Below are positions 1-58,202 of a DNA stretch of 58,202 nucleotides, piece after piece. This DNA is from Solirubrobacteraceae bacterium (GTDB lineage: Bacteria; Actinomycetota; Thermoleophilia; Solirubrobacterales; Solirubrobacteraceae): positions 1-58,202 of the forward strand of contig JAUXSD010000182.1 of NCBI GenBank assembly GCA_030681525.1, in the 5' to 3' direction. The notes under the pieces are model-generated. The model did not search any database. It was not told the DNA's origin and saw nothing but the letters and a program-made list of their open reading frames with translations. How positions within the stretch are numbered: position 1 is the stretch's first letter; every line of letters begins with the position of its first letter. A program made the position numbers and the translations under genes.

Positions 1-1
1 C

Positions 2-415
2 ACCGCCACGGCGAGCGGCGACGGCAGCCGCGCGACGGCAGGCTTCGGCAACGGCAACACCGCCAGGGCCGGCGGCACCGACAGCACCGCGCAGGCGGCC
101 GGTGGAAACAGAAACACTGCCACGGCCGGCGGCGACAGCGCGGTCGCCATCGCAACCGACGGCAACAGCAACACCGCGACGGCCAGCGGGCTCGACAGCA
201 CCGCCACGGCAGTCCAGGGCGACAACAACACCGCCACGGCCAGCGGCGACGACAGCCGCGCGACGGCAGGCTTCGGCGAGGGCAACGCCGCCACGGCCGG
301 CGGCACCGACAGCACCGCGCTGGCGGCCGGTGGAGACAGCAACACGGCCGTCGCCAACAGCCCCAGCTGCGTGGCGGTCGCCGGCCCGGGGCCCGGCGAC
401 ACTCAGACCTGCTGA
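2..415 (+). CDS. Ala/Thr/Gly/Asn-rich repeat protein, 3' part only
   Basis: The reading frame is already open at the window edge and ends at the TGA at 413-415, so the start lies upstream. The visible 137 residues are almost entirely short repeats of about 9-10 residues in the style GDDSRATAG, GTDSTALAAG and GDNNTATAS. These resemble the beta-roll repeats of YadA-type trimeric adhesin heads, but homology is not established. A longer duplication of 228 bp (76 codons) is superimposed. The protein ends in a non-repetitive tail with two Cys residues (SPSCVAVAGP...DTQTC). No signal peptide or anchor can be assessed because the N-terminus is missing. A secreted or surface structural role is an inference from composition only. 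A strong hairpin follows 20 bp after the stop. Confidence 0.6.
   Translation, partial: TATASGDGSRATAGFGNGNTARAGGTDSTAQAAGGNRNTATAGGDSAVAIATDGNSNTATASGLDSTATAVQGDNNTATASGDDSRATAGFGEGNAATAGGTDSTALAAGGDSNTAVANSPSCVAVAGPGPGDTQTC
8..336 (+). repeat. 228-bp direct repeat inside the N-terminal-less repeat gene
   Basis: The stretch from about 14 to 108 recurs at about 242 to 336 with few changes; for example the same 23-base string starts at 27 and at 255. The period is 228 bp, exactly 76 codons, so the reading frame is kept. The copies differ mainly at Asn/Glu, Arg/Thr and Gln/Leu codons. Confidence 0.7.
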
Positions 416-434
416 GCGCGTGTGCATGAGGATT

Positions 435-465
435 CGAGAAGGCCGCTCGCCGGGCGGCCTTCTCG
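435..465 (+). terminator. Hairpin terminator after the repeat gene
   Basis: A perfect 12-bp inverted repeat (arms 435-446 and 454-465) encloses a 7-base loop, 20 bp downstream of the stop codon. There is no T-run, as is common in high-GC actinobacteria. Confidence 0.7.
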
Positions 466-943
466 TTGCCTGCAGGGCAGCTCACTGCTGCACGTCGGTC
501 GGCGGTTCCGCTGTCGACCGGTGTGGACGCCCCGATTAGCGACCGTTTCCGAGGCCCGCGCGGAGCACCCGCGTCTCGGCCTCGGACGCGAGCTACGGCC
601 GCGGTGATGACGCGCCGAGTGCGGATATCGCACCTGGCGCGTCACAACCCACGGCGCGCGACGCGCTGCTGCTACCGAGCAACGGTGTGGCGAATAACTC
701 GCGCCGGACGCGAACCATCCGCCACACCCGCCGCCGCACGGACAAACGGCATCGCGCTCGGCTCACTGTTCCGCTGAACGTTCCCTTGTGTTGTGGGGAG
801 TAACTGCGCCCGCCGCAGCGCGCGATCGCATCCCGAACTGCGGTGGGGATTCTGAAATCCACAGACCCGCGCCGAGTCGTCCGACGGTGCAGCCATGGGA
901 CGGCTCGTTCGGGATTGGCTGGCGGCGAACCCGCCCTCCGGCG
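466..943. other. Gene-free stretch with two palindromes
   Basis: No convincing coding frame is present; the open frames overlap one another and are Arg-rich shadows. Two inverted repeats stand out. The first is at 608-644, with 16-base arms matching at 14 positions around GATAT. The second is at 684-728, with 9-bp perfect outer arms (GGTGTGGCG/CGCCACACC) and an inner CGCG/CGCG pair. They could be operators or small repeat elements. Both flanking genes end here. Confidence 0.5.
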
Positions 944-2629
944 TCAGCCGCGGCCGACCTGGTCGCGCAGGCGCTCGATCTCGCGCAGCAGTTCGCGCTG
1001 GCGGCGGATGACGTCGTCGAGCTGGCGCTCCACCGCCGTGCCACCGCCCGGCGTGGTCGTCGTCCCGCCGCCCGCGCCGCCCGGGGTGGTGGTCGTGCCG
1101 GGGGTCGTCGTCGTGCCGCCGGGCTCCTGCTCCTCCTCGTCGGCGCCGGCCGCGCCGGGCGCGACGGCCTCATCGGGCACCTCGCCGGTGCGGATGTAGT
1201 TCAGCGTCTTGGCCTCGGCCCGCGGATCGCGGTCGTTGTCGAAGATCGCGACGAGCTTGTTCGTCTCGGCGTCGACGACGACCGTCTTGGAGACCGAGTT
1301 GGCCTCCTTGGGGATGATCGACGTGAGGTAGACCAGGCCGCCGTTGACGAAGACGGGACGCGGCTCGACCACCTTGAAGTTGCCCGACCCGGCGGCGCCC
1401 GGCGCGCCGTCGCCGAAGTCGATGCCGGGAATCGAGACGGCGCGCACGGCCTGCAGCGCACGGCGGTTGCCGCTCAGCGACGTGCGGGCGGGCACGCGCC
1501 AGATCCGCGTCTTGCCGGTCGTCGCGTCGGTCAGGAAGATCGCGCTGGCCGCGAACGCGCGGCCGTAGGGCTCGGCGACCGACACCCACTGCGGGCCGAG
1601 GCCCTGCGGACCGAAGTCGACGAGGTAGGGCTGGCGGTTGGTCTCGGTGTCGGTGATGCGCGTCTGGTTCTCGTGCACGAACCAGGCGTTCCACAGGCCG
1701 CCCTTGTACTGGTAGGCCTCCTGGATGCGGCGCGCCTGCGTGTCGGAGAACAGCCGGCCGGTCTCGGCGAGCTCGGGGCGGCGGGCCGCCTCCTCGAGCT
1801 CGAGGTCCTCGATGGCGCCGTCGGGGGCGACGACGAAGACGCCGCCCAGGACCGGCCGGCGGATGAGGATCCCCTTGTACTCGAGGTAGGGCACGACGAG
1901 CCGCGGCCCGGCGTCGGTCTCGATGCCGACGGGTTCCTCGAGCGTGATGAGGAAGCGCTCCTTCAGCAGCCGCCAGCGCAGGTTGTCGGTGATCTGCAGG
2001 CCCGGCGCGACCTCCATCTCGGCGTCGCCGTAGCGCAGCTGGCGCGCGGTCTGCTCGGCGTCGAGGGAGACGATGCCCTGGCTCTTCTTGCTGAAGATCC
2101 GAAACGCGCCCTGCGGGGTGCGCAGCGCCGTCCAGATCAGGCCGTCGTCGGTGTTGACGATGCGGAAGTTCGTCAGCGTCTCGGTCGGCGAGTTGAAGGC
2201 GCTGGAGGCGTTGACCTCGGCCACCTCGCGCGGCACGATGCGCACCTCGCCGCCCGCGGGCAATCCGGGGATCGCCTCGTAGGTCGTGTTGCTGACGATC
2301 GCGCGCTGGACGAGCGGTCCCGACAGCCCGCCGAGGATGACGAACGCGAAGAACGCGAGGATCGGGAAGGCGAACAGGTAGCCGGGCGGGCGCACGCCGG
2401 TCTTGAGATCCTCCAGCGTGCTCCAGCTGCGCTGCGAGCGGCGCAGCAGCACGGCGCCGGCGACGAGCAGCAGGATCGGCGGCAGCCACACGATCGGCTG
2501 CGTCCAGAAGAACATCGCCAGCCCGTGCCAGATCGGCCGCACGAGCCACAGCACGACCAGCGCGACGAGCGCGACGACGAGCACGGCGGGCTTCACGGAG
2601 GAGATCAGGCGGCGCATCCCGCGGCGCAC
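944..2629 (-). CDS. Membrane protein with large extracytoplasmic domain and C-terminal coiled coil, family unknown
   Basis: A 561-residue protein. Three hydrophobic segments lie near the N-terminus (about residues 12-30, 38-61 and 86-105). They are followed by about 400 residues of soluble domain, a Thr/Pro/Gly linker with repeated TTTTPG blocks (about 505-535), and a short charged helix (VERQLDDVIRRQRELLREI) likely to form a coiled coil. The GTG at 2629 has a GAGG seven bases upstream; an in-frame ATG at 2617 is an alternative start. The soluble part contains phrases typical of a beta-rich domain (PYLVDFGPQGLGPQW), but I do not recognise the family. It lies downstream of the peroxiredoxin on the same strand, separated from it by a terminator-like hairpin, so it is probably a separate unit. 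Confidence 0.75.
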   Translation of the reverse strand: MRRGMRRLISSVKPAVLVVALVALVVLWLVRPIWHGLAMFFWTQPIVWLPPILLLVAGAVLLRRSQRSWSTLEDLKTGVRPPGYLFAFPILAFFAFVILGGLSGPLVQRAIVSNTTYEAIPGLPAGGEVRIVPREVAEVNASSAFNSPTETLTNFRIVNTDDGLIWTALRTPQGAFRIFSKKSQGIVSLDAEQTARQLRYGDAEMEVAPGLQITDNLRWRLLKERFLITLEEPVGIETDAGPRLVVPYLEYKGILIRRPVLGGVFVVAPDGAIEDLELEEAARRPELAETGRLFSDTQARRIQEAYQYKGGLWNAWFVHENQTRITDTETNRQPYLVDFGPQGLGPQWVSVAEPYGRAFAASAIFLTDATTGKTRIWRVPARTSLSGNRRALQAVRAVSIPGIDFGDGAPGAAGSGNFKVVEPRPVFVNGGLVYLTSIIPKEANSVSKTVVVDAETNKLVAIFDNDRDPRAEAKTLNYIRTGEVPDEAVAPGAAGADEEEQEPGGTTTTPGTTTTPGGAGGGTTTTPGGGTAVERQLDDVIRRQRELLREIERLRDQVGRG

Positions 2630-2657
2630 TCTATGGCCTCGGCCGCGCGCTTAACGG

Positions 2658-2689
2658 CGATGGCCCCGCCGGGTGGGGCGGGGCCATCG
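2658..2689 (-). terminator. Hairpin terminator after the peroxiredoxin gene
   Basis: A perfect 13-bp inverted repeat (2658-2670 with 2677-2689) and a 6-base loop lie between the peroxiredoxin stop and the start of the membrane protein gene. No T-run follows. Confidence 0.65.
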
Positions 2690-2746
2690 TCACGATTGCT
2701 CGCGCGCGGGCGGCTGGCCGGCCGCGCCACGCCCGTGCACGCTCGC

Positions 2747-3406
2747 TCAGCTCGGCTGCGGGACGATCCGCACGTACGGCCGCGGCGAGTCCCAGCCATC
2801 GGGCCAGATCTCCTTGGCGGCCTCGTCGGAGACCGAGCCCGCGATGATCACGTCGTCGCCCTGCTTCCACTGCGCCGGCGTGGCGACCTTGTGGTTGGCC
2901 GTCAGCTGCAGGGAGTCGATGACGCGCAGGACCTCGTCGAAGTTGCGTCCGGTCGTCATGGGATAGACGAGGACGAGCTTGATCTTCTTGTCCGGGCCGA
3001 TCACGAAGACGTTGCGGACGGTCTGGTTCTCGGCCGCGGTGCGATCGGTGGCCTCGCCCACGACGTCGCTGGGCAGCATGCCGTAGAGCTTGGAGACGTT
3101 GAAGTCGTCGTCGCCGATGACCGGGTAGTTCGGGGCCGATCCGGTGATCGCCTCGATGTCCTCAGACCACTTCTCGTGGTTGCCGACCGGGTCGACCGAG
3201 AGGCCGATGATCTTCGCGTTGCGCTTGTCGAACTCGCCCTTGATCGAGGCCATGTAGCCCAGCTCGGTCGAGCAGACGGGCGTGAAGTCGCGGGGGTGGG
3301 AGAACAGGACGCCCCAGGAGTCGCCGAGCCACTCGTGGAACGAGAGCTTGCCCTCGGTGGTCTCAGCCTCGAAGTCTGGTGCCGTATCGCCGATCGTCAG
3401 AGCCAT
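2747..3406 (-). CDS. 1-Cys peroxiredoxin (Prx6 type)
   Basis: Thiol peroxidase that reduces hydrogen peroxide and alkyl hydroperoxides in the cytoplasm. The peroxidatic cysteine lies in the motif FTPVCSTE near residue 45, and it is the only Cys in the protein, which fits the 1-Cys Prx6 class. The C-terminal extension typical of Prx6 (DGWDSPRPYVRIV) is present, and the length of 219 residues is normal. The start is set at the ATG at 3406 (MALTIG), because GGAGG lies 6 bases before it; an ATG six bases further upstream directly abuts that GGAGG and cannot use it. The gene appears to be monocistronic, with a hairpin after it. Confidence 0.93.
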   Translation of the reverse strand: MALTIGDTAPDFEAETTEGKLSFHEWLGDSWGVLFSHPRDFTPVCSTELGYMASIKGEFDKRNAKIIGLSVDPVGNHEKWSEDIEAITGSAPNYPVIGDDDFNVSKLYGMLPSDVVGEATDRTAAENQTVRNVFVIGPDKKIKLVLVYPMTTGRNFDEVLRVIDSLQLTANHKVATPAQWKQGDDVIIAGSVSDEAAKEIWPDGWDSPRPYVRIVPQPS

Positions 3407-3457
3407 GTGCATCCTCCAATGCGTGAATTAGGCTAAAAGCGGGTGGCATTCAAGCTA

Positions 3458-4105
3458 TCAAGTCGGCGGCGCGTGCTTCGCGAGCACGACCACCGACGGA
3501 TAGCCGCGCCGAGGGAGGCGTACCCGATACGTCGCGACCCACCCGGCCCGCGCGAGGTCGTCGGACGGATCCCAGGGGCGCAGGGCGGCGCAGGCGGACG
3601 GACTCCCGCGCGCGAGCAGCCGCAGCGCAACCCGGACGAGCGGGCGATCTGACCAGACCGTGACGACGACCAGGCGAGACGATGCGCCCGGCGCGAGCAG
3701 CCGCCGCGCCTCGGCCAGCACGGCGGCGCGCTCCTCGGCGCCGAGCAGGTGCAGGACGTACGCACAGCTCACCACGTCGGCCCAGCCGTCGGGCAGCGGC
3801 ACGGCCCGCGCGTCGGCTTGGAGCGTGGACCAGCCGGGCGGCAGGGCCCCGGCGCCGGCGAGCATGCGCCGCGAGCGGTCGACGCCGACGGCCGCGCGGG
3901 GCCGCTCGCCGGGCCGGGTCGCCAGCCGCCGCAGTACGAGCCCCGTGCCGGTCCCGAGATCGACGAGCCGCTCGTCCGGGCGCGGCGCCGCCACCCGCAG
4001 CGCCGCATCGATGGCCGCGATCTCCCAGCGCTCCTGCGCGGGGTAGCGCGCCGCGTGGCGATCCCACGTCGCCGCGGCCGCAGCGGTGTCGGCACGGTGC
4101 GCCAC
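3458..4105 (-). CDS. Class I SAM-dependent methyltransferase
   Basis: A 215-residue protein with a Rossmann-type methyltransferase core. Motif I is VDLGTGTG (about residues 48-55), an acidic residue follows in VGVDRSRRML, and the motif IV region is WADVVSCAYVLHLL. The N-terminus (ATWDRHAARYPAQERWE) resembles the helical cap of ubiquinone/menaquinone-type or small-molecule methyltransferases. The substrate cannot be told. The start is a GTG preceded by a G-rich stretch. It is followed by the peroxiredoxin and preceded by the SDR gene, all on the minus strand, with gaps of about 40-50 bp. Confidence 0.82.
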   Translation of the reverse strand: MAHRADTAAAAATWDRHAARYPAQERWEIAAIDAALRVAAPRPDERLVDLGTGTGLVLRRLATRPGERPRAAVGVDRSRRMLAGAGALPPGWSTLQADARAVPLPDGWADVVSCAYVLHLLGAEERAAVLAEARRLLAPGASSRLVVVTVWSDRPLVRVALRLLARGSPSACAALRPWDPSDDLARAGWVATYRVRLPRRGYPSVVVLAKHAPPT

Positions 4106-4146
4106 CCCCCGATCTCAGCACATCGGGCGCCCGTGGACGCGGTCCG

Positions 4147-4953
4147 TCAGCGCTCGCCCTTCGCAGGCTCGGCCATCTTGCGGTGCAGCTTCGCCTTGGC
4201 GCTGTCGGGCAGCACGCGGCTGGCATGACCCTGCAGCTTGGTCTTGACCGACGCGGCCAGGACGCGCTCGTGGCCGCCCATGAGCGCCTCGAAGCCCTGC
4301 CGCGCGACGGCGCCGGGATCGTCCTTCGGTCCGGCGCCGACCGGTGTGTCGAGCATGTCCGCGCGAGCGAAGAACTCCGTGTCGGTCGGACCGGGCATGA
4401 GCGAGGTGATCGTCACGCCGGTGTCCTCGAGCTCCTCGCGCAGCGCGAGCGCGAAGGACTGCACGAAGGACTTCGAGGCGTTGTAGACCGCCTGGAAGGC
4501 GCCGGGCATCGTCGACGCGATCGACGACGTGAACAGGATCCGACCCTCGTCGCGGGCGACCATGTCGCGCACGACGTACTTCGCCAGGTGCACGGTGCTG
4601 CGCACGTTGAGGTCCACGAGGCGCAGCTCGTCGCGGAGGTCGGTGTCGGTGGCGAACGCGCCGCCCGCCCCGACGCCGGCGTTCAGCGCGGCCGCGGCGA
4701 GCGGCCGGCCCGCGGCGCGGACCGTGGCGTAGACCTCGTCGACGCCGCCGGGCTTCGCGAGGTCGACGCGGACGGCGGTCACCCGCGCGCCGTCGTCGCG
4801 CAGGCGCTCGGCGGCGCTGGTCAGCTCGGCGTCCTCGGCGGTGATGACGAGGTCGAAGCCGTTCTCGGCGAACTGGCGGGCCAGCTCGAGGCCGATGCCG
4901 CTGGAGGCGCCGGTGACCAGCGCGAGGGGCCGTTCTGCGGGGCTCGTTGACAT
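4147..4953 (-). CDS. Short-chain dehydrogenase/reductase
   Basis: A classical SDR that oxidises or reduces an alcohol/carbonyl pair with NAD(P)H. The cofactor motif TGASSGIG lies near residue 14. The catalytic triad is in place as Ser in FTSSIAS and Tyr/Lys in YNASK, and the NAG motif reads NAGVG. Length (268 residues) is normal with a Lys/Ala-rich C-terminal tail. The ATG at 4953 has GAGGG five bases upstream; a GTG at 4980 would add nine residues and is less likely. The close relatives I recognise are the general YqjQ/DltE-like SDRs, so the substrate is unknown. Confidence 0.85.
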   Translation of the reverse strand: MSTSPAERPLALVTGASSGIGLELARQFAENGFDLVITAEDAELTSAAERLRDDGARVTAVRVDLAKPGGVDEVYATVRAAGRPLAAAALNAGVGAGGAFATDTDLRDELRLVDLNVRSTVHLAKYVVRDMVARDEGRILFTSSIASTMPGAFQAVYNASKSFVQSFALALREELEDTGVTITSLMPGPTDTEFFARADMLDTPVGAGPKDDPGAVARQGFEALMGGHERVLAASVKTKLQGHASRVLPDSAKAKLHRKMAEPAKGER

Positions 4954-5006
4954 GGGCACCCTCGTGCCCGCTGGCGGCACGCGGTGAACCCTCGGTTCAG
5001 CCGGGC

Positions 5007-5852
5007 TCAGCGCGTGGCGGGCGCGGTCGTCGGGTCGCGCTCGGCGTGGGCCAGCGCGACGGTCTGCATGCGCTCGATCGAGTTGCGCACGAGCCGCGAG
5101 ACCTGCATCTGGCTGACGCCGAAGACCTCGCCGATCTCGGCCTGCGTCATGTCCTCGACGTAGCGCATGTGGAGGATCTCGCGGTCACGCGGGCTGACGC
5201 CGCGCATGAGGCCCTCCAGCAGGACGCGCTGCTCGACGAGGCCGTAGCCCGCGTCGTCGTCGCCGAGCCGCTCGCCGAGGGAGACCGTCGTGTCGTCCTG
5301 CCTGGCGACCGGCGCGTCGAGCGAGCTGGCGTTCGCGGCCCGTCCGGCGTGCAGCGCGTCGAGCACCTCCTCCTCGGCGAGACCCATGTGGTCGCACAGC
5401 TCCGCGACGGTCGGCGCGCGGTGGTGGGCCTCGGTCAGCTCGCGTACGACGGCGTCGACGCGCAGCGCGCGCTCGGCCAGCGCGCGAGGCGGCCGGACCG
5501 CCCAGGCGTGGTCGCGGAAGTGACGCTTGATCTCGCCGACGATCGTGGGCACGGCGTAGGACGAGAACGCGATGCCGAGCGTCGGGTCGAAGCGGTCGAC
5601 GGCCTTGACCAGCGCCAGCGCAGCGACCTGCGTCAGGTCGTCGAGCGAGTCGGCGCGCCGGTTGTAGCGCCCCGCGAGCCGGCGCGCGAGCGGCATGAAG
5701 CGCTCGACGATCGCGTCGCGGTCGCGCCGTTCGCCGGTGCGGTGATAGCGCGCCAGCAGCTCGCGGTCTTCGCGATCCCGGCGTTCGCGGAACGCCGGGT
5801 CGGAGCGTTTGGTGGTGCCGTCCTCCGACGAGGAAGGGGAGATGGCCTGCAT
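5007..5852 (-). CDS. RNA polymerase sigma factor, SigB/SigF/SigG type
   Basis: A 281-residue alternative sigma-70 of group 3. Region 2 reads DDLTQVAALALVKAVDRFDP and continues as FSSYAVPTIVGEIKRHFRDH. Region 3 follows (RAPTVAELCDHMGL), and region 4 has the helix-turn-helix MTQAEIGEVFGVSQMQVSR. This family directs general stress or sporulation-like programmes in actinobacteria and is normally held by an anti-sigma factor. No anti-sigma or anti-anti-sigma gene lies beside it here. The ATG has a perfect GGAGGT seven bases upstream, but that site is part of an inverted repeat (see the regulatory entry), so translation may be gated by mRNA structure. Confidence 0.9.
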   Translation of the reverse strand: MQAISPSSSEDGTTKRSDPAFRERRDREDRELLARYHRTGERRDRDAIVERFMPLARRLAGRYNRRADSLDDLTQVAALALVKAVDRFDPTLGIAFSSYAVPTIVGEIKRHFRDHAWAVRPPRALAERALRVDAVVRELTEAHHRAPTVAELCDHMGLAEEEVLDALHAGRAANASSLDAPVARQDDTTVSLGERLGDDDAGYGLVEQRVLLEGLMRGVSPRDREILHMRYVEDMTQAEIGEVFGVSQMQVSRLVRNSIERMQTVALAHAERDPTTAPATR

Positions 5853-5856
5853 GTCC

Positions 5857-5889
5857 GATACCTCCGCAAAGCTGGTGTGAGGAGGTATC
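5857..5889 (-). promoter_or_regulatory. Leader hairpin masking the sigma factor ribosome binding site
   Basis: On the minus strand GGATACCTCC pairs with GGAGGTATC as a 9-bp perfect stem with a 15-base loop (arms 5881-5889 and 5857-5865). The downstream arm is the Shine-Dalgarno sequence of the sigma factor at 5852. In the folded mRNA the ribosome site would be closed, as in RNA thermometers or attenuated leaders. This is seen in the sequence; the function is an inference. Confidence 0.5.
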
Positions 5890-6119
5890 CGGCACTCCTG
5901 TCAGGCCAGAGAGTGCGAACTGCCGCCGATCATCGCTGCTGCCGCGGCTCCGTCGGGGGACAGAACACGACCGCTCCGTCTCTGTACCCGAGATCCGAAG
6001 AGCGCACGCAGGCCTGGCGCGTTTGTGGTGTCGCGCGAACCGCGCCCGGGCCGGCCGGCCGCACGCGGCGGGCCTGCGGGGGTTTGGCGCCGGGCGGGGC
6101 GGGTGAACACCAGCCGACG

Positions 6120-6605
6120 ATGGCGGGCGACGACCGGCTTCTGCGGATCTACATGGACGACCAGCTCGCGCTCGGCGTGCTCTGGCGCGAGATCGCGCGG
6201 CGCGCGCACAGGGCCGCCGGCGCCGGCGCGGAGGGCGCGGCCCTGGGCGGCGTCGCGGCAGGCATCGCGGAGGACGTCGTGACCTTCAAGCAGATCATGC
6301 GCCGCCTGGGGTTCAGTACGCGGACGCCGAAGAACGCGATGGCGATCGTGGCCGAACGGCTCGGCCGTCTGAAGCTCAACGGCCGGCTCGTCAGCCGCTC
6401 GCCGCTGAGCCGCTTCGAGGAGCTCGACTTCCTCGTGATGGGCATCGACGGCAAGGTCGTGCTGTGGCAGAACCTGCGTGACGGGGCCGGGCTCGGCCGG
6501 CGCCTGCCGGACGTCGACTTCGATCGGCTCATCGAGCGCGCGCGCCGCCAGCGCACCGAGCTCGAGCCCTTTCACGCGCAGGCGGCGCGCGACGCGCTGG
6601 GCTGA
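6120..6605 (+). CDS. Conserved helical protein of unknown function
   Basis: A 161-residue soluble protein that looks all-helical, beginning LLRIYMDDQLALGVLWREIARRAHR. Its second half has a conserved-looking LKLNGRLVSRSPLSRFEELDFLVMGIDGK. Comparable proteins occur widely in actinobacteria as hypothetical proteins; the pattern of paired helices with Asp/Glu and Arg could be ferritin-like, but no metal ligands are obvious. The start at 6120 has only weak purine bias upstream (GGGTGAACACC). It is convergent with the ECF sigma gene downstream and divergent from the SigB-type gene upstream. No function is assigned. Confidence 0.7.
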   Translation: MAGDDRLLRIYMDDQLALGVLWREIARRAHRAAGAGAEGAALGGVAAGIAEDVVTFKQIMRRLGFSTRTPKNAMAIVAERLGRLKLNGRLVSRSPLSRFEELDFLVMGIDGKVVLWQNLRDGAGLGRRLPDVDFDRLIERARRQRTELEPFHAQAARDALG

Positions 6606-6633
6606 CGCGGCGCGGCGCGCGACGTGAGCGCCG

Positions 6634-7884
6634 TCACGGCTGGGTGGCATCGCGCCGCGCGAGCAGCAGCGCCCGCTCGCGCGCGTTGTGTGTCAGCGAC
6701 GCGGCGCGGTCGAACTCCGCGCGTGCCTCGTCGTCGCGGCCGAGGCGGGTGAGCAGCTCGCCTCGCACGCTCGGCAGCAGGTGGTAGCTCGCCAGTGCTG
6801 ATTCGCCGGCGAGCGCGTCGACGATCTCCAGGCCGGCGGCGGGGCCGAACGCCATCGCCACGGCGACGGCGCGGTTGAGCTCGACGACCGGCGAGGGCGC
6901 GATCTGGCCGAGCGCGTCGTAGAGCGCCGCGATCCGCACCCACTCGGTCTCCTCGGCGCTGCGAGCCCGCGCATGGCAGGCGGCGATCGCCGCCTGCAGG
7001 CCGTAGGACCCCAGCGGCGCGCCGAGGCTCTGCGCGCGCTCGAGCGCGCGCAGCCCGCGCGCGATCAGCAGGCGATCCCAGCGCGCGCGGTCCTGGTCGA
7101 GCAGCAGCACGGGCGCGCCGGCGGCGCCCACACGCGCGCGCAGGCGCGACGCCTGCAGCTCCATGAGCGCGACGAGGCCGTGCACCTCGGGCTCGGCGGG
7201 CACGAGCTCGGCGAGGATGCGGCCCAGGCGCAGCGCCTCCTGGCACAGCGAGGGCCGGATCCAGTCCTCGCCCGCGGTGGCCGAGTAGCCCTCGTTGAAC
7301 ACGAGGTAGACGACCTCCAGCACCGACTCCAAACGCGCCGCCCGCGCGCGCTCGCCGGGCATCTCGAAGGGGACGTTCGCCTCCTTGAGCGTGCGCTTGG
7401 CGCGCACGATGCGCTGCGCGACGGTCTTCTCCGGCGCGAGGAAGGCACGCGCGATCTCGGGGGTGGCCAGGCCGCCGAGCAGGCGCAGCGTCAGCGCGAC
7501 GCGCGCCTCGCGCGAGAGGACCGGGTGGCAGGTCATGAACACCAGGCGCAGCAGGTCGTCCTCGATGTCGCCGTCGAGCGCGGCGTCGAGGTCGTCCGTC
7601 TCGCCCTCCGGCAGGTCGCGGCCGAGCTCGGCGTGCTTGCGCTGCAGGCGCGCGTTGCGGCGCAGCACGTCGATGCCGCGGTGCTTGGCGGTGGCCATGA
7701 GCCAGGCGCCCGGGTTGTCCGGGACGCCCGACTCAGGCCACTGCTCCAGCGCTGCCACGAGCGCGTCCTGCGCGAGGTCCTCGGCGAGACCGACGTCGCG
7801 CACGAGCCGCGTCAGGCCGGCGATCAGCCGCGGAGACTCGATCCGATGGACGGCCTGGATCGCGGCGTGCGCGCCGGCGGTCAT
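6634..7884 (-). CDS. ECF sigma factor, ECF42 type with C-terminal TPR-like domain
   Basis: A 416-residue extracytoplasmic-function sigma factor. Region 2 (LVRDVGLAEDLAQDALVAAL) and region 4 (LRLLGGLATPEIARAFLAPEKT) are followed by a long helical C-terminal domain of about 220 residues with repeats such as AQSLGAPLGSYGLQAAIAAC. That layout is characteristic of the ECF42 group, in which the C-terminal domain replaces an anti-sigma factor as control element. ECF42 genes are typically linked to DGPF/YCII-domain proteins, and one lies 10 bp upstream in the same operon. ATG at 7884 chosen; a longer frame upstream overlaps the DGPF gene. The targets are probably DGPF genes themselves. Confidence 0.88.
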   Translation of the reverse strand: MTAGAHAAIQAVHRIESPRLIAGLTRLVRDVGLAEDLAQDALVAALEQWPESGVPDNPGAWLMATAKHRGIDVLRRNARLQRKHAELGRDLPEGETDDLDAALDGDIEDDLLRLVFMTCHPVLSREARVALTLRLLGGLATPEIARAFLAPEKTVAQRIVRAKRTLKEANVPFEMPGERARAARLESVLEVVYLVFNEGYSATAGEDWIRPSLCQEALRLGRILAELVPAEPEVHGLVALMELQASRLRARVGAAGAPVLLLDQDRARWDRLLIARGLRALERAQSLGAPLGSYGLQAAIAACHARARSAEETEWVRIAALYDALGQIAPSPVVELNRAVAVAMAFGPAAGLEIVDALAGESALASYHLLPSVRGELLTRLGRDDEARAEFDRAASLTHNARERALLLARRDATQP

Positions 7885-7894
7885 CCGCGCGCGG

Positions 7895-8320
7895 CTACTG
7901 CCTCGCCTCGAGCTGCTCGCGCATGCGCTCCTCGGCCTCACGCAGCTCCGGCGTCAGCTCGTCGCCGAAGTCGGCGGCCTCGAAGACCTGCCGGACCTCG
8001 ATCTCGGAGTCGCCCTCCATCGGGTTCGGGCAGCGCTTGACCCATTCGAGCGCCTCCTCCATCGAGCGGACCTCCCACAGCCAGAAGCCGGCGATGAGCT
8101 CCTTGGTCTCGGCGAACGGACCGTCGACGACGCTGCGCTCGGAGCCGCTGAAGCGCACGCGCGCGCCGTTGGAGCTGGGGTGCAGCCCCTCGCCGGCCAG
8201 CATGATGCCGGCCTTCACGAGCTCCTCGTTGTACGTGTTCATCTGCTCGAGCAGCTCGGTGCTCGGCATCTCGCCGGCTTCGCTCTCGGGGGTTGCCTTG
8301 ACGATGACCATGACGCGCAT
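7895..8320 (-). CDS. DGPF/YCII-domain protein
   Basis: A 141-residue protein of the YCII/DGPF family. The signature VVDGPFAETKELIAGFWL is clear in the middle, and MRVMVIVKAT is the usual first beta strand. The family has a ferredoxin-like dimer fold; its biochemical role is mostly unknown. In actinobacteria such genes are the standard partners and targets of ECF42 sigma factors, as here. AGGAGG lies six bases before the ATG, so this gene leads the operon and is well translated. Its upstream region is shared with the divergent biosynthetic operon starting at 8479. Confidence 0.9.
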   Translation of the reverse strand: MRVMVIVKATPESEAGEMPSTELLEQMNTYNEELVKAGIMLAGEGLHPSSNGARVRFSGSERSVVDGPFAETKELIAGFWLWEVRSMEEALEWVKRCPNPMEGDSEIEVRQVFEAADFGDELTPELREAEERMREQLEARQ

Positions 8321-8467
8321 CGGATGCCTCCTGGGGTTGAGATTGCCCTTCTATCCATGCGTCGAACGACCTGCGCCGAAATCGACACGGATGTTCCCGG
8401 TCCGGTCCCGGCGACGTCGCAGAGGGTGGGAGAGATCAGCCCAAGGGGGGGTATTCCGGCGCCCGGC

Positions 8468-8487
8468 GCGAGCCAAGAATGGCTCGC
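8468..8487. promoter_or_regulatory. Palindrome overlapping the ACP start codon
   Basis: GCGAGCC and GGCTCGC form a 7-bp perfect inverted repeat around AAGAAT, and the first possible ATG of the carrier protein gene (8479) lies inside it. It may be an operator or a leader hairpin that controls the biosynthetic operon. No regulator gene lies within the operon. Confidence 0.35.
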
Positions 8488-8769
8488 ATGAACTCTTCTC
8501 TCTCACTCACCAACCGGGCCCGCTCGATCGAGCGCTGGGTCATCGAACGGGTCGCGTTCTACCTGGACTGCCACGTGCGCGACGTCGACCAGACCGTCCC
8601 GCTGGCGGAGACCGGGATCGACTCGGCTTCGGCGATCGGCCTGTGCGGCGACGTGGAGGATCACTGGCAGATTGACGCGGACCCCACGCTCGTGTTCGAT
8701 TACCCCACCATCTCCGACATCGCAGCGTTCATCGCGGGACAACTGGCGCCCATGGAGCTCGCCGCGTAG
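8479..8769 (+). CDS. Free-standing acyl carrier protein
   Basis: A 96-residue phosphopantetheine-binding protein. The attachment serine is S49 in ETGIDSASAIGL, and the third helix reads VFDYPTISDIAAFI, as in PKS/NRPS-type carrier domains. It probably receives the fatty acyl-adenylate made by the ligase encoded 18 bp downstream and hands the chain to the ketosynthase. An alternative start, the ATG at 8488, would remove three residues. It is the first gene of a tightly spaced five-gene operon that ends with its own phosphopantetheinyl transferase. Confidence 0.9.
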   Translation: MARMNSSLSLTNRARSIERWVIERVAFYLDCHVRDVDQTVPLAETGIDSASAIGLCGDVEDHWQIDADPTLVFDYPTISDIAAFIAGQLAPMELAA

Positions 8770-8787
8770 CCGTGATCGTGGGCATGG

Positions 8788-10557
8788 ATGGCGATCAGGA
8801 CTGAGGGAACAGCGCCGGCCGACTTCGTCTCGCACGTTCGTGCGCAGGCAGCGCACCACGCCCGGACCCGGTCCTACACGTATCTGCGCGGGGTCGGTCG
8901 CGAGCTCGTCGAGGAGGTCGTGACCTACGAGGACCTCGACCGCGGCGCGAGGGCGATCGCCGCCTGGCTCGCCACCCGCCCGGAGCGCGACCGCCCCGTC
9001 CTGCTGCTGCACGCCGACGCGATCGACTTCCTGCCGGCGTTTCTCGGCTGCCTGTACGCCGGCGTGGTCGCGGTGCCCGCGCCGCTGCCGCACGACGCCA
9101 GGAGCATGCAGCGGACGGTCGGGATGTTCGAGGACGCCGACATCGGCCTGGTGCTCACGACGCAGGCCTCCCTCGGCCCGCTCACGACGTGGGCCGCCGA
9201 CAGCGGGCTGGCCGAACGTGTCACGTTCGTCGCCACCGACGCCGGACCGCTCGGCGATCCGGCCGACTGGCAGATGCCGGAGCTGACCGGCGAGACGATC
9301 GCCTTCCTGCAGTACACGTCGGGTTCGACGAGCGAGCCCAAGGGCGTCATGGTCACCCATGCCAACCTGCTGCACAACTGCACCGTGATCGCCGCGGCCC
9401 TCGAGTTGGACGACACGACCATCGGCGCGGGCTGGCTGCCGCACTTCCACGACATGGGCCTGGTCGGGCAGCTGCTGACGGCCCTCCACGTGGGCGCAGA
9501 CCTCGTGTTCATGTCGCCGATCTCGTTTCTCCGGCGACCGATCCGGTGGCTGCAGGCGATCGACCGCTACGGCGCGACGGTCACGGTCGCCCCGAACTTC
9601 TCCTACGAGCTGCTCGCGCGCCGGGTCTCCGACGAGGACCTCGCCGGCCTCGACCTCTCGACCCTGCGTGTGGCGCTCAACGGCGCCGAACCGGTCCGGC
9701 CCCACGTCCTCGACGCGGTCATCACGCGGCTCGGCGCCGCGGGCTTCCGGCCCGACGCGTTCGTCGCCTCCTACGGGATGGCCGAGGTGACGCTGCTGGC
9801 CAGCGCGAGCCGGGTCGCGCGGCCGCCGCGCTATCTCGACGTCGATCCGGATGCCCTCGAGCGCCACGAGGTCGTTGCCTGCGACGCGGACCGCGCGGCC
9901 CGGCTGGTGAGCAACGGACCGCCGCGCGGCGTGGACCTGCGGATCGTGGACCCGGAGACCCGGCGGGTCCTGCCGGCCGCCCAGGTCGGCGAGATCTGGC
10001 TGCGCGGGCCGAGCGTCGCGGTCGGCTACCTGCACCGGCAGGAGGAGAACGCCGAGAAGTTCGACGCCCGCACCGCCGACGGCGACGGGCCGTTCCTGCG
10101 CACCGGCGACCTCGGCGCGCTGCACGACGGCGAGCTCTACGTCACCGGGCGGCTGAAGGACCTGTTGATCGTCAACGGGCGCAACCTCTACCCGCAGGAC
10201 ATCGAGGAGGCGGTCTCGAGGATCCACCCGGCGCTCGCCACGGCGCCGGGCGTCGTCTTGAACGTCGACGCCGGCCGCGAGCACATCGTGGTGATCCACG
10301 GCGTCGACGCCGGCGCGCTGGACGGCATGACCCCGGAGGCGCTGACCGCCCAGATCAGGGGAACGGTGGCGCGGGCCTTCGACGTGCCCGCGCCCAGCGT
10401 CGTGCTCGTCAAGCGCAGCGCCGTCCATCGCACGACGAGCGGCAAGGTCCAGCGGCGATCGATGCTGGCGGCGTTCATGGCCAACGGCGTCGAGGGGCTC
10501 GTGTGCGAGGCGATCGATCCCGCCGTACAACGCGTGCGCGCGAGCGCCGGCGCGTGA
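8788..10557 (+). CDS. Fatty acyl-AMP ligase (FAAL)
   Basis: A 589-residue ANL-superfamily enzyme that activates a fatty acid as acyl-AMP and transfers it to a carrier protein instead of CoA. The adenylate motif YTSGSTSEPKGVM is at about residues 181-193. The FAAL-typical stretch RRPIRWLQAIDRYGATVTVA and PNFSYELLARR is present. The C-terminal hinge motifs LRTGDLG and VTGRLKDLLIVNGRNLYPQDIE follow, and the catalytic lysine region TTSGKVQRR is intact. The gene lies between a free ACP and a KS-AT megasynthase, so it should load the starter chain. Start ATG 8788; another ATG four bases earlier is out of frame and quickly closed. Confidence 0.92.
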   Translation: MAIRTEGTAPADFVSHVRAQAAHHARTRSYTYLRGVGRELVEEVVTYEDLDRGARAIAAWLATRPERDRPVLLLHADAIDFLPAFLGCLYAGVVAVPAPLPHDARSMQRTVGMFEDADIGLVLTTQASLGPLTTWAADSGLAERVTFVATDAGPLGDPADWQMPELTGETIAFLQYTSGSTSEPKGVMVTHANLLHNCTVIAAALELDDTTIGAGWLPHFHDMGLVGQLLTALHVGADLVFMSPISFLRRPIRWLQAIDRYGATVTVAPNFSYELLARRVSDEDLAGLDLSTLRVALNGAEPVRPHVLDAVITRLGAAGFRPDAFVASYGMAEVTLLASASRVARPPRYLDVDPDALERHEVVACDADRAARLVSNGPPRGVDLRIVDPETRRVLPAAQVGEIWLRGPSVAVGYLHRQEENAEKFDARTADGDGPFLRTGDLGALHDGELYVTGRLKDLLIVNGRNLYPQDIEEAVSRIHPALATAPGVVLNVDAGREHIVVIHGVDAGALDGMTPEALTAQIRGTVARAFDVPAPSVVLVKRSAVHRTTSGKVQRRSMLAAFMANGVEGLVCEAIDPAVQRVRASAGA

Positions 10558-10567
10558 GAGGGACGCC

Positions 10568-13500
10568 ATGACCGCGATTGCGATCGTGGGGATGGACGGC
10601 CGGTTCCCCCGGGCGCCCGACCTCGATGCCCTCTGGCAGCTGTTGCTGGCCGGCGGCGACGGCATCGCCGAGGTACCCGACGACCGCTGGCCGGTGGCGG
10701 ACTTCTACGACGCGGCGGGCGGACCCGGCACGTCCAACACCCGCAACGCCGGCCTGCTCAGCGACGCCGATGCCTTCGACCACGAGTTCTTCGCGATCGC
10801 GCCCAGCGAGGCGGCGGCGATGGACCCGCAGCAGCGACTGCTGCTGCAGACGGCATGGCGCGCGCTGGAGGACGCGACGATCGACCCCCGCTCGGTGGCG
10901 GGCTCGAACACCGGCGTGTACGTCGGCCTGATGGCCAGCGAGTGGAGCAGCGTCCACCTGATCGACTTCGCCCGCATCACCGCCCAGCACGGCTCGGGCG
11001 CCGGCTACTTCATGAACGCCAACCGGCTCTCCTACCACCTCGATCTCAAGGGTCCGAGCGTGGCGGTCGACACCGCCTGCTCCTCGTCGCTGGTCGCGGT
11101 GCAGCAGGCCTGCACCGCGTTGCGGGCCGGCGCGTGCGACCAGGCGCTGGCGGGCGGGGTCAACCTCGTCCTGACGCCCGCGCTGAACATCTTCTACACG
11201 CAGGCCGGGCTCTCCGCCCCCGACGGGCGCTGCAAGCCGTTCAGCGCGCACGCCGACGGGATCGGCCGCGGCGAGGGCGTCGCGGTGCTCGTGCTGCGCC
11301 GGCTGGCCGACGCCGTCGACGCCGGCCTGCCGATCTACGCGGTGATCGAAGGCGGTGCCGTCAACTCCGACGGCCGCAGCAACGGGATCACCGCGCCCAA
11401 CCGCTGGGCCCAGAAGCAGGTCCTCACGAGCGCCTACCGGGACGCCGGTGTGGCGCCCGAGCAGATCGACTTCGTCGAGGCGCACGGCACCGGCACCGTG
11501 CTCGGCGACATGATCGAGGCCAAGGCGCTCGCCGACGTGCACGGCCGCGGCTCGGGCCGCGCGGCGCCCTGTGCGATCGGGTCGATCAAGGGCAACCTCG
11601 GCCATACCGAGGGCGCCGCCGGCATCGCGGGTCTGATCAAGGCGGCGCTCAGCCTGCACCACGGCATCCTGCCGCCGAGCCGGTTCGCCGACGAGCCCAA
11701 CCCGCAGTTGCGGCTCGCCGACAACGGCCTGCGGCTGGCCGACGAGGCCACCGCGTTGCCCGGCGGTGTCGTGCGCGCCGGGGTGAGCAGCTTCGGCATC
11801 GGCGGGACGAACGCCCACGTCGTCCTGGCCAGCGCTCCCGCGACGCGCGACGCCGGCGACGGAGCGCCATCGCGCGCCATCCTGACGGTGTCCTCGGCCG
11901 GCCGTGACGGGCTCCGCCGGGCGGCCGCGGGGCTGGCCGACGACCTCGGCGCGAGCCCCGCCGGACGGTTCGGTCAGCTCGCCTGGTCGAGCAACCGCGT
12001 CAAGGCGTCCGGGCGCCACCGGCTCGCGATCTGCGCGCACGACCGCGACCAGGCAGCCGACGCGCTGCGCGAGGCCGCCGCCGACGAGGCGAGGTTGAGC
12101 GCCGTGTCGGGCGTCGCCCGCCCGATCTCCGCCGGGTGGCTGTTCACCGGCCAGGGGTCGCAGTACCCGGGGATGTCGCGCGCGCTGCACGACACCTGCG
12201 CGCTCTACCGCGACGCGCTCGCCGCGGTCGACGACGCGATGGCGCCCCACCTCGGCCGGTCGATCCGCGAGCTGCTCTTCGAGGCCGACGGCGACACGAT
12301 CGACCGCACGGAGTTCGCCCAGCCCGCGATCTTCGCGCTGGAGTACGCCGTCGCCGCGGCGCTGGCCACCGTGGGTGTGCTCCCGGCCTGGATGCTCGGC
12401 CACAGCGTCGGGGAGTTCGCGGCCGCCGTCATCGCGGGCGTCTTCGACCTGGCCGACGCCTCCGCGCTGGTCGTCGCCCGCGGCCGGCTCATGCAGGAGC
12501 TCCCCGCCGGCGGCGGGATGCTCGCGGTGGGGACGGGGGAGGCGGAGGTCGCCGACCTGATCGCCGGGGAGCCGGCGCTCGGGCTGGCCGCCGTCAACGG
12601 ACCGCGCGAGGTCGTGATCTCCGGCGACGCGAGCGCGCTCGAGCGGGTGCGCGGCGAGCTGAGCGAGCGGGGGGTCGCGCACAAGCGGCTCGCCGTCTCG
12701 CACGCGTTTCACTCGCCGTCCATGGCGCCGGCCGCCGCCGCGTTCGGCGAGGTCGCGTCCCGGTTGGCCTACGGCGCGCCCGAGATCCCGATCTACTCGA
12801 CGGTGCGCGGCCGGCTGCTCGCGTTCGACGAGCCGATGGACGGCGCCTACTGGGTCGAGCAGATCACCTCGCCGGTGCGCTTTGCCGACGCCGCCGGCGA
12901 GGCGCTGCAGGCCGATCCGACCCACCTGCTCGAGATCGGGCCGCGGCAGATCCTCGCGCCGATCGTCGCCCGGATCGCGCCCGGCAGCGATATCCCGGCG
13001 CTGCTGCCGTGCCCCGGCCCGGCGGCGACCGGGGACGAGCTCGACGAGGTCGTCGCGGCGCTCTACCGCGACGGCCTCGACCCCGCCTGGGACGCGCTCT
13101 CCGAACCCGGGCAACGCGTCCCGCGGCGCTTGTCGGGCTACGCGTTCTCGACGGATCGCCGGTTCTGGATGCAGCAGACCCCGCCGGGGCAGGGTGGTGC
13201 GGCGCCCGCCGCGCCGGCCGCCTCGAGTCCCGTCACCACGTCGAGGGAGGATCCCACCATGGATGGGCTCATCGCACTCTTCCGCGAGCAGAACGCCGTG
13301 CTCGCCGCGCTGGCGAACAACGGCGCCAGGCCCGCGACGTCAGCGGCGGCCGGCCGACCCGACCGGCCGGCTGCGCCCGGCGCGGCCGGCGCGACGCAGA
13401 TCGCGGCGACGGTGCGGGCGCAGGCCGCGCTGGTCAGCGGCTTTCCGCAGGACACCCTGCGCGACACCCACTCCCTGACCGGCGACCTCGGCTTCGACTC

Positions 13501-14929
13501 GATCATGGTCACCGACCTCGCCGGGCGCATCACGCAGGCCCTGCCCGGCGTCACCTTCGATCCCGGCGCGTTCACCTGGGAGGCCACGATCGGCGACCTG
13601 ATCGCGCACCTCACGGGGCGCGCCGGCGGCGCGGCGGTGCCTGCGGCCGAGGCCGAGGCCGAGGCCGTGCCCGTCGCGAGCGTGGATGGAACGCAACCCG
13701 CGGCGGCGGTGGCCGAGGAGTCGCGCATCGAGGACTTTCCCGAGGTGCGCGAGATCGCCGACCGGTTGCGCGGCGCCGCGGCGCTGGGCCTGGAGAACCC
13801 GTACTTCCTCGTCAACGACGGCGTCACCCGGGACACCTCGGTCATCGACGGCAACGAGACGGTCAACTTCTCAAGCTACAACTACCTCGGGCTGTCCGGG
13901 CATCCGGTGGTCACCGCGGCGGTGCAGGACGCCGTCGCCCGCTACGGAAGCTCCGTGTCGTCGAGCCGGCTGCTGTCCGGAGAGAAGCCGGTGCACCAGG
14001 AGCTGGAGGCGGAGCTCGCCGCGCTGCTCGGGAGCGACGACGCCATCGTGCTGACCGCCGGGCACGCCACGAACGTGTCGGTCATCGGCCACATCGTCGG
14101 CCCCGGCGACCTGCTGATCCACGATGCGCTGGCCCACAACAGCATCATGGAGGGCGCCAAGCTGTCCGGCGCGACGCGCCGGCCGTTCCCGCACGACGAC
14201 GCCGCCGCGCTCGACGAGATCCTCACCGCCGTCCGCCATGGGTACCGCCGGGTGCTCATCGTGGTCGAGGGTGTCTACAGCCAGGATGGCGACATCGCCG
14301 ATCTGCCCGCGCTCATCGACGTCAAGCGGCGCCATCGCGCGCTGCTCATGATCGACGAGGCGCACAGCCTCGGCGTGCTCGGCGCCGCCGGGGGTGGCGT
14401 CGGCGAGCACTTCGGCGTCGACCGCGCCGACGTCGAGCTCTGGTCGGGCACGCTGTCGAAGTCGCTGGCCAGCTGCGGCGGGTACGTCGCCGGCAGCCGC
14501 GAGCTCATCCAGTACCTGAAGTACACGACGCCGGGCTTCATCTTCAGCGCCGGCATGACCCCGGCGAACGCGGCCGCGGCGCTGGCCGCAGTGCGGCAGA
14601 TGCGCGCCGAGCCCGAGGCGCTCGCGGCGCTGCAGCGCAACGCCGAGCTCTTCCTCGAGCTGGCCCGAGCGGCCGGCGTCGACACCGGTGACAGCGCGGG
14701 CACGCCGATCATCCCGTGCATCGTCGGCGACTCGCTGAAGACGTTGAGGCTCTCGACCGCGCTGCTGCGCCGCGGCATCAACGTCAACCCGATTCTGTAC
14801 CCGGCGGTGCCCGAGGAGCTGGCCCGGCTGCGGTTCTTCGTGACCTCCTGCCACTCGGAGGAGCAGATCCGCCACGCCGTGCAGGCCCTGGCCGAGGAGC
14901 TCGCGCTGCTGCGCGAGCCGGTGGCGTGA
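10568..14929 (+). CDS. KS-AT-ACP-alpha-oxoamine synthase megasynthase
   Basis: A 1453-residue single-module type I polyketide synthase fused to a PLP enzyme. The ketosynthase (about 1-425) has the triad C171 (DTACSSSL), H306 (EAHGTGT) and H346 (KGNLGHTEG). The acyltransferase (about 520-820) has S613 in GHSVGE and the HAFHS motif near 715, which predicts malonyl-CoA. No KR, DH or ER is present, so the beta-keto group stays. The ACP carries S978 (DLGFDSIM). The C-terminal domain (about 1060-1450) is of the 8-amino-7-oxononanoate/serine palmitoyltransferase type, with MIDEAHSLGVLG and the PLP lysine K1298 in GTLSKSLAS; it should release the chain by decarboxylative condensation with an amino acid. 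GAGAGGG precedes the ATG. A second in-frame ATG with strong SD lies at 13259, just before the ACP. Confidence 0.93.
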   Translation: MTAIAIVGMDGRFPRAPDLDALWQLLLAGGDGIAEVPDDRWPVADFYDAAGGPGTSNTRNAGLLSDADAFDHEFFAIAPSEAAAMDPQQRLLLQTAWRALEDATIDPRSVAGSNTGVYVGLMASEWSSVHLIDFARITAQHGSGAGYFMNANRLSYHLDLKGPSVAVDTACSSSLVAVQQACTALRAGACDQALAGGVNLVLTPALNIFYTQAGLSAPDGRCKPFSAHADGIGRGEGVAVLVLRRLADAVDAGLPIYAVIEGGAVNSDGRSNGITAPNRWAQKQVLTSAYRDAGVAPEQIDFVEAHGTGTVLGDMIEAKALADVHGRGSGRAAPCAIGSIKGNLGHTEGAAGIAGLIKAALSLHHGILPPSRFADEPNPQLRLADNGLRLADEATALPGGVVRAGVSSFGIGGTNAHVVLASAPATRDAGDGAPSRAILTVSSAGRDGLRRAAAGLADDLGASPAGRFGQLAWSSNRVKASGRHRLAICAHDRDQAADALREAAADEARLSAVSGVARPISAGWLFTGQGSQYPGMSRALHDTCALYRDALAAVDDAMAPHLGRSIRELLFEADGDTIDRTEFAQPAIFALEYAVAAALATVGVLPAWMLGHSVGEFAAAVIAGVFDLADASALVVARGRLMQELPAGGGMLAVGTGEAEVADLIAGEPALGLAAVNGPREVVISGDASALERVRGELSERGVAHKRLAVSHAFHSPSMAPAAAAFGEVASRLAYGAPEIPIYSTVRGRLLAFDEPMDGAYWVEQITSPVRFADAAGEALQADPTHLLEIGPRQILAPIVARIAPGSDIPALLPCPGPAATGDELDEVVAALYRDGLDPAWDALSEPGQRVPRRLSGYAFSTDRRFWMQQTPPGQGGAAPAAPAASSPVTTSREDPTMDGLIALFREQNAVLAALANNGARPATSAAAGRPDRPAAPGAAGATQIAATVRAQAALVSGFPQDTLRDTHSLTGDLGFDSIMVTDLAGRITQALPGVTFDPGAFTWEATIGDLIAHLTGRAGGAAVPAAEAEAEAVPVASVDGTQPAAAVAEESRIEDFPEVREIADRLRGAAALGLENPYFLVNDGVTRDTSVIDGNETVNFSSYNYLGLSGHPVVTAAVQDAVARYGSSVSSSRLLSGEKPVHQELEAELAALLGSDDAIVLTAGHATNVSVIGHIVGPGDLLIHDALAHNSIMEGAKLSGATRRPFPHDDAAALDEILTAVRHGYRRVLIVVEGVYSQDGDIADLPALIDVKRRHRALLMIDEAHSLGVLGAAGGGVGEHFGVDRADVELWSGTLSKSLASCGGYVAGSRELIQYLKYTTPGFIFSAGMTPANAAAALAAVRQMRAEPEALAALQRNAELFLELARAAGVDTGDSAGTPIIPCIVGDSLKTLRLSTALLRRGINVNPILYPAVPEELARLRFFVTSCHSEEQIRHAVQALAEELALLREPVA
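13244..13261 (+). promoter_or_regulatory. Internal Shine-Dalgarno and in-frame ATG within the megasynthase
   Basis: AGGGAGG at 13244-13250 stands eight bases before an ATG at 13259 that is in frame with the megasynthase (Met898). Initiation here would give a separate 556-residue ACP-oxoamine synthase. The spot coincides with the linker between AT and ACP, where a Pro/Ala/Ser-rich segment ends and a helix (MDGLIALFREQNAVLAALA) begins. It looks like the start signal of a formerly separate gene kept after fusion. Confidence 0.55.
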
Positions 14930-14933
14930 CGGC

Positions 14934-15686
14934 GTGGGCACGCTCGCCGACGCCAACGGCTACGTGGCCGCGCCGGCGCGACCGGCGGCCCTGCGGCTGT
15001 TCTGCTTTCACCACGCCGGCGGCGGCGCCTCGCTCTACCGCGGCTGGCAGCGGGCGATCGGCCCGCACGTGGCGGTGTGCCCGGTGCTGCTCCCCGGACG
15101 CGAGGGCCGCGCCGCCGAGCCGCGGTTCACGCAGCTCGACGCGCTCGTCGCGGACCTCGACGCAAAGCTCGGCGACCTGCTCGCCGAGCCGCACGTGTGC
15201 TTCGGTCACAGCATGGGCGCGCTCGTCGCCTACCGGCTGGCCTGCCACCGCAGGGCGCGCGGCGAGAGCCTTCCGCGGGCCCTGCTGCTGTCGTCCTATC
15301 CGGCGCCCCACCTGGCCGCGCCGATGCCGGAGGTCGACGAGCGCGACGACGATGCGTTGATCGGCCTGCTGACGGGGACCGGCGGGCTCGCGCCGCAGGT
15401 GCTCGACTGGCCGGGCGGTCTGACCGAGCTGCTCGCCGTCGCCCGCGACGACCTGCGGTTGTGCGCCGGCCACCGCGACCGCGGCGAAGCGCCGCTGCCC
15501 TGCCCCATCCACGTGTTCGGCGCCGACGCCGACGCGCTCGTGGGCGAGCCGGACCTGCGGGCATGGGACCGCCAGGCCGCGTCACCCGTCGACCTGCACG
15601 TCCTGCCGGGCGATCACTTCTTCATCCGCGACGATCCCGCGCCGCTGCTGGAGCAGGTGCGCTGGCTGCTGCGCCGCTACATGTAG
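14934..15686 (+). CDS. Type II thioesterase (alpha/beta hydrolase)
   Basis: A 250-residue GrsT/RifR-like external thioesterase, which clears misloaded or stalled acyl chains from carrier proteins. The N-terminal motif LFCFHHAGGGAS is typical, the nucleophile serine lies in FGHSMGA, and the catalytic His is in PGDHFFI near the C-terminus. The GTG start lies four bases after the megasynthase stop, so translation is probably coupled. Because the oxoamine synthase domain releases the product, this enzyme is more likely an editing hydrolase than the off-loading enzyme. Confidence 0.9.
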   Translation: MGTLADANGYVAAPARPAALRLFCFHHAGGGASLYRGWQRAIGPHVAVCPVLLPGREGRAAEPRFTQLDALVADLDAKLGDLLAEPHVCFGHSMGALVAYRLACHRRARGESLPRALLLSSYPAPHLAAPMPEVDERDDDALIGLLTGTGGLAPQVLDWPGGLTELLAVARDDLRLCAGHRDRGEAPLPCPIHVFGADADALVGEPDLRAWDRQAASPVDLHVLPGDHFFIRDDPAPLLEQVRWLLRRYM

Positions 15687-15692
15687 GCCGGC

Positions 15693-16424
15693 GTGATCCT
15701 GGCCGATGCGAAGGAGTGCGCGGTGTGGTGGACCGAGGTCGGGTGCGCCGATCCGGCGCTCGCCGCGCTGCTGCCGGCGGCGGAGCGCGACCGCGCGGAC
15801 CGGCTGCGGCGCGCCGTGGACCGCGACCGCACGATCGTGGCCTGGGCGCTCGTGCGGACGCTGCTCGCTGAGCTGCTCGGCGAGGCTGCCGCGGACGTGG
15901 CGATCGAGCGCCACTGCGTCCGGTGCGGCTCAGCCGATCACGGCAAGCCGCGCCTGGCCGACCGATCCGCCGGCCTGCACTTCTCGCTCGCGCACTCGGG
16001 GCCGCACGTCGTCGTTGCCGTGAGCCGCGCCGGACCGGTCGGCATCGACGTCGAACACCTCAAGGCGAAGTCCGACTATCGCCCGCTGTACCGCAGGACG
16101 CTGACCGCCGACGAGGCCGCCGCGTTTCACGCGGCCGGCGCGCGGCCACACGACTTCCTGCGCACCTGGGTCCGCAAGGAGGCGGTGACGAAGGCCGTCG
16201 GCACCGGCATCGCGACGCCCTTTCACACCTTCGCCGTGAGTGGGCCGGAGGAGCTCGGCGCGCTGCTGACGTGGCCCGACGATCCGTCGCTCGTCGACCA
16301 CACGACGGTGCTCGACCTGCCCGGCGACCCGGACCGCCCGGCCGCCGTCGCGATCCTCGCCCGCGACGTGCGCATGAGCGAGCACGACGGAGCGCGGCTG
16401 CTGCCACGCCGCGGCCGTCGGTGA
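15693..16424 (+). CDS. Sfp-type 4'-phosphopantetheinyl transferase
   Basis: A 243-residue enzyme that converts apo-ACPs to the holo form with coenzyme A. The signature motifs are VGIDVEHL and WVRKEAVTKAVG (about residues 155-166), with the substrate-facing LHFSLAHSG before them. It belongs to the Sfp/EntD group by length and by these motifs. The GTG start lies six bases after the thioesterase stop, making it the last gene of the operon. It presumably serves the free ACP (8479) and the integrated ACP (S978 of the megasynthase), so the operon is self-contained. Confidence 0.9.
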   Translation: MILADAKECAVWWTEVGCADPALAALLPAAERDRADRLRRAVDRDRTIVAWALVRTLLAELLGEAAADVAIERHCVRCGSADHGKPRLADRSAGLHFSLAHSGPHVVVAVSRAGPVGIDVEHLKAKSDYRPLYRRTLTADEAAAFHAAGARPHDFLRTWVRKEAVTKAVGTGIATPFHTFAVSGPEELGALLTWPDDPSLVDHTTVLDLPGDPDRPAAVAILARDVRMSEHDGARLLPRRGRR

Positions 16425-16527
16425 GGCGCGGGATCGGCACGCCTGGCCGCCCGATGCCTCCCGCCGGGTGGCGAGACCCGGATGCGCACCTTCGGACCTG
16501 GCGCGTCACGATGCCCGTCTGGAGGGT

Positions 16528-16577
16528 GGGGTGAGTCGGATGACTCGCGCGGACCGCGATGAAACCGACTCATCCCC
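16528..16577 (+). terminator. Possible terminator of the biosynthetic operon
   Basis: GGGGTGAGTCGG (16528-16539) pairs with CCGACTCATCCCC (16565-16577) with one bulged base, about 100 bp after the last gene of the operon and before the convergent PNPOx-like gene. There is no T-run. The preceding bases 16490-16510 share a 14-base string (ACCTGGCGCGTCAC) with the palindrome at 608-644. Confidence 0.4.
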
Positions 16578-16689
16578 GCCGCGTACGTCGTGAGCCCCGG
16601 CGCGGCGGCACGCAACCACACAGCGCATCCCCGCAGCGATGCCTCCGTCAGATTGTTCGTGGGTCGGGCAGTGGCGGCCGGGCGACGCG

Positions 16690-17307
16690 CTACCCGCCGG
16701 GGGCCCCATCCTGCGCGGCCCGATCGCCCTCGGGCAGCACGCCGGCCGCAAGCTCGCCGCGCTTCCACTCGGGAATCGGCGTGGCGATCCCGGCGCGCGG
16801 GACGTAGGCGGACCGCTCGACGAGCGCCATGCGGTGGATGTAGCGCGGGCAGTTGGGAAACACGCGCTTCGCCTGCACGCGGATCACGAACTGCGCTTCG
16901 GGCCAGTCGGCGAGCAGCTCGTCGTCGTGGCTGACCGACGCCGTGCCCTCGACGCGCAGGCGCGATGGGCGCTCGGCGACGAAGTCGATGAACAGCAACC
17001 CGACCTGCGGGTTGACCAGCGCGTTGCCCCACGACAGGAACATCCCGTTGCCGTCGTAGTTCGGGAACGCGAGCGTGTGCTCGTCGAGGACGCGGACGAA
17101 GCCCGGGGCGCCGCCCTTGTAGGAGCACTGCGGCTGGCCGCCGAGGTCGGACGTCGCCAGAAAGAACATGTCCATCCGCTCGATGAACGCGCGGTCCTCG
17201 GGGCGGATGTGGTCGTGGGCCGTGCGCTCGTCGATGCGATCGGCGAGCCGGCGGGTGTCGAACCGGTCCTGCAGCTCGCGTGATCCCTCGTGATAGCGCT
17301 CGTCCAT
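16690..17307 (-). CDS. Pyridoxamine 5'-phosphate oxidase-like flavin protein
   Basis: A 205-residue protein of the PNPOx-like split-barrel superfamily. The N-terminal helix (QDRFDTRRLADRIDER) is followed by the barrel, with FFLATSDLGGQPQCSYKGGAPGF and LLFIDFVAERPSRLRVEG as core strands. The C-terminal part has QAKRVFPNCPRYIHRM. Members bind FMN or F420 and often act on unknown small molecules; true PNPOx activity is unlikely. ATG at 17307 chosen; a longer frame runs back into the cupin gene. It sits 13 bp downstream of the cupin gene and is likely co-transcribed with it. Confidence 0.8.
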   Translation of the reverse strand: MDERYHEGSRELQDRFDTRRLADRIDERTAHDHIRPEDRAFIERMDMFFLATSDLGGQPQCSYKGGAPGFVRVLDEHTLAFPNYDGNGMFLSWGNALVNPQVGLLFIDFVAERPSRLRVEGTASVSHDDELLADWPEAQFVIRVQAKRVFPNCPRYIHRMALVERSAYVPRAGIATPIPEWKRGELAAGVLPEGDRAAQDGAPGG

Positions 17308-17320
17308 GCGATCTCGCGGC

Positions 17321-17701
17321 TCAGCCGGGCGATTGCTCGCCGGAGCTCCACTCCGGCGCCTCGTAGACGCCGCCCGGTACGCCGCCGACGATGAGGACGC
17401 GAAGGCCGTCGGATCCGCTGGACAGGACGCGCGGCGTGCCGGCGTCCACGCAGACGAGGTGGTCGCCGTCGAGCGCGATCCGCTCGTCGCCGACGACGAC
17501 CGCACCCGAGCCGCGCAGGGCGACGTAGAGCTCCTGCTGGCCGGACTCGGCCTCGTCGTGCGACTTGGTCTCGTAGTCCGGCGGCAGGTCCATGATGTTC
17601 GCGCCGAACGCCTCGATGGCGAGTCCGGGACGCACGAGCCTGGCGAAGCCGTCCCAGAGCGTGGGCAGCTCGTCGATCGAGCTGGCGCGATATCCGGTCA
17701 T
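17321..17701 (-). CDS. Cupin-domain protein
   Basis: A 126-residue single-domain cupin. The two conserved motifs are recognisable as SHDEAESGQQELYVALRGSG and VCVDAGTPRVLSSG. Only part of the usual His/Glu metal set is seen, so metal binding is uncertain. The start at 17701 has GAGAAGGGG six to ten bases upstream. It is first in a two-gene unit with the PNPOx-like gene; a link to small-molecule oxidation or sensing is plausible but not shown. Confidence 0.75.
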   Translation of the reverse strand: MTGYRASSIDELPTLWDGFARLVRPGLAIEAFGANIMDLPPDYETKSHDEAESGQQELYVALRGSGAVVVGDERIALDGDHLVCVDAGTPRVLSSGSDGLRVLIVGGVPGGVYEAPEWSSGEQSPG

Positions 17702-17947
17702 CGCTGACCCCTTCTCAAGCGTGCCTGGCTTGAGCGTCGGAATCTGAGCGCACACGGCATGCCGGCTCCTCTCGTGGTGGTCTCGCGGTTGACGGTATCG
17801 TGAGGCTGTGACGGGGGCAAACGGACGTATGCCGAGCCTGCCGGCCGTCACCGCCCGGACGATGCTGGAGCAGCTCGCCGCGGAGGACAGGCCACACCTG
17901 GGGCCCGTCTCACTGCGCGGCCGGTAGGCCATCAGGCGACGGCGACG

Positions 17948-20900
17948 TTATGGAACGATGGAGATCGCGTCGCAGCCGAAGAACTTGTGGGTGTCTCCGC
18001 CGCCGTCGATCCAGTCGCCCTTGACGCATGCCTCGGTGTCGAGCGGGCCGATGCCGGTCTGTTGGGTGCGAAAGTGCAGCAGCATGTCGCTGTCGCCGTC
18101 GCGGGTGGTTTCGTCGAGCTCGTAGGAGTCTTGTGGATGGCCTTTGCCGTGGCTTTCGGGCGCCCCGCCGGACTCGTCGAACACGATGTCGGCGGGACCG
18201 AAGCGCACGCTCGTCGGATCGATCGTGGTGGCGTCGAAGGCCAGCGGGTTGCCGTATTCACCGGCGTCGGTCGTCAGGACGGCAACCGGGATGTTGCCGT
18301 TGGCGCCGAGGTTGATCGGGTTTCCGCCGCCGGGCTTGATGTTGATCGTGACCGGGACGACGCAGATGACGTCGAGGTTGACCGTAGCCTCGTTGTTGGA
18401 GAGGTCGGGGTCGGTGTCGGCGGGGTGCGCCGGTGCGATTGTGTTGACGAACTCGAACGAGTGGTTGCTGGCCTCTTGGCATTCGATCGTGAAGTGCTCC
18501 TGGACCTCGCGCTGCTCGTCGAGGTCGAGCGCCGGCTCTTCGAGCACGAGTTGTTCGGGCGAGACCGTCGTGCCGGGCGACGCGGTGGCCTGCGTCGTGA
18601 GGCGCGCGTCCATCGGTGCGGATGGCCCGTTGTTGGTGATCACCTTGCGCAGCGTGATCTGCGTCGGCTCGCCGACGAGGATCTCGGCCGGCGGGTCGAC
18701 GGCCTCGAAGCTCACGATCTCGAGGTCGGCGACCGCGACGACGTCGGTGTCCTCCGTGACGGTGTTGCCGGACGGGTCGGGATCGATCGTGACGCCCGCG
18801 ACGGTCGCGCTGTTGGTGATCGTGGTCGGCGCGCCGGCCTCGTGAACGAGGTCTGCTGCGACGTCGACGACGATCTCGATGGTCTGCGTCTCGTCGTCAG
18901 ACAATGTGCCGAGCTCGCACGTCACTACGCGCGCGGGGGCTTCGTCGCAGCCGGCGTCATCGGAGACGTAGGTGGTGCCTTCGGGCAGCGCGTCGGTCAC
19001 GCGGACGTTGGGGACGTCGTCGGGGCCGTCGTTGGAGACGGTCAGCGTGTAGGTCAGCTGCTGACCGGCGACGACGGGATCGGGCGCGTCGCTCTTGTCG
19101 ATCGACAGGTTCCCGTCGGGCAGGCTGACCTTCCACACTCCGCGTCCGACGGTGCCGACGTAGAACACCGATGGGTCGAAGGAATCGAAGTAGCGATGCC
19201 AGATGCGTGGCAGTGTGCCGGTCACCTTCGCCCAGCCTTGGCCGCTGTCGGTGCTCATGAACAGCCCGGAGTCGGCTGCGCCGGCGATCACCACATCGGG
19301 GTTCGTCGGGTGGAAGGCGACCATCGTCGGCTGCCGGTAGCCCGTCGTCGGTGGCGTGAACCAGCGCACCTCCGGGCCGAAGCTGTTGGCGTACTTGAAG
19401 GCGCCGTCGCCGGTCATCAGCGCGTCGAGTTTCGTGTCCGGGTTCCAGCTCGCGCCGCCGTCCGTCGAGAACACCATCCGCGGCCCCGACGGGGCGTAGT
19501 CCGACGCGTAAAGGCGGTTGGGGTCGTTCGGGTGGGCACCGAATATGCCCACGGTCGTCAGGCCGGCGTCCGCGGACGTCCAGGTTCCGTTCGCGGCGGT
19601 GCCTGTGTACTTGAACAGATGGCCGCCGCCACCGCTGCAGAGCCCGTCCGGGTTGGCGTTGAGGTTGTCGTCGGTCAGCACGTAGAAGGTTGGAGTGCCG
19701 CCTGACACCGCGACCTGCACGGAGCAGGCGTTGGCCGGCGTCGTCGCCGCCCCCAACTGCGTGTAGCTGCCGCCGACGTCCTGCGTGATCCAGATCCCTC
19801 CCGTGCCGTTGGCGCCGGAGACCTCGAAGGCGGCGTTGCCCTTGGTCTGGGTGACGAAGACATAGCTGTCGTCAGCGAAGGGCTGGATGCTGTCTGTCTG
19901 CTGGAACCATTGCAGCCAGCCGCCGGTGTTCGGTGCGCCCGCGTTGGGCGGCGTCATCGCGGAGATGTTCGTCGGGTCGTCTGCGGGCGCCTGCCTCAGG
20001 GTCGTCGTGGGGCAGCATTTCGTGGAGAGCACGCGTTCGGAGTCGGCAGCGAGTTCCCAGATGTCGCAGCAGTCCGGGTTGCCCCAGCTTGCGCCGCCGT
20101 CGGTGCTGTACCAGTAGCCGGAGTCCATCAATCCGAAGTACAGGCCTGTCTGGTTGCCGGCCAGCGCGTTGCCGGTGAGGTCGTACAGCCAGGTGTCATG
20201 CAAGCCGACCATCGCTCGCTCCCACGTCGGCGTGCAGTCGTCCGAGCGGTAGACGCCACCGTCGTTGGAGTACAGATACGGACATCGAGGAGTACCGTCG
20301 GTCGGGTCGAACTCGAGGTCGGCCGCGTCGTCGTGCGCGGCGCCCGTGATGTCTGTCCCCAGCGCGCCGACCGTGGGCGCTCCGTCGCTGAGGTTCGTCG
20401 CGGCCGGGCACCGTGTCGGGAGCGTCGAGTCGTCGCAGCCGGTCACGACGCGGAGCTTCGGGCCGGCCCCGTAGTACAGGTCGAAGGTGTTGTCGCCGGT
20501 GCGGTTGGTCTCCACGAAAACGCGCCGGTTGCCAGGGCCGTCCTCGAGCATCGTCCAGTTGGCGCCGGCGTCCCTGCTCTCCCACAGCGCGACGTTGTTC
20601 TGGGTGACGTACAGCACGTTGCTTTCCAGCGGCGAGGCGGCGATCGAGCAGACGTCGCCGGCGTTTGGCAGCGTCGACGGCGTCCAGTCGTCGCCATTGT
20701 TGACCGAACGGAAGTGTCCGTCGGAGCCGCAGATGTCGACGATGCCGCCGGGCTGCGCGACGACGTCCCAGATTCGCAGCTGGTTCGTCGACGGATCGGG
20801 GTCGACGTGCGACCAGTTCACGCCGGAGTCGTGGCTGACCGCCACGCCGCAGGCGGTGCCCACGATGACGTGCTGCGGTGCGTCGGGAACGATCCCGATG

Positions 20901-21415
20901 CCGAAGGCGGACGGTTCGTCCCAGGACGCGCAGCCCGGGCTGGTATCCGGCACGTTCGCATGCGTCCAGGTGGCGCCGGCGTCGGTGCTGACGTTGATGC
21001 CTGAGCGCGGATCTGTGCGGCCGTCGTACAGCGATGTGGCGTAGACGGTGCTCGTGGCGCTGGGGTCGGTGTCGACGTCGAACGTGACCTGCGGAGAGTG
21101 ATCGCCGAGGTGCGACCAGGTCTGGGCGCCGTCGGTCGTCTTGAAGATGCCGCCCCATTCCGACGCGGCATAGGCGACCTGGTTTTGGCCGGCAGGGACC
21201 TCCAGGGCGTTGACGCGTCCGCCCTGGGAGTTGTTTCGGCCTTGCGGCACGATCGACGCATCGGGGTTGATGTCGGCCAGCTGGAAGGGTGCGGCCGCGG
21301 CACCGCCCGCTCCGCCCAGCGACGCCAGCAAGACGAGCAGTGTCGTGCGCGCCGCCACGCGACGGACACGGCGATGACCCCCCGGACAATGAGCCCCTGC
21401 CTGTTCCTGACGCAT
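17948..21415 (-). CDS. Large secreted BNR-repeat/DUF11 protein
   Basis: An exported protein of 1155 residues. An Arg-rich start and a hydrophobic stretch (TTLLVLLASLGGAGGAAAA, about residues 24-42) make a signal peptide. Residues about 45-715 hold sortilin/BNR-like propeller repeats with many SxDGGxxW or SxDxGxxW elements (TTDGAQTWSHLG, STDGGASW, SRDAGANWTML). A DUF11-type domain follows (VVAGQQLTYTLTVSNDGPDD, about 770-865), then a second Ig-like stretch. The C-terminal domain has IKPGGGNPINLGANGNIPVAVL and DPTSVRFGP, a known module of archaeal and bacterial surface proteins. Likely a cell-surface or released protein that binds glycans or other polymers. It has no visible anchor. A 24-bp palindrome lies 69 bp upstream of the ATG. 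Confidence 0.85.
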   Translation of the reverse strand: MRQEQAGAHCPGGHRRVRRVAARTTLLVLLASLGGAGGAAAAPFQLADINPDASIVPQGRNNSQGGRVNALEVPAGQNQVAYAASEWGGIFKTTDGAQTWSHLGDHSPQVTFDVDTDPSATSTVYATSLYDGRTDPRSGINVSTDAGATWTHANVPDTSPGCASWDEPSAFGIGIVPDAPQHVIVGTACGVAVSHDSGVNWSHVDPDPSTNQLRIWDVVAQPGGIVDICGSDGHFRSVNNGDDWTPSTLPNAGDVCSIAASPLESNVLYVTQNNVALWESRDAGANWTMLEDGPGNRRVFVETNRTGDNTFDLYYGAGPKLRVVTGCDDSTLPTRCPAATNLSDGAPTVGALGTDITGAAHDDAADLEFDPTDGTPRCPYLYSNDGGVYRSDDCTPTWERAMVGLHDTWLYDLTGNALAGNQTGLYFGLMDSGYWYSTDGGASWGNPDCCDIWELAADSERVLSTKCCPTTTLRQAPADDPTNISAMTPPNAGAPNTGGWLQWFQQTDSIQPFADDSYVFVTQTKGNAAFEVSGANGTGGIWITQDVGGSYTQLGAATTPANACSVQVAVSGGTPTFYVLTDDNLNANPDGLCSGGGGHLFKYTGTAANGTWTSADAGLTTVGIFGAHPNDPNRLYASDYAPSGPRMVFSTDGGASWNPDTKLDALMTGDGAFKYANSFGPEVRWFTPPTTGYRQPTMVAFHPTNPDVVIAGAADSGLFMSTDSGQGWAKVTGTLPRIWHRYFDSFDPSVFYVGTVGRGVWKVSLPDGNLSIDKSDAPDPVVAGQQLTYTLTVSNDGPDDVPNVRVTDALPEGTTYVSDDAGCDEAPARVVTCELGTLSDDETQTIEIVVDVAADLVHEAGAPTTITNSATVAGVTIDPDPSGNTVTEDTDVVAVADLEIVSFEAVDPPAEILVGEPTQITLRKVITNNGPSAPMDARLTTQATASPGTTVSPEQLVLEEPALDLDEQREVQEHFTIECQEASNHSFEFVNTIAPAHPADTDPDLSNNEATVNLDVICVVPVTINIKPGGGNPINLGANGNIPVAVLTTDAGEYGNPLAFDATTIDPTSVRFGPADIVFDESGGAPESHGKGHPQDSYELDETTRDGDSDMLLHFRTQQTGIGPLDTEACVKGDWIDGGGDTHKFFGCDAISIVP

Positions 21416-21483
21416 ACTTTCCGGACCCCCGTTTCGCGCGCCGGAGCCTGCCGGATCGACCCTTTCACACCGGCCACCCCAGC

Positions 21484-21507
21484 CTTATGTGCGATTGCGC
21501 ACATAAG
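21484..21507. promoter_or_regulatory. Perfect palindrome, likely operator upstream of the BNR protein gene
   Basis: Two 10-bp arms (CTTATGTGCG and CGCACATAAG) are separated by ATTG. The core TGTGC-N6-GCACA has the layout of Crp/Fnr-family sites (TGTGA-N6-TCACA). A Crp/Fnr regulator is encoded at 32211-32954. The site is 69 bp upstream of the ATG at 21415. That it is the target of that particular regulator is a guess. Confidence 0.5.
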
Positions 21508-21651
21508 GGCGCCGGCCTCGGGCCTGCACCGCGCCCCGCCGTCCCACACCCCGACGAGTTGCCGTCGCTGGAGCCCGTCGTTCGCCGGCCGCCGAGCGCG
21601 GGCGCGTCGACACGTACCGGCTGCGCCGGCGAGGACACCGCCTCGTAGCGG

Positions 21652-24600
21652 CTACGGCTTGCGCCAGCTCAGCGGCAGGTCGTTGGCGAGGCCGTAGGCG
21701 AAGCTCGTGTCGGCCGCTCCGGGACCGTTGGCGTTGCGCAGCGACCACGTGGCACCGGTCTTGACGCCGACCGTGTCGTCGCCGTCGGCGTCCCAGTCGC
21801 CGGTCACCGGATAGCTGCTGCTCGCCGTCCCGAAGGCGACCGGCCCGATGTCCGGCGAGCCGGTGCTCGGGGTGTGGCGCAGGTTCCACGTCGCGGAGTT
21901 GTAGGTGTACGTCCCGACCCCGTCGGTCCCGTCGCCGTCCCAGTCGCCGGCCACGGGGACGGTGGCCGGCCAGGTACCCGCCCCGAACGTGAACGACGGC
22001 AGGACCGTGCCGGTGCTGAGGCGCACCTGCCAGGTGCCGTTGCGGAACACGGCGACGTCATCGGTCCCGTCGCCGTTGAAGTCGCCCGCGACCGGGAAGC
22101 CGCGCGGATCGCCGAACGTGAACGTGATGTCGGCCGCGGTGCCCGTGGTGTTCGTGTTGCGCAGCTTGAAGACGCCGCCCTCGAACGTGCCCGCCGTCTG
22201 CAGGCCGTCGCCGTCCCAGTCGCCCATGATCGGCGACAGCGGCTTGCTGCCGTAGGTGAAGGTCGCGTCGGGTCCGCCGGCGGTGAGCGTCTCGCGCAGC
22301 AGCCACGTCGTGCTCGTGCGCACGAGCGCCGGCAGCGACGGGGTGACGGTGTCGCTGGCGACGATGACCGTCAGGCGCGACGTCGACCCGTCGGGCGCGC
22401 GCGCGGTGATGACGTGCACGCCGTCGGTCTCCAGGACGATCGGGCCGTCGTACGGGGCGTACGCCGAGCCGTCGACGCTGATCGTCGCGGTGCTGCGCGC
22501 TTCGCCGCTGATGCGCACGGTGACCGGCGGCTGCGACGTGCCGCCCGTTCCCGGCGGCGGGTCGGCGACGAGCGGCGGTGCGTTCGCGCCGGGCGCCGAG
22601 GCTGCCGAGAGGCCGATGCCCCGGCCCTTGTCGGTCGCGAGCCCGACGTTGCCGGCCGCGTCGACGAGCTGGACGAACGCCACGCCCGCCGCCTGCGCGT
22701 CGCCGGGCAGCGGGCCCGTGCCGCGCGCGTGCCCGCCGGACATCGTCAGCGTGAGGCTGCGCCAGACGCCCGCGGCGTCCTCGTACAGCGCGACGCCGCC
22801 CGTCACGTCGGTGTCGGGCGTCGTGACGTCGAACGTCACCTTGCCGTTCGCCTTCGCCGTCACGATGTTCTCGATCCGCGGCGGGTCGAAGTCCGTCGAG
22901 CGCGACCGCAGCACGTCGCCCGCGATCCGCGAGAAGAGCCGCTGGGTGCCCAGCCCCGCCGGATCGGACGGGTCGGAGATGAATTGGCCCGCCGCGAGGT
23001 TCAGCCGCACGTGACGGCCGTCGGCGGCGGCATGGTCCTGCACGCGTTGCAGCGTCGCCGGGAAGGCGACGTCGTCGGGACCGATCTCCGGCTCGTGCGC
23101 GGCGAGGTCGACCGTCGGCCGCGAGAAGACCGGGTCGACGTTCGCCACGTCGCTCGACGCGAGCGCGGTGATGAGCGCCCCGTGGACGACCGCGCCGTCG
23201 GTCGGGGTCACGTCGAGGTCGGTGCGCGGCTGCAGCGGGCGCAAGTGGGTGGCGATCGGGTCGCGGCCGTCGGCGGTCCAGTAGCGGCCGCGATCGGTCG
23301 TGACCTGGCTGAACTGCGGCTGGACGTCGAAGCCGGTCTTCGCCACGCCCGCCGATCCGCTCGGGTCCGGTGGCGGAAGCGCCGGCGCGCCGAGGCCGCC
23401 GGTCGATCCCACGCGGTACATCGGCAGCCCGTAGAACGTCAGTTCCTGCAGCGCCTTGCCGTCGTAGACGCCGGGAGCGCCGAGCGTCGCGAAGTACTGC
23501 TGCTTGGCGTACATGAGCGCCTGGCCGGCGGTCGAGTCCCGCGTCGCGAGCTGGCTGGCGAAGCCGGCGAGCAGGCGCTCGGAGTACGCCACGCTGCCGG
23601 TGTCGCCGTACCCGAAGCCCGTGTTGCCGACGAACGCGCTGCCCGCCTTCGTGAGCTGCGCCGCCCAGTCGCCGAGGCCGGGATCGCCGGCGAGGCCGTA
23701 CGCGTCGATCGACGACAGGCCGGCGTGGCAGCCGATCGTGAAGAGCAGGCTGCCGGGCGCCGGCGATGCGTCGGCGGCCTGCAGCAGCGGGCCGTCGGCG
23801 GCGGCCGGCAGTCCCCTGTAGTGGTCGTAGTGGCCGTTGATCGACGAGATCCCGCCGCCGGCGCGGTTGATGTAGGCGAGCGCGTCGGCCGCCGTCCATG
23901 TCTCGTCGATCCGCGCCGAGACGTTCGCGGCGCCGACGATCGTCTGCACGTTGTCGCGGATCGCCGCGGCGCCGTCGGAGATGAAGTCATAGCCCGTGAC
24001 TCGTGCGCTGGCGACCGGCAGCACGCCGCCGGCGGCAACGTACTGGTCGATCTGCGCGGCGATGTCCGCCGGCTTCTCGACGAGGCGCCCGAGCCCGACG
24101 TCGGGCAGCGCGAGGGTGCCCGTGAGCCAGGCCTGCGGGTCGAAGTCGCCGTACGGATCGTCGCTGAGGACCAGGCCGCGCCGCAGCGATCGCGAGATCG
24201 GGGTGTCGGCGCCGCCGGCGGTCATCGCGTCGGCCTGCTCGCGCTCGTTCGCGATCCCGACGAGGTCGGGAACGCGGCCCTGCGGCAGCAGGTCGTCGCC
24301 GCCGACGAGCACGATGTGGCGCAACTGCGCAAGCTGCGGGCGCAGCCGGTCGACGACCATGCCGATCGCGCTCACGACATCGTTCGCGGCGCCCGGCGAG
24401 CACGGCTCGGCATCCCATGCCGCGAGCGCCGCGCGCACGGCCGCACCATGGGTCGGGTCGGCTTCGACCGGGATGACGGCGCCGCCGACGCCGGGCGCGC
24501 CGGCGAGCGTCGCGAGCTTGCCGGCGAGCGTCGCGCCCGAGCCGGGGTACGCGGCCTCGGTGCGCTGGCGGTCCCAGAGGATGAGCGTCTGCGTCGTCGT

Positions 24601-27600
24601 CGGGACGCTCGACGGGAAGGTTCCGAGCGTGCCCGACCCGAGGCCCGTGCGCGCGGGGATGCACTGTGGCTCGGTCCCCGGCGGCGTCACCGTGATGCGG
24701 AGCCCGTAGGCCTCGTTGGAGACGGCGCCGCCGGCCGACGCGACGGTCGCGAGGAAGTCGCTGCCGGCGTCGCCGCTCTGGACGAGGAACGAGACGCTCT
24801 CGTTCGTGGTGCCGCTGCGGTTGGAGATCCCGCGCAGCGGTAGCGCGGCGAGCGACGCGGCGCCCATCGGCATCCCGGTGACCGCGTCGGGCGACGGCGT
24901 GTCGTCGTCGCCGTTGAGGTCGACGGACTGGTCGGGCAGCGGCGGGTCGGCGAGCACCGCCTCGGTCTGCGCGCGCCGGCGGCTCGGCGGGACAGGGATC
25001 CCGGCCTTCGGTCCCTGCACGAAGAGATCGTTGTCGGCCGGCAGGTTCGACAGCGAGACCGTGACGACCGAGCCCGCCGCCGGCGCGTGGATGCGGTACG
25101 CGTCGACGTCGCCCGCGCTGGGGATGTAGCCCGTGTAGAGCCGGTCCGGCGCCAGGACCCGCGTCGTGCTCGAGTCGCCGGGCGGATCGCTGCCGTCGAA
25201 GATGTCGTAGGACGCGCTGCGTCCCGTCGCGACGAGCCCGCTGCCGGTCGTGATCGTCGGGGTGATCGTGCCGGTGCCGAGGCCGGTCGGCGGCTCGGCG
25301 TCGAACGACACGCTGGCGAAGGTCGGAGCGCCCGGGGAGACCCCGTCGCACCCGTCCGACAGCGCCTTCGGGTCGGGCCCGTCGTGCATCCGCGTGAACG
25401 TCCACGTGTCGCCGTCGACCACGGGATCGTCGAGGTCGTACTGCTGGCTGTGGATCAGGAACTTGCCGGATCCGGGCACGTAGCCGAGCTTCGGGGCCTT
25501 GATGGCGATCGTGAGCCCTTCGCCTCCACCGGCCGGCGGGGCGACCTCGCCGCACACCACGACGAACGACGTGCCGAGCGCGAGGCGGTTGTCGTTCGTC
25601 GTGGAGCGCTGGACGAGCGCGTCGAGGGCGGACGCTTCCTCGGGCGACAGCTCGGAGGTCGGGGCGATGCCGGGCAGCAGCTCCTGCAGGGTGTAGAGCT
25701 GCGCCGGCCCCGCCGGTGCGCGTGCCGACGCGAGCAGGTCGCCGAGCGTGACGTCGGAGAACGCCCCCGGATCGGCCGCCTGCTTGGCGGCGAGCGTGGT
25801 CGCGCAGTTCGCCGTGCAGCCGATCGCGTCGTTCACGTCCTGCTGGCGGAGCTTGCCCAGCGGCGTCGCCGCGAGCTCGATGGTGTTCAGCGTGATCTCG
25901 CCGAGCGGGGCGCGCAGGTCGCCGCTGCCCATGACCTCGTCGGTGAGCGCGACCGGCACGCCGTGCCAGTAGCCGCGCAGGTTCGCCCCGAGCAACTCGA
26001 GATCGAACGTGTGGGTCACGGCCGGGTCGACGCCCCCCGCGCCGCAGCGCGGTGCAGGACCGAGGCCGACCAGGTACTGACACCACGAGACGCCGGCCGA
26101 CGGCGGCGGCAGCGCGTCGAGCGGGCGACCGAGCAGCAGCAGCGACGCGACGCTCACGCGCCGCAGCACCCCGCGCGTGGGATCGAGGTCGCCGAGCGTG
26201 ACGTCCGGGATCGGGTCGAGGTCGAGGACGTCGCCGAGCGTGATCGTCTGCAGCGGCGAGTTGCGCAGCGGCGTCGACTGCAGCACCGCGGTCCAGCCGC
26301 CCGAGTTGCGCAGCGGCAGCTCGGTCAGCGGTGAGTTGCGCAGCGGCGAGTTGCGTAGCGGCGAGTTGCGCAGTGGCGAGTTGCGCAGTGGCGAGTTGCG
26401 CAGTGGCGAGTTGCGCAGCGGGGTGGCGGCGATGGTGCCGCCGACCTCGCTCTGCGCGTCGCTGTCGGGGTCCGGGCGCGCCGCCTCGTCGAGCGCCACC
26501 GATCGCCCGCCGACGTTGATCCTCGACGGCACCGCCTGCGCGAGCACACGGCGCAGCGGGCTCTCGTCGGTCAACCGGAACGCGTTGAGCCCCAGGCCGG
26601 GGCAGTCACCGGCGAGGATGATCGCGTCGCCGCCGGTCTGTGACAGCAGGCTCATCGCCTCCAGGTTGCGGGCGCACTCGGACGAGCCGTTGAAGACGCT
26701 TTCGTAGACGAGCTCCCCGGTCGGGTCGAAATGCTCGAGCAGCGAGACCGGGACGCCGCCGGCGAGCGCGTACGCCGAGCCGTCGGGGTAGAGCTCGACC
26801 TCGTCGAAGTCCGGCGCGTCGACGAGCACGTGGCCGCCGGTGCCGAAGCTCTGTCGCGGGGTGCCCGCCGGGCTCAGGCGCACGAGGAACGCCGGGCCGG
26901 CCGCGCTCTGCCCGCCGGCGATCGTGATGTCGCCGGTCGCGCCGACGGCGACGTCGGTTCCCGTCTGCGGCGCGGGCGGAAGGCCGAACATCGGGCCGTC
27001 GGGGTCGCCGACGGCGTCGACCGTCGCCAGCCCCGCCGTGCCGAAGCTCGGGTGCGGGACGCCGAAGTCGCTGAGCACGAGGACGTGCAAGCGCGCCGGG
27101 ACGCTGTCGGCGCCCGTGAAGTCGCCCGTGCCGGTGAGGACCACGCCGCTGGCCCCGCGCAGCTCCATCGCCCGCAGCGCGCCGCCACCGGAGGTGAACG
27201 GACCACCCACGATGCCGTCCCCGCCGCCGTAGGCCGAGTCGAGCATCGCCTGGCCCGGCGTGGCCGGGTGAAACGTTCCGAGCCTGATCCGCGCGACCGT
27301 CCACGCGCGGCTCGTCACCGCGCCGCTGACCTGCACGACCTGCGCCGCGACGAGCAGGTGCTGCCCGTCGGGCGTGAAGCGGACCGCGACCGGCACCGGC
27401 GGGGCGTTGCCGCCGAGCGGCACGTCGATGGTCTGGTCGGCGAACGGCCCCTCCGGCTGGCCCGGCCGCGTGGCGTCGACGATGCGCACCCGCAGCACGC
27501 CGGCGGCCTGCTCCGCCCAGGCCGCGGCGGCGAGCTCGCGGCGGCCGCTGGCCCAGGCCGGCGAGTTGACGAACCACGTGTCGAGCACGGGCACGCTGGG

Positions 27601-27924
27601 GCTCGCCGAGGCCGGGGCGAGGTCGAGGCGTCCGCCCGGGAAGACGTCGGACGCTTCTCCGGCGGCGTCTGTCGCCGCCAGCGCCGCGCCCGTCGCGTCG
27701 ACACCACCGAAGTACGTGATGTTGTGGAGCGCGGTCGTGATCTCCGGCGAGTACGTGCCCGCTCCGATCGGGACCTGGGACCCGTAATAGGGGTCGAAGA
27801 CATTGATCGTCGCGGCCCCCGCGGGCACGGCGAGGGTGAGCGCGACGACGAGCGCGAGACAGGCTGCGGTGCGGTGCGGGCGCCGCCGGCGCCGTTTCAG
27901 AGCGTGGACCCCCCGGCCCGACAC
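21652..27924 (-). CDS. Giant secreted gingipain-like (C25) cysteine protease
   Basis: A 2090-residue exported protein. The GTG at 27924 has AAGGGGA eight bases upstream and leads into an Arg-rich signal peptide (AACLALVVALTLAVPAGAA). The N-terminal third has delta-60-like repeats (SFGTAGLATVD, SFGTGGHVLVD). Residues about 500-531 are a PLRNS tandem tract, followed by pentapeptide-like VTLGDL segments. A pre-peptidase (PPC) domain is seen near 930-975. The caspase-fold catalytic domain of C25 type has H1365 in NGHYDHYRG and C1399 in FTIGCHAGLS. The C-terminus (about 1890-2090) carries four to five FG-GAP/VCBS-like repeats with the Asp motifs GDWDGDG and GDFNGDG, likely calcium sites. Probably an extracellular endopeptidase; specificity unknown. 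Domains other than the protease are called from short motifs. Confidence 0.82.
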   Translation of the reverse strand: MSGRGVHALKRRRRRPHRTAACLALVVALTLAVPAGAATINVFDPYYGSQVPIGAGTYSPEITTALHNITYFGGVDATGAALAATDAAGEASDVFPGGRLDLAPASASPSVPVLDTWFVNSPAWASGRRELAAAAWAEQAAGVLRVRIVDATRPGQPEGPFADQTIDVPLGGNAPPVPVAVRFTPDGQHLLVAAQVVQVSGAVTSRAWTVARIRLGTFHPATPGQAMLDSAYGGGDGIVGGPFTSGGGALRAMELRGASGVVLTGTGDFTGADSVPARLHVLVLSDFGVPHPSFGTAGLATVDAVGDPDGPMFGLPPAPQTGTDVAVGATGDITIAGGQSAAGPAFLVRLSPAGTPRQSFGTGGHVLVDAPDFDEVELYPDGSAYALAGGVPVSLLEHFDPTGELVYESVFNGSSECARNLEAMSLLSQTGGDAIILAGDCPGLGLNAFRLTDESPLRRVLAQAVPSRINVGGRSVALDEAARPDPDSDAQSEVGGTIAATPLRNSPLRNSPLRNSPLRNSPLRNSPLRNSPLTELPLRNSGGWTAVLQSTPLRNSPLQTITLGDVLDLDPIPDVTLGDLDPTRGVLRRVSVASLLLLGRPLDALPPPSAGVSWCQYLVGLGPAPRCGAGGVDPAVTHTFDLELLGANLRGYWHGVPVALTDEVMGSGDLRAPLGEITLNTIELAATPLGKLRQQDVNDAIGCTANCATTLAAKQAADPGAFSDVTLGDLLASARAPAGPAQLYTLQELLPGIAPTSELSPEEASALDALVQRSTTNDNRLALGTSFVVVCGEVAPPAGGGEGLTIAIKAPKLGYVPGSGKFLIHSQQYDLDDPVVDGDTWTFTRMHDGPDPKALSDGCDGVSPGAPTFASVSFDAEPPTGLGTGTITPTITTGSGLVATGRSASYDIFDGSDPPGDSSTTRVLAPDRLYTGYIPSAGDVDAYRIHAPAAGSVVTVSLSNLPADNDLFVQGPKAGIPVPPSRRRAQTEAVLADPPLPDQSVDLNGDDDTPSPDAVTGMPMGAASLAALPLRGISNRSGTTNESVSFLVQSGDAGSDFLATVASAGGAVSNEAYGLRITVTPPGTEPQCIPARTGLGSGTLGTFPSSVPTTTQTLILWDRQRTEAAYPGSGATLAGKLATLAGAPGVGGAVIPVEADPTHGAAVRAALAAWDAEPCSPGAANDVVSAIGMVVDRLRPQLAQLRHIVLVGGDDLLPQGRVPDLVGIANEREQADAMTAGGADTPISRSLRRGLVLSDDPYGDFDPQAWLTGTLALPDVGLGRLVEKPADIAAQIDQYVAAGGVLPVASARVTGYDFISDGAAAIRDNVQTIVGAANVSARIDETWTAADALAYINRAGGGISSINGHYDHYRGLPAAADGPLLQAADASPAPGSLLFTIGCHAGLSSIDAYGLAGDPGLGDWAAQLTKAGSAFVGNTGFGYGDTGSVAYSERLLAGFASQLATRDSTAGQALMYAKQQYFATLGAPGVYDGKALQELTFYGLPMYRVGSTGGLGAPALPPPDPSGSAGVAKTGFDVQPQFSQVTTDRGRYWTADGRDPIATHLRPLQPRTDLDVTPTDGAVVHGALITALASSDVANVDPVFSRPTVDLAAHEPEIGPDDVAFPATLQRVQDHAAADGRHVRLNLAAGQFISDPSDPAGLGTQRLFSRIAGDVLRSRSTDFDPPRIENIVTAKANGKVTFDVTTPDTDVTGGVALYEDAAGVWRSLTLTMSGGHARGTGPLPGDAQAAGVAFVQLVDAAGNVGLATDKGRGIGLSAASAPGANAPPLVADPPPGTGGTSQPPVTVRISGEARSTATISVDGSAYAPYDGPIVLETDGVHVITARAPDGSTSRLTVIVASDTVTPSLPALVRTSTTWLLRETLTAGGPDATFTYGSKPLSPIMGDWDGDGLQTAGTFEGGVFKLRNTNTTGTAADITFTFGDPRGFPVAGDFNGDGTDDVAVFRNGTWQVRLSTGTVLPSFTFGAGTWPATVPVAGDWDGDGTDGVGTYTYNSATWNLRHTPSTGSPDIGPVAFGTASSSYPVTGDWDADGDDTVGVKTGATWSLRNANGPGAADTSFAYGLANDLPLSWRKP
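26333..26422 (-). repeat. 15-bp tandem repeat encoding PLRNS
   Basis: Six consecutive, nearly identical 15-base units (plus-strand GAGTTGCGCAGCGGC) encode PLRNS repeats in the C25 protease. Further single copies lie at about 26262 and 26302. Register S-P-L-R-N fits the pentapeptide-repeat pattern, with Leu as the inward residue of a beta-helix. The near identity at DNA level points to recent slippage or strong conservation. Confidence 0.8.
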
Positions 27925-28072
27925 GTTGCTGGTCCCCTTGTCGGCACGACGTGCCCCAACGACGCCGATTGAGGCGAGTCTGCCTGAGGCCCGGCCGGAA
28001 GTCACCCCGGGACGGTCCGATTCTCGGACCACCGATGGGCCGTCGACCGGTGTATCGGCGGGTCTGCCCATC

Positions 28073-28465
28073 TCAAAGCGCGATCAGGCAGGCCGCGCCG
28101 AACAGCGCGACGCCGTGAAACGCCTGGTCGACGAACACGGCCAGGAGCCGATCGTCGTCCGCGTCCGCGCCCTTGACGGCGAGCATGTAGGCGCGGACGG
28201 CCCGCCCGTCGTCCTGGATCGCGTGCGGGACGATCACGGCGATCGCGATCAGGGCCGCGAGCCAGCCGCGCGCGGCGGCGATCCAGAGCCAGGCGGGTGC
28301 GAACGCGAGCGCGTACGTGGCGATGTGCGAGGCCAGCGCACGGCGGGACAGCGGATCCGGACCGAGGCCGCCATGCTTGTGGCTCGCCTGCCAGTTGGTC
28401 TGCAGGATGAAGTCGCCGGCGAGGTGACAGACAGCGAACACCGCGAGCACTTCGGCCCATTCCAC
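28073..28465 (-). CDS. DUF3307 membrane protein
   Basis: A 130-residue integral membrane protein of the DUF3307 family. The first helix carries CHLAGDFILQTNWQASHK, the family signature, and three more hydrophobic segments follow (ATYALAFAPAWLWIAAA, LAALIAIAVIVPHAI and FHGVALFGAACLIAL). The GTG start at 28465 sits two bases after the stop of the cyclase/ATPase gene, so the two are likely translationally coupled. The function is unknown; members are often annotated next to cyclases or regulators. Confidence 0.82.
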   Translation of the reverse strand: MEWAEVLAVFAVCHLAGDFILQTNWQASHKHGGLGPDPLSRRALASHIATYALAFAPAWLWIAAARGWLAALIAIAVIVPHAIQDDGRAVRAYMLAVKGADADDDRLLAVFVDQAFHGVALFGAACLIAL

Positions 28466-28467
28466 GG

Positions 28468-31400
28468 CTACGCCATGCCTGCCCGGGCCACCGGGACCAC
28501 GATCGAACGATCGGCGACGTCGAGCCGGGCGAAGAGCTCGTCGGCCCGTTCCTGCAACGCGACCGCATCCGGTGCGCCCAGCCGCGCGAGCACCTCGGCG
28601 GACTGGGCCTCCTCGAACTCGGCCGAGGCGCCGCGGGCCGTGTCGAGGCTCGTGCGCAGCAGCTGAAGCGCCGCGGGCCCGTCGCCGAGCCGGAAGAGCG
28701 CGATCCCGAGCACGCGGTCCAGCGCGGCCAGCAGCACGGGGTTGCCGCCCAGCGCGACCGTCCGCGCGCGGGCGCCGCTGGCGAGGTTCGCCGCCGCACC
28801 CCAGTCGCCCGCGCGCAGCAGGCGCTCGGCCTGCCGGCTGTCGGTCTCCGCGACGTCGTCGGCGGCGCCGATGCGCTCGTACCCGTCGCGGGCGCCGGCG
28901 AGCAGCAGCTCGGCATCGACGAGCCTTCCGTCGCGCGCCGCGAGGCGTCCGAGGTTGCTCGTCGCCAGCGCGACGCCGATCGGATAGTTCGCCGCCGTCC
29001 AGACCGCCAGCGCCTCCTCGAACAGCGTGCGGGCAGGATCCAGGCGACCCTGGTCGGACAGGATCTCGCCGACGTTGTTGGCGGCCGTCGCGCTCTGGAC
29101 GACGTCGCCCGTGCGGTCGCGCTGGCGCTTGCTGCGCTCGAAGAAGTCCAGCGCCTCCGCCCAGCGGCCGGCGAAGTACGCGTTGACGCCGAGGTTGTTG
29201 AGCACGATCGCCTGCCCCGCCGGCTGGTCGAGCGCCTCGTAGATCTCCAGCGCCTGCGGCAGCAGGGAGGGATCGGGCCGGCCCTCGTCCACGAGCGCCC
29301 AGTCGAGCAGGTACAGGCAGTGCGCCAGCGACGCCCGGTCGGTCGATCGCCGGAGCGTCGCGTGCGCGTCGGCGAGGACCACCGCCGCGCGCCGGAAGCG
29401 CCCCTGGCGCAGCAGCGCGGCGCCGCGGCCGACGAGGAGCTGGGCGCGAACGGTGTCGGCCTCGTCGCCGGCGGGCGCGTCGCGGACGCTGCGCAGGCCG
29501 CGGGCGAACCAGCGCAGCGCCTGGTCGTAGCTGGCGCTGCGCTCGCGCAGCCAGCCCTCGCGCCGCTGCAGGTCGGCCACCTCGAGCGGCCGCCCGCTCG
29601 CGGCGCGCCGGGCCGCCCGGTAGCCCGCGGCGGCGTCGGCGTAGCGGCCGGCGAGCTCCGCGCAGTCGCCCAGCCGCGTCGCGACCTCGCGCAGCTCGTC
29701 GGCCCGCCGGCGCATGTGGCGGCCCGCCTCGAGGGCGCGCTTGAGGTGCGTCGTGGCCTCCACCGGCGCGCCCGCCCGCTCCGCCCGCGCGGCGGCGAGG
29801 CCGGCGTAGCGCCATGTCCGGGCGTGGTCGCGCGCCATGTCGAAGTGCAGCGCCAGCGCGGCGGCGGCCTCCTCCCCCGACCGCGCCTCGATGGCGAGCC
29901 CGGCTTCGCCGTGCAGTGCGCGCCGGCGGCGGTAGGCGAGGCTCTCGTACGCCGCGTCGCGCAGCAGCGCATGCGCGAAGGAGAGCGTTCCGTCGCCGCT
30001 GGCCTCCAGCACGCCGGGCACCGGCGGCGGGGCAGCGCGCAGCAGAGCCTCGAGGTCGGCCGCGCGGCAGCGGGCGCCGAGCACCGACGCGACGCGCACC
30101 GCCTCACGCTGCGCCGGCTCGAGCGTGTGGATGCGGACGGCCATGAGCGCATCGACGCGGTCGGGCAGCGCGTCGGGGTCGCTGCCCTCGCGCACCGCGC
30201 GGGCGAGCTCGGACAGCAGCAGCGGGTTGCCGCGCGCACGCTCCACGAGGCGCCGCACGACCGCGCTCGGCAGCCGCGCGCCGCCTGCGTCCACGAGCGC
30301 GATGGCCGCGCGGTCGCTGAGCGGCTCGATCGCCAGCATGCGCGCCGACGCGATCGCGCTGGGATCGAGGCCGGTGGCGACGTTGCGCCGCGTGATCACC
30401 ATGCACCAGCCGCAGGCCTGCGCCTCGCGCGCGAGCGCGACGACGACCGCCGCGCTCGCGTCGTCGAGCCAGTGCCCGTCCTCGACGAGCAGCACCGACC
30501 CGGTGGTCAGCCGGTGGCGCAGCAGGCGGGCCACGCCGTCCGCGACGGCGCGCTGCCGGGCGGCCGCGTCGAGGTGGCGGGTCGCCGGGCTCGTCTCGGC
30601 GTCCAGGCCGATCGCGGCACAGACGAGCCCGTCGGCCGGCTGCGCTCCGTCGCTCGTGGCCGCGAGCGCGTCCGCGAGCGCGGCGGCGGCGGTCGCCGGC
30701 GGGGCGTCGCGCGGGATCGACAGCATCGCTCGCAACGGGCCGTTGAGCGCGCCGTAGGGCGTCGCCACGCCGTACGCGCGGCCGTCCACGCGGAAGCGGA
30801 CCTTGTCGCCGAGCGCGTTCGCGACGAGGGCGGACTTGCCGAGGCCCGGCTCCCCCGTCACGACGACGATGCGGCCGGCGCCCGGGCTCGCCGTGCGCCG
30901 TGCCTGCGTCAGGAGCGCGTGCTCGGCGTCGCGGCCGACGATGGCCGTCGCACGCGGCTGCCGTCCGACGAGCGACGGCGGCCCGGCGATCGCCGTGTGC
31001 ACGAGCTCCGACTTGCCCTTCGCGGCGAACGGCGCGAAGGGCTCCAGTGCCCAGCCGGCCTTCGTCGTGTCGAGCGTCCCGAGCGTCGCGAGGACCCGTC
31101 GCGGTGGCGCGCGATGGGCCACGCGCGCTGCAAGGTTGACGGTGTCGCCCATGACGCTCCACGCGCGCCGGCCGCGCATCGACACGTCGACCATGAAGCC
31201 GCGGCCCGACGCCGCACCCCCGGCGACCGCGAGCGGGACATCGGTCTCGACGACGGCGCGCAGGGTGCTGAGCAGGGCGTCCGCGTCGGCCTCGCCCGCC
31301 ACCGGAGCCCCGGACACGAGGTACGCCTTGAAGCCGTCCGCGGCGCAGTCGAGCGACACCACGGTGACGCCGTGATCGGCGCAGGCGCCGTGGACGCGCT

Positions 31401-32214
31401 CGACGACGGCCTCGATCGCCGGCCCGGCGGCCCCCGGGTCGTGGTCGAGGAGCTCGTCGAGGCCGCGGACGACGACGAAGCCCGCCGTGACCTGGCGATG
31501 CTCGCTCTCGACGCTCTGCGCCAGGTGCCTGGCCAGACCGTGCGGCAGCGCCTGGGCGGCGATGTGCTCCTCCGCCGCGGTATCCGAGCCGGCCCGCGGC
31601 ACCGCCTCGCACGACGGGCGGGCGAGCAGCGGGGAGCCGGCCTGCTGGCGCGGCCCGAGCAGCTGCGGATCGAGCGCTCGCGCCGTCGCCGGCGCGACGA
31701 GGATCTGCCCGGCCGAAGCCTCCCCCTCGCAGGCGCAGACGGTCGTCGCCGTCGGGCCGACGACGATGAGCCCGCGGTGCGGCCTACCGGCCGCCGCGAA
31801 CAGCAGCGGCCCCGACGCCACGCCGAGGCTGATGGACAGCTTGGCGCGGCCGAAGCCGGTCGTGGCCTGGCGAAACGGCCACAGCGCGCGCTGGAGGTCG
31901 TACGCCGCCGCCGCGGCACGGGCCTCGTGCCCCGGGTCGCGGAACCCGACGATCAGCGCGTCGCCGCCGAAGCCGAGGACGTCGCCACCGAGCTCCTGCG
32001 CCGCGCCCGCCAGGCGGTCCATGATGCGATCGATGAGCGTGATGAGGGCCTCGGTCCCCTCCCGGCCGTGCTTGGCGAGGCGCTCGGACAGCGCGGTGAA
32101 GCCGGAGACGTCGGCGAACAGGATCGAGCCGTCGATCCGGGTCAGGCCCGTCCGCTGCTCGGCGATCAGCTCGAGCAGGATCTCCGGGACGTACGGCGTC
32201 AGCGGCCGCGTCAC
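28468..32214 (-). CDS. Tandem class III cyclase domains fused to ATPase and TPR repeats
   Basis: A cytoplasmic protein of 1248 residues. The first cyclase domain (about 28-185) has the metal-binding DVSGFTALSERL and GGDALIVGF, but its transition-state Asn/Arg region reads GPTATTVCACEGEA. The second (about 243-415) has lost the first metal Asp (FVVVRGLDELL) but keeps GDTVNLAARV. The pair could therefore form a single composite active site, as in mammalian adenylyl cyclases C1/C2 and soluble adenylyl cyclase. A P-loop ATPase follows (GEPGLGKSALV, about residue 452), and then TPR-like helices to the C-terminus. The GTG start overlaps the Crp/Fnr stop by four bases. Product, cAMP or other, is not provable from sequence; the usual substrate Asp appears replaced by Ser in AWSVMGDTVN. 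Confidence 0.85.
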   Translation of the reverse strand: MTRPLTPYVPEILLELIAEQRTGLTRIDGSILFADVSGFTALSERLAKHGREGTEALITLIDRIMDRLAGAAQELGGDVLGFGGDALIVGFRDPGHEARAAAAAYDLQRALWPFRQATTGFGRAKLSISLGVASGPLLFAAAGRPHRGLIVVGPTATTVCACEGEASAGQILVAPATARALDPQLLGPRQQAGSPLLARPSCEAVPRAGSDTAAEEHIAAQALPHGLARHLAQSVESEHRQVTAGFVVVRGLDELLDHDPGAAGPAIEAVVERVHGACADHGVTVVSLDCAADGFKAYLVSGAPVAGEADADALLSTLRAVVETDVPLAVAGGAASGRGFMVDVSMRGRRAWSVMGDTVNLAARVAHRAPPRRVLATLGTLDTTKAGWALEPFAPFAAKGKSELVHTAIAGPPSLVGRQPRATAIVGRDAEHALLTQARRTASPGAGRIVVVTGEPGLGKSALVANALGDKVRFRVDGRAYGVATPYGALNGPLRAMLSIPRDAPPATAAAALADALAATSDGAQPADGLVCAAIGLDAETSPATRHLDAAARQRAVADGVARLLRHRLTTGSVLLVEDGHWLDDASAAVVVALAREAQACGWCMVITRRNVATGLDPSAIASARMLAIEPLSDRAAIALVDAGGARLPSAVVRRLVERARGNPLLLSELARAVREGSDPDALPDRVDALMAVRIHTLEPAQREAVRVASVLGARCRAADLEALLRAAPPPVPGVLEASGDGTLSFAHALLRDAAYESLAYRRRRALHGEAGLAIEARSGEEAAAALALHFDMARDHARTWRYAGLAAARAERAGAPVEATTHLKRALEAGRHMRRRADELREVATRLGDCAELAGRYADAAAGYRAARRAASGRPLEVADLQRREGWLRERSASYDQALRWFARGLRSVRDAPAGDEADTVRAQLLVGRGAALLRQGRFRRAAVVLADAHATLRRSTDRASLAHCLYLLDWALVDEGRPDPSLLPQALEIYEALDQPAGQAIVLNNLGVNAYFAGRWAEALDFFERSKRQRDRTGDVVQSATAANNVGEILSDQGRLDPARTLFEEALAVWTAANYPIGVALATSNLGRLAARDGRLVDAELLLAGARDGYERIGAADDVAETDSRQAERLLRAGDWGAAANLASGARARTVALGGNPVLLAALDRVLGIALFRLGDGPAALQLLRTSLDTARGASAEFEEAQSAEVLARLGAPDAVALQERADELFARLDVADRSIVVPVARAGMA

Positions 32215-32954
32215 GCGCTCGTCTCCATCCGGGGATCCGCGCGCGCCGCCGCGCGCATCGCCGGCAGGTCGGCGATCTGCAGGTAGCCGCGGGCCTTGAC
32301 GATCCGTCCCGCCGCGACCTCGGCCGCGAGCAGTTCGGTCACGGTCGTGCGCTGGGCGCCGAGCACCTCGGCCAGGTCGGCGTGGGTGAGCGCGATCCTG
32401 CCGTCGTCGTAGTGGCGATGCAGGCGCAGCAGGATGCGCCGCAGCCGGACCGGCTGGGGGATCAGGGTCGCCTCGAGAAGCTGGTCGGTCAGGCGCCTCA
32501 CGGTGTCGGCCAGCACGCCCATGACCGCGGCGTCCACCTCCCGCGTGGCGGCGCGCAGCGCGTGCAGGCGGTGAACGTCGAGCATGAGGACGTCGGCGTC
32601 CCGGACGGCCACGACCCAGGCGGTCCGGCGCGGGACGCCGGCGAGCGCCATCTCACCGAGCACGTCCTCCTCGCCGAACATCGCCAGGACGAGCCGGCGG
32701 CTGTCGCGCGCGGCAACCTGCACCGAGACGAGCCCGGACTGCACGACGATCACGTGGTCGGCCGGGTCGCCGGCGCGGAAGACCGACTGCCCGGCGGAGA
32801 ACCGGCGTCGCACCGCGTGGGCGAGCAGCGCGTTGCGCTGCGCTTCCGGCAGGTCGGCGAACGGCCCGAGGGTGACCGGCCGCGTCGAACCGGAGCCGCC
32901 GCCGCTCACCGGAGCAGTCTCCGCGAGGCGCGGCGAGCCTGCCGGCCGACTCAT
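32211..32954 (-). CDS. Crp/Fnr-family transcription regulator
   Basis: A 247-residue regulator. The cyclic-nucleotide-binding fold (about 30-145) shows LLAHAVRRRFSAGQSVFRAG and VLGEMALAGVPRRTAWVVA, where GEMAL takes the place of the phosphate-binding cassette. The DNA-binding winged helix (about 175-235) has LTHADLAEVLGAQRTTVTELL. No Fe-S cysteines are seen. The gene is coupled at both ends: its ATG shares a base with the stop of the ABC transporter remnant, and its own stop overlaps the cyclase start. A sensor pair of cyclase plus cAMP-type receptor is the natural reading. Confidence 0.88.
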   Translation of the reverse strand: MSRPAGSPRLAETAPVSGGGSGSTRPVTLGPFADLPEAQRNALLAHAVRRRFSAGQSVFRAGDPADHVIVVQSGLVSVQVAARDSRRLVLAMFGEEDVLGEMALAGVPRRTAWVVAVRDADVLMLDVHRLHALRAATREVDAAVMGVLADTVRRLTDQLLEATLIPQPVRLRRILLRLHRHYDDGRIALTHADLAEVLGAQRTTVTELLAAEVAAGRIVKARGYLQIADLPAMRAAARADPRMETSA

Positions 32955-33082
32955 CAGATCGCCGCCTGCTGCGCGTCCAGGTGGGCGTACAGGCCGTCGC
33001 GACGCATCAGCGCCTCGTGCGAGCCGAGGTCGCGCAGCTCCACGCCGTCGTACGTGATCGTTCCCGCCGAGATACGGCGAGC
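32954..33082 (-). pseudogene. 3' remnant of an MsbA-type ABC transporter gene
   Basis: On the minus strand an open frame of 42 codons runs into the Crp/Fnr gene and ends in DGVELRDLGSHEALMRRDG followed by LYAHLDAQQ. This matches the extreme C-terminus of fused permease/ATPase exporters (usual form: DGGRIVEQGSHAELLARGG). An in-frame TAG closes it upstream at 33083-33085, and nothing before it resembles a transporter. The rest of the gene has been lost or replaced by the accessory DNA that begins here. The stop and the Crp ATG overlap as TGATG, so this gene once headed the operon. Confidence 0.6.
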
Positions 33083-33263
33083 CTACGTGCGGTCAGAGGA
33101 GTTGTCTGTCGGCAAGCCGACACCGTCGCGAAGGGCGCTGCAGACGGCCAACTGGCCGCCGTTCGCGCTCTGCGCAGCCACATCGTCAAGCCGTCCGAAG
33201 GCAGTCTCACCGATGGCGAACCTACGCCGGGCCCCCCGGGCGAACCACCCAATCCTGGACACT
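33077..33263 (+). repeat. Left unit of an inverted repeat pair bounding the accessory stretch
   Basis: Contains GCGAGCCTACG at 33077-33087, GCGAACCTACG at 33216-33226 and, 15 bases later, GAACCACCCAATCCTGGAC (from 33242). The same arrangement occurs on the minus strand at 41655-41702, where the two parts are 16 bases apart. The last part ends seven bases before the ATG of the cupin gene. Confidence 0.6.
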
Positions 33264-33269
33264 GTGGGC

Positions 33270-33650
33270 ATGCCCGAATGGAGGAAGACGAACTTCGAGG
33301 CTCTCGAGGACCGCAGTCCGGCCGACGTGCCGATGCGGTGGCTGTTCGCTCGCCAGGACCTGGACTCCCCGGAGCTCGGCGTCAGCCGCTTCGTCTACGA
33401 GCCGGGTGCGCGGATGCCGTTCGCGCATCGCCATCGCGAGCAGGAGGAGGCGTACGTCGTGGTCGGTGGCTCCGGGCGCGCGAACCTCGACGGAGAGATC
33501 GTGGCGCTGGGCGTCTGGGACGTGCTGCGGGTGGCGCCCACGGTGGTGCGGTCCTTCGAGGCCGGGCCAGAGGGCCTGGACCTGATCTGCATCGGCGGGC
33601 GCCGACCGGATGGCGGCGACGGGGAGACCGCTCCCGACCCCTGGCAGTAG
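33270..33650 (+). CDS. Cupin-domain protein
   Basis: A 126-residue single-domain cupin. Motif 1 is recognisable as HRHREQEEAYVVVGGSGRANLDGE, with metal-type His and Glu residues, and motif 2 as LRVAPTVVRSFEAG. It starts MPEWRKTNFEALED, a common N-terminus for small actinobacterial cupins. There is no clear Shine-Dalgarno; the conserved GAACCACCCAATCCTGGAC unit lies directly before the start codon and may hold the promoter of a leaderless mRNA. It is isolated: the neighbours are a transporter remnant and an IS element. Confidence 0.8.
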   Translation: MPEWRKTNFEALEDRSPADVPMRWLFARQDLDSPELGVSRFVYEPGARMPFAHRHREQEEAYVVVGGSGRANLDGEIVALGVWDVLRVAPTVVRSFEAGPEGLDLICIGGRRPDGGDGETAPDPWQ

Positions 33651-33892
33651 CCCGCGACGGCCGGCCGCATGGCTCGGTCACCGACAGCCGTTCGCGCAAC
33701 CGGACCGGCCAGGCGCGTCAGGCGGAGGCGATGGATCCCCAACGCTTGCCTACGTCACCGCCCAAGCGCTCACCGATCACAACGGACGGCCGATCAATGA
33801 CGAACCGCTGCAAATCGACAAGACCAACTCGTCAGCGACGTCGAGGACGTACTGCGCCGCCGCTGCGACGACAACGTTCAGGAAGGCCGTCG

Positions 33893-34072
33893 ATGCCGTG
33901 CATTGACCCGTTCTCGATCAAACCTGTAGAGCGTGACTGCATCTGCCCGATCGCCAAGCCCGGCGAGCCGCATTCGCTGGCGTGCGCCGCTGCGTTCAAG
34001 GCGAAGTTGCTACAAGGCAAGGCCACGCTGCGTACGGCGTTCGACCGGCGACTGAACGCCGCGGGCAACTAA
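33893..34072 (+). CDS. Small Cys-containing protein, function unknown
   Basis: A 59-residue open frame with AGGAAGG six bases before its ATG. The sequence begins MPCIDPFSIKPVERDCICPI and ends RTAFDRRLNAAGN. Four cysteines (C3, C17, C19, C32) could bind a metal. The composition is not the Arg/Ala-rich type of shadow frames in this window, which is the main reason for listing it. Just upstream (about 33750-33900) two overlapping frames look like one frameshifted gene (AQALTDHNGRPINDEP, then LVSDVEDVLRRRCDDN), so this whole stretch may be degraded accessory DNA. Confidence 0.4.
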   Translation: MPCIDPFSIKPVERDCICPIAKPGEPHSLACAAAFKAKLLQGKATLRTAFDRRLNAAGN

Positions 34073-34234
34073 CCGCCCTGCAGCGCGGAGACGCGCAGCG
34101 GCGATCAGCGCCTGAACAACCGGCTCCGCTTCCGACTCACGACACTAGCTATTTGCCCCGGAAATAGTCGGTGGGTCTGTCCGGTCTGACGCGGAGAATT
34201 TTGCCTGCGAGTTGGGCGAATTCTGGGGGTCGGG

Positions 34235-35608
34235 ATGCTGCGGTTGGCCGGGGAGCAGGTCGAGTCGCTGTTTGATGAGGCGTTGCCGATCGAGGTACGC
34301 GAGTTGCCACACGATCTCGCGCGCCTCGACGAGTTGTTGAGTGATCCGGCGTTGCTTGCGCCGATCGCTGAGCGCTGGGAGGCCTCGGCCAGGGACCGTG
34401 GTCGGCCGACGATCGCAATGACGCTGTTTGTGCGGTTGATGGTGGTCAAGCAGCGCTCGGGCTGGGGCTATGAGACCTTGGTCAAGGAGGTTTCGGACTC
34501 ATTTCATCTGCGGCGCTTCGTCGGGGTGTCGGTGACGGCGTCGGTGCCGCACGAGTCCACGATCCGCAAGCTCGCCGGGCGTCTGGGCCCCGAGATCGTC
34601 GACGAGATCACCCGTGTGTTGATCGACAAGGCGGTGCGCGAGCGGCGCTTCAGCGCCCGGGCGATGCGCGTGGACTCCACCGTCGTGGAGTCCGACGTGC
34701 GCTGGCCCTCAGACGCCGCGCTGGCGTTGGATGCGACCCGCCGGTTGGCGCGCGAGGGCGCCCGCCTTGAAGGCTTGATCGGCGCCGGCGCCCAGCATGT
34801 CGTCGATCGTTCCCGGGCCGCGGGCAAGCGATTGCGGCTGATCGGCCGGACCGTCGGGCGGCGACTGGGCCAAACGGGCGGCGCGCGTGCGCAGGTCCTC
34901 AAACTGACCGGCGAGACCGGGCAGCTCGTCTCGCGCTCGATCCGCGAGGCGCGCCGCCTGGCCGCTCAGGCCCGCGCCACGGCCCGCGGCCGCGGCGCCC
35001 AGCGCAAGCTTCACGCGGCCGAGCGCCTGGAGCATTCGGCCGATCAGGCCGAGACGGTCGCGCGGCAAATCACGCAGCGGCTGGCGGGCGAGAAGATCAC
35101 CGACCGGCTCGTCTCACTCGCCGACCCCGACGCGCGGCCGATCGGCAAGGGCAAGCTCGGCAAACGCTACGAGTTCGGCTACGTCTTTCAACTCGCCGAG
35201 CTGACCGCGAACACCAGACGCGGCGCCAGGGGCCTGATCCTCCCAGCGGCCACCCAGATCGGATCACCCAACGAGAACGAGCTGCTTCCCGCCACCGCCG
35301 CCGAGCTCACACGACTCGGACTCATACCACGCGAGGTCGCGCTGGACGGCGGCTTCTCCCCACCCGCAAGCCAGGCCACGCTGCCCGACAGCACGCTGTT
35401 CATCGCCGGCCGACAACAACCCCCGACCCGCCGGCCCCGCAAGCGACTGGCCAGCTACCGCAACGGCTGCGAAGGACGCATCAGCCACCTCAAACGCCGC
35501 TACGGACTACGCCGATCACGCCTCCGAGGACACCCAGGAGCCCGAACCTGGGTCGGCTGGGGCATCCTGGCCTACAACCTCGACACCCTCTCCATCCGAA
35601 CCGGCTGA
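34235..35608 (+). CDS. DDE transposase of the IS
   Basis: A 457-residue transposase. The N-terminal domain reads LFVRLMVVKQRSGWGYETL and PHESTIRKLAGRLGPEI, as in DUF772-type transposases. The catalytic acidic residues are likely the Asp in AMRVDSTVVESDVRWPSD, the Asp in VALDGGFSPPAS and the Glu in NGCEGRISHLKRRYGLRR. A long Arg/Ala-rich helical insertion (about 200-290) separates the first two. The frame is intact, with GGGGGT shortly before the ATG, so the element may be active. Its codon use is slightly less GC-biased than that of the neighbours. Confidence 0.88.
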   Translation: MLRLAGEQVESLFDEALPIEVRELPHDLARLDELLSDPALLAPIAERWEASARDRGRPTIAMTLFVRLMVVKQRSGWGYETLVKEVSDSFHLRRFVGVSVTASVPHESTIRKLAGRLGPEIVDEITRVLIDKAVRERRFSARAMRVDSTVVESDVRWPSDAALALDATRRLAREGARLEGLIGAGAQHVVDRSRAAGKRLRLIGRTVGRRLGQTGGARAQVLKLTGETGQLVSRSIREARRLAAQARATARGRGAQRKLHAAERLEHSADQAETVARQITQRLAGEKITDRLVSLADPDARPIGKGKLGKRYEFGYVFQLAELTANTRRGARGLILPAATQIGSPNENELLPATAAELTRLGLIPREVALDGGFSPPASQATLPDSTLFIAGRQQPPTRRPRKRLASYRNGCEGRISHLKRRYGLRRSRLRGHPGARTWVGWGILAYNLDTLSIRTG

Positions 35609-35649
35609 CAGCCTTCCGGGCGGTCGCTCACCCCGAGCGCCAACTCGCA

Positions 35650-35679
35650 GAAACGACCGCGCACCCGCGCGGTCGTTTC
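35650..35679 (+). terminator. Terminator inside the IS right end
   Basis: A perfect 13-bp stem (35650-35662 with 35667-35679) with a 4-base loop ACCC, followed by ATTTTCC. It ends the transposase transcript 41 bp after the stop and may also shield the IS from outside transcription. Confidence 0.85.
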
Positions 35680-35734
35680 ATTTTCCGGCTCCCCGGCCCC
35701 GAGTTTGTCCGGGGCAAATAGCTAGCTAGCTAAG

Positions 35735-36262
35735 CTAGTAGGGCCGCCCGATCACGCACACCGCGGCAACCGGGCGCAGGTCCTTGACCAGCACTTGGTC
35801 CACCGAGAACTCGGCCAGCCGGATCCGCTCGCTCAGCCGGGCCGCCAGGTCGCGAGCCCGGCCGGGCTGCGTGTGGCGAGCGTCCCAGAAGAGATAGACC
35901 GCTCCATCGGGGGCGAGATGCCGCCGGACGATCTCCAGCGCCTCCTTCGGCTGAAGCCAGAAGGGCGCGACGTTGAAGGCAAAGACCTTGTCGAATCGCT
36001 CGGCCCCGAAGTCCGCATTCTCGAGCGCGGCCGTCTGCAGCACCGCCCGGCCTCCCGCGACGTGCGCGCGATTGCGACGCGCGGCCATCTCGATCATCTT
36101 CTCGGAGCGATCGACCGCGGTGATCTGTCCGCTGGTCAGCCGCTCGCAGACCAGCGATACGGCCACGCCGTGTCCGCAGCCGACCTCAAGTACGCGATCG
36201 GTGGGGTCGAGCGCCAGGGTGTCCACCGCCCACACAAACCGTTCGGAGGGCCTGCTCGCCAT
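35735..36262 (-). CDS. SAM-dependent methyltransferase
   Basis: A 175-residue class I methyltransferase. Motif I is VLEVGCGHGVAVSL (about residues 23-36), the acidic residue follows in AVDRSEKMIEMA, and the later strands read FDKVFAFNVAPFW and GAVYLFWDAR. The start MASRPSERFVWAVDTL is natural. The stop lies about 10 bp from the right target duplication of the IS, so the last residues may have been altered by the insertion. Substrate unknown. Confidence 0.8.
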   Translation of the reverse strand: MASRPSERFVWAVDTLALDPTDRVLEVGCGHGVAVSLVCERLTSGQITAVDRSEKMIEMAARRNRAHVAGGRAVLQTAALENADFGAERFDKVFAFNVAPFWLQPKEALEIVRRHLAPDGAVYLFWDARHTQPGRARDLAARLSERIRLAEFSVDQVLVKDLRPVAAVCVIGRPY

Positions 36263-36513
36263 GCCTCATTCTGCCTTCTCCGAACGGGGCCGCACGTCGG
36301 CGACGCACTCCGTGATGTATCCGACGGCCCGTTCGCTGCGGCGCAGGCGCCCGCCCGAGGCCGCGATCCCGGCGCTCGTGGTGCACGGACGCCGCGGCCG
36401 TTCGTCGTTGCGTGACGTGCCTCGAAGTGTTCCGGCCTGGCTGAGTGGCTCACGACGAGGACTCGTCATGACCCCGGCGGGAATGTGGCGGCGGGGACGG
36501 CCCACTTCGATGG

Positions 36514-36525
36514 TATTGTCCAACC
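36514..36525 (+). promoter_or_regulatory. Promoter -10 of the VapBC operon, probably leaderless
   Basis: TATTGT at 36514-36519 stands six bases before the antitoxin ATG, where transcription would start at or beside the A of the start codon. TGGT and ACCA flank it as a small inverted repeat, a possible autoregulatory operator. There is no Shine-Dalgarno. No good -35 box is seen. Confidence 0.4.
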
Positions 36526-36759
36526 ATGCGCGCAACCATTGATAAGGCAGGCCGGTTGGTCATCCCGAAGCGGCTGCGCGACGATCTCGGGCTGCGCCCT
36601 GGAGTCGTCGAGGTGCATGCCGAAGGCGCCGGGCTACGCGTCGAGCCGGTGATGGAGGACTCGTTGCAAGAGCGCGACGGAAGGCTCGTGATCCCGGCGG
36701 CCGGAGCCGCCATCGACGACGAGCTTGTGCGCGCGTTGCGCGATGCCGGCCAGCGCTGA
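36526..36759 (+). CDS. vapB: Antitoxin of the VapB type (AbrB/SpoVT fold)
   Basis: A 77-residue antitoxin. The N-terminus MRATIDKAGRLVIPKRLRDD is the swapped-hairpin AbrB DNA-binding motif, and LGLRPG is the usual turn. The C-terminal part (AAGAAIDDELVRALRDAGQR) would wrap the toxin. The gene overlaps the toxin gene by 17 bases. Such proteins repress their own operon together with the toxin. Confidence 0.85.
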   Translation: MRATIDKAGRLVIPKRLRDDLGLRPGVVEVHAEGAGLRVEPVMEDSLQERDGRLVIPAAGAAIDDELVRALRDAGQR

Positions 36760-37162
36760 CCTGCTCGTCGACACGAGCGTGGCCGTCGCGCTCGCGGTCG
36801 CCGATCACGAGCACCACGAGGCGACCATGGAGGCCGTCGGCCGGCGCAGGCTGGGCCTCGCCGGACATGCCGCGTTCGAGACGTTCTCGGTGCTGACGCG
36901 CCTCCCGTCACCGGCGCGCCGCGGTCCGGCCGTGGTCGCGCGCCTGCTCAGCACGAGCTTTCCTGCGACCCGATTTCTCGGCGCGCGTGCGACCGCGGCG
37001 CTCCTGGCCGACCTCCACAACGCCGGCATCGCCGGCGGCGCCGTCTACGACGCGCTGGTCGCGGCGGCGGCTCGGGAGCATGGTGCGGTCCTCGCGACGC
37101 GCGACCACCGAGCGCTCGACACGTATCGGGCGCTCGAGGTCACGGTCGAGCTGATCGGCTGA
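36743..37162 (+). CDS. vapC: Toxin of the VapC type (PIN-domain RNase)
   Basis: A 139-residue PIN-domain endoribonuclease. The conserved acidic residues are seen as LLVDTSVAVAL (first Asp), AAFETFSVLTRLP (Glu), YDALVAAAAREHG (third Asp) and LATRDHRAL (fourth). The ATG at 36743 is used because it puts the strand LLVDTS near the N-terminus; a TTG-like extension upstream is unneeded. Typical targets are tRNA or rRNA loops. It sits in the accessory region between an IS and the PrsW-STAND gene. Confidence 0.87.
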   Translation: MPASADLLVDTSVAVALAVADHEHHEATMEAVGRRRLGLAGHAAFETFSVLTRLPSPARRGPAVVARLLSTSFPATRFLGARATAALLADLHNAGIAGGAVYDALVAAAAREHGAVLATRDHRALDTYRALEVTVELIG

Positions 37163-37283
37163 CACTCGCGGCGCCGAATGAGCTTCATCGACTTGGAACG
37201 TCCGACTCTGCGCGCGGGCGACTGGACCACGACCTACCGCCGACTGAGGAGGGAGCAGGCCGCGGCCGCTCTGCGCACGGTGA

Positions 37284-37613
37284 TCAGTGTGCGCCCCGCG
37301 TTCTCGCGTGCCGCTCACGTCGGGGCGCCCGGCTCGGGTCGACGATGTAGATGTCGCTGCACATCAGGTCGGTCGCGTCGCCGAGCACCCGGGTCGCAGC
37401 GGTCAGCGCTTCGTCGCCGGGACGCTTGGACAGCGGGGTGAGCGCGGAGGCGAGGAGGTCGCGCAGCACATCGGGGATGGGTGGGGCGTCGGCTGACGAG
37501 GAGCCGCGTTCGTGGAAGCGGATCATTGCCTCCACGATCGTGATCAGCGTAAAGCTCGTCTCGACGAGCTGCTCGACGAACGCGTCGAGCGTGTCGGGGC
37601 CTGAGGAGGTCAT
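37284..37613 (-). CDS. Small helical protein of unknown function
   Basis: A 109-residue protein. It begins MTSSGPDTLDAFVEQLVETS, followed by FTLITIVEAMIRFHERG, an amphipathic helical pattern. The second half reads VLRDLLASALTPLSKRPGDE and ends in an Arg-rich tail. The ATG at 37613 has a weak AGG upstream; a start at 37655 would add an unlikely segment. Orientation is opposite to VapBC and to the PrsW-STAND gene. I do not recognise the family; similar short proteins sit near regulatory ATPases in actinobacteria, but that is only an impression. Confidence 0.5.
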   Translation of the reverse strand: MTSSGPDTLDAFVEQLVETSFTLITIVEAMIRFHERGSSSADAPPIPDVLRDLLASALTPLSKRPGDEALTAATRVLGDATDLMCSDIYIVDPSRAPRRERHARTRGAH

Positions 37614-38007
37614 ATCCAACCTAAGGGCCGTAGCGACCAGAGTTCGCCCCCCCATTGGTGTCGTGCGGACTCGAAGTCCCGCCAGAGCCCACCCCGACCG
37701 GCCTTGACAATGTGCGAGTTCGCTCGGGTGCGCGTGTCAGCGCCGCGATCACGGTCCGCTGGGGACAGACGACCGGCTGCCGAGTCAGCCTTCGCCAACG
37801 CCGCGACACAAGCCGATGCCGCTTCAAGCGCTCACCAGCGTCAGGTCGCCGCGGCATGGGGACAGCGCCACCCGCTCCCCGTCTGGACCTCCAGAACTGG
37901 GTGGCGGCGGGTCGCGGTCCCGCCTAGCGTTGGCGGGGATGGCACAGGTGCCCTCGATCCCGCCACACTCCCGATCGCGTGATCTCACGTAGGCGCGGTC
38001 GCCGAGT
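37614..38007. other. Intergenic stretch before the PrsW-STAND gene
   Basis: No gene is supported; the frames here are short and mutually overlapping. A small hairpin (CCCGCC at 37919-37924 with GGCGGG at 37932-37937) is the only structure seen. The promoters of the small minus-strand gene and of the large plus-strand gene must lie here, but no confident -35/-10 pair can be named. Confidence 0.4.
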
Positions 38008-41000
38008 ATGGACCCGCATTCGTATGCCGACGCCACGTTGGGCTGGCTCGCACCCCCACACGCTGCTCTCGGCAGCCCCGCGTTCTTCTTCACGTTCGCG
38101 GTCATCCAGGCGGGCGTGTTGCTGGTCCTGGTCCGGTTTCTGGATGTCTACGGTCGTCAGCCGTTCGGCCTGATCGCCCTCGTCGCCGTGTGGGGTGCGA
38201 CGGGTGCAGCGGCGATCTCGGTCGTCGGCAACGAGTTCGTGAAGGGGCTGTTGTCGGGCGATGTCGGGATCGTCTTCGGAGATGCGATCTCCGCTCCGCT
38301 GGTCGAGGAAGCCGCCAAGGGGGTTGCGCTGCTGGCTGCCGTCGGCCCCGTGCGCTGGCTGCTGCGCAGGGCCGGGGTCGACCTGTTCGAGGGTGTCGGC
38401 GCCGGGATCGTCTACGGCGCGGCGGTGGGTCTTGGGTTCGGGTTCACCGAGGACGTGTACTACCTCGTCGACGAGGCCCGCACTGCGGGCATCGACGCCG
38501 GGTTTGACACGTTCCTGTACCGGCGTGATTTCTTCGGGCCGGCGATCCTTCATCACGCGGTGTTCACGGCGGCGTTCGGTGCCGGGCTTGGCTTTGCCAC
38601 CTGGAGCACGGGCCGCGTGCGCAAGATCGCGTTCCCGGTCGCGGGCTTCGCGCTCGCGGTGCTGATGCATGCGGTCAACAACGGTCTCGTCGAGTTCGTC
38701 CTCGTGCTCGAGTACGGGGTCGGTCAGACGGCGGCGTGGCTGCAGGACCCCGCCGTCCTGCCGGCCGCCGAAGACACCGCTTCGACCGTGCGGCGGCTCA
38801 TGCGCGCGATCGACTTCTACTACCTGGCGATGTTCTTCGGGGTGGTCGTGCTCTGGACGCAGCGCCAGCGGCGGGTGATCCGCGAGGAGCTCGAGGAGGA
38901 GGTCGACCTCGGGCTGATCAAGCGCGCCGAACACGAGCTGATGTTCGACCGCGGGCAGCGCATCACCGCGGACTGGCGGCTGCTGCGCACGGGGCAGCTC
39001 GAGCGTCTGCGCCACCAACGGCGACTGCGCGGTCAGCTCGGGCAGCTCGGCCTCCTGAAGTGGCGGACCCGCCGCTCCGGCAAGGACGTCTCGCGCGTGA
39101 ACCGGGCACGGCGGGAGATCGCGACCCTGTCGACCTACGAGGTGGTCCCCGCCAAGCTCCCGGTGGCGCCGTCTGCCCTCATCGGCCGCGAGCGCGAGCT
39201 CGAGGAGATCGCCGCGGTGCTGCTCGGTCACGACGTCCGCGTCGTCACCCTGATGGGACCGGGAGGGACCGGCAAGACGCGGCTTGCGATTGAGGTCGCA
39301 TCGCTGCAGCGCGATCTCTTCTCGGCGGGCGTGTTCTTCGTCGATCTTGCCCCCCTGTCTGACCCGGACCTCGTTCCGAGGGCGATCGCGGACGTCCTGG
39401 AGGTGCCGGTTTCCCACGGCGAGTCGGTCGTCGCGGTCCTCGCAGACCATCTTCGCGACAAGCAGCTGCTCCTGGTGCTCGACAACTTCGAACAGGTCAC
39501 CGGCGCGGCCGCGTCGCTCGCCGAGATCCTCAGGGAGACCGGGCGGGTCAGGGTGCTCGCGACGAGCCGGGAGCCGCTGCGGATCTCCGGCGAGCACGAA
39601 CTGCCCATCCCGCCGCTCGAGCTGCCCTCCGCGGACGGCGAGGTCACTGCCACCGCGCTGGCCGGTAACGCCGCGGTCGCGCTGTTCGTCGAGCGCGCTC
39701 AGGCCGTCGACCCGGCGTTCGGGCTGACGGACGGTAACGCGGCGGCGGTCGCCGAGATCTGCATCGGCCTCGACGGTCTGCCGCTGGCGATCGAGCTCGC
39801 CGCGGCGCGCACGAACGTCCTCACGCCCGAGGCGATGCTCGACCGCCTCGGCGGGCAGCTCGGGATCCTGACCGGCGGCGCGCGCGACCTGCCCGCTCGC
39901 CACCAGGCGCTGCGCAGCACGATCGACTGGAGCTACGACATGCTCCCTCCCACCGAGCGGGCGCTGTTCAGGCGACTGGGTGTGTTCGTCGATGGCGCAA
40001 GCATCGAAGCGATCGAGGTCGTCTGCCGAAGCGACGACGACACCCCGCAGACGGTGCTCGACGCCATCGGGTCGTTGCGGGACAAGAGCCTCGTACGGCG
40101 AGCAGACGGCGCGGGCGGCGAGCCGCGGTTCGCGATGCTCGCGACGATTCGCGAGTACGCGCTCGAGCGCCTGCATGACTGTGGCGACCTTGCACAGACG
40201 CTCGAGCGTCACGCGAGGTACTTCGCCGATCTCGCCGAGCAGGCCGAGGGGCATCTCGTCAGCGCCGACCAGGCGGCCTGGTTCGATCGACTCGACAACG
40301 AGGTCGGCAACCTTCGCGCGGTCCTGCAGTGGTCCGGCGACGCCGGACGGTACGAGCTCGGGCTGCGGGTGGTCAGCGCGCTGCCGCGCTTCTGGAGCAT
40401 GCGCGGCCTCACCGATCCGTCGCGCTGGCTGTCCGAGGCGCTCACGCGCGACACCGGCGTCTCGCCGCCCGTCGGCGCCAAGGCGCTGTTCGCGGACGGG
40501 TACGCCGCCCTCGACCATGGCGACTTCGCGCGGGCCGAGATCCGCTTCGAGGCTGCCGCGGCTGCCTTCCGAGCGCTCGACGAGCCGCGCGGCACCGCCG
40601 CAAGTCTCGCGCAGCTCGCGTTCCTGCTGCTGGCCCGCGGGGAGCTTGAACGCGCCATCGAGGTGGCGCAGGAGAGCGTGCGACTCGCCCGTATGGTGGA
40701 CGACGCGAACGTCGAATCGGTGGCGCTCAGCACGCTCGCGGACGGCGCGGCGCGCTCCCATGACTACGCACGCGCGACGGAGCTCTACGAGCAGAGCCTC
40801 GAGCTCCGGCGCCAGCTCGGCGACCGCCGCAACATCGCCAACGCGCTGCTGAACTTGGGTCGGGTCGCGCTCGTCAGCGGCGAGGATGAACGCGCTCGGA
40901 CGCTGCTCGACCAGGGTCTGGCGATGGGCCGCGAGGTCGCCGACAGCTGGAGCATCTCGGTCGGTCTCGCCAGCCTCGGCCGGCTTGCCCTGCGCCAGGG

Positions 41001-41610
41001 CCGGCACGCCGAGGCGTCCGAGCTGCTCGGACAAGCGCTCGAACGGGCCGTCGAACGTGGCGGCAAGCGGCTCGCGGCGGAGTGCCTGAACGCACTCGCC
41101 GACGCCGCGAGCCATAGCGCGCCGCATCGATCGGCGCGGCTGTTCGGGTCCGCCGAAGCGCTCCGCCGTGCCACCGGCGGGTCGCTCTCTCCGCTCGAGA
41201 CCTCCGCCACGCAGGAGACCGTCGACGGCGTGCGCGCGACGCTGGGCGAAGACGAGTTCGCCACACAGTGGAACGCGGGCCTCGCCCTCAGCCTCGAGGA
41301 CGCCCTCGCCTTCGCACTCTCCGGATCGCCCGGCGATCCAGGATCAACGCGCGGCGCCGAGGTCGAGGCCTACCACGAGGCCGAGCTGGGCAAGCTGCTC
41401 GCACGGGTCCGCGAGGCGATCTCCCGCTACGACGCCGACGCGATCGACGCGTTCGAATTGGACGAGATCATCCGTCACTACCAACGCGCGACGCAGAAGC
41501 TGTCGGCCTACTGCTCCAACAGCGAGGCGATGCGCGGCGACGGGAACGACCACGACTGGTGGGACGCCGGCCGTGCCGGTCGCCGACCGCGTGGCCGACG
41601 CCCGACGTGA
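38008..41610 (+). CDS. PrsW-type intramembrane protease fused to NB-ARC/STAND ATPase, TPRs and a small C-terminal domain
   Basis: A 1200-residue protein of unusual design. Residues about 25-275 are a multi-spanning membrane domain with all PrsW motifs: E100/E101 and K104 in VEEAAKG, E148 in FGFTED, H182/H183 in LHHAVFTAAFG and H221 in HAVNN. These form a zinc metalloprotease site in the membrane. A basic cytoplasmic linker (285-380) leads to an NB-ARC ATPase (from about 385): P-loop GPGGTGKTRLA near 416, Walker B LLVLDNFEQV, and the GLPLAIELAAAR and STIDWSYDML motifs. TPR-like helices follow (about 780-1080). The C-terminal 70 residues (VREAISRYDADAIDAFELDE, ending DWWDAG) resemble a small stand-alone actinobacterial protein family. 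ATG start without a strong SD. The plan is that of an NLR-like sensor with a protease as effector. Confidence 0.85.
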   Translation: MDPHSYADATLGWLAPPHAALGSPAFFFTFAVIQAGVLLVLVRFLDVYGRQPFGLIALVAVWGATGAAAISVVGNEFVKGLLSGDVGIVFGDAISAPLVEEAAKGVALLAAVGPVRWLLRRAGVDLFEGVGAGIVYGAAVGLGFGFTEDVYYLVDEARTAGIDAGFDTFLYRRDFFGPAILHHAVFTAAFGAGLGFATWSTGRVRKIAFPVAGFALAVLMHAVNNGLVEFVLVLEYGVGQTAAWLQDPAVLPAAEDTASTVRRLMRAIDFYYLAMFFGVVVLWTQRQRRVIREELEEEVDLGLIKRAEHELMFDRGQRITADWRLLRTGQLERLRHQRRLRGQLGQLGLLKWRTRRSGKDVSRVNRARREIATLSTYEVVPAKLPVAPSALIGRERELEEIAAVLLGHDVRVVTLMGPGGTGKTRLAIEVASLQRDLFSAGVFFVDLAPLSDPDLVPRAIADVLEVPVSHGESVVAVLADHLRDKQLLLVLDNFEQVTGAAASLAEILRETGRVRVLATSREPLRISGEHELPIPPLELPSADGEVTATALAGNAAVALFVERAQAVDPAFGLTDGNAAAVAEICIGLDGLPLAIELAAARTNVLTPEAMLDRLGGQLGILTGGARDLPARHQALRSTIDWSYDMLPPTERALFRRLGVFVDGASIEAIEVVCRSDDDTPQTVLDAIGSLRDKSLVRRADGAGGEPRFAMLATIREYALERLHDCGDLAQTLERHARYFADLAEQAEGHLVSADQAAWFDRLDNEVGNLRAVLQWSGDAGRYELGLRVVSALPRFWSMRGLTDPSRWLSEALTRDTGVSPPVGAKALFADGYAALDHGDFARAEIRFEAAAAAFRALDEPRGTAASLAQLAFLLLARGELERAIEVAQESVRLARMVDDANVESVALSTLADGAARSHDYARATELYEQSLELRRQLGDRRNIANALLNLGRVALVSGEDERARTLLDQGLAMGREVADSWSISVGLASLGRLALRQGRHAEASELLGQALERAVERGGKRLAAECLNALADAASHSAPHRSARLFGSAEALRRATGGSLSPLETSATQETVDGVRATLGEDEFATQWNAGLALSLEDALAFALSGSPGDPGSTRGAEVEAYHEAELGKLLARVREAISRYDADAIDAFELDEIIRHYQRATQKLSAYCSNSEAMRGDGNDHDWWDAGRAGRRPRGRRPT

Positions 41611-41654
41611 TGAGTCGGCCCGACCGCACGCCGCCGGCGACACCCGGCCCTGGA

Positions 41655-41702
41655 GTGTCCAGGATTGGGTGGTTCGGGGCCGCATGTCGATCGTAGGCTC
41701 GC
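41655..41702 (-). repeat. Right unit of the inverted repeat pair bounding the accessory stretch
   Basis: Minus-strand copy of the unit near 33.2 kb: GCGAGCCTACG, 16 bases, then GAACCACCCAATCCTGGAC. It lies 45 bp after the stop of the PrsW-STAND gene. The 19-base string is identical in both places. Confidence 0.6.
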
Positions 41703-41861
41703 GCGAGTAGACGGGCCACGATCGCCAGCAGCGCTCATGCGCGCCCGGCTTGAGCAGCGTGTCCCCGGGTGACCGCAGCTTGTGTCGGGAACCCGACCGA
41801 CAACGCGAGAGACGATCAATACGTTCGTCGCAACACCGATCGCCTGAGAGGCGGATGCGTT

Positions 41862-43685
41862 ATGAGCAGGGGTATTATCGCCATCCTCGTAGTGAGCGTC
41901 GTAGTCCTGTCGGGGGGTGTCGTCTTCGCCATGAGCGGCGATGGGGGCGGTCGAACGGCCGCGATCGGGGACACGACTGGCTTGTCGATCAACGACGTGG
42001 CGGTGACCGAGGGCAACTCGGGTTCGAAGTACGCGACGTTCAGGATCACCCGCAGCGGCAGCACCACGGGCAGCGTGCAGCTCACCTACGCCACCGTCGA
42101 CGGCAGCGCAGCGGGGTGGAGCGACTTCGACGGCGCCGACCAGCCGGTGACCTTCAACGCCGGCGAGACCTACAAGGACGTCAGGATCCTCATCCGCGGC
42201 GACAGCGTCGCCGAGGCCAACGAGACGTTCAGCGTCCGGCTCGACAAGGTCACCGGCTCGACCGTCGTCGACGGAACGGGCCGGGGGACGATCGTCAACG
42301 ACGATGCCGCCTTCAACGTCATCGACGCGGCGGCGGTCGCCGAGGGCAACTCCGGCACCAAGCAGGTGGCGGTCAAGATCACCCGCACCGGCTCGACCAC
42401 CGGGACGTCGAAGGTGACGTGGCAGACGGCGAACGACACAGCCCTGGCCACCAGCGACTACGTGACGGGCTCTGCCACCGTGACCTTCAACGCGGGAGAG
42501 ACCGAGAAGCTCGCGATGATCACGATCAAGGGTGACACCGCGTTCGAGAGCAACGAGCGCCTCTTCGTCCGGCTCTACTACCCGTCCGGCGCCGGCATCG
42601 TCGACTTCGAGGGCAACGTCCCGATCACCAACGACGACGAGCAACCGGCCACCACAAGCTGGCTGACGGTCAACAACGTGACGGTGACCGAGGGCAACTC
42701 GGGCTCGAAGACGGCAACGTTCAGGATCACCCGCCACGGCAGCACGACGGGCACGGTGTCGGCGACGTACACCACGTTTGACTCCAGCGCGCTGGACGCC
42801 AGCGATTACACCTGGATCGGCGGGCCGGTGGTCTTCTACGCCGGGGTCACCTACAAGGACATCCCGGTCGTCATCCGCGGCGACACCGTCGCAGAGGCCA
42901 ACGAGACGTTCGGCCTCCGGCTCGAGAAGGTGACCGGCGCGACCCTCGCGTCCGGACCGGGTCAGGGCACGATCGTCAACGACGATGCCGCTTTCAACAT
43001 CCTCGACGCGACCGTCGCCGAGGGCAACAGCGGCACCAGTCAGGTGCCGGTCAAGATCACCCGCACCGGCTCGACCACCGCGACGGCGCAGGTGAGGTGG
43101 ACGACCGCCAACGACACCGCCGTGAGGTCGCGCGACTACGTGACGGGCTCTGCCACCGTGACCTTCAACCCGGGAGAGACCGAGAAGCTCGCGCTGATCA
43201 CGATCAACGGCAACACCACGCCGGAGCCCGACAAGCGCTTCTTCGTGCATCTCTATACGCCCGTCGGCGCGGGCATCGTCGACTGGGGGGCCAACGTCAC
43301 CATCACCAACGACGACGTGCAACCGGATCCCGCAAGCACTGAACCGCTCATCAAGATCCAAACCGGGGTGTTGGCGAGCGAGGGCAACTCGGGCACCACG
43401 CAGGTCGCGACGTTCAGGATCACCCGCACCGGCAGCTTCGCGAACACGGTGACGCTGACCTACGCCACCGTTGACGGCTCCGCGCTGGCCACCAGCGACT
43501 ACGTCAGCACCAAGAAGTCGCTGACGTTCAACCCCGGCGACGAGTACAAGGACGTCACGATCCCGATCCGCGGCGACACCGTCAACGAAATGGATGAGGG
43601 GTTCGCTGTCCAGCTCGAGAACATCACCGGCGCGGGCGCGGGGGAACGGACGAAGGGCCTGGCCTTGATCATCGACGACGAGTAG
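41862..43685 (+). CDS. Membrane-anchored or secreted protein with five Calx-beta domains
   Basis: A 607-residue surface protein. One hydrophobic helix (GIIAILVVSVVVLSGGVVFA, residues 4-23) serves as signal or anchor. Five Calx-beta repeats of about 110 residues follow, each with (T/A)EGNSG at the start, a ITRxGSTTG segment and a closing ITNDD or IVNDD, which are calcium-binding positions in this fold. Repeats 1 and 3 match each other closely, as do 2 and 4, so a two-domain unit was duplicated; the fifth is more divergent. The ATG at 41862 follows GAGGCGG. Likely an adhesion or matrix protein; no LPXTG or other sorting signal is present. Confidence 0.87.
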   Translation: MSRGIIAILVVSVVVLSGGVVFAMSGDGGGRTAAIGDTTGLSINDVAVTEGNSGSKYATFRITRSGSTTGSVQLTYATVDGSAAGWSDFDGADQPVTFNAGETYKDVRILIRGDSVAEANETFSVRLDKVTGSTVVDGTGRGTIVNDDAAFNVIDAAAVAEGNSGTKQVAVKITRTGSTTGTSKVTWQTANDTALATSDYVTGSATVTFNAGETEKLAMITIKGDTAFESNERLFVRLYYPSGAGIVDFEGNVPITNDDEQPATTSWLTVNNVTVTEGNSGSKTATFRITRHGSTTGTVSATYTTFDSSALDASDYTWIGGPVVFYAGVTYKDIPVVIRGDTVAEANETFGLRLEKVTGATLASGPGQGTIVNDDAAFNILDATVAEGNSGTSQVPVKITRTGSTTATAQVRWTTANDTAVRSRDYVTGSATVTFNPGETEKLALITINGNTTPEPDKRFFVHLYTPVGAGIVDWGANVTITNDDVQPDPASTEPLIKIQTGVLASEGNSGTTQVATFRITRTGSFANTVTLTYATVDGSALATSDYVSTKKSLTFNPGDEYKDVTIPIRGDTVNEMDEGFAVQLENITGAGAGERTKGLALIIDDE

Positions 43686-43807
43686 GCGTCTCGCGCGGAC
43701 GAGGCGGCGACAAGACGCTGTCCGCGAGCCCCTCGCGGAGCTGCTCCCGGCCTGCGGTGTCGACCTTCAGACACCGTGGGCCAGGCGCAGCTCCGCGGTG
43801 CGCAGTG

Positions 43808-43990
43808 TCACGAGCAGGGCCCTGGGCGACAGTGCGGCGGGCGGGCGACGTGGACCACGCCGAGCTCCGCGAGCAGCGTCGCCGCGCGCTCCGTGTCGGC
43901 CGGGTCGCCGTGGAGGCGGCCGCGGATGTCGAGGCTGAGGGCCTCTTCGAAAGGGAGGCGGCGGAGATCGCGAGGATGAGCCGTACTCCG
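43808..43990 (-). pseudogene. Remnant of the C-terminus of a cyclase/ATPase/TPR-type protein
   Basis: On the minus strand the frame reads LPFEEALSLDIRGRLHGDPA and then DTERAATLLAELGVVHVARP before its stop. This resembles the last TPR helices and tail typical of cyclase-AAA-TPR regulators (usual form: YEEALTLDALARL... ERLGVVA). The frame has no natural start and no upstream domain. The identification rests on short similarity only. Confidence 0.3.
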
Positions 43991-43993
43991 GAC

Positions 43994-44014
43994 GGCCCCG
44001 ACACTCTCGGGGCC
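43994..44014 (-). terminator. Hairpin downstream of tRNA-Phe
   Basis: An 8-bp perfect stem, GGCCCCGA with TCGGGGCC, and a 5-base loop lie about 150 bp beyond the 3' end of the tRNA on its transcribed side. It could end either the tRNA transcript or the Calx-beta transcript. Confidence 0.35.
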
Positions 44015-44136
44015 TCCGGACCTTAAGACGCTCTCCCTCTCGACAAGACCTGTCGGAGAACATGGAGTCAGTTCAGGCCAGTCGGTCGCGCGGGGGCGCG
44101 CAGCCTGCGCGACGTCGCCTGCGCCGATCGTTCGGA

Positions 44137-44191
44137 CCGGTTCGAGTCCGGGCCTTTCACGTGCGTATGGCGAGACCCGGACTCGAACCGG
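44137..44191. repeat. Inverted copy of the tRNA T-arm
   Basis: CCGGTTCGAGTCCGGG at 44137-44152 is the exact reverse complement of 44176-44191, the T-arm of the tRNA-Phe gene. No other tRNA parts can be folded around the extra copy. Confidence 0.6.
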
Positions 44192-44240
44192 GGACACCAC
44201 GATTTTCAGTCGTGTGCTCTACCAACTGAGCTATCTCGCC
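44168..44240 (-). tRNA. tRNA-Phe (anticodon GAA)
   Basis: A 73-base tRNA folds without gaps: acceptor arms GGCGAGA/TCTCGCC, D-arm GCTC/GAGC, anticodon stem CACGA/TCGTG with loop CTGAAAA (anticodon GAA), and T-arm CCCGG/CCGGG with loop TTCGAGT. The discriminator base is A. CCA is not encoded, as usual in many actinobacteria. It reads towards the Calx-beta gene. Confidence 0.96.
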
Positions 44241-44250
44241 GCGGTCGGGG

Positions 44251-44256
44251 AGGATA
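44251..44256 (-). promoter_or_regulatory. Possible -10 box of tRNA-Phe
   Basis: TATCCT on the minus strand, 11 bases before the mature 5' end. A matching -35 box is not obvious. Confidence 0.3.
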
Positions 44257-44295
44257 ACGCCGTCGGTGCGGCGTCCGGAAACGCCGGCCGCGCGG

Positions 44296-45270
44296 CTAGC
44301 GACCCGACCAGGCGCGCAACTCGGGCAGCGGGTCGATGGGCGTGCCGCCGGGCGCGCGCCAGCCGACCTGCCAGATCTCGAAGTGCAGGTGCGGCGCGCC
44401 GCTCGTGGTGCCGGTCGCGCCGACCTGGCAGAGGGGCTGGCCGGCGCTGACCGCGGCGCCCTCGGCGACGACCGTCGAGCGGCGCAGGCTGTGGGCGAAG
44501 AAGTAGTCGCGCCCATCGGTGGCGTCGAGCACGACGTACTCGCCGGCGCCGCCGGACTGGTAGCTCGTGGCGCTGATCGTGCCCGCGTACGGCGCGACGA
44601 TCGGCGTCCCCGCCGCGGCCATGATGTCCTGGCCCTCGTGGACGTGGCCCGTGCGGCCCGCGCCGAAGCGCGCGCCCGCTTCGCCGAAGTCAAACGCCCC
44701 GGCGATCGGGAAGACGCCGGGACCGCCGGGCGACGCGGCCGGCTCGGGCACGAGCGGGGTCGGGCCGCCCGGCAGGACCGGCGGCGGCGCCGGAACCGTC
44801 TTCGGGCGCCGCACCACGATCCGGGCTCGCCCGGGATGCCCCGCGCTGCGCCGCAGCGTCCGCCCGCGCGGGTCCTTGACGTGCAGGCGCACGACGTAGC
44901 GCCCCGTCTGCAGCATCAGGGCCTTCGGCAGCCGCACCTTCAGCGCCTGCCCGGTGCGCACCCGGCCCAGCGACTTGCGCGCGACCGGCCGGCTGCCCGG
45001 AAGCCGCACGACGACGATCCGCGCCCGCACCCGCACGACGCCGCGCTGGCGCACGCGCAGCCGGACGACCGGGGTCGGATCGCCTGCCGTGATCACGCGC
45101 GGCGTCACCGTCAGGCGCGAGGCGACGGGGCGCTTGTCCGGGACCGGCAGGGGGTCGCCGAAGGCGGCCCCGCCGCTGCGCAATCCCGACGAGCCGGCGC
45201 CCCCGGCGGCCGCCGGTGCCGTGAGCGCGACGAGCGCGAGCAAGACGGCGACGAGAGGCGCGAAGCGCAT
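44296..45270 (-). CDS. Secreted M23-family metallopeptidase
   Basis: A 324-residue exported protein. The signal peptide is clear (FAPLVAVLLALVALTAPAAA). The middle part (about 50-170) is an Ig-like or beta-rich region with many Arg/Val strands, then a Pro-rich linker. The C-terminal LytM/M23 domain has the zinc ligands in GHVHEGQDI and HLHFEIW and the usual VVAPYAGTISATSYQ strand. Such enzymes cleave peptidoglycan cross-bridges or act as activators of amidases. ATG at 45270 chosen over an upstream TTG. Confidence 0.9.
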   Translation of the reverse strand: MRFAPLVAVLLALVALTAPAAAGGAGSSGLRSGGAAFGDPLPVPDKRPVASRLTVTPRVITAGDPTPVVRLRVRQRGVVRVRARIVVVRLPGSRPVARKSLGRVRTGQALKVRLPKALMLQTGRYVVRLHVKDPRGRTLRRSAGHPGRARIVVRRPKTVPAPPPVLPGGPTPLVPEPAASPGGPGVFPIAGAFDFGEAGARFGAGRTGHVHEGQDIMAAAGTPIVAPYAGTISATSYQSGGAGEYVVLDATDGRDYFFAHSLRRSTVVAEGAAVSAGQPLCQVGATGTTSGAPHLHFEIWQVGWRAPGGTPIDPLPELRAWSGR

Positions 45271-45340
45271 GAAGGGCAATGTCGGTCAACCCGACCCCGC
45301 CCTCAAGCTCTGCAACGCCGCGCCCTCGCGGGCGCGTGAG

Positions 45341-45649
45341 CTACGACGCCGAATCGAGCGCGAGCGACTCCGCCACCTCGTAGACGCCGTTGATGACCAC
45401 CTCGTCGACGAACTCCGCGATGGCGGCGCGGCGCTCCTCGAAGTCGCTGGCGTCCTGGCTGCCCTCGAGCTCCTCGAGCGTGCCGTCGAAGAAGCCGAAC
45501 GTCACGACCTCGTCGGGGTCGGCGAGCCCGCGCAGCATGTGGAAGCGCACCCAACCGGCGGGCGCTTCGTCGGCGGCGGGCATGAACGCCTCGCGGAACT
45601 GGTCGAACGAGCCGGGCTTGAGCCGGCGGACGGTGTGGGCGCAGAGCAT
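45341..45649 (-). CDS. Small alpha/beta-barrel (ABM/Dabb-like) protein
   Basis: A 102-residue protein with a dimeric ferredoxin-like plan: LCAHTVRRLKPGSFDQFREA as first strand and helix, VRFHMLRGLADPDEVVTFGF as the central strands, and a final helix and strand (VDEVVINGVYEVAESL). It resembles antibiotic biosynthesis monooxygenase or related stress-responsive domains. GAGGAGG lies shortly before the ATG at 45649, which sets the start. The shared 35-base element lies upstream, between it and the divergent secreted protein gene. Confidence 0.72.
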   Translation of the reverse strand: MLCAHTVRRLKPGSFDQFREAFMPAADEAPAGWVRFHMLRGLADPDEVVTFGFFDGTLEELEGSQDASDFEERRAAIAEFVDEVVINGVYEVAESLALDSAS

Positions 45650-45717
45650 GTTTCCTCCTCGCTGGGACGTCGATGAGCCCGCAGTCTGCGGCGCGCCCTG
45701 TTCGTTACGCAATACGC

Positions 45718-45752
45718 AGGGGTGGTGCGGTCCATGCCTTGGGGCGCTGGGA
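45718..45752. promoter_or_regulatory. Shared upstream element, copy A
   Basis: A 35-base sequence identical at 33 positions to 47870-47904. The core is GCCTTGGGGCGCTGGGA. It lies 64 bases before the ATG of the small secreted protein at 45817 and also faces the divergent gene at 45649. Seen directly; role inferred. Confidence 0.65.
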
Positions 45753-45816
45753 GGCGGGCTGGGCCGCGGGGAGCATGCGAGGCGTACTCAATCAACTCCT
45801 CCCGAACGGAGCACTC

Positions 45817-46236
45817 ATGCGCAAGATCGCCACACTCCTCGCCGCCGCCACCGCCACCGTGATGCTGGTTGCAGGCTCGTCCGCCGTGTCGCCCTCGTCG
45901 GCGCAAGCCGCCGCATGCAAGTGGAAGATGCCGTCCTCCGCGCGCATCGTCCAGGCCAACAACCACACCGTGCACCTCACGTACAGCCGTACCTCGCGCA
46001 CCTGGTCGGCGAAGGCCTACAACAAGGGCAATTACGCCACGACCTCCACCGAGGTCGCGTTCACGAGCTTCACGCCGCGTCTCGTGAAGTTCATCATCAC
46101 CTGGGTCAACGACACCGCCGGCGTCTACACCGCCACGATCGATCGCGACGGGTTCGTGACCGGCACGACCCGCGACCGCTTCAACCCGAGCTCCAAGGCC
46201 TCGTTCCACATGGCCACCCGCGCCCGCTGCGGGTGA
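45817..46236 (+). CDS. Small secreted protein of unknown function
   Basis: A 139-residue protein with a typical signal peptide (MRKIATLLAAATATVMLVAG, cleavage near SAQAAA). The mature part of about 105 residues is rich in Thr, Ser and aromatic residues (TVHLTYSRTSRTWSAKAYNK) and probably forms a small beta domain. The ATG has CGGAG six bases upstream. The two cysteines (early CKW and near the end RCG) could form one disulphide. The upstream element is shared with the CAP-domain gene at 47977, so the two are probably co-regulated. Family not recognised. Confidence 0.75.
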   Translation: MRKIATLLAAATATVMLVAGSSAVSPSSAQAAACKWKMPSSARIVQANNHTVHLTYSRTSRTWSAKAYNKGNYATTSTEVAFTSFTPRLVKFIITWVNDTAGVYTATIDRDGFVTGTTRDRFNPSSKASFHMATRARCG

Positions 46237-46259
46237 CGGGCGCAACACAGCCGAGCAGA

Positions 46260-46288
46260 GCGAAGGGCGGCCGCCGGCCGCCCTTCGC
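46260..46288. terminator. Bidirectional terminator
   Basis: A perfect 13-bp stem (46260-46272 with 46276-46288) with a 3-base loop stands between the convergent small secreted protein gene and the kinase gene. Confidence 0.8.
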
Positions 46289-46298
46289 GCGTTCGCGC

Positions 46299-47822
46299 TC
46301 AGCGCGGGTCCGTCAGCCGTTCGACCTGGTCGTAGACGACGAGCCTGCGCTTCGTGCCCGTGACGCGCACGATCCCGAAGTAGCGAAATCGGCGGAAGTT
46401 CGCAGGCATCGCGACCCCGTAGGCGCGGGTGTAACCCGTCTCCTTCTTCTCGCCCGTCGACAGGTCGCCGCGGGGGCCGCCGCCGAGGACGACCATCGCC
46501 GTGGTCGGGACGCCCTCCACGCTGCGCACGCTGTCGAGCGTCTGAAACAGCAGCAGCTGGTAGCGCGGGCCGCCCGGGGTCAGCTGGATCCGGATCGTCG
46601 GGGGCGGCTCGCCGTAGTCGACGAGGCCGGCGTTCGCGACCGCCGTCGTGCCCGGCACCGATCGCATCGTGATCTGGTTGCCCTGACGCTCGCCGTCGTC
46701 GTCGTCGGACGTCGTCGCGGGCGTCGCCGCGGCGCCCCCGGGCGGGTCGGAGTCGCCGGCCAGCGACGCCAGCCCGGCGCCGGCGGCGAGGGCCAGCAGC
46801 AGGACCGCCGCCACGGCGACACGCCGTTTCCAGCCGCCGAGCCGCGCGCCGCGGTCGCCCGGCGTCGGCGTCGGCGCCGGCGCCGGCTCCCGCTCCGGCG
46901 CGGCAGGACCAGCCGTCCCAGCCGCGGGCTGCTCGCGGCTTCCCGTCGTATCGCGGATGACGGTCTCCGGGACGCCCTCGTCGGCGAGCGACGCGGTCCC
47001 GTGCGCCGGCGTGCTGATCGCCCGCTCGGCCTGCACGATCATCTCCGTCGCGCTCGTCTGGCGCTCGGCCGGCTCCTTCGCCATCCCACGCGCGATCACG
47101 TCGTCGACCGCCGGCGACAGCTCGGGCCGGTGGCTCGTCACGCGCGGCGGCGGGTTGGACATGTGGGCGTTGAGCACCGCCACGTCGGACGGCTGCGGGA
47201 ACGGCACCGTCCCGCACAGGCATTCGTAGAGCACCGCCGTCAGCGCGTAGACGTCGCTCGCGGTGCCGGCGGGCTCGCCGCGGATCTGCTCGGGCGAGAC
47301 GTAGTCGATCGTGCCGACGAACTGGCCGGTCTTCGTCAGCGCACGGTCCGCGGAGCTGCGCGTCAGGCCGAAGTCCGCCAGGTAGGCGTGGCCGCGGGCG
47401 CTGACGAGGATGTTCTGCGGCTTGATGTCGCGGTGCGTCATGCCGGCGGCATGCGCGGTGTCGAGCGCGTCGGCGATCGGCCTGAGCAGGCGGACCGCGT
47501 CCTCGCCGCCGAGGTCCTCCTCGGCGATGAGGTCCTTCAGCGTGCTGCCGCGCACGAGGCGCATCGCGATGAACAGGCCCTCGTCGGCCTCCCCGGCCTC
47601 GTAGACGGTGACGATGCTCGGGTGGTCGATCGACGCCTGCAGCTCTCCCTCGCGGCGAAAGCGCGCGCGGAACACCGGATCCTGGCTGAGGTGCGGATAC
47701 ATCACCTTCAGCGCGACGGTGCGGTTGAGCGACAGCTGCGTCGCCTCGTAGACGACGCCCATCCCGCCGCGGCCGAGCACGGACTCGATCCGGTATCCGG
47801 CCACCTGGTCTCCGGGCTTCAT
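46299..47822 (-). CDS. PknB-like transmembrane Ser/Thr protein kinase
   Basis: A 507-residue Hanks-type kinase. The N-terminal catalytic domain (about 10-270) has the glycine loop GRGGMGVVY, the lysine in VALKVM, HRDIKPQNIL, DFG in LADFGLTRSS and VSPEQIRG. A Pro/Ala-rich linker leads to one membrane helix (RVAVAAVLLLALAAGAGLASL, about 333-353). The external part of about 150 residues is not made of PASTA repeats and is not recognised; it ends in a beta-rich domain (GIVRVTGTKRRLVVYDQVER). ATG at 47822 chosen. Targets may include the FHA protein encoded close by. Confidence 0.9.
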   Translation of the reverse strand: MKPGDQVAGYRIESVLGRGGMGVVYEATQLSLNRTVALKVMYPHLSQDPVFRARFRREGELQASIDHPSIVTVYEAGEADEGLFIAMRLVRGSTLKDLIAEEDLGGEDAVRLLRPIADALDTAHAAGMTHRDIKPQNILVSARGHAYLADFGLTRSSADRALTKTGQFVGTIDYVSPEQIRGEPAGTASDVYALTAVLYECLCGTVPFPQPSDVAVLNAHMSNPPPRVTSHRPELSPAVDDVIARGMAKEPAERQTSATEMIVQAERAISTPAHGTASLADEGVPETVIRDTTGSREQPAAGTAGPAAPEREPAPAPTPTPGDRGARLGGWKRRVAVAAVLLLALAAGAGLASLAGDSDPPGGAAATPATTSDDDDGERQGNQITMRSVPGTTAVANAGLVDYGEPPPTIRIQLTPGGPRYQLLLFQTLDSVRSVEGVPTTAMVVLGGGPRGDLSTGEKKETGYTRAYGVAMPANFRRFRYFGIVRVTGTKRRLVVYDQVERLTDPR

Positions 47823-47869
47823 CGCGACGCCATTTGACCACATCGCGGGGGCGTCGAGGGGGCGGATCG

Positions 47870-47904
47870 AGGGGTGGTGCGTTCCACGCCTTGGGGCGCT
47901 GGGA
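47870..47904. promoter_or_regulatory. Shared upstream element, copy B
   Basis: The second copy of the 35-base element (33/35 identical to 45718-45752), 72 bases before the ATG of the CAP-domain protein and between it and the divergent kinase gene. Confidence 0.65.
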
Positions 47905-47976
47905 CGGGCGATCGGGCGCGCAGATCATGGTCGAACACCCGCCGCGCCGAGCGGCACGACCAAAAGGAAAGACATC

Positions 47977-48570
47977 ATGCGCAACTCCATCGCCAGCGTC
48001 GCCCTCATCGCCGCCACGGCCGTCGCCGGGCTCTCCGCCGCCCCCGCCGCGCAGGCCGCCGACTGTGGTCCCTACGCCGAGCGCCCCGCCAAGGCGACGC
48101 AGATCGTGCTGCGCGGCACGGTCAAGAAGGTGCCCGTGCAGCAGCAGGCCACGCGCATCACGCACTGTCTCATCAACAACGAACGCGCGGCCGTCGGCGC
48201 GCCGCCGCTGCGCTATCACGCGCTGCTGAGCGCGCTCGCCCACAAGCACAGCCGCGACATCGGCACGAACGGCCTCCACGCGTCCAAGGACCCGCACCGC
48301 GGCTCGGCCGGAAGCACGACAGCGTTTCGCCTCAAGCCCTACACCGCGAACTTCGGCAAGGCGTTCTTCAAGATCGCCGAGACCGTGACCGAGAACCCCA
48401 ACAGCTCCCCGGCGACGGCCGTCCGCTGGTGGATGAACAGCGACGACCATCGCCCGATCCTGCTCGACCCCGAGCTCGAGGACATCGGTGTGGGCGTGCA
48501 CCTGCGGCGTCCGGGCGGAGGCGCCGGCGCGACGTACACCGCCGACTTCGGGACCGCGAGCAACGGGTGA
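47977..48570 (+). CDS. Secreted CAP-domain (SCP/PR-1-like) protein
   Basis: A 197-residue exported protein. The signal peptide is clear (SVALIAATAVAGLSAAPAAQA). The CAP fold is recognised from CLINNERAAVGAPPLRYHAL, LSALAHKHSRDIG and the C-terminal VRWWMNSDDHRPILLDPELE with IGVGV. The two usual cavity histidines appear to be present. AAAGGAAAG precedes the ATG by six bases. Bacterial CAP proteins of this kind are common, mostly of unknown function. It shares its upstream element with the gene at 45817. Confidence 0.9.
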   Translation: MRNSIASVALIAATAVAGLSAAPAAQAADCGPYAERPAKATQIVLRGTVKKVPVQQQATRITHCLINNERAAVGAPPLRYHALLSALAHKHSRDIGTNGLHASKDPHRGSAGSTTAFRLKPYTANFGKAFFKIAETVTENPNSSPATAVRWWMNSDDHRPILLDPELEDIGVGVHLRRPGGGAGATYTADFGTASNG

Positions 48571-48593
48571 CCCGATGAGACAGCCGACCGACC

Positions 48594-48617
48594 GGGGCGC
48601 GAAGCGATTCGCGCCCC
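48594..48617. terminator. Bidirectional terminator
   Basis: A 10-bp perfect stem (GGGGCGCGAA with TTCGCGCCCC) around GCGA, with further pairing outside (GACCG/CGGTC), between the convergent CAP and FHA genes. Confidence 0.75.
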
Positions 48618-48627
48618 GCGGTCGTTC

Positions 48628-49329
48628 TCAGACCCCGTCGCCGAGGTCGCGCTCGGAGATCTCGCCGCTCTGCAGCGCGAGCTCCACGAGCCGCGCGCGC
48701 TTGCGGTTCTGCGGCAGGTCGACGATGCCGAACTTCACGGTCAGCGCGCGCAGGTGCGTCTTGACCGCGTCGATGCTGAGGAACAGGTCCTCGGCGATCT
48801 GGCGGTTGGTGGCCGGCGTGGCGTACGAGCCCTCGGCCAGGACCGGGCGAGCCAGCGCGAGCAGGACCCGCCGCTGCGCCGCGGTGATCGCCAGCTCGGG
48901 CGCATCGACCCCGATCGACGTGCCCTGCGTCGTCGTCGGGCGCGCCGCGACCGGCGCGCGGTAGACGACGGTCGTCGCTCCGAAGCGCAGGCGGTCGCGC
49001 TCGGCGAGGCGTCGGCGCCCGCGCAGGCGCTCGCCGTTGAGGTACGTGCCGTTGCGCGAGAGGCCGTCGTCGGCGACCGTCCAGCGCCCGCCGAGGTGCT
49101 CGATCTCGGCGTGCAGGCGCGACACGTCGGTGTCCCAGTCGAGGTTCACGTCGACCTCGGAGCCGCGCCCGACGATGATCCGCCCCTGGCGCTCGGCGTC
49201 GAGCACGACGATCTGCTGGCGGCCGGCGTCGTCGGTGTAGAGCAGAAACGGGTGCCCCTCGCGCTCGGCCGCCAGGCGCGCCTTCAGCTCGGTCGGGGTG
49301 GCCTGGTGCAGCGGTGTCGGGTCGGTCAT
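48628..49329 (-). CDS. FHA-domain transcription regulator with HTH
   Basis: A 233-residue protein. The FHA domain (about 45-125) has the phosphothreonine-binding core GRIIVGRGSEVDVNL, SRLHAEI and SRNGTYLNGERL. The C-terminal part (about 145-225) is a helix-turn-helix region with TNRQIAEDLFLSIDAVKTHL and RALTVKFGIVDLPQNRKRAR. This layout (phosphopeptide reader plus DNA binding) recalls the Mycobacterium regulator EmbR, which is controlled by Ser/Thr kinases; a PknB-like kinase gene lies one gene away. GAGGA sits four bases before the ATG. The upstream helicase gene ends seven bases before it, so the two form an operon. Confidence 0.88.
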   Translation of the reverse strand: MTDPTPLHQATPTELKARLAAEREGHPFLLYTDDAGRQQIVVLDAERQGRIIVGRGSEVDVNLDWDTDVSRLHAEIEHLGGRWTVADDGLSRNGTYLNGERLRGRRRLAERDRLRFGATTVVYRAPVAARPTTTQGTSIGVDAPELAITAAQRRVLLALARPVLAEGSYATPATNRQIAEDLFLSIDAVKTHLRALTVKFGIVDLPQNRKRARLVELALQSGEISERDLGDGV

Positions 49330-49336
49330 GTGATCC

Positions 49337-51604
49337 TCAGCGCTCGAGCATCCGCGCCAGCAGCTCCAGCGCGCCGGCCTTGGCCAGTGGCTCGTTGAGG
49401 TTCCCGCATTTCGGCGACTGCACGCAGGAGGGGCAGCCGTCCTGGCAGCCGCACTCGAAGATCAGGCGATGCGCGTCGGCGACGAGCGTCTCGAAGCGCA
49501 GGAACCCCTGCCGCGTGATGCCGACGCCGCCGGGGTGGCCGTCGTAGATGAAGATCGTCGGCCGGCCGGTCTGCGGGTGGTAGTTCGTCGACAGGCCGCC
49601 GATGTCCCAGCGGTCGCACATCGCCAGCAGCGGCAGCACGGCGATCTGCGCGTGCTCGGCGGCATGCAGCGAGCCGAGCAGCTTCTCCAGCGGGAAGTCG
49701 TCGGCCAGCAGGTCGTCGTGCAGCTCGAACCACAGCGCCTGCGTCCCGAACGTCGTCTCCGGGAGATCCAGCCCCTGCAGGTCGATGATCGAGTGGTCGG
49801 AGATCTTCTTGCGCTGGTAGGCCAGCACCTGCTCCGTGACGGCGACCCGGCCGAACGAGAGCTGCACGCCGCACGTGTCGCGGCGATCGAGCAGCGCCTC
49901 GATCTCGGTCATCGTCTCCTTCTTGGGCTGCGTGTAGAAGTCGCCGCCGAACGGCTCGACGAGCGCGCGCTGCGTCGCGATCTCCAGCCGGTCGACGACG
50001 TAGGCGCGGGCCTGGTGCAGGTAGATGGCGCCGTCGTGGACGGTCGTGTGCGCGCGCGCCGACTCGACCGTGCCGAGCAGCTCGCCGTTGACCGTGTCGA
50101 TGATCGCGTAGGAGTCCGGCGAGGCCGAGCGCAGCGACACGCGCGCCGCCGGATAGTCCTCGGGGTGGCGCAGCAGGTACATGCCGTCGCGCTCGATCAG
50201 CTCGCCCATCGCGACCAGCGCCTGGGCGTGCGCCTCCCAGCACGGCCCCAGCGTCTCGGCGTCGGGCGCGCTCAGCGGCCCCTCGTGCGCGGCGCACAGC
50301 AGGTGGGCGAGATGGATCGGCTCGTTCTCGTGGTCGAGGATCGCCGCCTCGACGGGGCGGCCGAGGAACTCGTCGGGGTGGCGGCAGAAGAACTGGTCCA
50401 GCGCGTCCTCGCCGGCGACGTAGACCGCGAGGCCGCGGCCGCGGCGCCCGGCGCGACCCCACATCTGGCGCAGCGACGCCACCGTCCCCGGGAACGTCAC
50501 GACGACCGCGGCGTCCAGCGCGCCGATGTCGATCCCCAGCTCCAGCGCGTCGGTGGTGATCACCGCCAGCAGCTCGCCGCGCATGAGCCGGCCCTCGAGC
50601 TCGCGGCGCTGCTGCGGCGTGTAACCCGCGCGGTAGGGGACCACCAGGTCCTTGAGCGTCGGGTTGGCCAGGCCGACCATCCGCGCGACCAGCTCGACCG
50701 CCTTGCGCGACTTGATGAAGCAGATCGTCCGTGCGCCGCGCCGGACGAGCTCGCCGACGATCTCGGCCGCCTCGCCCAGCGACGAGGCGCGGGTGCCGAG
50801 CGCCTCGTCGGTCAGCGGCGGGTTCCACATCGCGATCTCGCGCCGCGCGCCGGGCGCGCCGTCGCGGTCGACGAGCGCGATCTCCTCCAGGCCGGTCAGC
50901 TCCTCGGCCAGCTCGACCGGGTTGGCGATCGTCGCGCTGGCCAGCAGGAAGCGCGGCTCGGTGCCGTACGCGTTGGCGATCCGCCGCAGCCGTCGCAGCA
51001 CGTTGGCCACGTGCGAGCCGAACACGCCGCGGTAGACGTGCGCCTCGTCGACGACGACGACCGCGAGGTTGGAGAGGAAGTCGCCCCATTGACGATGGTG
51101 GGGCAGGATCCCCATGTGCAGCATGTCGGGGTTCGTGAGCACGAGGTTCGCGCGCCGCCGGATCTGCCTGCGCTGCTCGCCCGGCGTGTCGCCGTCGTAG
51201 ATCGCCGGCCGCACCTGCTTGGTCAGCCCGAACGCGTTGATCGCGCGCGCCTGGTCCTGGGCGAGCGCCTTCGTCGGGTACAGGTACAGCGCGCGCGCCT
51301 TCGCGTCGCGGCACAGGACGTCGAGCGTGGGCATGTTGAAGCACAGCGACTTGCCCGACGCGGTGCCCGTCGTGACGATCGTCGGGCCCTCCCAGGCCGC
51401 CTTCAGCGCCTGCGCCTGGTGGGACCACAGCGACGCGATCCCGGCCCCGCTCAGCGCCTCGCGCAGCGCCGGGTGAAGCTCGTCGGGCAGCGGCTCGGTG
51501 ATCGGCTCGCGCGCGCCCTCGAAGGCCTCGCGCACGAGCCGGCCGTCGGCGCGGCCGAGGTCGAGCAGAGCGCTCCAGGGATGGACTTCGGGGGCGACGG
51601 ACAC
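49337..51604 (-). CDS. DEAH-box helicase with C-terminal DUF1998/MZB zinc domain (MrfA/SftH type)
   Basis: A 755-residue SF2 helicase. Motif I is TTGTASGKSL, motif II VVVDEAHVYRG, motif III SATIANP and motif VI QMWGRAGRRGRG. The C-terminal MZB domain carries four cysteines in FECGCQDGCPSCVQSPKCG. This is the MrfA (YprA)/SftH family: 3'-5' DNA helicases; MrfA of Bacillus repairs mitomycin C damage with MrfB. No MrfB-like nuclease is seen nearby. It starts with an ATG at 51604, divergent from GpgS with 23 bp between the starts, so the promoters overlap. Confidence 0.92.
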   Translation of the reverse strand: MSVAPEVHPWSALLDLGRADGRLVREAFEGAREPITEPLPDELHPALREALSGAGIASLWSHQAQALKAAWEGPTIVTTGTASGKSLCFNMPTLDVLCRDAKARALYLYPTKALAQDQARAINAFGLTKQVRPAIYDGDTPGEQRRQIRRRANLVLTNPDMLHMGILPHHRQWGDFLSNLAVVVVDEAHVYRGVFGSHVANVLRRLRRIANAYGTEPRFLLASATIANPVELAEELTGLEEIALVDRDGAPGARREIAMWNPPLTDEALGTRASSLGEAAEIVGELVRRGARTICFIKSRKAVELVARMVGLANPTLKDLVVPYRAGYTPQQRRELEGRLMRGELLAVITTDALELGIDIGALDAAVVVTFPGTVASLRQMWGRAGRRGRGLAVYVAGEDALDQFFCRHPDEFLGRPVEAAILDHENEPIHLAHLLCAAHEGPLSAPDAETLGPCWEAHAQALVAMGELIERDGMYLLRHPEDYPAARVSLRSASPDSYAIIDTVNGELLGTVESARAHTTVHDGAIYLHQARAYVVDRLEIATQRALVEPFGGDFYTQPKKETMTEIEALLDRRDTCGVQLSFGRVAVTEQVLAYQRKKISDHSIIDLQGLDLPETTFGTQALWFELHDDLLADDFPLEKLLGSLHAAEHAQIAVLPLLAMCDRWDIGGLSTNYHPQTGRPTIFIYDGHPGGVGITRQGFLRFETLVADAHRLIFECGCQDGCPSCVQSPKCGNLNEPLAKAGALELLARMLER

Positions 51605-51627
51605 GGCGCTGCCATAGTACGAGCGCC

Positions 51628-52500
51628 TTGGCGGTGCGCAGCTTTCACCACACGGAGTTTCCGGCCGATCGTCTGCGCGCCGAGCGGATGCCGACGGTCT
51701 CGGTGTGCGTGCCGGCGCGCGAGGAGGCGGCGACGATCGCCGCGATCGTGCGGCCGCTGGTCACGCTGCGCGATGCGGGCGTGGTCGACCAGGTCGTCGT
51801 GCTCGACGACGACTCGCAGGACGAGACCGGCGCGATCGCGGCGGCCCTCGGCGCCGAGGTCGTGCGCCCGGCGGCGCTGCTGCCCGCGTTCGGGCCGGTG
51901 CTCGGCAAGGGCGACGCGATGTGGCGGGGGCTCAGCGTCCTGACCGGCGAGGTCGTGTGCTTCGTGGACGCCGACTCCGAGGACTTCGGCGCCCACTTCG
52001 CCACCGGTCTGATCGGGCCACTCGTGTGCGAGGACGGTGTGCAGTTCGTCAAGGGCTTCTATCGCCGCCCGTTCAAGAGCGCCGACGACCGGGTCGTCCC
52101 GACCGGCGGCGGTCGCGTCACGGAGCTGACCGCGCGTCCCCTGCTGGCGGCGTTCCATCCCGAGCTGGCCGCCGTCCGTCAGCCGCTGGCGGGCGAATTC
52201 GCCGCACGTCGCGAGCTGCTCGAGCGGACCGCGTTCTGCACCGGGTACGCGGTCGAGATGGGCATGCTGCTCGACGTCTACGCGGCGGTCGGGAGCGACG
52301 CGATCGCGCAGGTCGACCTCGACGTGCGCCAGAACCGCCACCAGCCGCTGGAGCGCCTCGCCCCGATGGCCGACGCAGTGCTCGCCGCGGTGACGAGCCG
52401 CCTGCGCCGCGAGGGGCGCCTGAGCGCGGCGGAGGCCGTGGACGAGCCCCTCGAGCGCCCGCCGCTCGCCGAGCTGCGCGCGTTGCGCGACGTCCGCTGA
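51628..52500 (+). CDS. gpgS: Glucosyl-3-phosphoglycerate synthase
   Basis: A 290-residue GT81-type glycosyltransferase. It transfers glucose from NDP-glucose to 3-phosphoglycerate, the first step to glucosylglycerate and, in mycobacteria, methylglucose lipopolysaccharide. The N-terminal nucleotide-sugar fold is VSVCVPAREEAATIAAIV; the metal site is FVDADSEDF; FVKGFYRRPF and GYAVEMGMLLD are conserved family segments. Start probably TTG (51628) or GTG (51634). The phosphatase of the pathway may be the HAD protein at 54181-55014. The gene name is by family resemblance. Confidence 0.85.
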   Translation: MAVRSFHHTEFPADRLRAERMPTVSVCVPAREEAATIAAIVRPLVTLRDAGVVDQVVVLDDDSQDETGAIAAALGAEVVRPAALLPAFGPVLGKGDAMWRGLSVLTGEVVCFVDADSEDFGAHFATGLIGPLVCEDGVQFVKGFYRRPFKSADDRVVPTGGGRVTELTARPLLAAFHPELAAVRQPLAGEFAARRELLERTAFCTGYAVEMGMLLDVYAAVGSDAIAQVDLDVRQNRHQPLERLAPMADAVLAAVTSRLRREGRLSAAEAVDEPLERPPLAELRALRDVR

Positions 52501-52504
52501 TCGG

Positions 52505-53155
52505 CTAGGCGTAGCGGCGCTCGCCGAGCTGCTGCAGGCGGTCGATCTCGGCCGCGATCAGCGCCCCGGCGCGGGCGAGATCGTCGATGCGCTCGTCGAC
52601 GGACCAGTGTCCGTCGTCACCGGGACCGTCGTGGTCGGGGTGGTCGCCGGGCTGACGGACGACGTGGCCGCCGCACAGCAGGTAGGTGTGCGCCGGCAGG
52701 CCGTGCTCGACGCGGTCTTCGGAGCCAGCGCCGAGCGGGATCTGCAGCTCGCCGAGCCGGCGCGCGATGGCGATGCGCTCGACGCCGGTGGTCACGGTTT
52801 CGCGCAGGGCCTCGCGCGTGGTGTCGAGCCGGGCCAAGACCGCGCGCAGCGGGTCGTCGTCGGCCAGTCGCGACGGGCTGCAGGTGCTGATCGCCGACAG
52901 CGTCCGCTTGGCGAGCACGGCGGAGGTCTGGGTCCGCGTGCGCCCGAACGACGGTAGGACCCGTACGCACTCCCCGATGCGGTTGAGCAGCGCGACGACG
53001 TCTGCCGCCGCGACGGACGGCTGCCCGGTGACGGCCGCTCGCACCGCGCCGGGCGTCATGTGGTTGGCCGCCTGCTCGCGTGCGCGCCGCGCACGCTCGA
53101 GGCTCGTCGGCGTCTCGGAGGGCGGCGGCGGCGGGGGCGGCGGTGCGGGCAGCAC
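52505..53155 (-). CDS. Hypothetical protein with Pro-rich N-terminus
   Basis: A 216-residue protein. It begins with a proline run, then helices (LERARRAREQAANHM, VAALLNRIGECVRVL) and a final helix DLARAGALIAAEIDRLQQLG. The middle contains an Asp/His-rich stretch (QPGDHPDHDGPGDDGHW). No family is recognised. A competing frame lies on the plus strand; the minus frame is preferred because of its helical pattern and because the gene closes five bases after the convergent gpgS stop. An AT-rich segment lies just upstream of its start. Confidence 0.5.
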   Translation of the reverse strand: MLPAPPPPPPPPSETPTSLERARRAREQAANHMTPGAVRAAVTGQPSVAAADVVALLNRIGECVRVLPSFGRTRTQTSAVLAKRTLSAISTCSPSRLADDDPLRAVLARLDTTREALRETVTTGVERIAIARRLGELQIPLGAGSEDRVEHGLPAHTYLLCGGHVVRQPGDHPDHDGPGDDGHWSVDERIDDLARAGALIAAEIDRLQQLGERRYA

Positions 53156-53162
53156 CGGCGGT

Positions 53163-53222
53163 ATCTAAGCATAGAAGAAACCGCTTTCAGCGCTATGTTC
53201 ATATAGAGATTTATTGTGATCG
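53163..53222. promoter_or_regulatory. AT-rich divergent promoter region
   Basis: A stretch of about 60 bases with a far lower GC content than its surroundings, between the divergent genes at 53155 and 53408. It holds a CATAG/CTATG pair (53169-53196 region) and TATAGAGATTTATTGTGATC. Such islands usually hold promoters or sites for AT-hook/NAP proteins. Confidence 0.4.
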
Positions 53223-53407
53223 CGTGCGCGGGCGCACCCGTCGCTACGCTCCCTGCCGCGCCGCCATCCCCGGCGTGTCCTCCCAGCCGCAGCCGGCCCA
53301 CGCCCGGGCGGCGACGACGGAGCAAGGGACCTCGTCTCGGGAACGACGGTGAGCGTCACGCGATCGAGGTCGCCGGCGCGTGGGGTCGCGACCGGAGAGA
53401 GAGCGAC

Positions 53408-54166
53408 GTGACGGAGCATCGGGCACTCAAGCAGGCAGCGCGCGAACGGGCGGCGAGCACCGGCGAGAAGTACACCCAGGCGCGGCGGGCGGTGCTCGCG
53501 GCGGCGGCCACCGGCGTGAGCGACCCGGTCGGCGCGGCGCAGGCGGAGTTCGACCGCCAGGTCGCGACCCTCGTCGAGCGTGGCTATCCGGTCGCCGCCG
53601 GCCTGACCGAGGACGAGCTCCGAGCGCGGCTGGAAGCGCTGCGTCCGGCGGTCGCGGCGCTCGATCCCGCCGCCGATGCGCAGCGCGGCGAGTTCGGGTT
53701 CGTCATCGTCGTCTCCGGCCGCCTGGTGCCCAGCGCCCGGGCGATCGCCCTCGTGCGCCGCCGGGACAGGTCGGGGTTTCTCGCGATGCTGACGGCCGAC
53801 GAGCTGGCGACGTTCGCGCCGATCGAGCCGGTCGCCGTCCCCGACGCCGGCGCGTACCTCATGAGCGGGGTGCAGAGCGGGCGGTCGAGCCTGGACGTCA
53901 CGCCCGACGATGGGCTCGCCCAGATCCTCGCGGCGGGCCGCTCGCCGCTGACGATCGAGGAGGGCATCGCGCTCGTCACGCAGTTCCCGGAGGCGGTCGC
54001 GACCAACGGCGGCATCTCGCTGGCCGGCTCGCGCTGCGGCGACCGGCGGGTGACGGCCGTGTGGATCAGCCGGGGCGCGCCGAAGCTCGGCTGGTGCTGG
54101 GCGGGCAACCCGCACACGTGGCTGGGGATCGGCTCGTGCGCGCGGCGGCAGGGCGGCGCGGCCTGA
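53408..54166 (+). CDS. DUF5701-family protein
   Basis: A 252-residue soluble protein. The N-terminal helix (ALKQAARERAASTGEKYTQA) is a common add-on in actinobacteria; the main part matches DUF5701: FDRQVATLVERGYPVAAGLT, LTIEEGIALVTQFPEAV and the conserved end RVTAVWISRGAPKLGWCWAG plus NPHTWLGI. GTG at 53408 with GGAGAG upstream sets the start; a longer frame would add a low-complexity stretch. The function of the family is not known. It is followed after 14 bases by the HAD phosphatase, so it is probably co-transcribed. Confidence 0.82.
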   Translation: MTEHRALKQAARERAASTGEKYTQARRAVLAAAATGVSDPVGAAQAEFDRQVATLVERGYPVAAGLTEDELRARLEALRPAVAALDPAADAQRGEFGFVIVVSGRLVPSARAIALVRRRDRSGFLAMLTADELATFAPIEPVAVPDAGAYLMSGVQSGRSSLDVTPDDGLAQILAAGRSPLTIEEGIALVTQFPEAVATNGGISLAGSRCGDRRVTAVWISRGAPKLGWCWAGNPHTWLGIGSCARRQGGAA

Positions 54167-54180
54167 GCGAGCGACGGACG

Positions 54181-55014
54181 ATGCGCCACGATGTGGTCGT
54201 GCGCTGCCTCTACGTCGACCTCGACAGCACCCTGCTCGGACCGGGCGGCGCACTGCTGCTCGACGCCGACAAGAAGTTCACGCTGCAGGGCGTCCGCGCG
54301 CTGCAGGCGTGCGACCGCGCCGGGGCCGAGGTCGTGCTCATGTCCGGCCGGCGCGAGGCGACCGTCAAGGAGAACGCGCGCCTGTTCGCGCAGCCGGCCT
54401 ACATCTTCGAGGCCGGCTCCTGCCTCGTGATCGACGGCGAGGAGAGCTGGCTGACCGGCGACTACCTGGCGCACACCGACGCCGGGACGATCCACGACCA
54501 GATCGAGGCGGCCGGCGCGCCCGCGCTGCTGCTCGAGCACTACGCCGGGCGCCTGGAGTACCACGACCCCTGGCACCACGGCCGCGAGGTCTCGCACCTG
54601 TTCCGCGGGCTCGTCGATGCCGCCGAGGCCGATGCGCTGCTGGCCGAGCACGGCCACGGCGGCCTGCGGCTCGTCGACAACGGCGGCGTGCACCGCCGCT
54701 CGCCCGACCTCGTCGCGCTCGACGAGGTGCGCGCCTACCACCTCGTCCCGCGCGGGGCCTCGAAGGCCAACGCCGTGGCGCTGCACATGCGCGCCCGCGG
54801 CTACACCGCGCAGGACGTCATCGCCGTCGGCGACTCGCGCGAGGACATGGAGACCGCGAGCAGCGTGGGGACCTTCTGGTTCGTCGCCAACGCCGTCGCG
54901 CGCGACCCGACCCTGCACGCGGCGACCGGTTCGCGCACGAATATCCGCGTGGCCGACGCCTCCTACGGGGCCGGTGTCTACGAGGCGGTGGTCACGACTC
55001 TGGCCGAGCGCTGA
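54181..55014 (+). CDS. HAD-superfamily phosphatase (Cof/MPGP type)
   Basis: A 277-residue HAD hydrolase. Motif I is LYVDLDSTLLG (nucleophile Asp), motif II SGRREATVK, and motif IV AVGDSREDMETAS. The cap is of the C2 type as in Cof-like and mannosyl-3-phosphoglycerate phosphatases. With gpgS only three genes away, removal of phosphate from glucosyl-3-phosphoglycerate is a plausible job, but the actinobacterial enzyme known for that step belongs to another family. Its 3' end overlaps the convergent gpsA gene by 23 bp. Confidence 0.83.
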   Translation: MRHDVVVRCLYVDLDSTLLGPGGALLLDADKKFTLQGVRALQACDRAGAEVVLMSGRREATVKENARLFAQPAYIFEAGSCLVIDGEESWLTGDYLAHTDAGTIHDQIEAAGAPALLLEHYAGRLEYHDPWHHGREVSHLFRGLVDAAEADALLAEHGHGGLRLVDNGGVHRRSPDLVALDEVRAYHLVPRGASKANAVALHMRARGYTAQDVIAVGDSREDMETASSVGTFWFVANAVARDPTLHAATGSRTNIRVADASYGAGVYEAVVTTLAER

Positions 55015-56101
55015 CGCGGCGCAGCCTGGACCACAGCCCCGCCCAGAGTCCCGGCGGCGGTCGCCGGCGCCAGCGGGCCGGCGGCGGCACCGTCGTGCGC
55101 ACGAGCGCGATCCAGTCCTCGAGCGGCAGCTCACCGGAGATGAGCTGCGCGAGCCCCTCGGTGACCGTCGCCTCGAGGCCGGCGTTGCGCAGCGCGCGCG
55201 CCAGCAGCGGCACGGTGTCCAGCGCCTCGACGGCCTGCCCGATGCGCTCGGGGATCTCGGCGGCCGGCACGCCGGCGGCCAGCAGCTCGCCGGCCCGCCG
55301 GTTGCGGCTCTGCGGCGCGAGCACGGTGGCGACGAGGTCGCCGGTGCCGGCCAGCCCGAGCATCGACTCCGGCCGCGCGCCCTGCGCCTCGCTGTAGCGC
55401 CAGACCTCGGCGAAGATGTGCCCGGCCGCGGCGCCGGCGGCGTTGAGCCCCTGCGCCTCGGTCGCGCCGGCGGCGAGGCCGGCGGCGTTCTTCGCGGCGC
55501 CCGCCAGCTCGACGCCGATCGGGTCGTTGGAGCGCTCGCAGACGACGCCCGCCCGGATGAACACGCCGGCGATCGTGTTGGCGAGCTCCTCGTTCGTGGA
55601 GGCGGCGACGAGCGCCGCGCCCTCGCTGACCATCTCCCGCGCGTGCGCGGGGCCGCCGACGCACGCCACGCGCGCCTCGCCGAAGCGCTCGCGCAGCAGG
55701 ACGGTCGGCGCGCTGCCGTCGGGCGGCGTCAGGCCCTTGGCCAGCGAGATGACCGCCGTGCGCGGTCCCAGGCCCGACTGCTTCAGGCCGCGGATCGTCG
55801 CGCCGAGGCCGTCGGAGGGCACGCCGAGAAACACGTAGTCCGCGCGCCCGAGGCCCGCGTCGACGTTCTCGATGCGCAGCTCGCGCGGGAACTCCACCCC
55901 GGGCAGGTAGACGAGGTTCTCGCGGTCCTCCTGCAGCCGCCGCGACTGCTCGAGCGTCCGCGTCTGCAGCGTCGTGCGCAACCCGCCGCGCGCGAGCAGC
56001 ACCGCCACCGCCGTCCCGAACGAGCCCGCGCCGACGACGACCGCGCGGCGCGCGACGGGCGAGGGCAGCGAGAGGCTGGGCAGGTGGCGGCCTTCGGGCA
56101 T
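54992..56101 (-). CDS. gpsA: NAD(P)-dependent glycerol-3-phosphate dehydrogenase
   Basis: A 369-residue enzyme that makes sn-glycerol 3-phosphate from dihydroxyacetone phosphate for phospholipid synthesis. The nucleotide-binding motif is VVGAGSFGTAVAVLL, the catalytic lysine lies in GAAKNAAGLAAG, and GLAGTGDLVATVLAPQSRNR is the family signature. A basic, Pro/Arg/Trp-rich C-terminal tail of about 30 residues (PPPARWRRRPPPGLWAGLW) is extra compared with the usual length and could bind membrane. It may be related to the overlap with the HAD gene. The upstream region is a structured 262-bp element. Confidence 0.9.
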   Translation of the reverse strand: MPEGRHLPSLSLPSPVARRAVVVGAGSFGTAVAVLLARGGLRTTLQTRTLEQSRRLQEDRENLVYLPGVEFPRELRIENVDAGLGRADYVFLGVPSDGLGATIRGLKQSGLGPRTAVISLAKGLTPPDGSAPTVLLRERFGEARVACVGGPAHAREMVSEGAALVAASTNEELANTIAGVFIRAGVVCERSNDPIGVELAGAAKNAAGLAAGATEAQGLNAAGAAAGHIFAEVWRYSEAQGARPESMLGLAGTGDLVATVLAPQSRNRRAGELLAAGVPAAEIPERIGQAVEALDTVPLLARALRNAGLEATVTEGLAQLISGELPLEDWIALVRTTVPPPARWRRRPPPGLWAGLWSRLRRVSARPES

Positions 56102-56505
56102 CGGCCGCGAGGGTACGGCAGATCAGGCGCTCCCTCCGGGTTTGGCGCCGTTTGGGAGGCGGCGCTTCGCGCCGGAACTGCTTCTCTGAGGGTGTGAGTT
56201 GACGGGGGTGGCGGCGTTTGGGCCGGGGCCGGCGGTTGCGGCGTGAAGCGGGAGCGCTGGTCGCTTTATGCATGTGGCACATGTACAAGTCGACCAGGCC
56301 TGCCGGGTGCGCGCCTGTCGCCGAGGGCCGGTCGAGTCATGCCCTTCATGGGTGCACAACTCGACCCGGCCTCGCGGCCCAACCTGGCCCGAACAACGCC
56401 ACCCGGGCCAACTCACACCCCTCAGTGATGCAGTTCAACCGCGCCGACGCCACACAAGCGCGGCGCGTCGCGCACCAACCGCTCGACGAGGGGGCGTCGG
56501 GGAGC
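56102..56505. other. Intergenic stretch dominated by inverted repeats
   Basis: No gene is supported between gpsA (start 56101) and the ABC permease (stop 56506). It is mostly filled by the 262-bp inverted-repeat element described separately. The rest is a short GC-rich leader of gpsA. Confidence 0.6.
56175..56436. repeat. 262-bp element with long imperfect terminal inverted repeats
   Basis: The left arm begins GAACTGCTTCTCTGAGGG and goes on with TGTGAGTTG (56175-56203). The right arm, read in reverse, begins GAACTGCATCACTGAGGGG and also goes on with TGTGAGTTG. Similarity extends inward for about 55 bases (GGGTGGCG, TTGGGCC / TTCGGGCC). A second inverted repeat (GGCCGGTCGAGT with ACTCGACCCGGCC) is nested inside. 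It could be a MITE-like element or a structured leader RNA. Confidence 0.55.
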
Positions 56506-57276
56506 TCAGTGCCCTGCCGCACGCCGGTAGCGCGACACCGCCAGCGGCGCGAACACCGCGATGATCACCAGCGACCACACGACCGCGCCCCAGACGCTGT
56601 TGCCGGCCGGCGCGCCGACCCACAGCGAGCGCATCGCGTCGACGACGATCGTGAAGGGGTTGATCTCGGCGAACCACTGCAGCCCCGACGGCATCGACTC
56701 CACGGGCACGAACGCCGACGAGATGAACGTCAGCGGGAACACCGCGATGAAGCCCAGCGAGTTCGCGGCCTCCGGCGAGGAGACGATCAGCCCGAGCAGG
56801 GCGAAGATCCACGAGAACGCGTAGCCGAAGAGCAGCAGCAGGCCGAATCCGCCCACGATCTCGATGAAGCTCGCGTCGAACGAGAAGCCGATGATGATCC
56901 CCGTGACGAGCAGGACGGTGACCGACAGCGCGTTGGTCACGACGTCCGACAGCGTGCGCCCCGCCAGCACCGCGGAGCGCGCCATCGGCAGCGAGCGGAA
57001 GCGGTCGATGAGGCCCTTGTGCAGGTCCTCGTTGAGGCCGAGCGCCGTCACGAAGCCGCCGAAGGCGATGTTCTGGACGATGATGCCGGGCAGCAGGAAC
57101 GCCGCGTAGCTGTCGTAGAAGTCCGGCACGAGGATCGCGCCGCCGAAGACGTAGACGAACAGCAGCACGAACATCACGGGCTGCACGGTGAACGCCAGCA
57201 GCAGGTCGGGCGCGCGCGTGAGGCGCACGAGGTTGCGCTCGGCGACGATCAGCGTGTCGGTCACCATCCGGCTCAT
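56506..57276 (-). CDS. ABC-2 type exporter permease (DrrB-like)
   Basis: A 256-residue membrane protein with six hydrophobic segments: VMFVLLFVYVFGGAI, FLLPGIIVQNIAFGGF, SVTVLLVTGIIIGFS, FGLLLLFGYAFSWIFALLGL, LGFIAVFPLTFISSAF and VVWSLVIIAVFAPLAV. The motif EDLHKGLIDRFRSLPMAR is the family signature. Its ATG overlaps the stop of the ATPase gene (ATGA), preceded by GAGGAGG. Together they form a drug- or lipid-exporting ABC transporter of the daunorubicin resistance type. Substrate unknown. Confidence 0.9.
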   Translation of the reverse strand: MSRMVTDTLIVAERNLVRLTRAPDLLLAFTVQPVMFVLLFVYVFGGAILVPDFYDSYAAFLLPGIIVQNIAFGGFVTALGLNEDLHKGLIDRFRSLPMARSAVLAGRTLSDVVTNALSVTVLLVTGIIIGFSFDASFIEIVGGFGLLLLFGYAFSWIFALLGLIVSSPEAANSLGFIAVFPLTFISSAFVPVESMPSGLQWFAEINPFTIVVDAMRSLWVGAPAGNSVWGAVVWSLVIIAVFAPLAVSRYRRAAGH

Positions 57277-58202
57277 GCGGTCACCTCCTCGGCGGGCTGC
57301 TCGGCGGTGTCGCCCTCGGCCACGTGGCCGGTGAGCGACAGGAACACGTCGTCGAGCGTCGGGCGACGCAGCGCGATGTCGTCGACGTCGACGCCCGCCT
57401 GGTCGAGGCGGCGCACCGCGTCCACGATCGTGCCGGCCCGGCGGCGCACGCCGACCCGGACGGTGTCGCCCTCGGCGTGCGGCGGCTCGTCGGACAGCGG
57501 CGCGAGCGCGCGCACCGCCGCCTGCGCGTCGGCGCGCGCGGCGAGTCGCACCTCGAGACGCTCGCCGCCGACGCGGTCCTTCAGCTCGTCCGGGCTGCCC
57601 TTGGCGATCACCCGCCCGCGATCGATCACGGCGATCGTGTCCGCGAGGCGGTCGGGCTCGTCGAGGTACTGCGTCGTCAGCAGCACGGTGCGCCCCTCGG
57701 ACACGAGCTCCTCGATCGCGGTCCACAGGTCCATGCGGCTGCGCGGGTCCAGGCCGGTCGTCGGCTCGTCGAGGAAGAGGACCGGCGGCTTGGCGACGAG
57801 CGCCGCGCCGAGATCGAGCCGCCGGCGCATGCCGCCGGAGTAGGTCTTCGCGGGCCGGCCCGCCGCGTCGGTCAGCCCGAAGCGGTCGAGCAGCTCGCGG
57901 GCCCGCACGGTGGCCGGCCCGCGCTTCATCCCGTACAGGCGGCCGACCATGACGAGGTTCTCGAGGCCGGTCAGGTTCTCGTCGATCGCGGCGTACTGGC
58001 CCGCGAGGCCGATCCGGTGGCGCACCTTGACGGCGTCCTCGACGACGTCGAGGCCGGCGACGCACACCTCGCCGGCGTCGGGCAGCAGCAGCGTCGCCAT
58101 GACGCGCACAGCGGTCGTCTTGCCGGCGCCGTTGGGGCCGAGCAGGCCCATCACCGTCCCGGGCGCGACCTCGAGGTCGACACCGTCGAGCGCGCGCACG
58201 TC
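57273..58202 (-). CDS. ABC transporter ATP-binding protein (DrrA-like), 5' end cut by the window
   Basis: At least 308 residues; the first 20 or so are beyond the window edge. Walker A is GPNGAGKTTAVR, the Q-loop lies in GLAGQYAAIDENLTGLENL, the signature is YSGGMRRRLDLGAAL, Walker B is PPVLFLDEPTTGLDPRSR, and the switch His is replaced by Gln in LLTTQYLDEPDRLAD, as is usual in the DrrA group. A C-terminal domain of the DrrA type follows (VRVGVRRRAGTIVDAVRRLD). It pairs with the permease downstream. Confidence 0.92.
   Translation of the reverse strand, partial: DVRALDGVDLEVAPGTVMGLLGPNGAGKTTAVRVMATLLLPDAGEVCVAGLDVVEDAVKVRHRIGLAGQYAAIDENLTGLENLVMVGRLYGMKRGPATVRARELLDRFGLTDAAGRPAKTYSGGMRRRLDLGAALVAKPPVLFLDEPTTGLDPRSRMDLWTAIEELVSEGRTVLLTTQYLDEPDRLADTIAVIDRGRVIAKGSPDELKDRVGGERLEVRLAARADAQAAVRALAPLSDEPPHAEGDTVRVGVRRRAGTIVDAVRRLDQAGVDVDDIALRRPTLDDVFLSLTGHVAEGDTAEQPAEEVTA

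Follow-up and report, generated by a model that had tools for sequence, protein, structure and literature searches.

A PrsW intramembrane protease domain joined in frame to a STAND-TPR module in a Solirubrobacteraceae bacterium

Layout of the fusion gene

The window, which is the whole 58,202-nucleotide stretch of DNA analysed here, carries a gene whose product is ordered as a PrsW domain with a basic tail (residues 1 to ~375), a STAND NOD (391 to ~727), a TPR region (~728–1092) and a C-terminal domain (1116–1194) (Table 1). An earlier note on this DNA had described a membrane PrsW that runs unbroken into a STAND ATPase and TPRs, and this is upheld by a single stop-free frame with Pfam matches to PrsW, AAA_22 and TPR_12. 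The three parts that the note listed were right, but it had missed that the C-terminal ~85 residues form a further domain. In this DNA of ~70% GC the opposite strand also carries an overlapping ORF of 1067 aa, so the length of the frame is by itself no proof; the forward frame is taken to be real because homology is found at both of its ends, and the in-frame PrsW-STAND-TPR fusion is confirmed at the level of sequence. Codon-position GC is even over the PrsW/STAND junction and throughout the gene, and the 310 bases around the junction match the rest of the window over at most 22 bases, with no long repeat.

Table 1 Features of the fusion gene and its surroundings, with positions in the window.
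Feature	Position	Strand	Basis or remark
PrsW-STAND-TPR fusion gene	38008..41610	+	1200 aa; ATG, no internal stop; both halves homologous in same frame
PrsW membrane domain, residues 24–284	38077..38859	+	PF13367; hydropathy; loop charge
PrsW motif 1 EExxK, residues 100–104	38305..38319	+	E100, E101, K104 invariant in 9/9 rows
PrsW motif 2, E148	38449..38451	+	invariant in 9/9 rows
PrsW motif 3, H183	38554..38556	+	invariant in 9/9 rows
PrsW motif 4, H221	38668..38670	+	invariant in 9/9 rows
Basic PrsW tail, residues 285–390	38860..39177	+	25 K/R, 14 D/E; presumed cytosolic
STAND NOD and arm, residues 391 to about 727	39178..40188	+	AAA_22/NB-ARC/NACHT matches; AfsR 8k60; model; 6mfv
Walker A GPGGTGKT, residues 417–424	39256..39279	+	G417, G419, G420, G422, K423, T424 invariant in 7-row alignment
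Walker B region LLVLDN, residues 488–493	39469..39486	+	D492, N493 invariant in 7-row STAND alignment
GLPLA motif, residues 590–594	39775..39789	+	G590, P592, A594 invariant in 7-row STAND alignment
TPR sensor superhelix, residues about 728–1092	40189..41283	+	limits from model
Extra C-terminal domain, residues 1116–1194	41353..41589	+	related to small separate protein, about 11 residues shorter here
Transposase (context)	34235..35608	+	PF05598 above cut-off; DDE domain matches below theirs
MazE/AbrB-type antitoxin (context)	36526..36759	+	PF04014, 28.8 bits vs 24.7
PIN-domain toxin (context)	36725..37162	+	PF01850, E 3.3e-13
tRNA-Phe bordering variable region (context)	44168..44240	-	edge of variable region

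Protease, STAND and C-terminal parts

The idea of a PrsW protease was to be given up if residues 25–275 failed against a PrsW profile; residues 52–233 match PF13367 clearly (E 2.3e-28; 99.5 bits against a cut-off of 23.5). E100, E101, K104, E148, H183 and H221 are all intact and invariant in a nine-sequence PrsW alignment, and the four motif regions named earlier therefore stand, except that H182 of the proposed H182/H183 pair is not invariant. All six residues fall inside seven membrane segments as set by us, four of which reach the hydropathy threshold, while those with E100–K104, E148 and H183 were placed by eye. Loop charge predicts an N-out/C-in topology for this domain. As far as about residue 371, the tail after the last helix is homologous to that of a STAND-free PrsW, indicating that the STAND part was added behind a whole protease; an assignment by eye of DUF4190 to the tail of the G391 relative was dropped, there being no Pfam match to it. 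The zinc site that had been proposed agrees with the Pfam entry, which describes PrsW as a metalloprotease, but not with NCBIfam, which has it as glutamic-type. A single-sequence model of residues 1–390 was too poor for use (mean pLDDT 48.5), and a sequence search of the PDB returned no relatives of the PrsW part.

Bacillus PrsW is the site-1 protease that makes the first cut in RsiW upon envelope stress. The Bacillus subtilis protein has the PF13367 family and the motifs in common with the fusion and is not known to contain a sensor module. The fusion lies far below the cut-off of the Bacillus-type equivalog NF033739 (20.8 bits against 225), and its motif 4 reads HAVNN where most aligned PrsW rows have HxxWN, with an insertion following. 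These departures would fit a PrsW part that has lost its protease function or makes no use of it and instead anchors a STAND regulator to the membrane or relays a signal for it; however, the invariance of the six motif residues and their placement in the membrane segments speak against such a role, which we regard as rather unlikely.

In the ATPase part, AAA_22 scores above its cut-off at residues 411–507 (30.8 bits against 27), whereas NB-ARC, the family given in the earlier note, falls just short at residues 395–522 (PF00931; 22.9 bits against 23.5), a near miss that leaves the wider STAND class open to this protein. A P-loop NOD with Walker A and B, an arm and a TPR superhelix are all present, with the best TPR_12 match at residues 906–974 (63.1 bits); the end of the NOD and the limits of the TPR region were set from the structure model. 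The AfsR structure 8k60 is matched by sequence to the STAND part, and the scores against the AfsR equivalog NF053617 (60.2 bits; cut-off 1430) and HaaT NF041717 (83.6 bits; cut-off 1125) stay below threshold. A Foldseek search with the modelled STAND-TPR part placed the TPR-STAND protein PH0952 (6mfv) first and Apaf-1 next, with plant resistosomes and Avs3 (rank 7) also listed. TM-scores in this search are low, for 6mfv 0.35 and 0.42 (r.m.s.d. 13.7 over 731 columns). AfsR is absent among the 50 rows listed by VIA-align, whose coverage is mainly of the TPR part. The proposed effector-STAND-repeat order is borne out by the Pfam matches and the fold search.

Ten of the nearest STAND relatives were scanned for their outputs, which are a cyclase in five, a SARP in three, an HTH in one and none clear in one; in nine of the ten the output is N-terminal, as is usual for this module. 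Among 30 plasmid matches listed, of 323, a protein kinase or PknK annotation occurs in 16. A tree of 26 NOD domains, from which the duplicate row L038 was dropped and in which output labels beyond the ten scanned rows were given by eye, has low resolution, with stars on 4 of its 23 inner branches. The STAND part resembles that of AfsR/PknK-type regulators having exchangeable outputs (cyclase, SARP, kinase, HTH). AfsR and other large SARPs, PknK, the cyclase-STAND-TPR proteins and MalT likewise have a NOD-arm-TPR module with the output at one end, but their outputs are DNA binding, kinase or cyclase, whereas here a membrane protease takes that place.

The C-terminal domain was found in two copies in a search of 198 genomes of the phylum, both in the genome studied here (a weak result, with at most 25 candidates scored per genome), and has no match in plasmid records. 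No Pfam toxin family matched at the C-terminus of the fusion, where a PrsW polymorphic toxin would carry one. A protein of that type would process its own C-terminal part for export, and PrsW-toxin fusions do exist (PMC3482391; locus L079, in which PrsW occurs with a CdiA-type RNase A domain). The missing toxin family, and the separation of signalling from toxin versions in that survey (PMC3482391), make this reading highly improbable.

Distribution and genomic surroundings

PF13367 was searched in three overlapping sets, comprising 399 genomes of the class (47 matched), 396 of the phylum (99) and 232 of the order (32), and also in 400 genomes from the phylum of genome G800 (at least 246 matched), 149 from the phylum of G801 (47) and the six genomes of our loci (2). 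Among the matches listed, which for the phylum of G800 are the stronger ones, no second PrsW-STAND fusion was found in these genomes, although fusions cut by contig ends would escape, and only the protein in the window has a frame longer than 860 aa; no STAND was seen behind PrsW in any of the 11 other listed frames above 700 aa or in some shorter ones. A P-loop pattern applied to 14 loci was positive in one frame, in L079 between PrsW and the RNase domain, where no ATPase family matched. In L033 the EExxK pattern occurred in no frame, and the L075 frame has no Pfam match at E 0.01, though the PF13367 search had matched it. FHA accompanies PrsW in two of the nine frames scanned.

With residues 1–484 as query, 68 of 146 family genomes matched (at most 10 candidates scored per genome), most rows covering the STAND half and six the PrsW half; the whole of both was matched only in the window. 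One row, from G312, spans residues 256 to 482, yet by eye the frame has a SARP-like start. The full protein matched six loci in genome contigs, in each case only through the STAND part and the flanking residues, beginning at 359. It also has matches in 323 plasmid records, none of them extending over 80% of its length, and the PrsW part by itself has no match there. Phage records gave three matches, to the STAND part only, and short patterns gave 32 and 1 matches in viral contigs, none confirmed as relatives. A pairing of PrsW with STAND was not found in the literature searched. Since one copy was found, conservation of the pairing is not demonstrable, and all conclusions rest on one contig of a draft assembly.

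The fusion gene sits in a low-GC, variable stretch (33–44 kb) beside tRNA-Phe, and the IS and VapBC context described earlier is real, with a transposase, a MazE/AbrB-type antitoxin and a PIN toxin matched. These genes are missing 3' of tRNA-Phe in all three congeners whose flank is readable there, and in one congener that flank carries CD-NTase and TRIP13, the CBASS core. None of six congeners matches PF13367, so the fusion is not a conserved core regulator. An integrated element is not demonstrated, because no full copy of the tRNA-Phe 3' end occurs elsewhere in the window; the best is a 14-base match at 16469, with a T-arm-like stretch at 44131. No phage-type integrase matched among 27 window ORFs scanned, in which the only sigma factor matched is at 6634–7941, 30 kb away, with a YCII partner. 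Between 32 and 44 kb, no anti-sigma domain matched in the ten ORFs that were scanned besides the fusion.

The single copy, known from an assembly of 352 contigs with 5.35% contamination, the shortened C-terminal domain and the nearby transposase would suit a misassembly, or a recent chance fusion or decaying island gene built from PrsW, STAND and a small C-terminal gene without a selected joint function. The 1200 stop-free codons, the even codon-position GC, the junction free of long repeats and the customary N-terminal position of the output argue against these origins, which appear quite improbable.

The surroundings also bear on a role in immunity, in which the protein would act as a bacterial NLR-like receptor: the TPR part would sense a phage product, the STAND part would oligomerise and the clustered PrsW domains would cut a regulator tethered to the membrane or an essential membrane protein, leading to arrest, death or a sigma-factor alarm. 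Avs and bacterial NLR-like proteins share the effector-STAND-repeat layout and fold, but the fusion differs in its regulatory-group NOD and membrane protease effector, and its link to defence is by location. Location in the low-GC stretch with transposase and VapBC, the variable flank with a CBASS core in one congener and the patchy presence are in keeping with such a role, and CalpL sets a precedent for the release of a sigma factor by a protease in immunity (PMC11417357). The CalpL/CalpT/CalpS system, as described there, shares the concept of sensor-driven oligomerisation that leads a protease to cut an anti-sigma factor; the likeness is one of concept, and theirs are Lon and SAVED domains responding to a CRISPR second messenger (PMC11417357). 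Against immunity stand the regulatory STAND relatives, the viral contigs and phage records noted above and the PADLOC results. For the fusion, PADLOC matches are confined to a generic TPR model and to PDC-S39 (E 0.069), with no specific system model; among five other window proteins, two match in part (the cyclase, PycC models; the methyltransferase, mad2, E 3.4e-17) and three not at all. The defence role favoured in the earlier note is therefore possible on grounds of location but gains nothing beyond it, and we hold the receptor model to be doubtful.

A candidate signal-gated intramembrane protease

Our preferred reading, given a probability of roughly 55%, is that the protein is a signalling PrsW, an intramembrane protease gated by a signal. 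In the 2012 survey, fusions of PrsW to PilZ, cNMP, FHA and Zn-ribbon domains are listed as likely signalling peptidases (PMC3482391). Like the FHA-, PilZ- and cNMP-PrsW proteins given there, the fusion joins PrsW in a single polypeptide to an intracellular domain for signal sensing and has no toxin, the intracellular placement of the STAND part being read from loop charge only; the sensor differs in that a STAND ATPase and its TPRs follow PrsW and are themselves followed by an extra domain. Counting against this reading are the single copy, the lack of a matched anti-sigma domain nearby, the distance of the one matched sigma factor, the absence of PF13367 from the six congeners, the poor model of the membrane part and the low TM-scores of the 6mfv match. 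The fusion is thus a new pairing of known parts, PrsW with signalling domains having been described already, and is seen so far in one genome. Regulated proteolysis, which the earlier note gave as its sober alternative in the form of a stress sigma regulator, is better supported than defence, since the closest relatives of the STAND part are regulators.

In AfsR, an N-terminal output is held back by the NOD and TPR domains and set free by ATP (PMC10936776), and PH0952 and MalT are described as autoinhibited TPR-STANDs (PMC6468293). By analogy with these three proteins, the NOD, in a STAND-TPR part that loop charge places in the cytosol, would hold ADP at rest and be kept closed by TPR and arm contacts; binding of a cytosolic ligand or partner to the TPR part, together with ATP, would open the NOD and lead it to cluster. 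Clustering may then unite the PrsW domains or lift a block on them, allowing them to cleave a single-pass membrane protein inside the membrane or just beside it. An anti-sigma or similar membrane-held regulator would be the likeliest class of substrate, and the output would therefore probably be a transcriptional response.

In the fusion, a membrane protease is joined to a STAND switch in the same polypeptide. This extends the range of outputs known for AfsR-like STANDs and provides a concrete case in which to test NLR-like receptors whose effector is a membrane protease. If the proposal of a signal-gated protease is true, a cytosolic signal could start intramembrane proteolysis directly, in contrast to Bacillus PrsW, which answers envelope stress. 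If the immune reading were true, it would link regulated intramembrane proteolysis to STAND immunity.

Architecture of the fusion protein

The forward-strand ORF at 38008–41610 is uninterrupted over 1200 residues. Because the DNA is ~70% GC and a 1067-residue ORF lies on the opposite strand, ORF length alone is weak evidence, and the case for the fusion rests on homology. Pfam places a PrsW match at residues 52–233 (E 2.3e-28, 99.5 bits). It also detects, at ~395–522, an AAA_22/NB-ARC/NACHT-type P-loop ATPase (AAA_22 above the cut-off, NB-ARC slightly below), and TPRs with the longest match at 825–1014. Longer matches of relatives cover parts of residues 332–1127 at ~31–46% identity. The earlier note was therefore right to see PrsW and a STAND-TPR sensor in one protein, and the architecture is unusual. 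The PrsW motif residues that it read as intact, E100, E101, K104, E148, H183 and H221, are invariant in all nine aligned rows.

We set seven helices in the PrsW part, four of which meet the hydropathy threshold and three of which (91–113, 129–151 and 177–199) were placed by eye. Given these limits, all six motif residues lie within membrane segments and loop net charge alternates, with the N-terminus outside and the C-terminus inside. A single-sequence model of this part was too poor to be of use (mean pLDDT 48.5). The closest PrsW found, from genome G391, shares 42% identity over residues 24–362; its tail is homologous up to ~residue 371 of the fusion and is followed by two hydrophobic-looking stretches (by eye) and no STAND. 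Similar-looking tails (by eye) also follow PrsW in several other proteins. From this and from the G391 protein, it seems that a whole PrsW protein, tail included, was joined to the STAND module.

Residues 1116–1194 match small ORFs in the same genome (contig C283) and in genome G011, with ~11 residues missing in the fusion ahead of the final DWW motif. The copy at locus L045 matches no Pfam family, and that at L044 lies near a PIN-like gene (by eye). This domain may be a regulatory tail or the remnant of a gene that has run into the fusion gene.

Relatives of the STAND module and known PrsW fusions

Twenty-six STAND frames were collected. The ten scanned with Pfam carry as outputs an N-terminal cyclase domain (five), SARP (BTAD) (three), a helix-turn-helix (one) or no clear output (one), and 16 of the 30 plasmid matches listed (323 records in all) bear a protein kinase or PknK annotation. 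In a tree of the 26 NODs, the fusion belongs to a 13-member group (support 93/85) that also contains cyclase, SARP and HTH types; the branching around it is otherwise unresolved. The module is therefore a regulatory STAND with exchangeable outputs, whose place PrsW occupies. A second large protein ~6 kb away (28468–32214, reverse strand), with cyclase, AAA and TPR domains, weakly matches the TPR part.

A 2012 survey (PMC3482391) describes two sorts of PrsW fusion, with C-terminal toxins or with intracellular signalling domains (PilZ, cNMP, FHA and Zn-ribbon), the latter being regarded as signalling peptidases; its fusion section does not name STAND. Both sorts were also met here (a C-terminal CdiA-type RNase A domain in L079; FHA in L081 and L085). 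A search of the open-licence literature for PrsW with STAND, TPR, NTPase or immunity returned no other paper naming the pairing in its title or the start of its abstract. PF13367 searches of genomes found the PrsW-STAND fusion once, and none of the six congeners has a PrsW match, two of these genomes being 70–77% complete. The main weakness is that this is a single case from a draft assembly.

Features located in the window and in loci (L) fetched from other genomes
Feature	Location	Remark
Transposase	window 34235–35608	in 33–44 kb stretch
CD-NTase (E 5e-112, PADLOC cyclase model) and TRIP13 (E 3.3e-113)	L065:2840–5215	congener G001, 3' flank of tRNA-Phe
PrsW with C-terminal CdiA-type RNase A domain	L079:1241–3421	
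N-terminal FHA with PrsW	L081:1660–3672	
N-terminal FHA with PrsW	L085:947–2917	
PrsW with C-terminal DUF2510	L030:22–2088	
PrsW with weak N-terminal TPR match	L073:810–3383	TPR below cut-off
Small C-terminal-type domain	window 41353–41589; L044:2457–2918; L045:2731–3192	conserved YH, FELD, DWW residues; separate protein elsewhere

Genomic surroundings

Upstream, on the same strand, 845 bases separate the fusion gene from the end of a PIN toxin gene; only an unconfirmed ORF (37284–37655, reverse strand, no Pfam match) lies between them. A Calx-beta protein gene follows the fusion gene on the same strand after a gap of at least 158 bases. The 33–44 kb stretch also encodes a methyltransferase, and the PIN toxin is paired there with a MazE/AbrB-type antitoxin. 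The GC content of the stretch is 0.67–0.72 against mostly 0.70–0.79 elsewhere in the window, which is no sharp signature because GC is also low at 17–21 kb and 8–9 kb.

To the right, tRNA-Phe and an M23 gene occur together in four of six congeners. Among rows above 38% identity, none of the 33–44 kb genes appeared on the 3' side of tRNA-Phe in G001 (17 kb), G005 (18 kb) or G003 (4.9 kb); the contig of G006 stops at that point. In G001 this flank carries a CBASS core of CD-NTase and TRIP13 ~12 kb from tRNA-Phe. The 3' flank is a variable site, carrying a defence system in one relative.

That flank of G001 also encodes an adenylosuccinate-synthetase-like protein (L065:6868–7908; 346 aa against a 416-position family model). 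In the window, a T-arm-like stretch (GGTTCGAGTCCGGG; 44131–44150, forward strand) adjoins tRNA-Phe on the opposite strand and is perhaps a tRNA remnant. What looks like a small biosynthetic cluster (8788–14929) comprises an AMP-binding enzyme together with a polyketide synthase module that has a terminal aminotransferase domain. A sigma factor with DUF6596 adjoins a YCII protein (6634–8320, reverse strand), the sole sigma factor matched in the 27 window ORFs scanned.

An immune role for the fusion appears unlikely. It has a precedent in CalpL, described as a sensor-driven clustering protease of immunity that cuts an anti-sigma factor (PMC11417357), and the same site holds the CBASS core in G001; however, a defence system there in one relative does not show the fusion gene to be defensive. 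The IS- and VapBC-containing location, from which the earlier note argued for defence, is borne out by the transposase, antitoxin and PIN toxin, but we favour a role as regulator over one in defence, the STAND being of the regulatory kind.

A proposed regulatory mechanism

In AfsR, the N-terminal output is described as restrained by the NOD and TPR domains and freed by ATP, ADP being without effect (PMC10936776); double autoinhibition of TPR-STAND proteins is described for PH0952 and MalT (PMC6468293). By analogy, the TPR part of the favoured regulator would sense a cytosolic signal; with ATP, the NOD would open and cluster, and clustering or release would switch PrsW on. Ser/Thr kinases are reported to phosphorylate AfsR (PMC10936776), a possible link to the fusion for a Ser/Thr protein kinase (46299–47843) near an FHA protein (48628–49329). 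The likeliest PrsW substrates would be membrane-held regulators such as anti-sigma factors, as for PrsW/RsiW (PMC3482391). The fusion can be described as a signalling PrsW that carries a STAND sensor and, just as well, as an AfsR-like STAND whose output is new.
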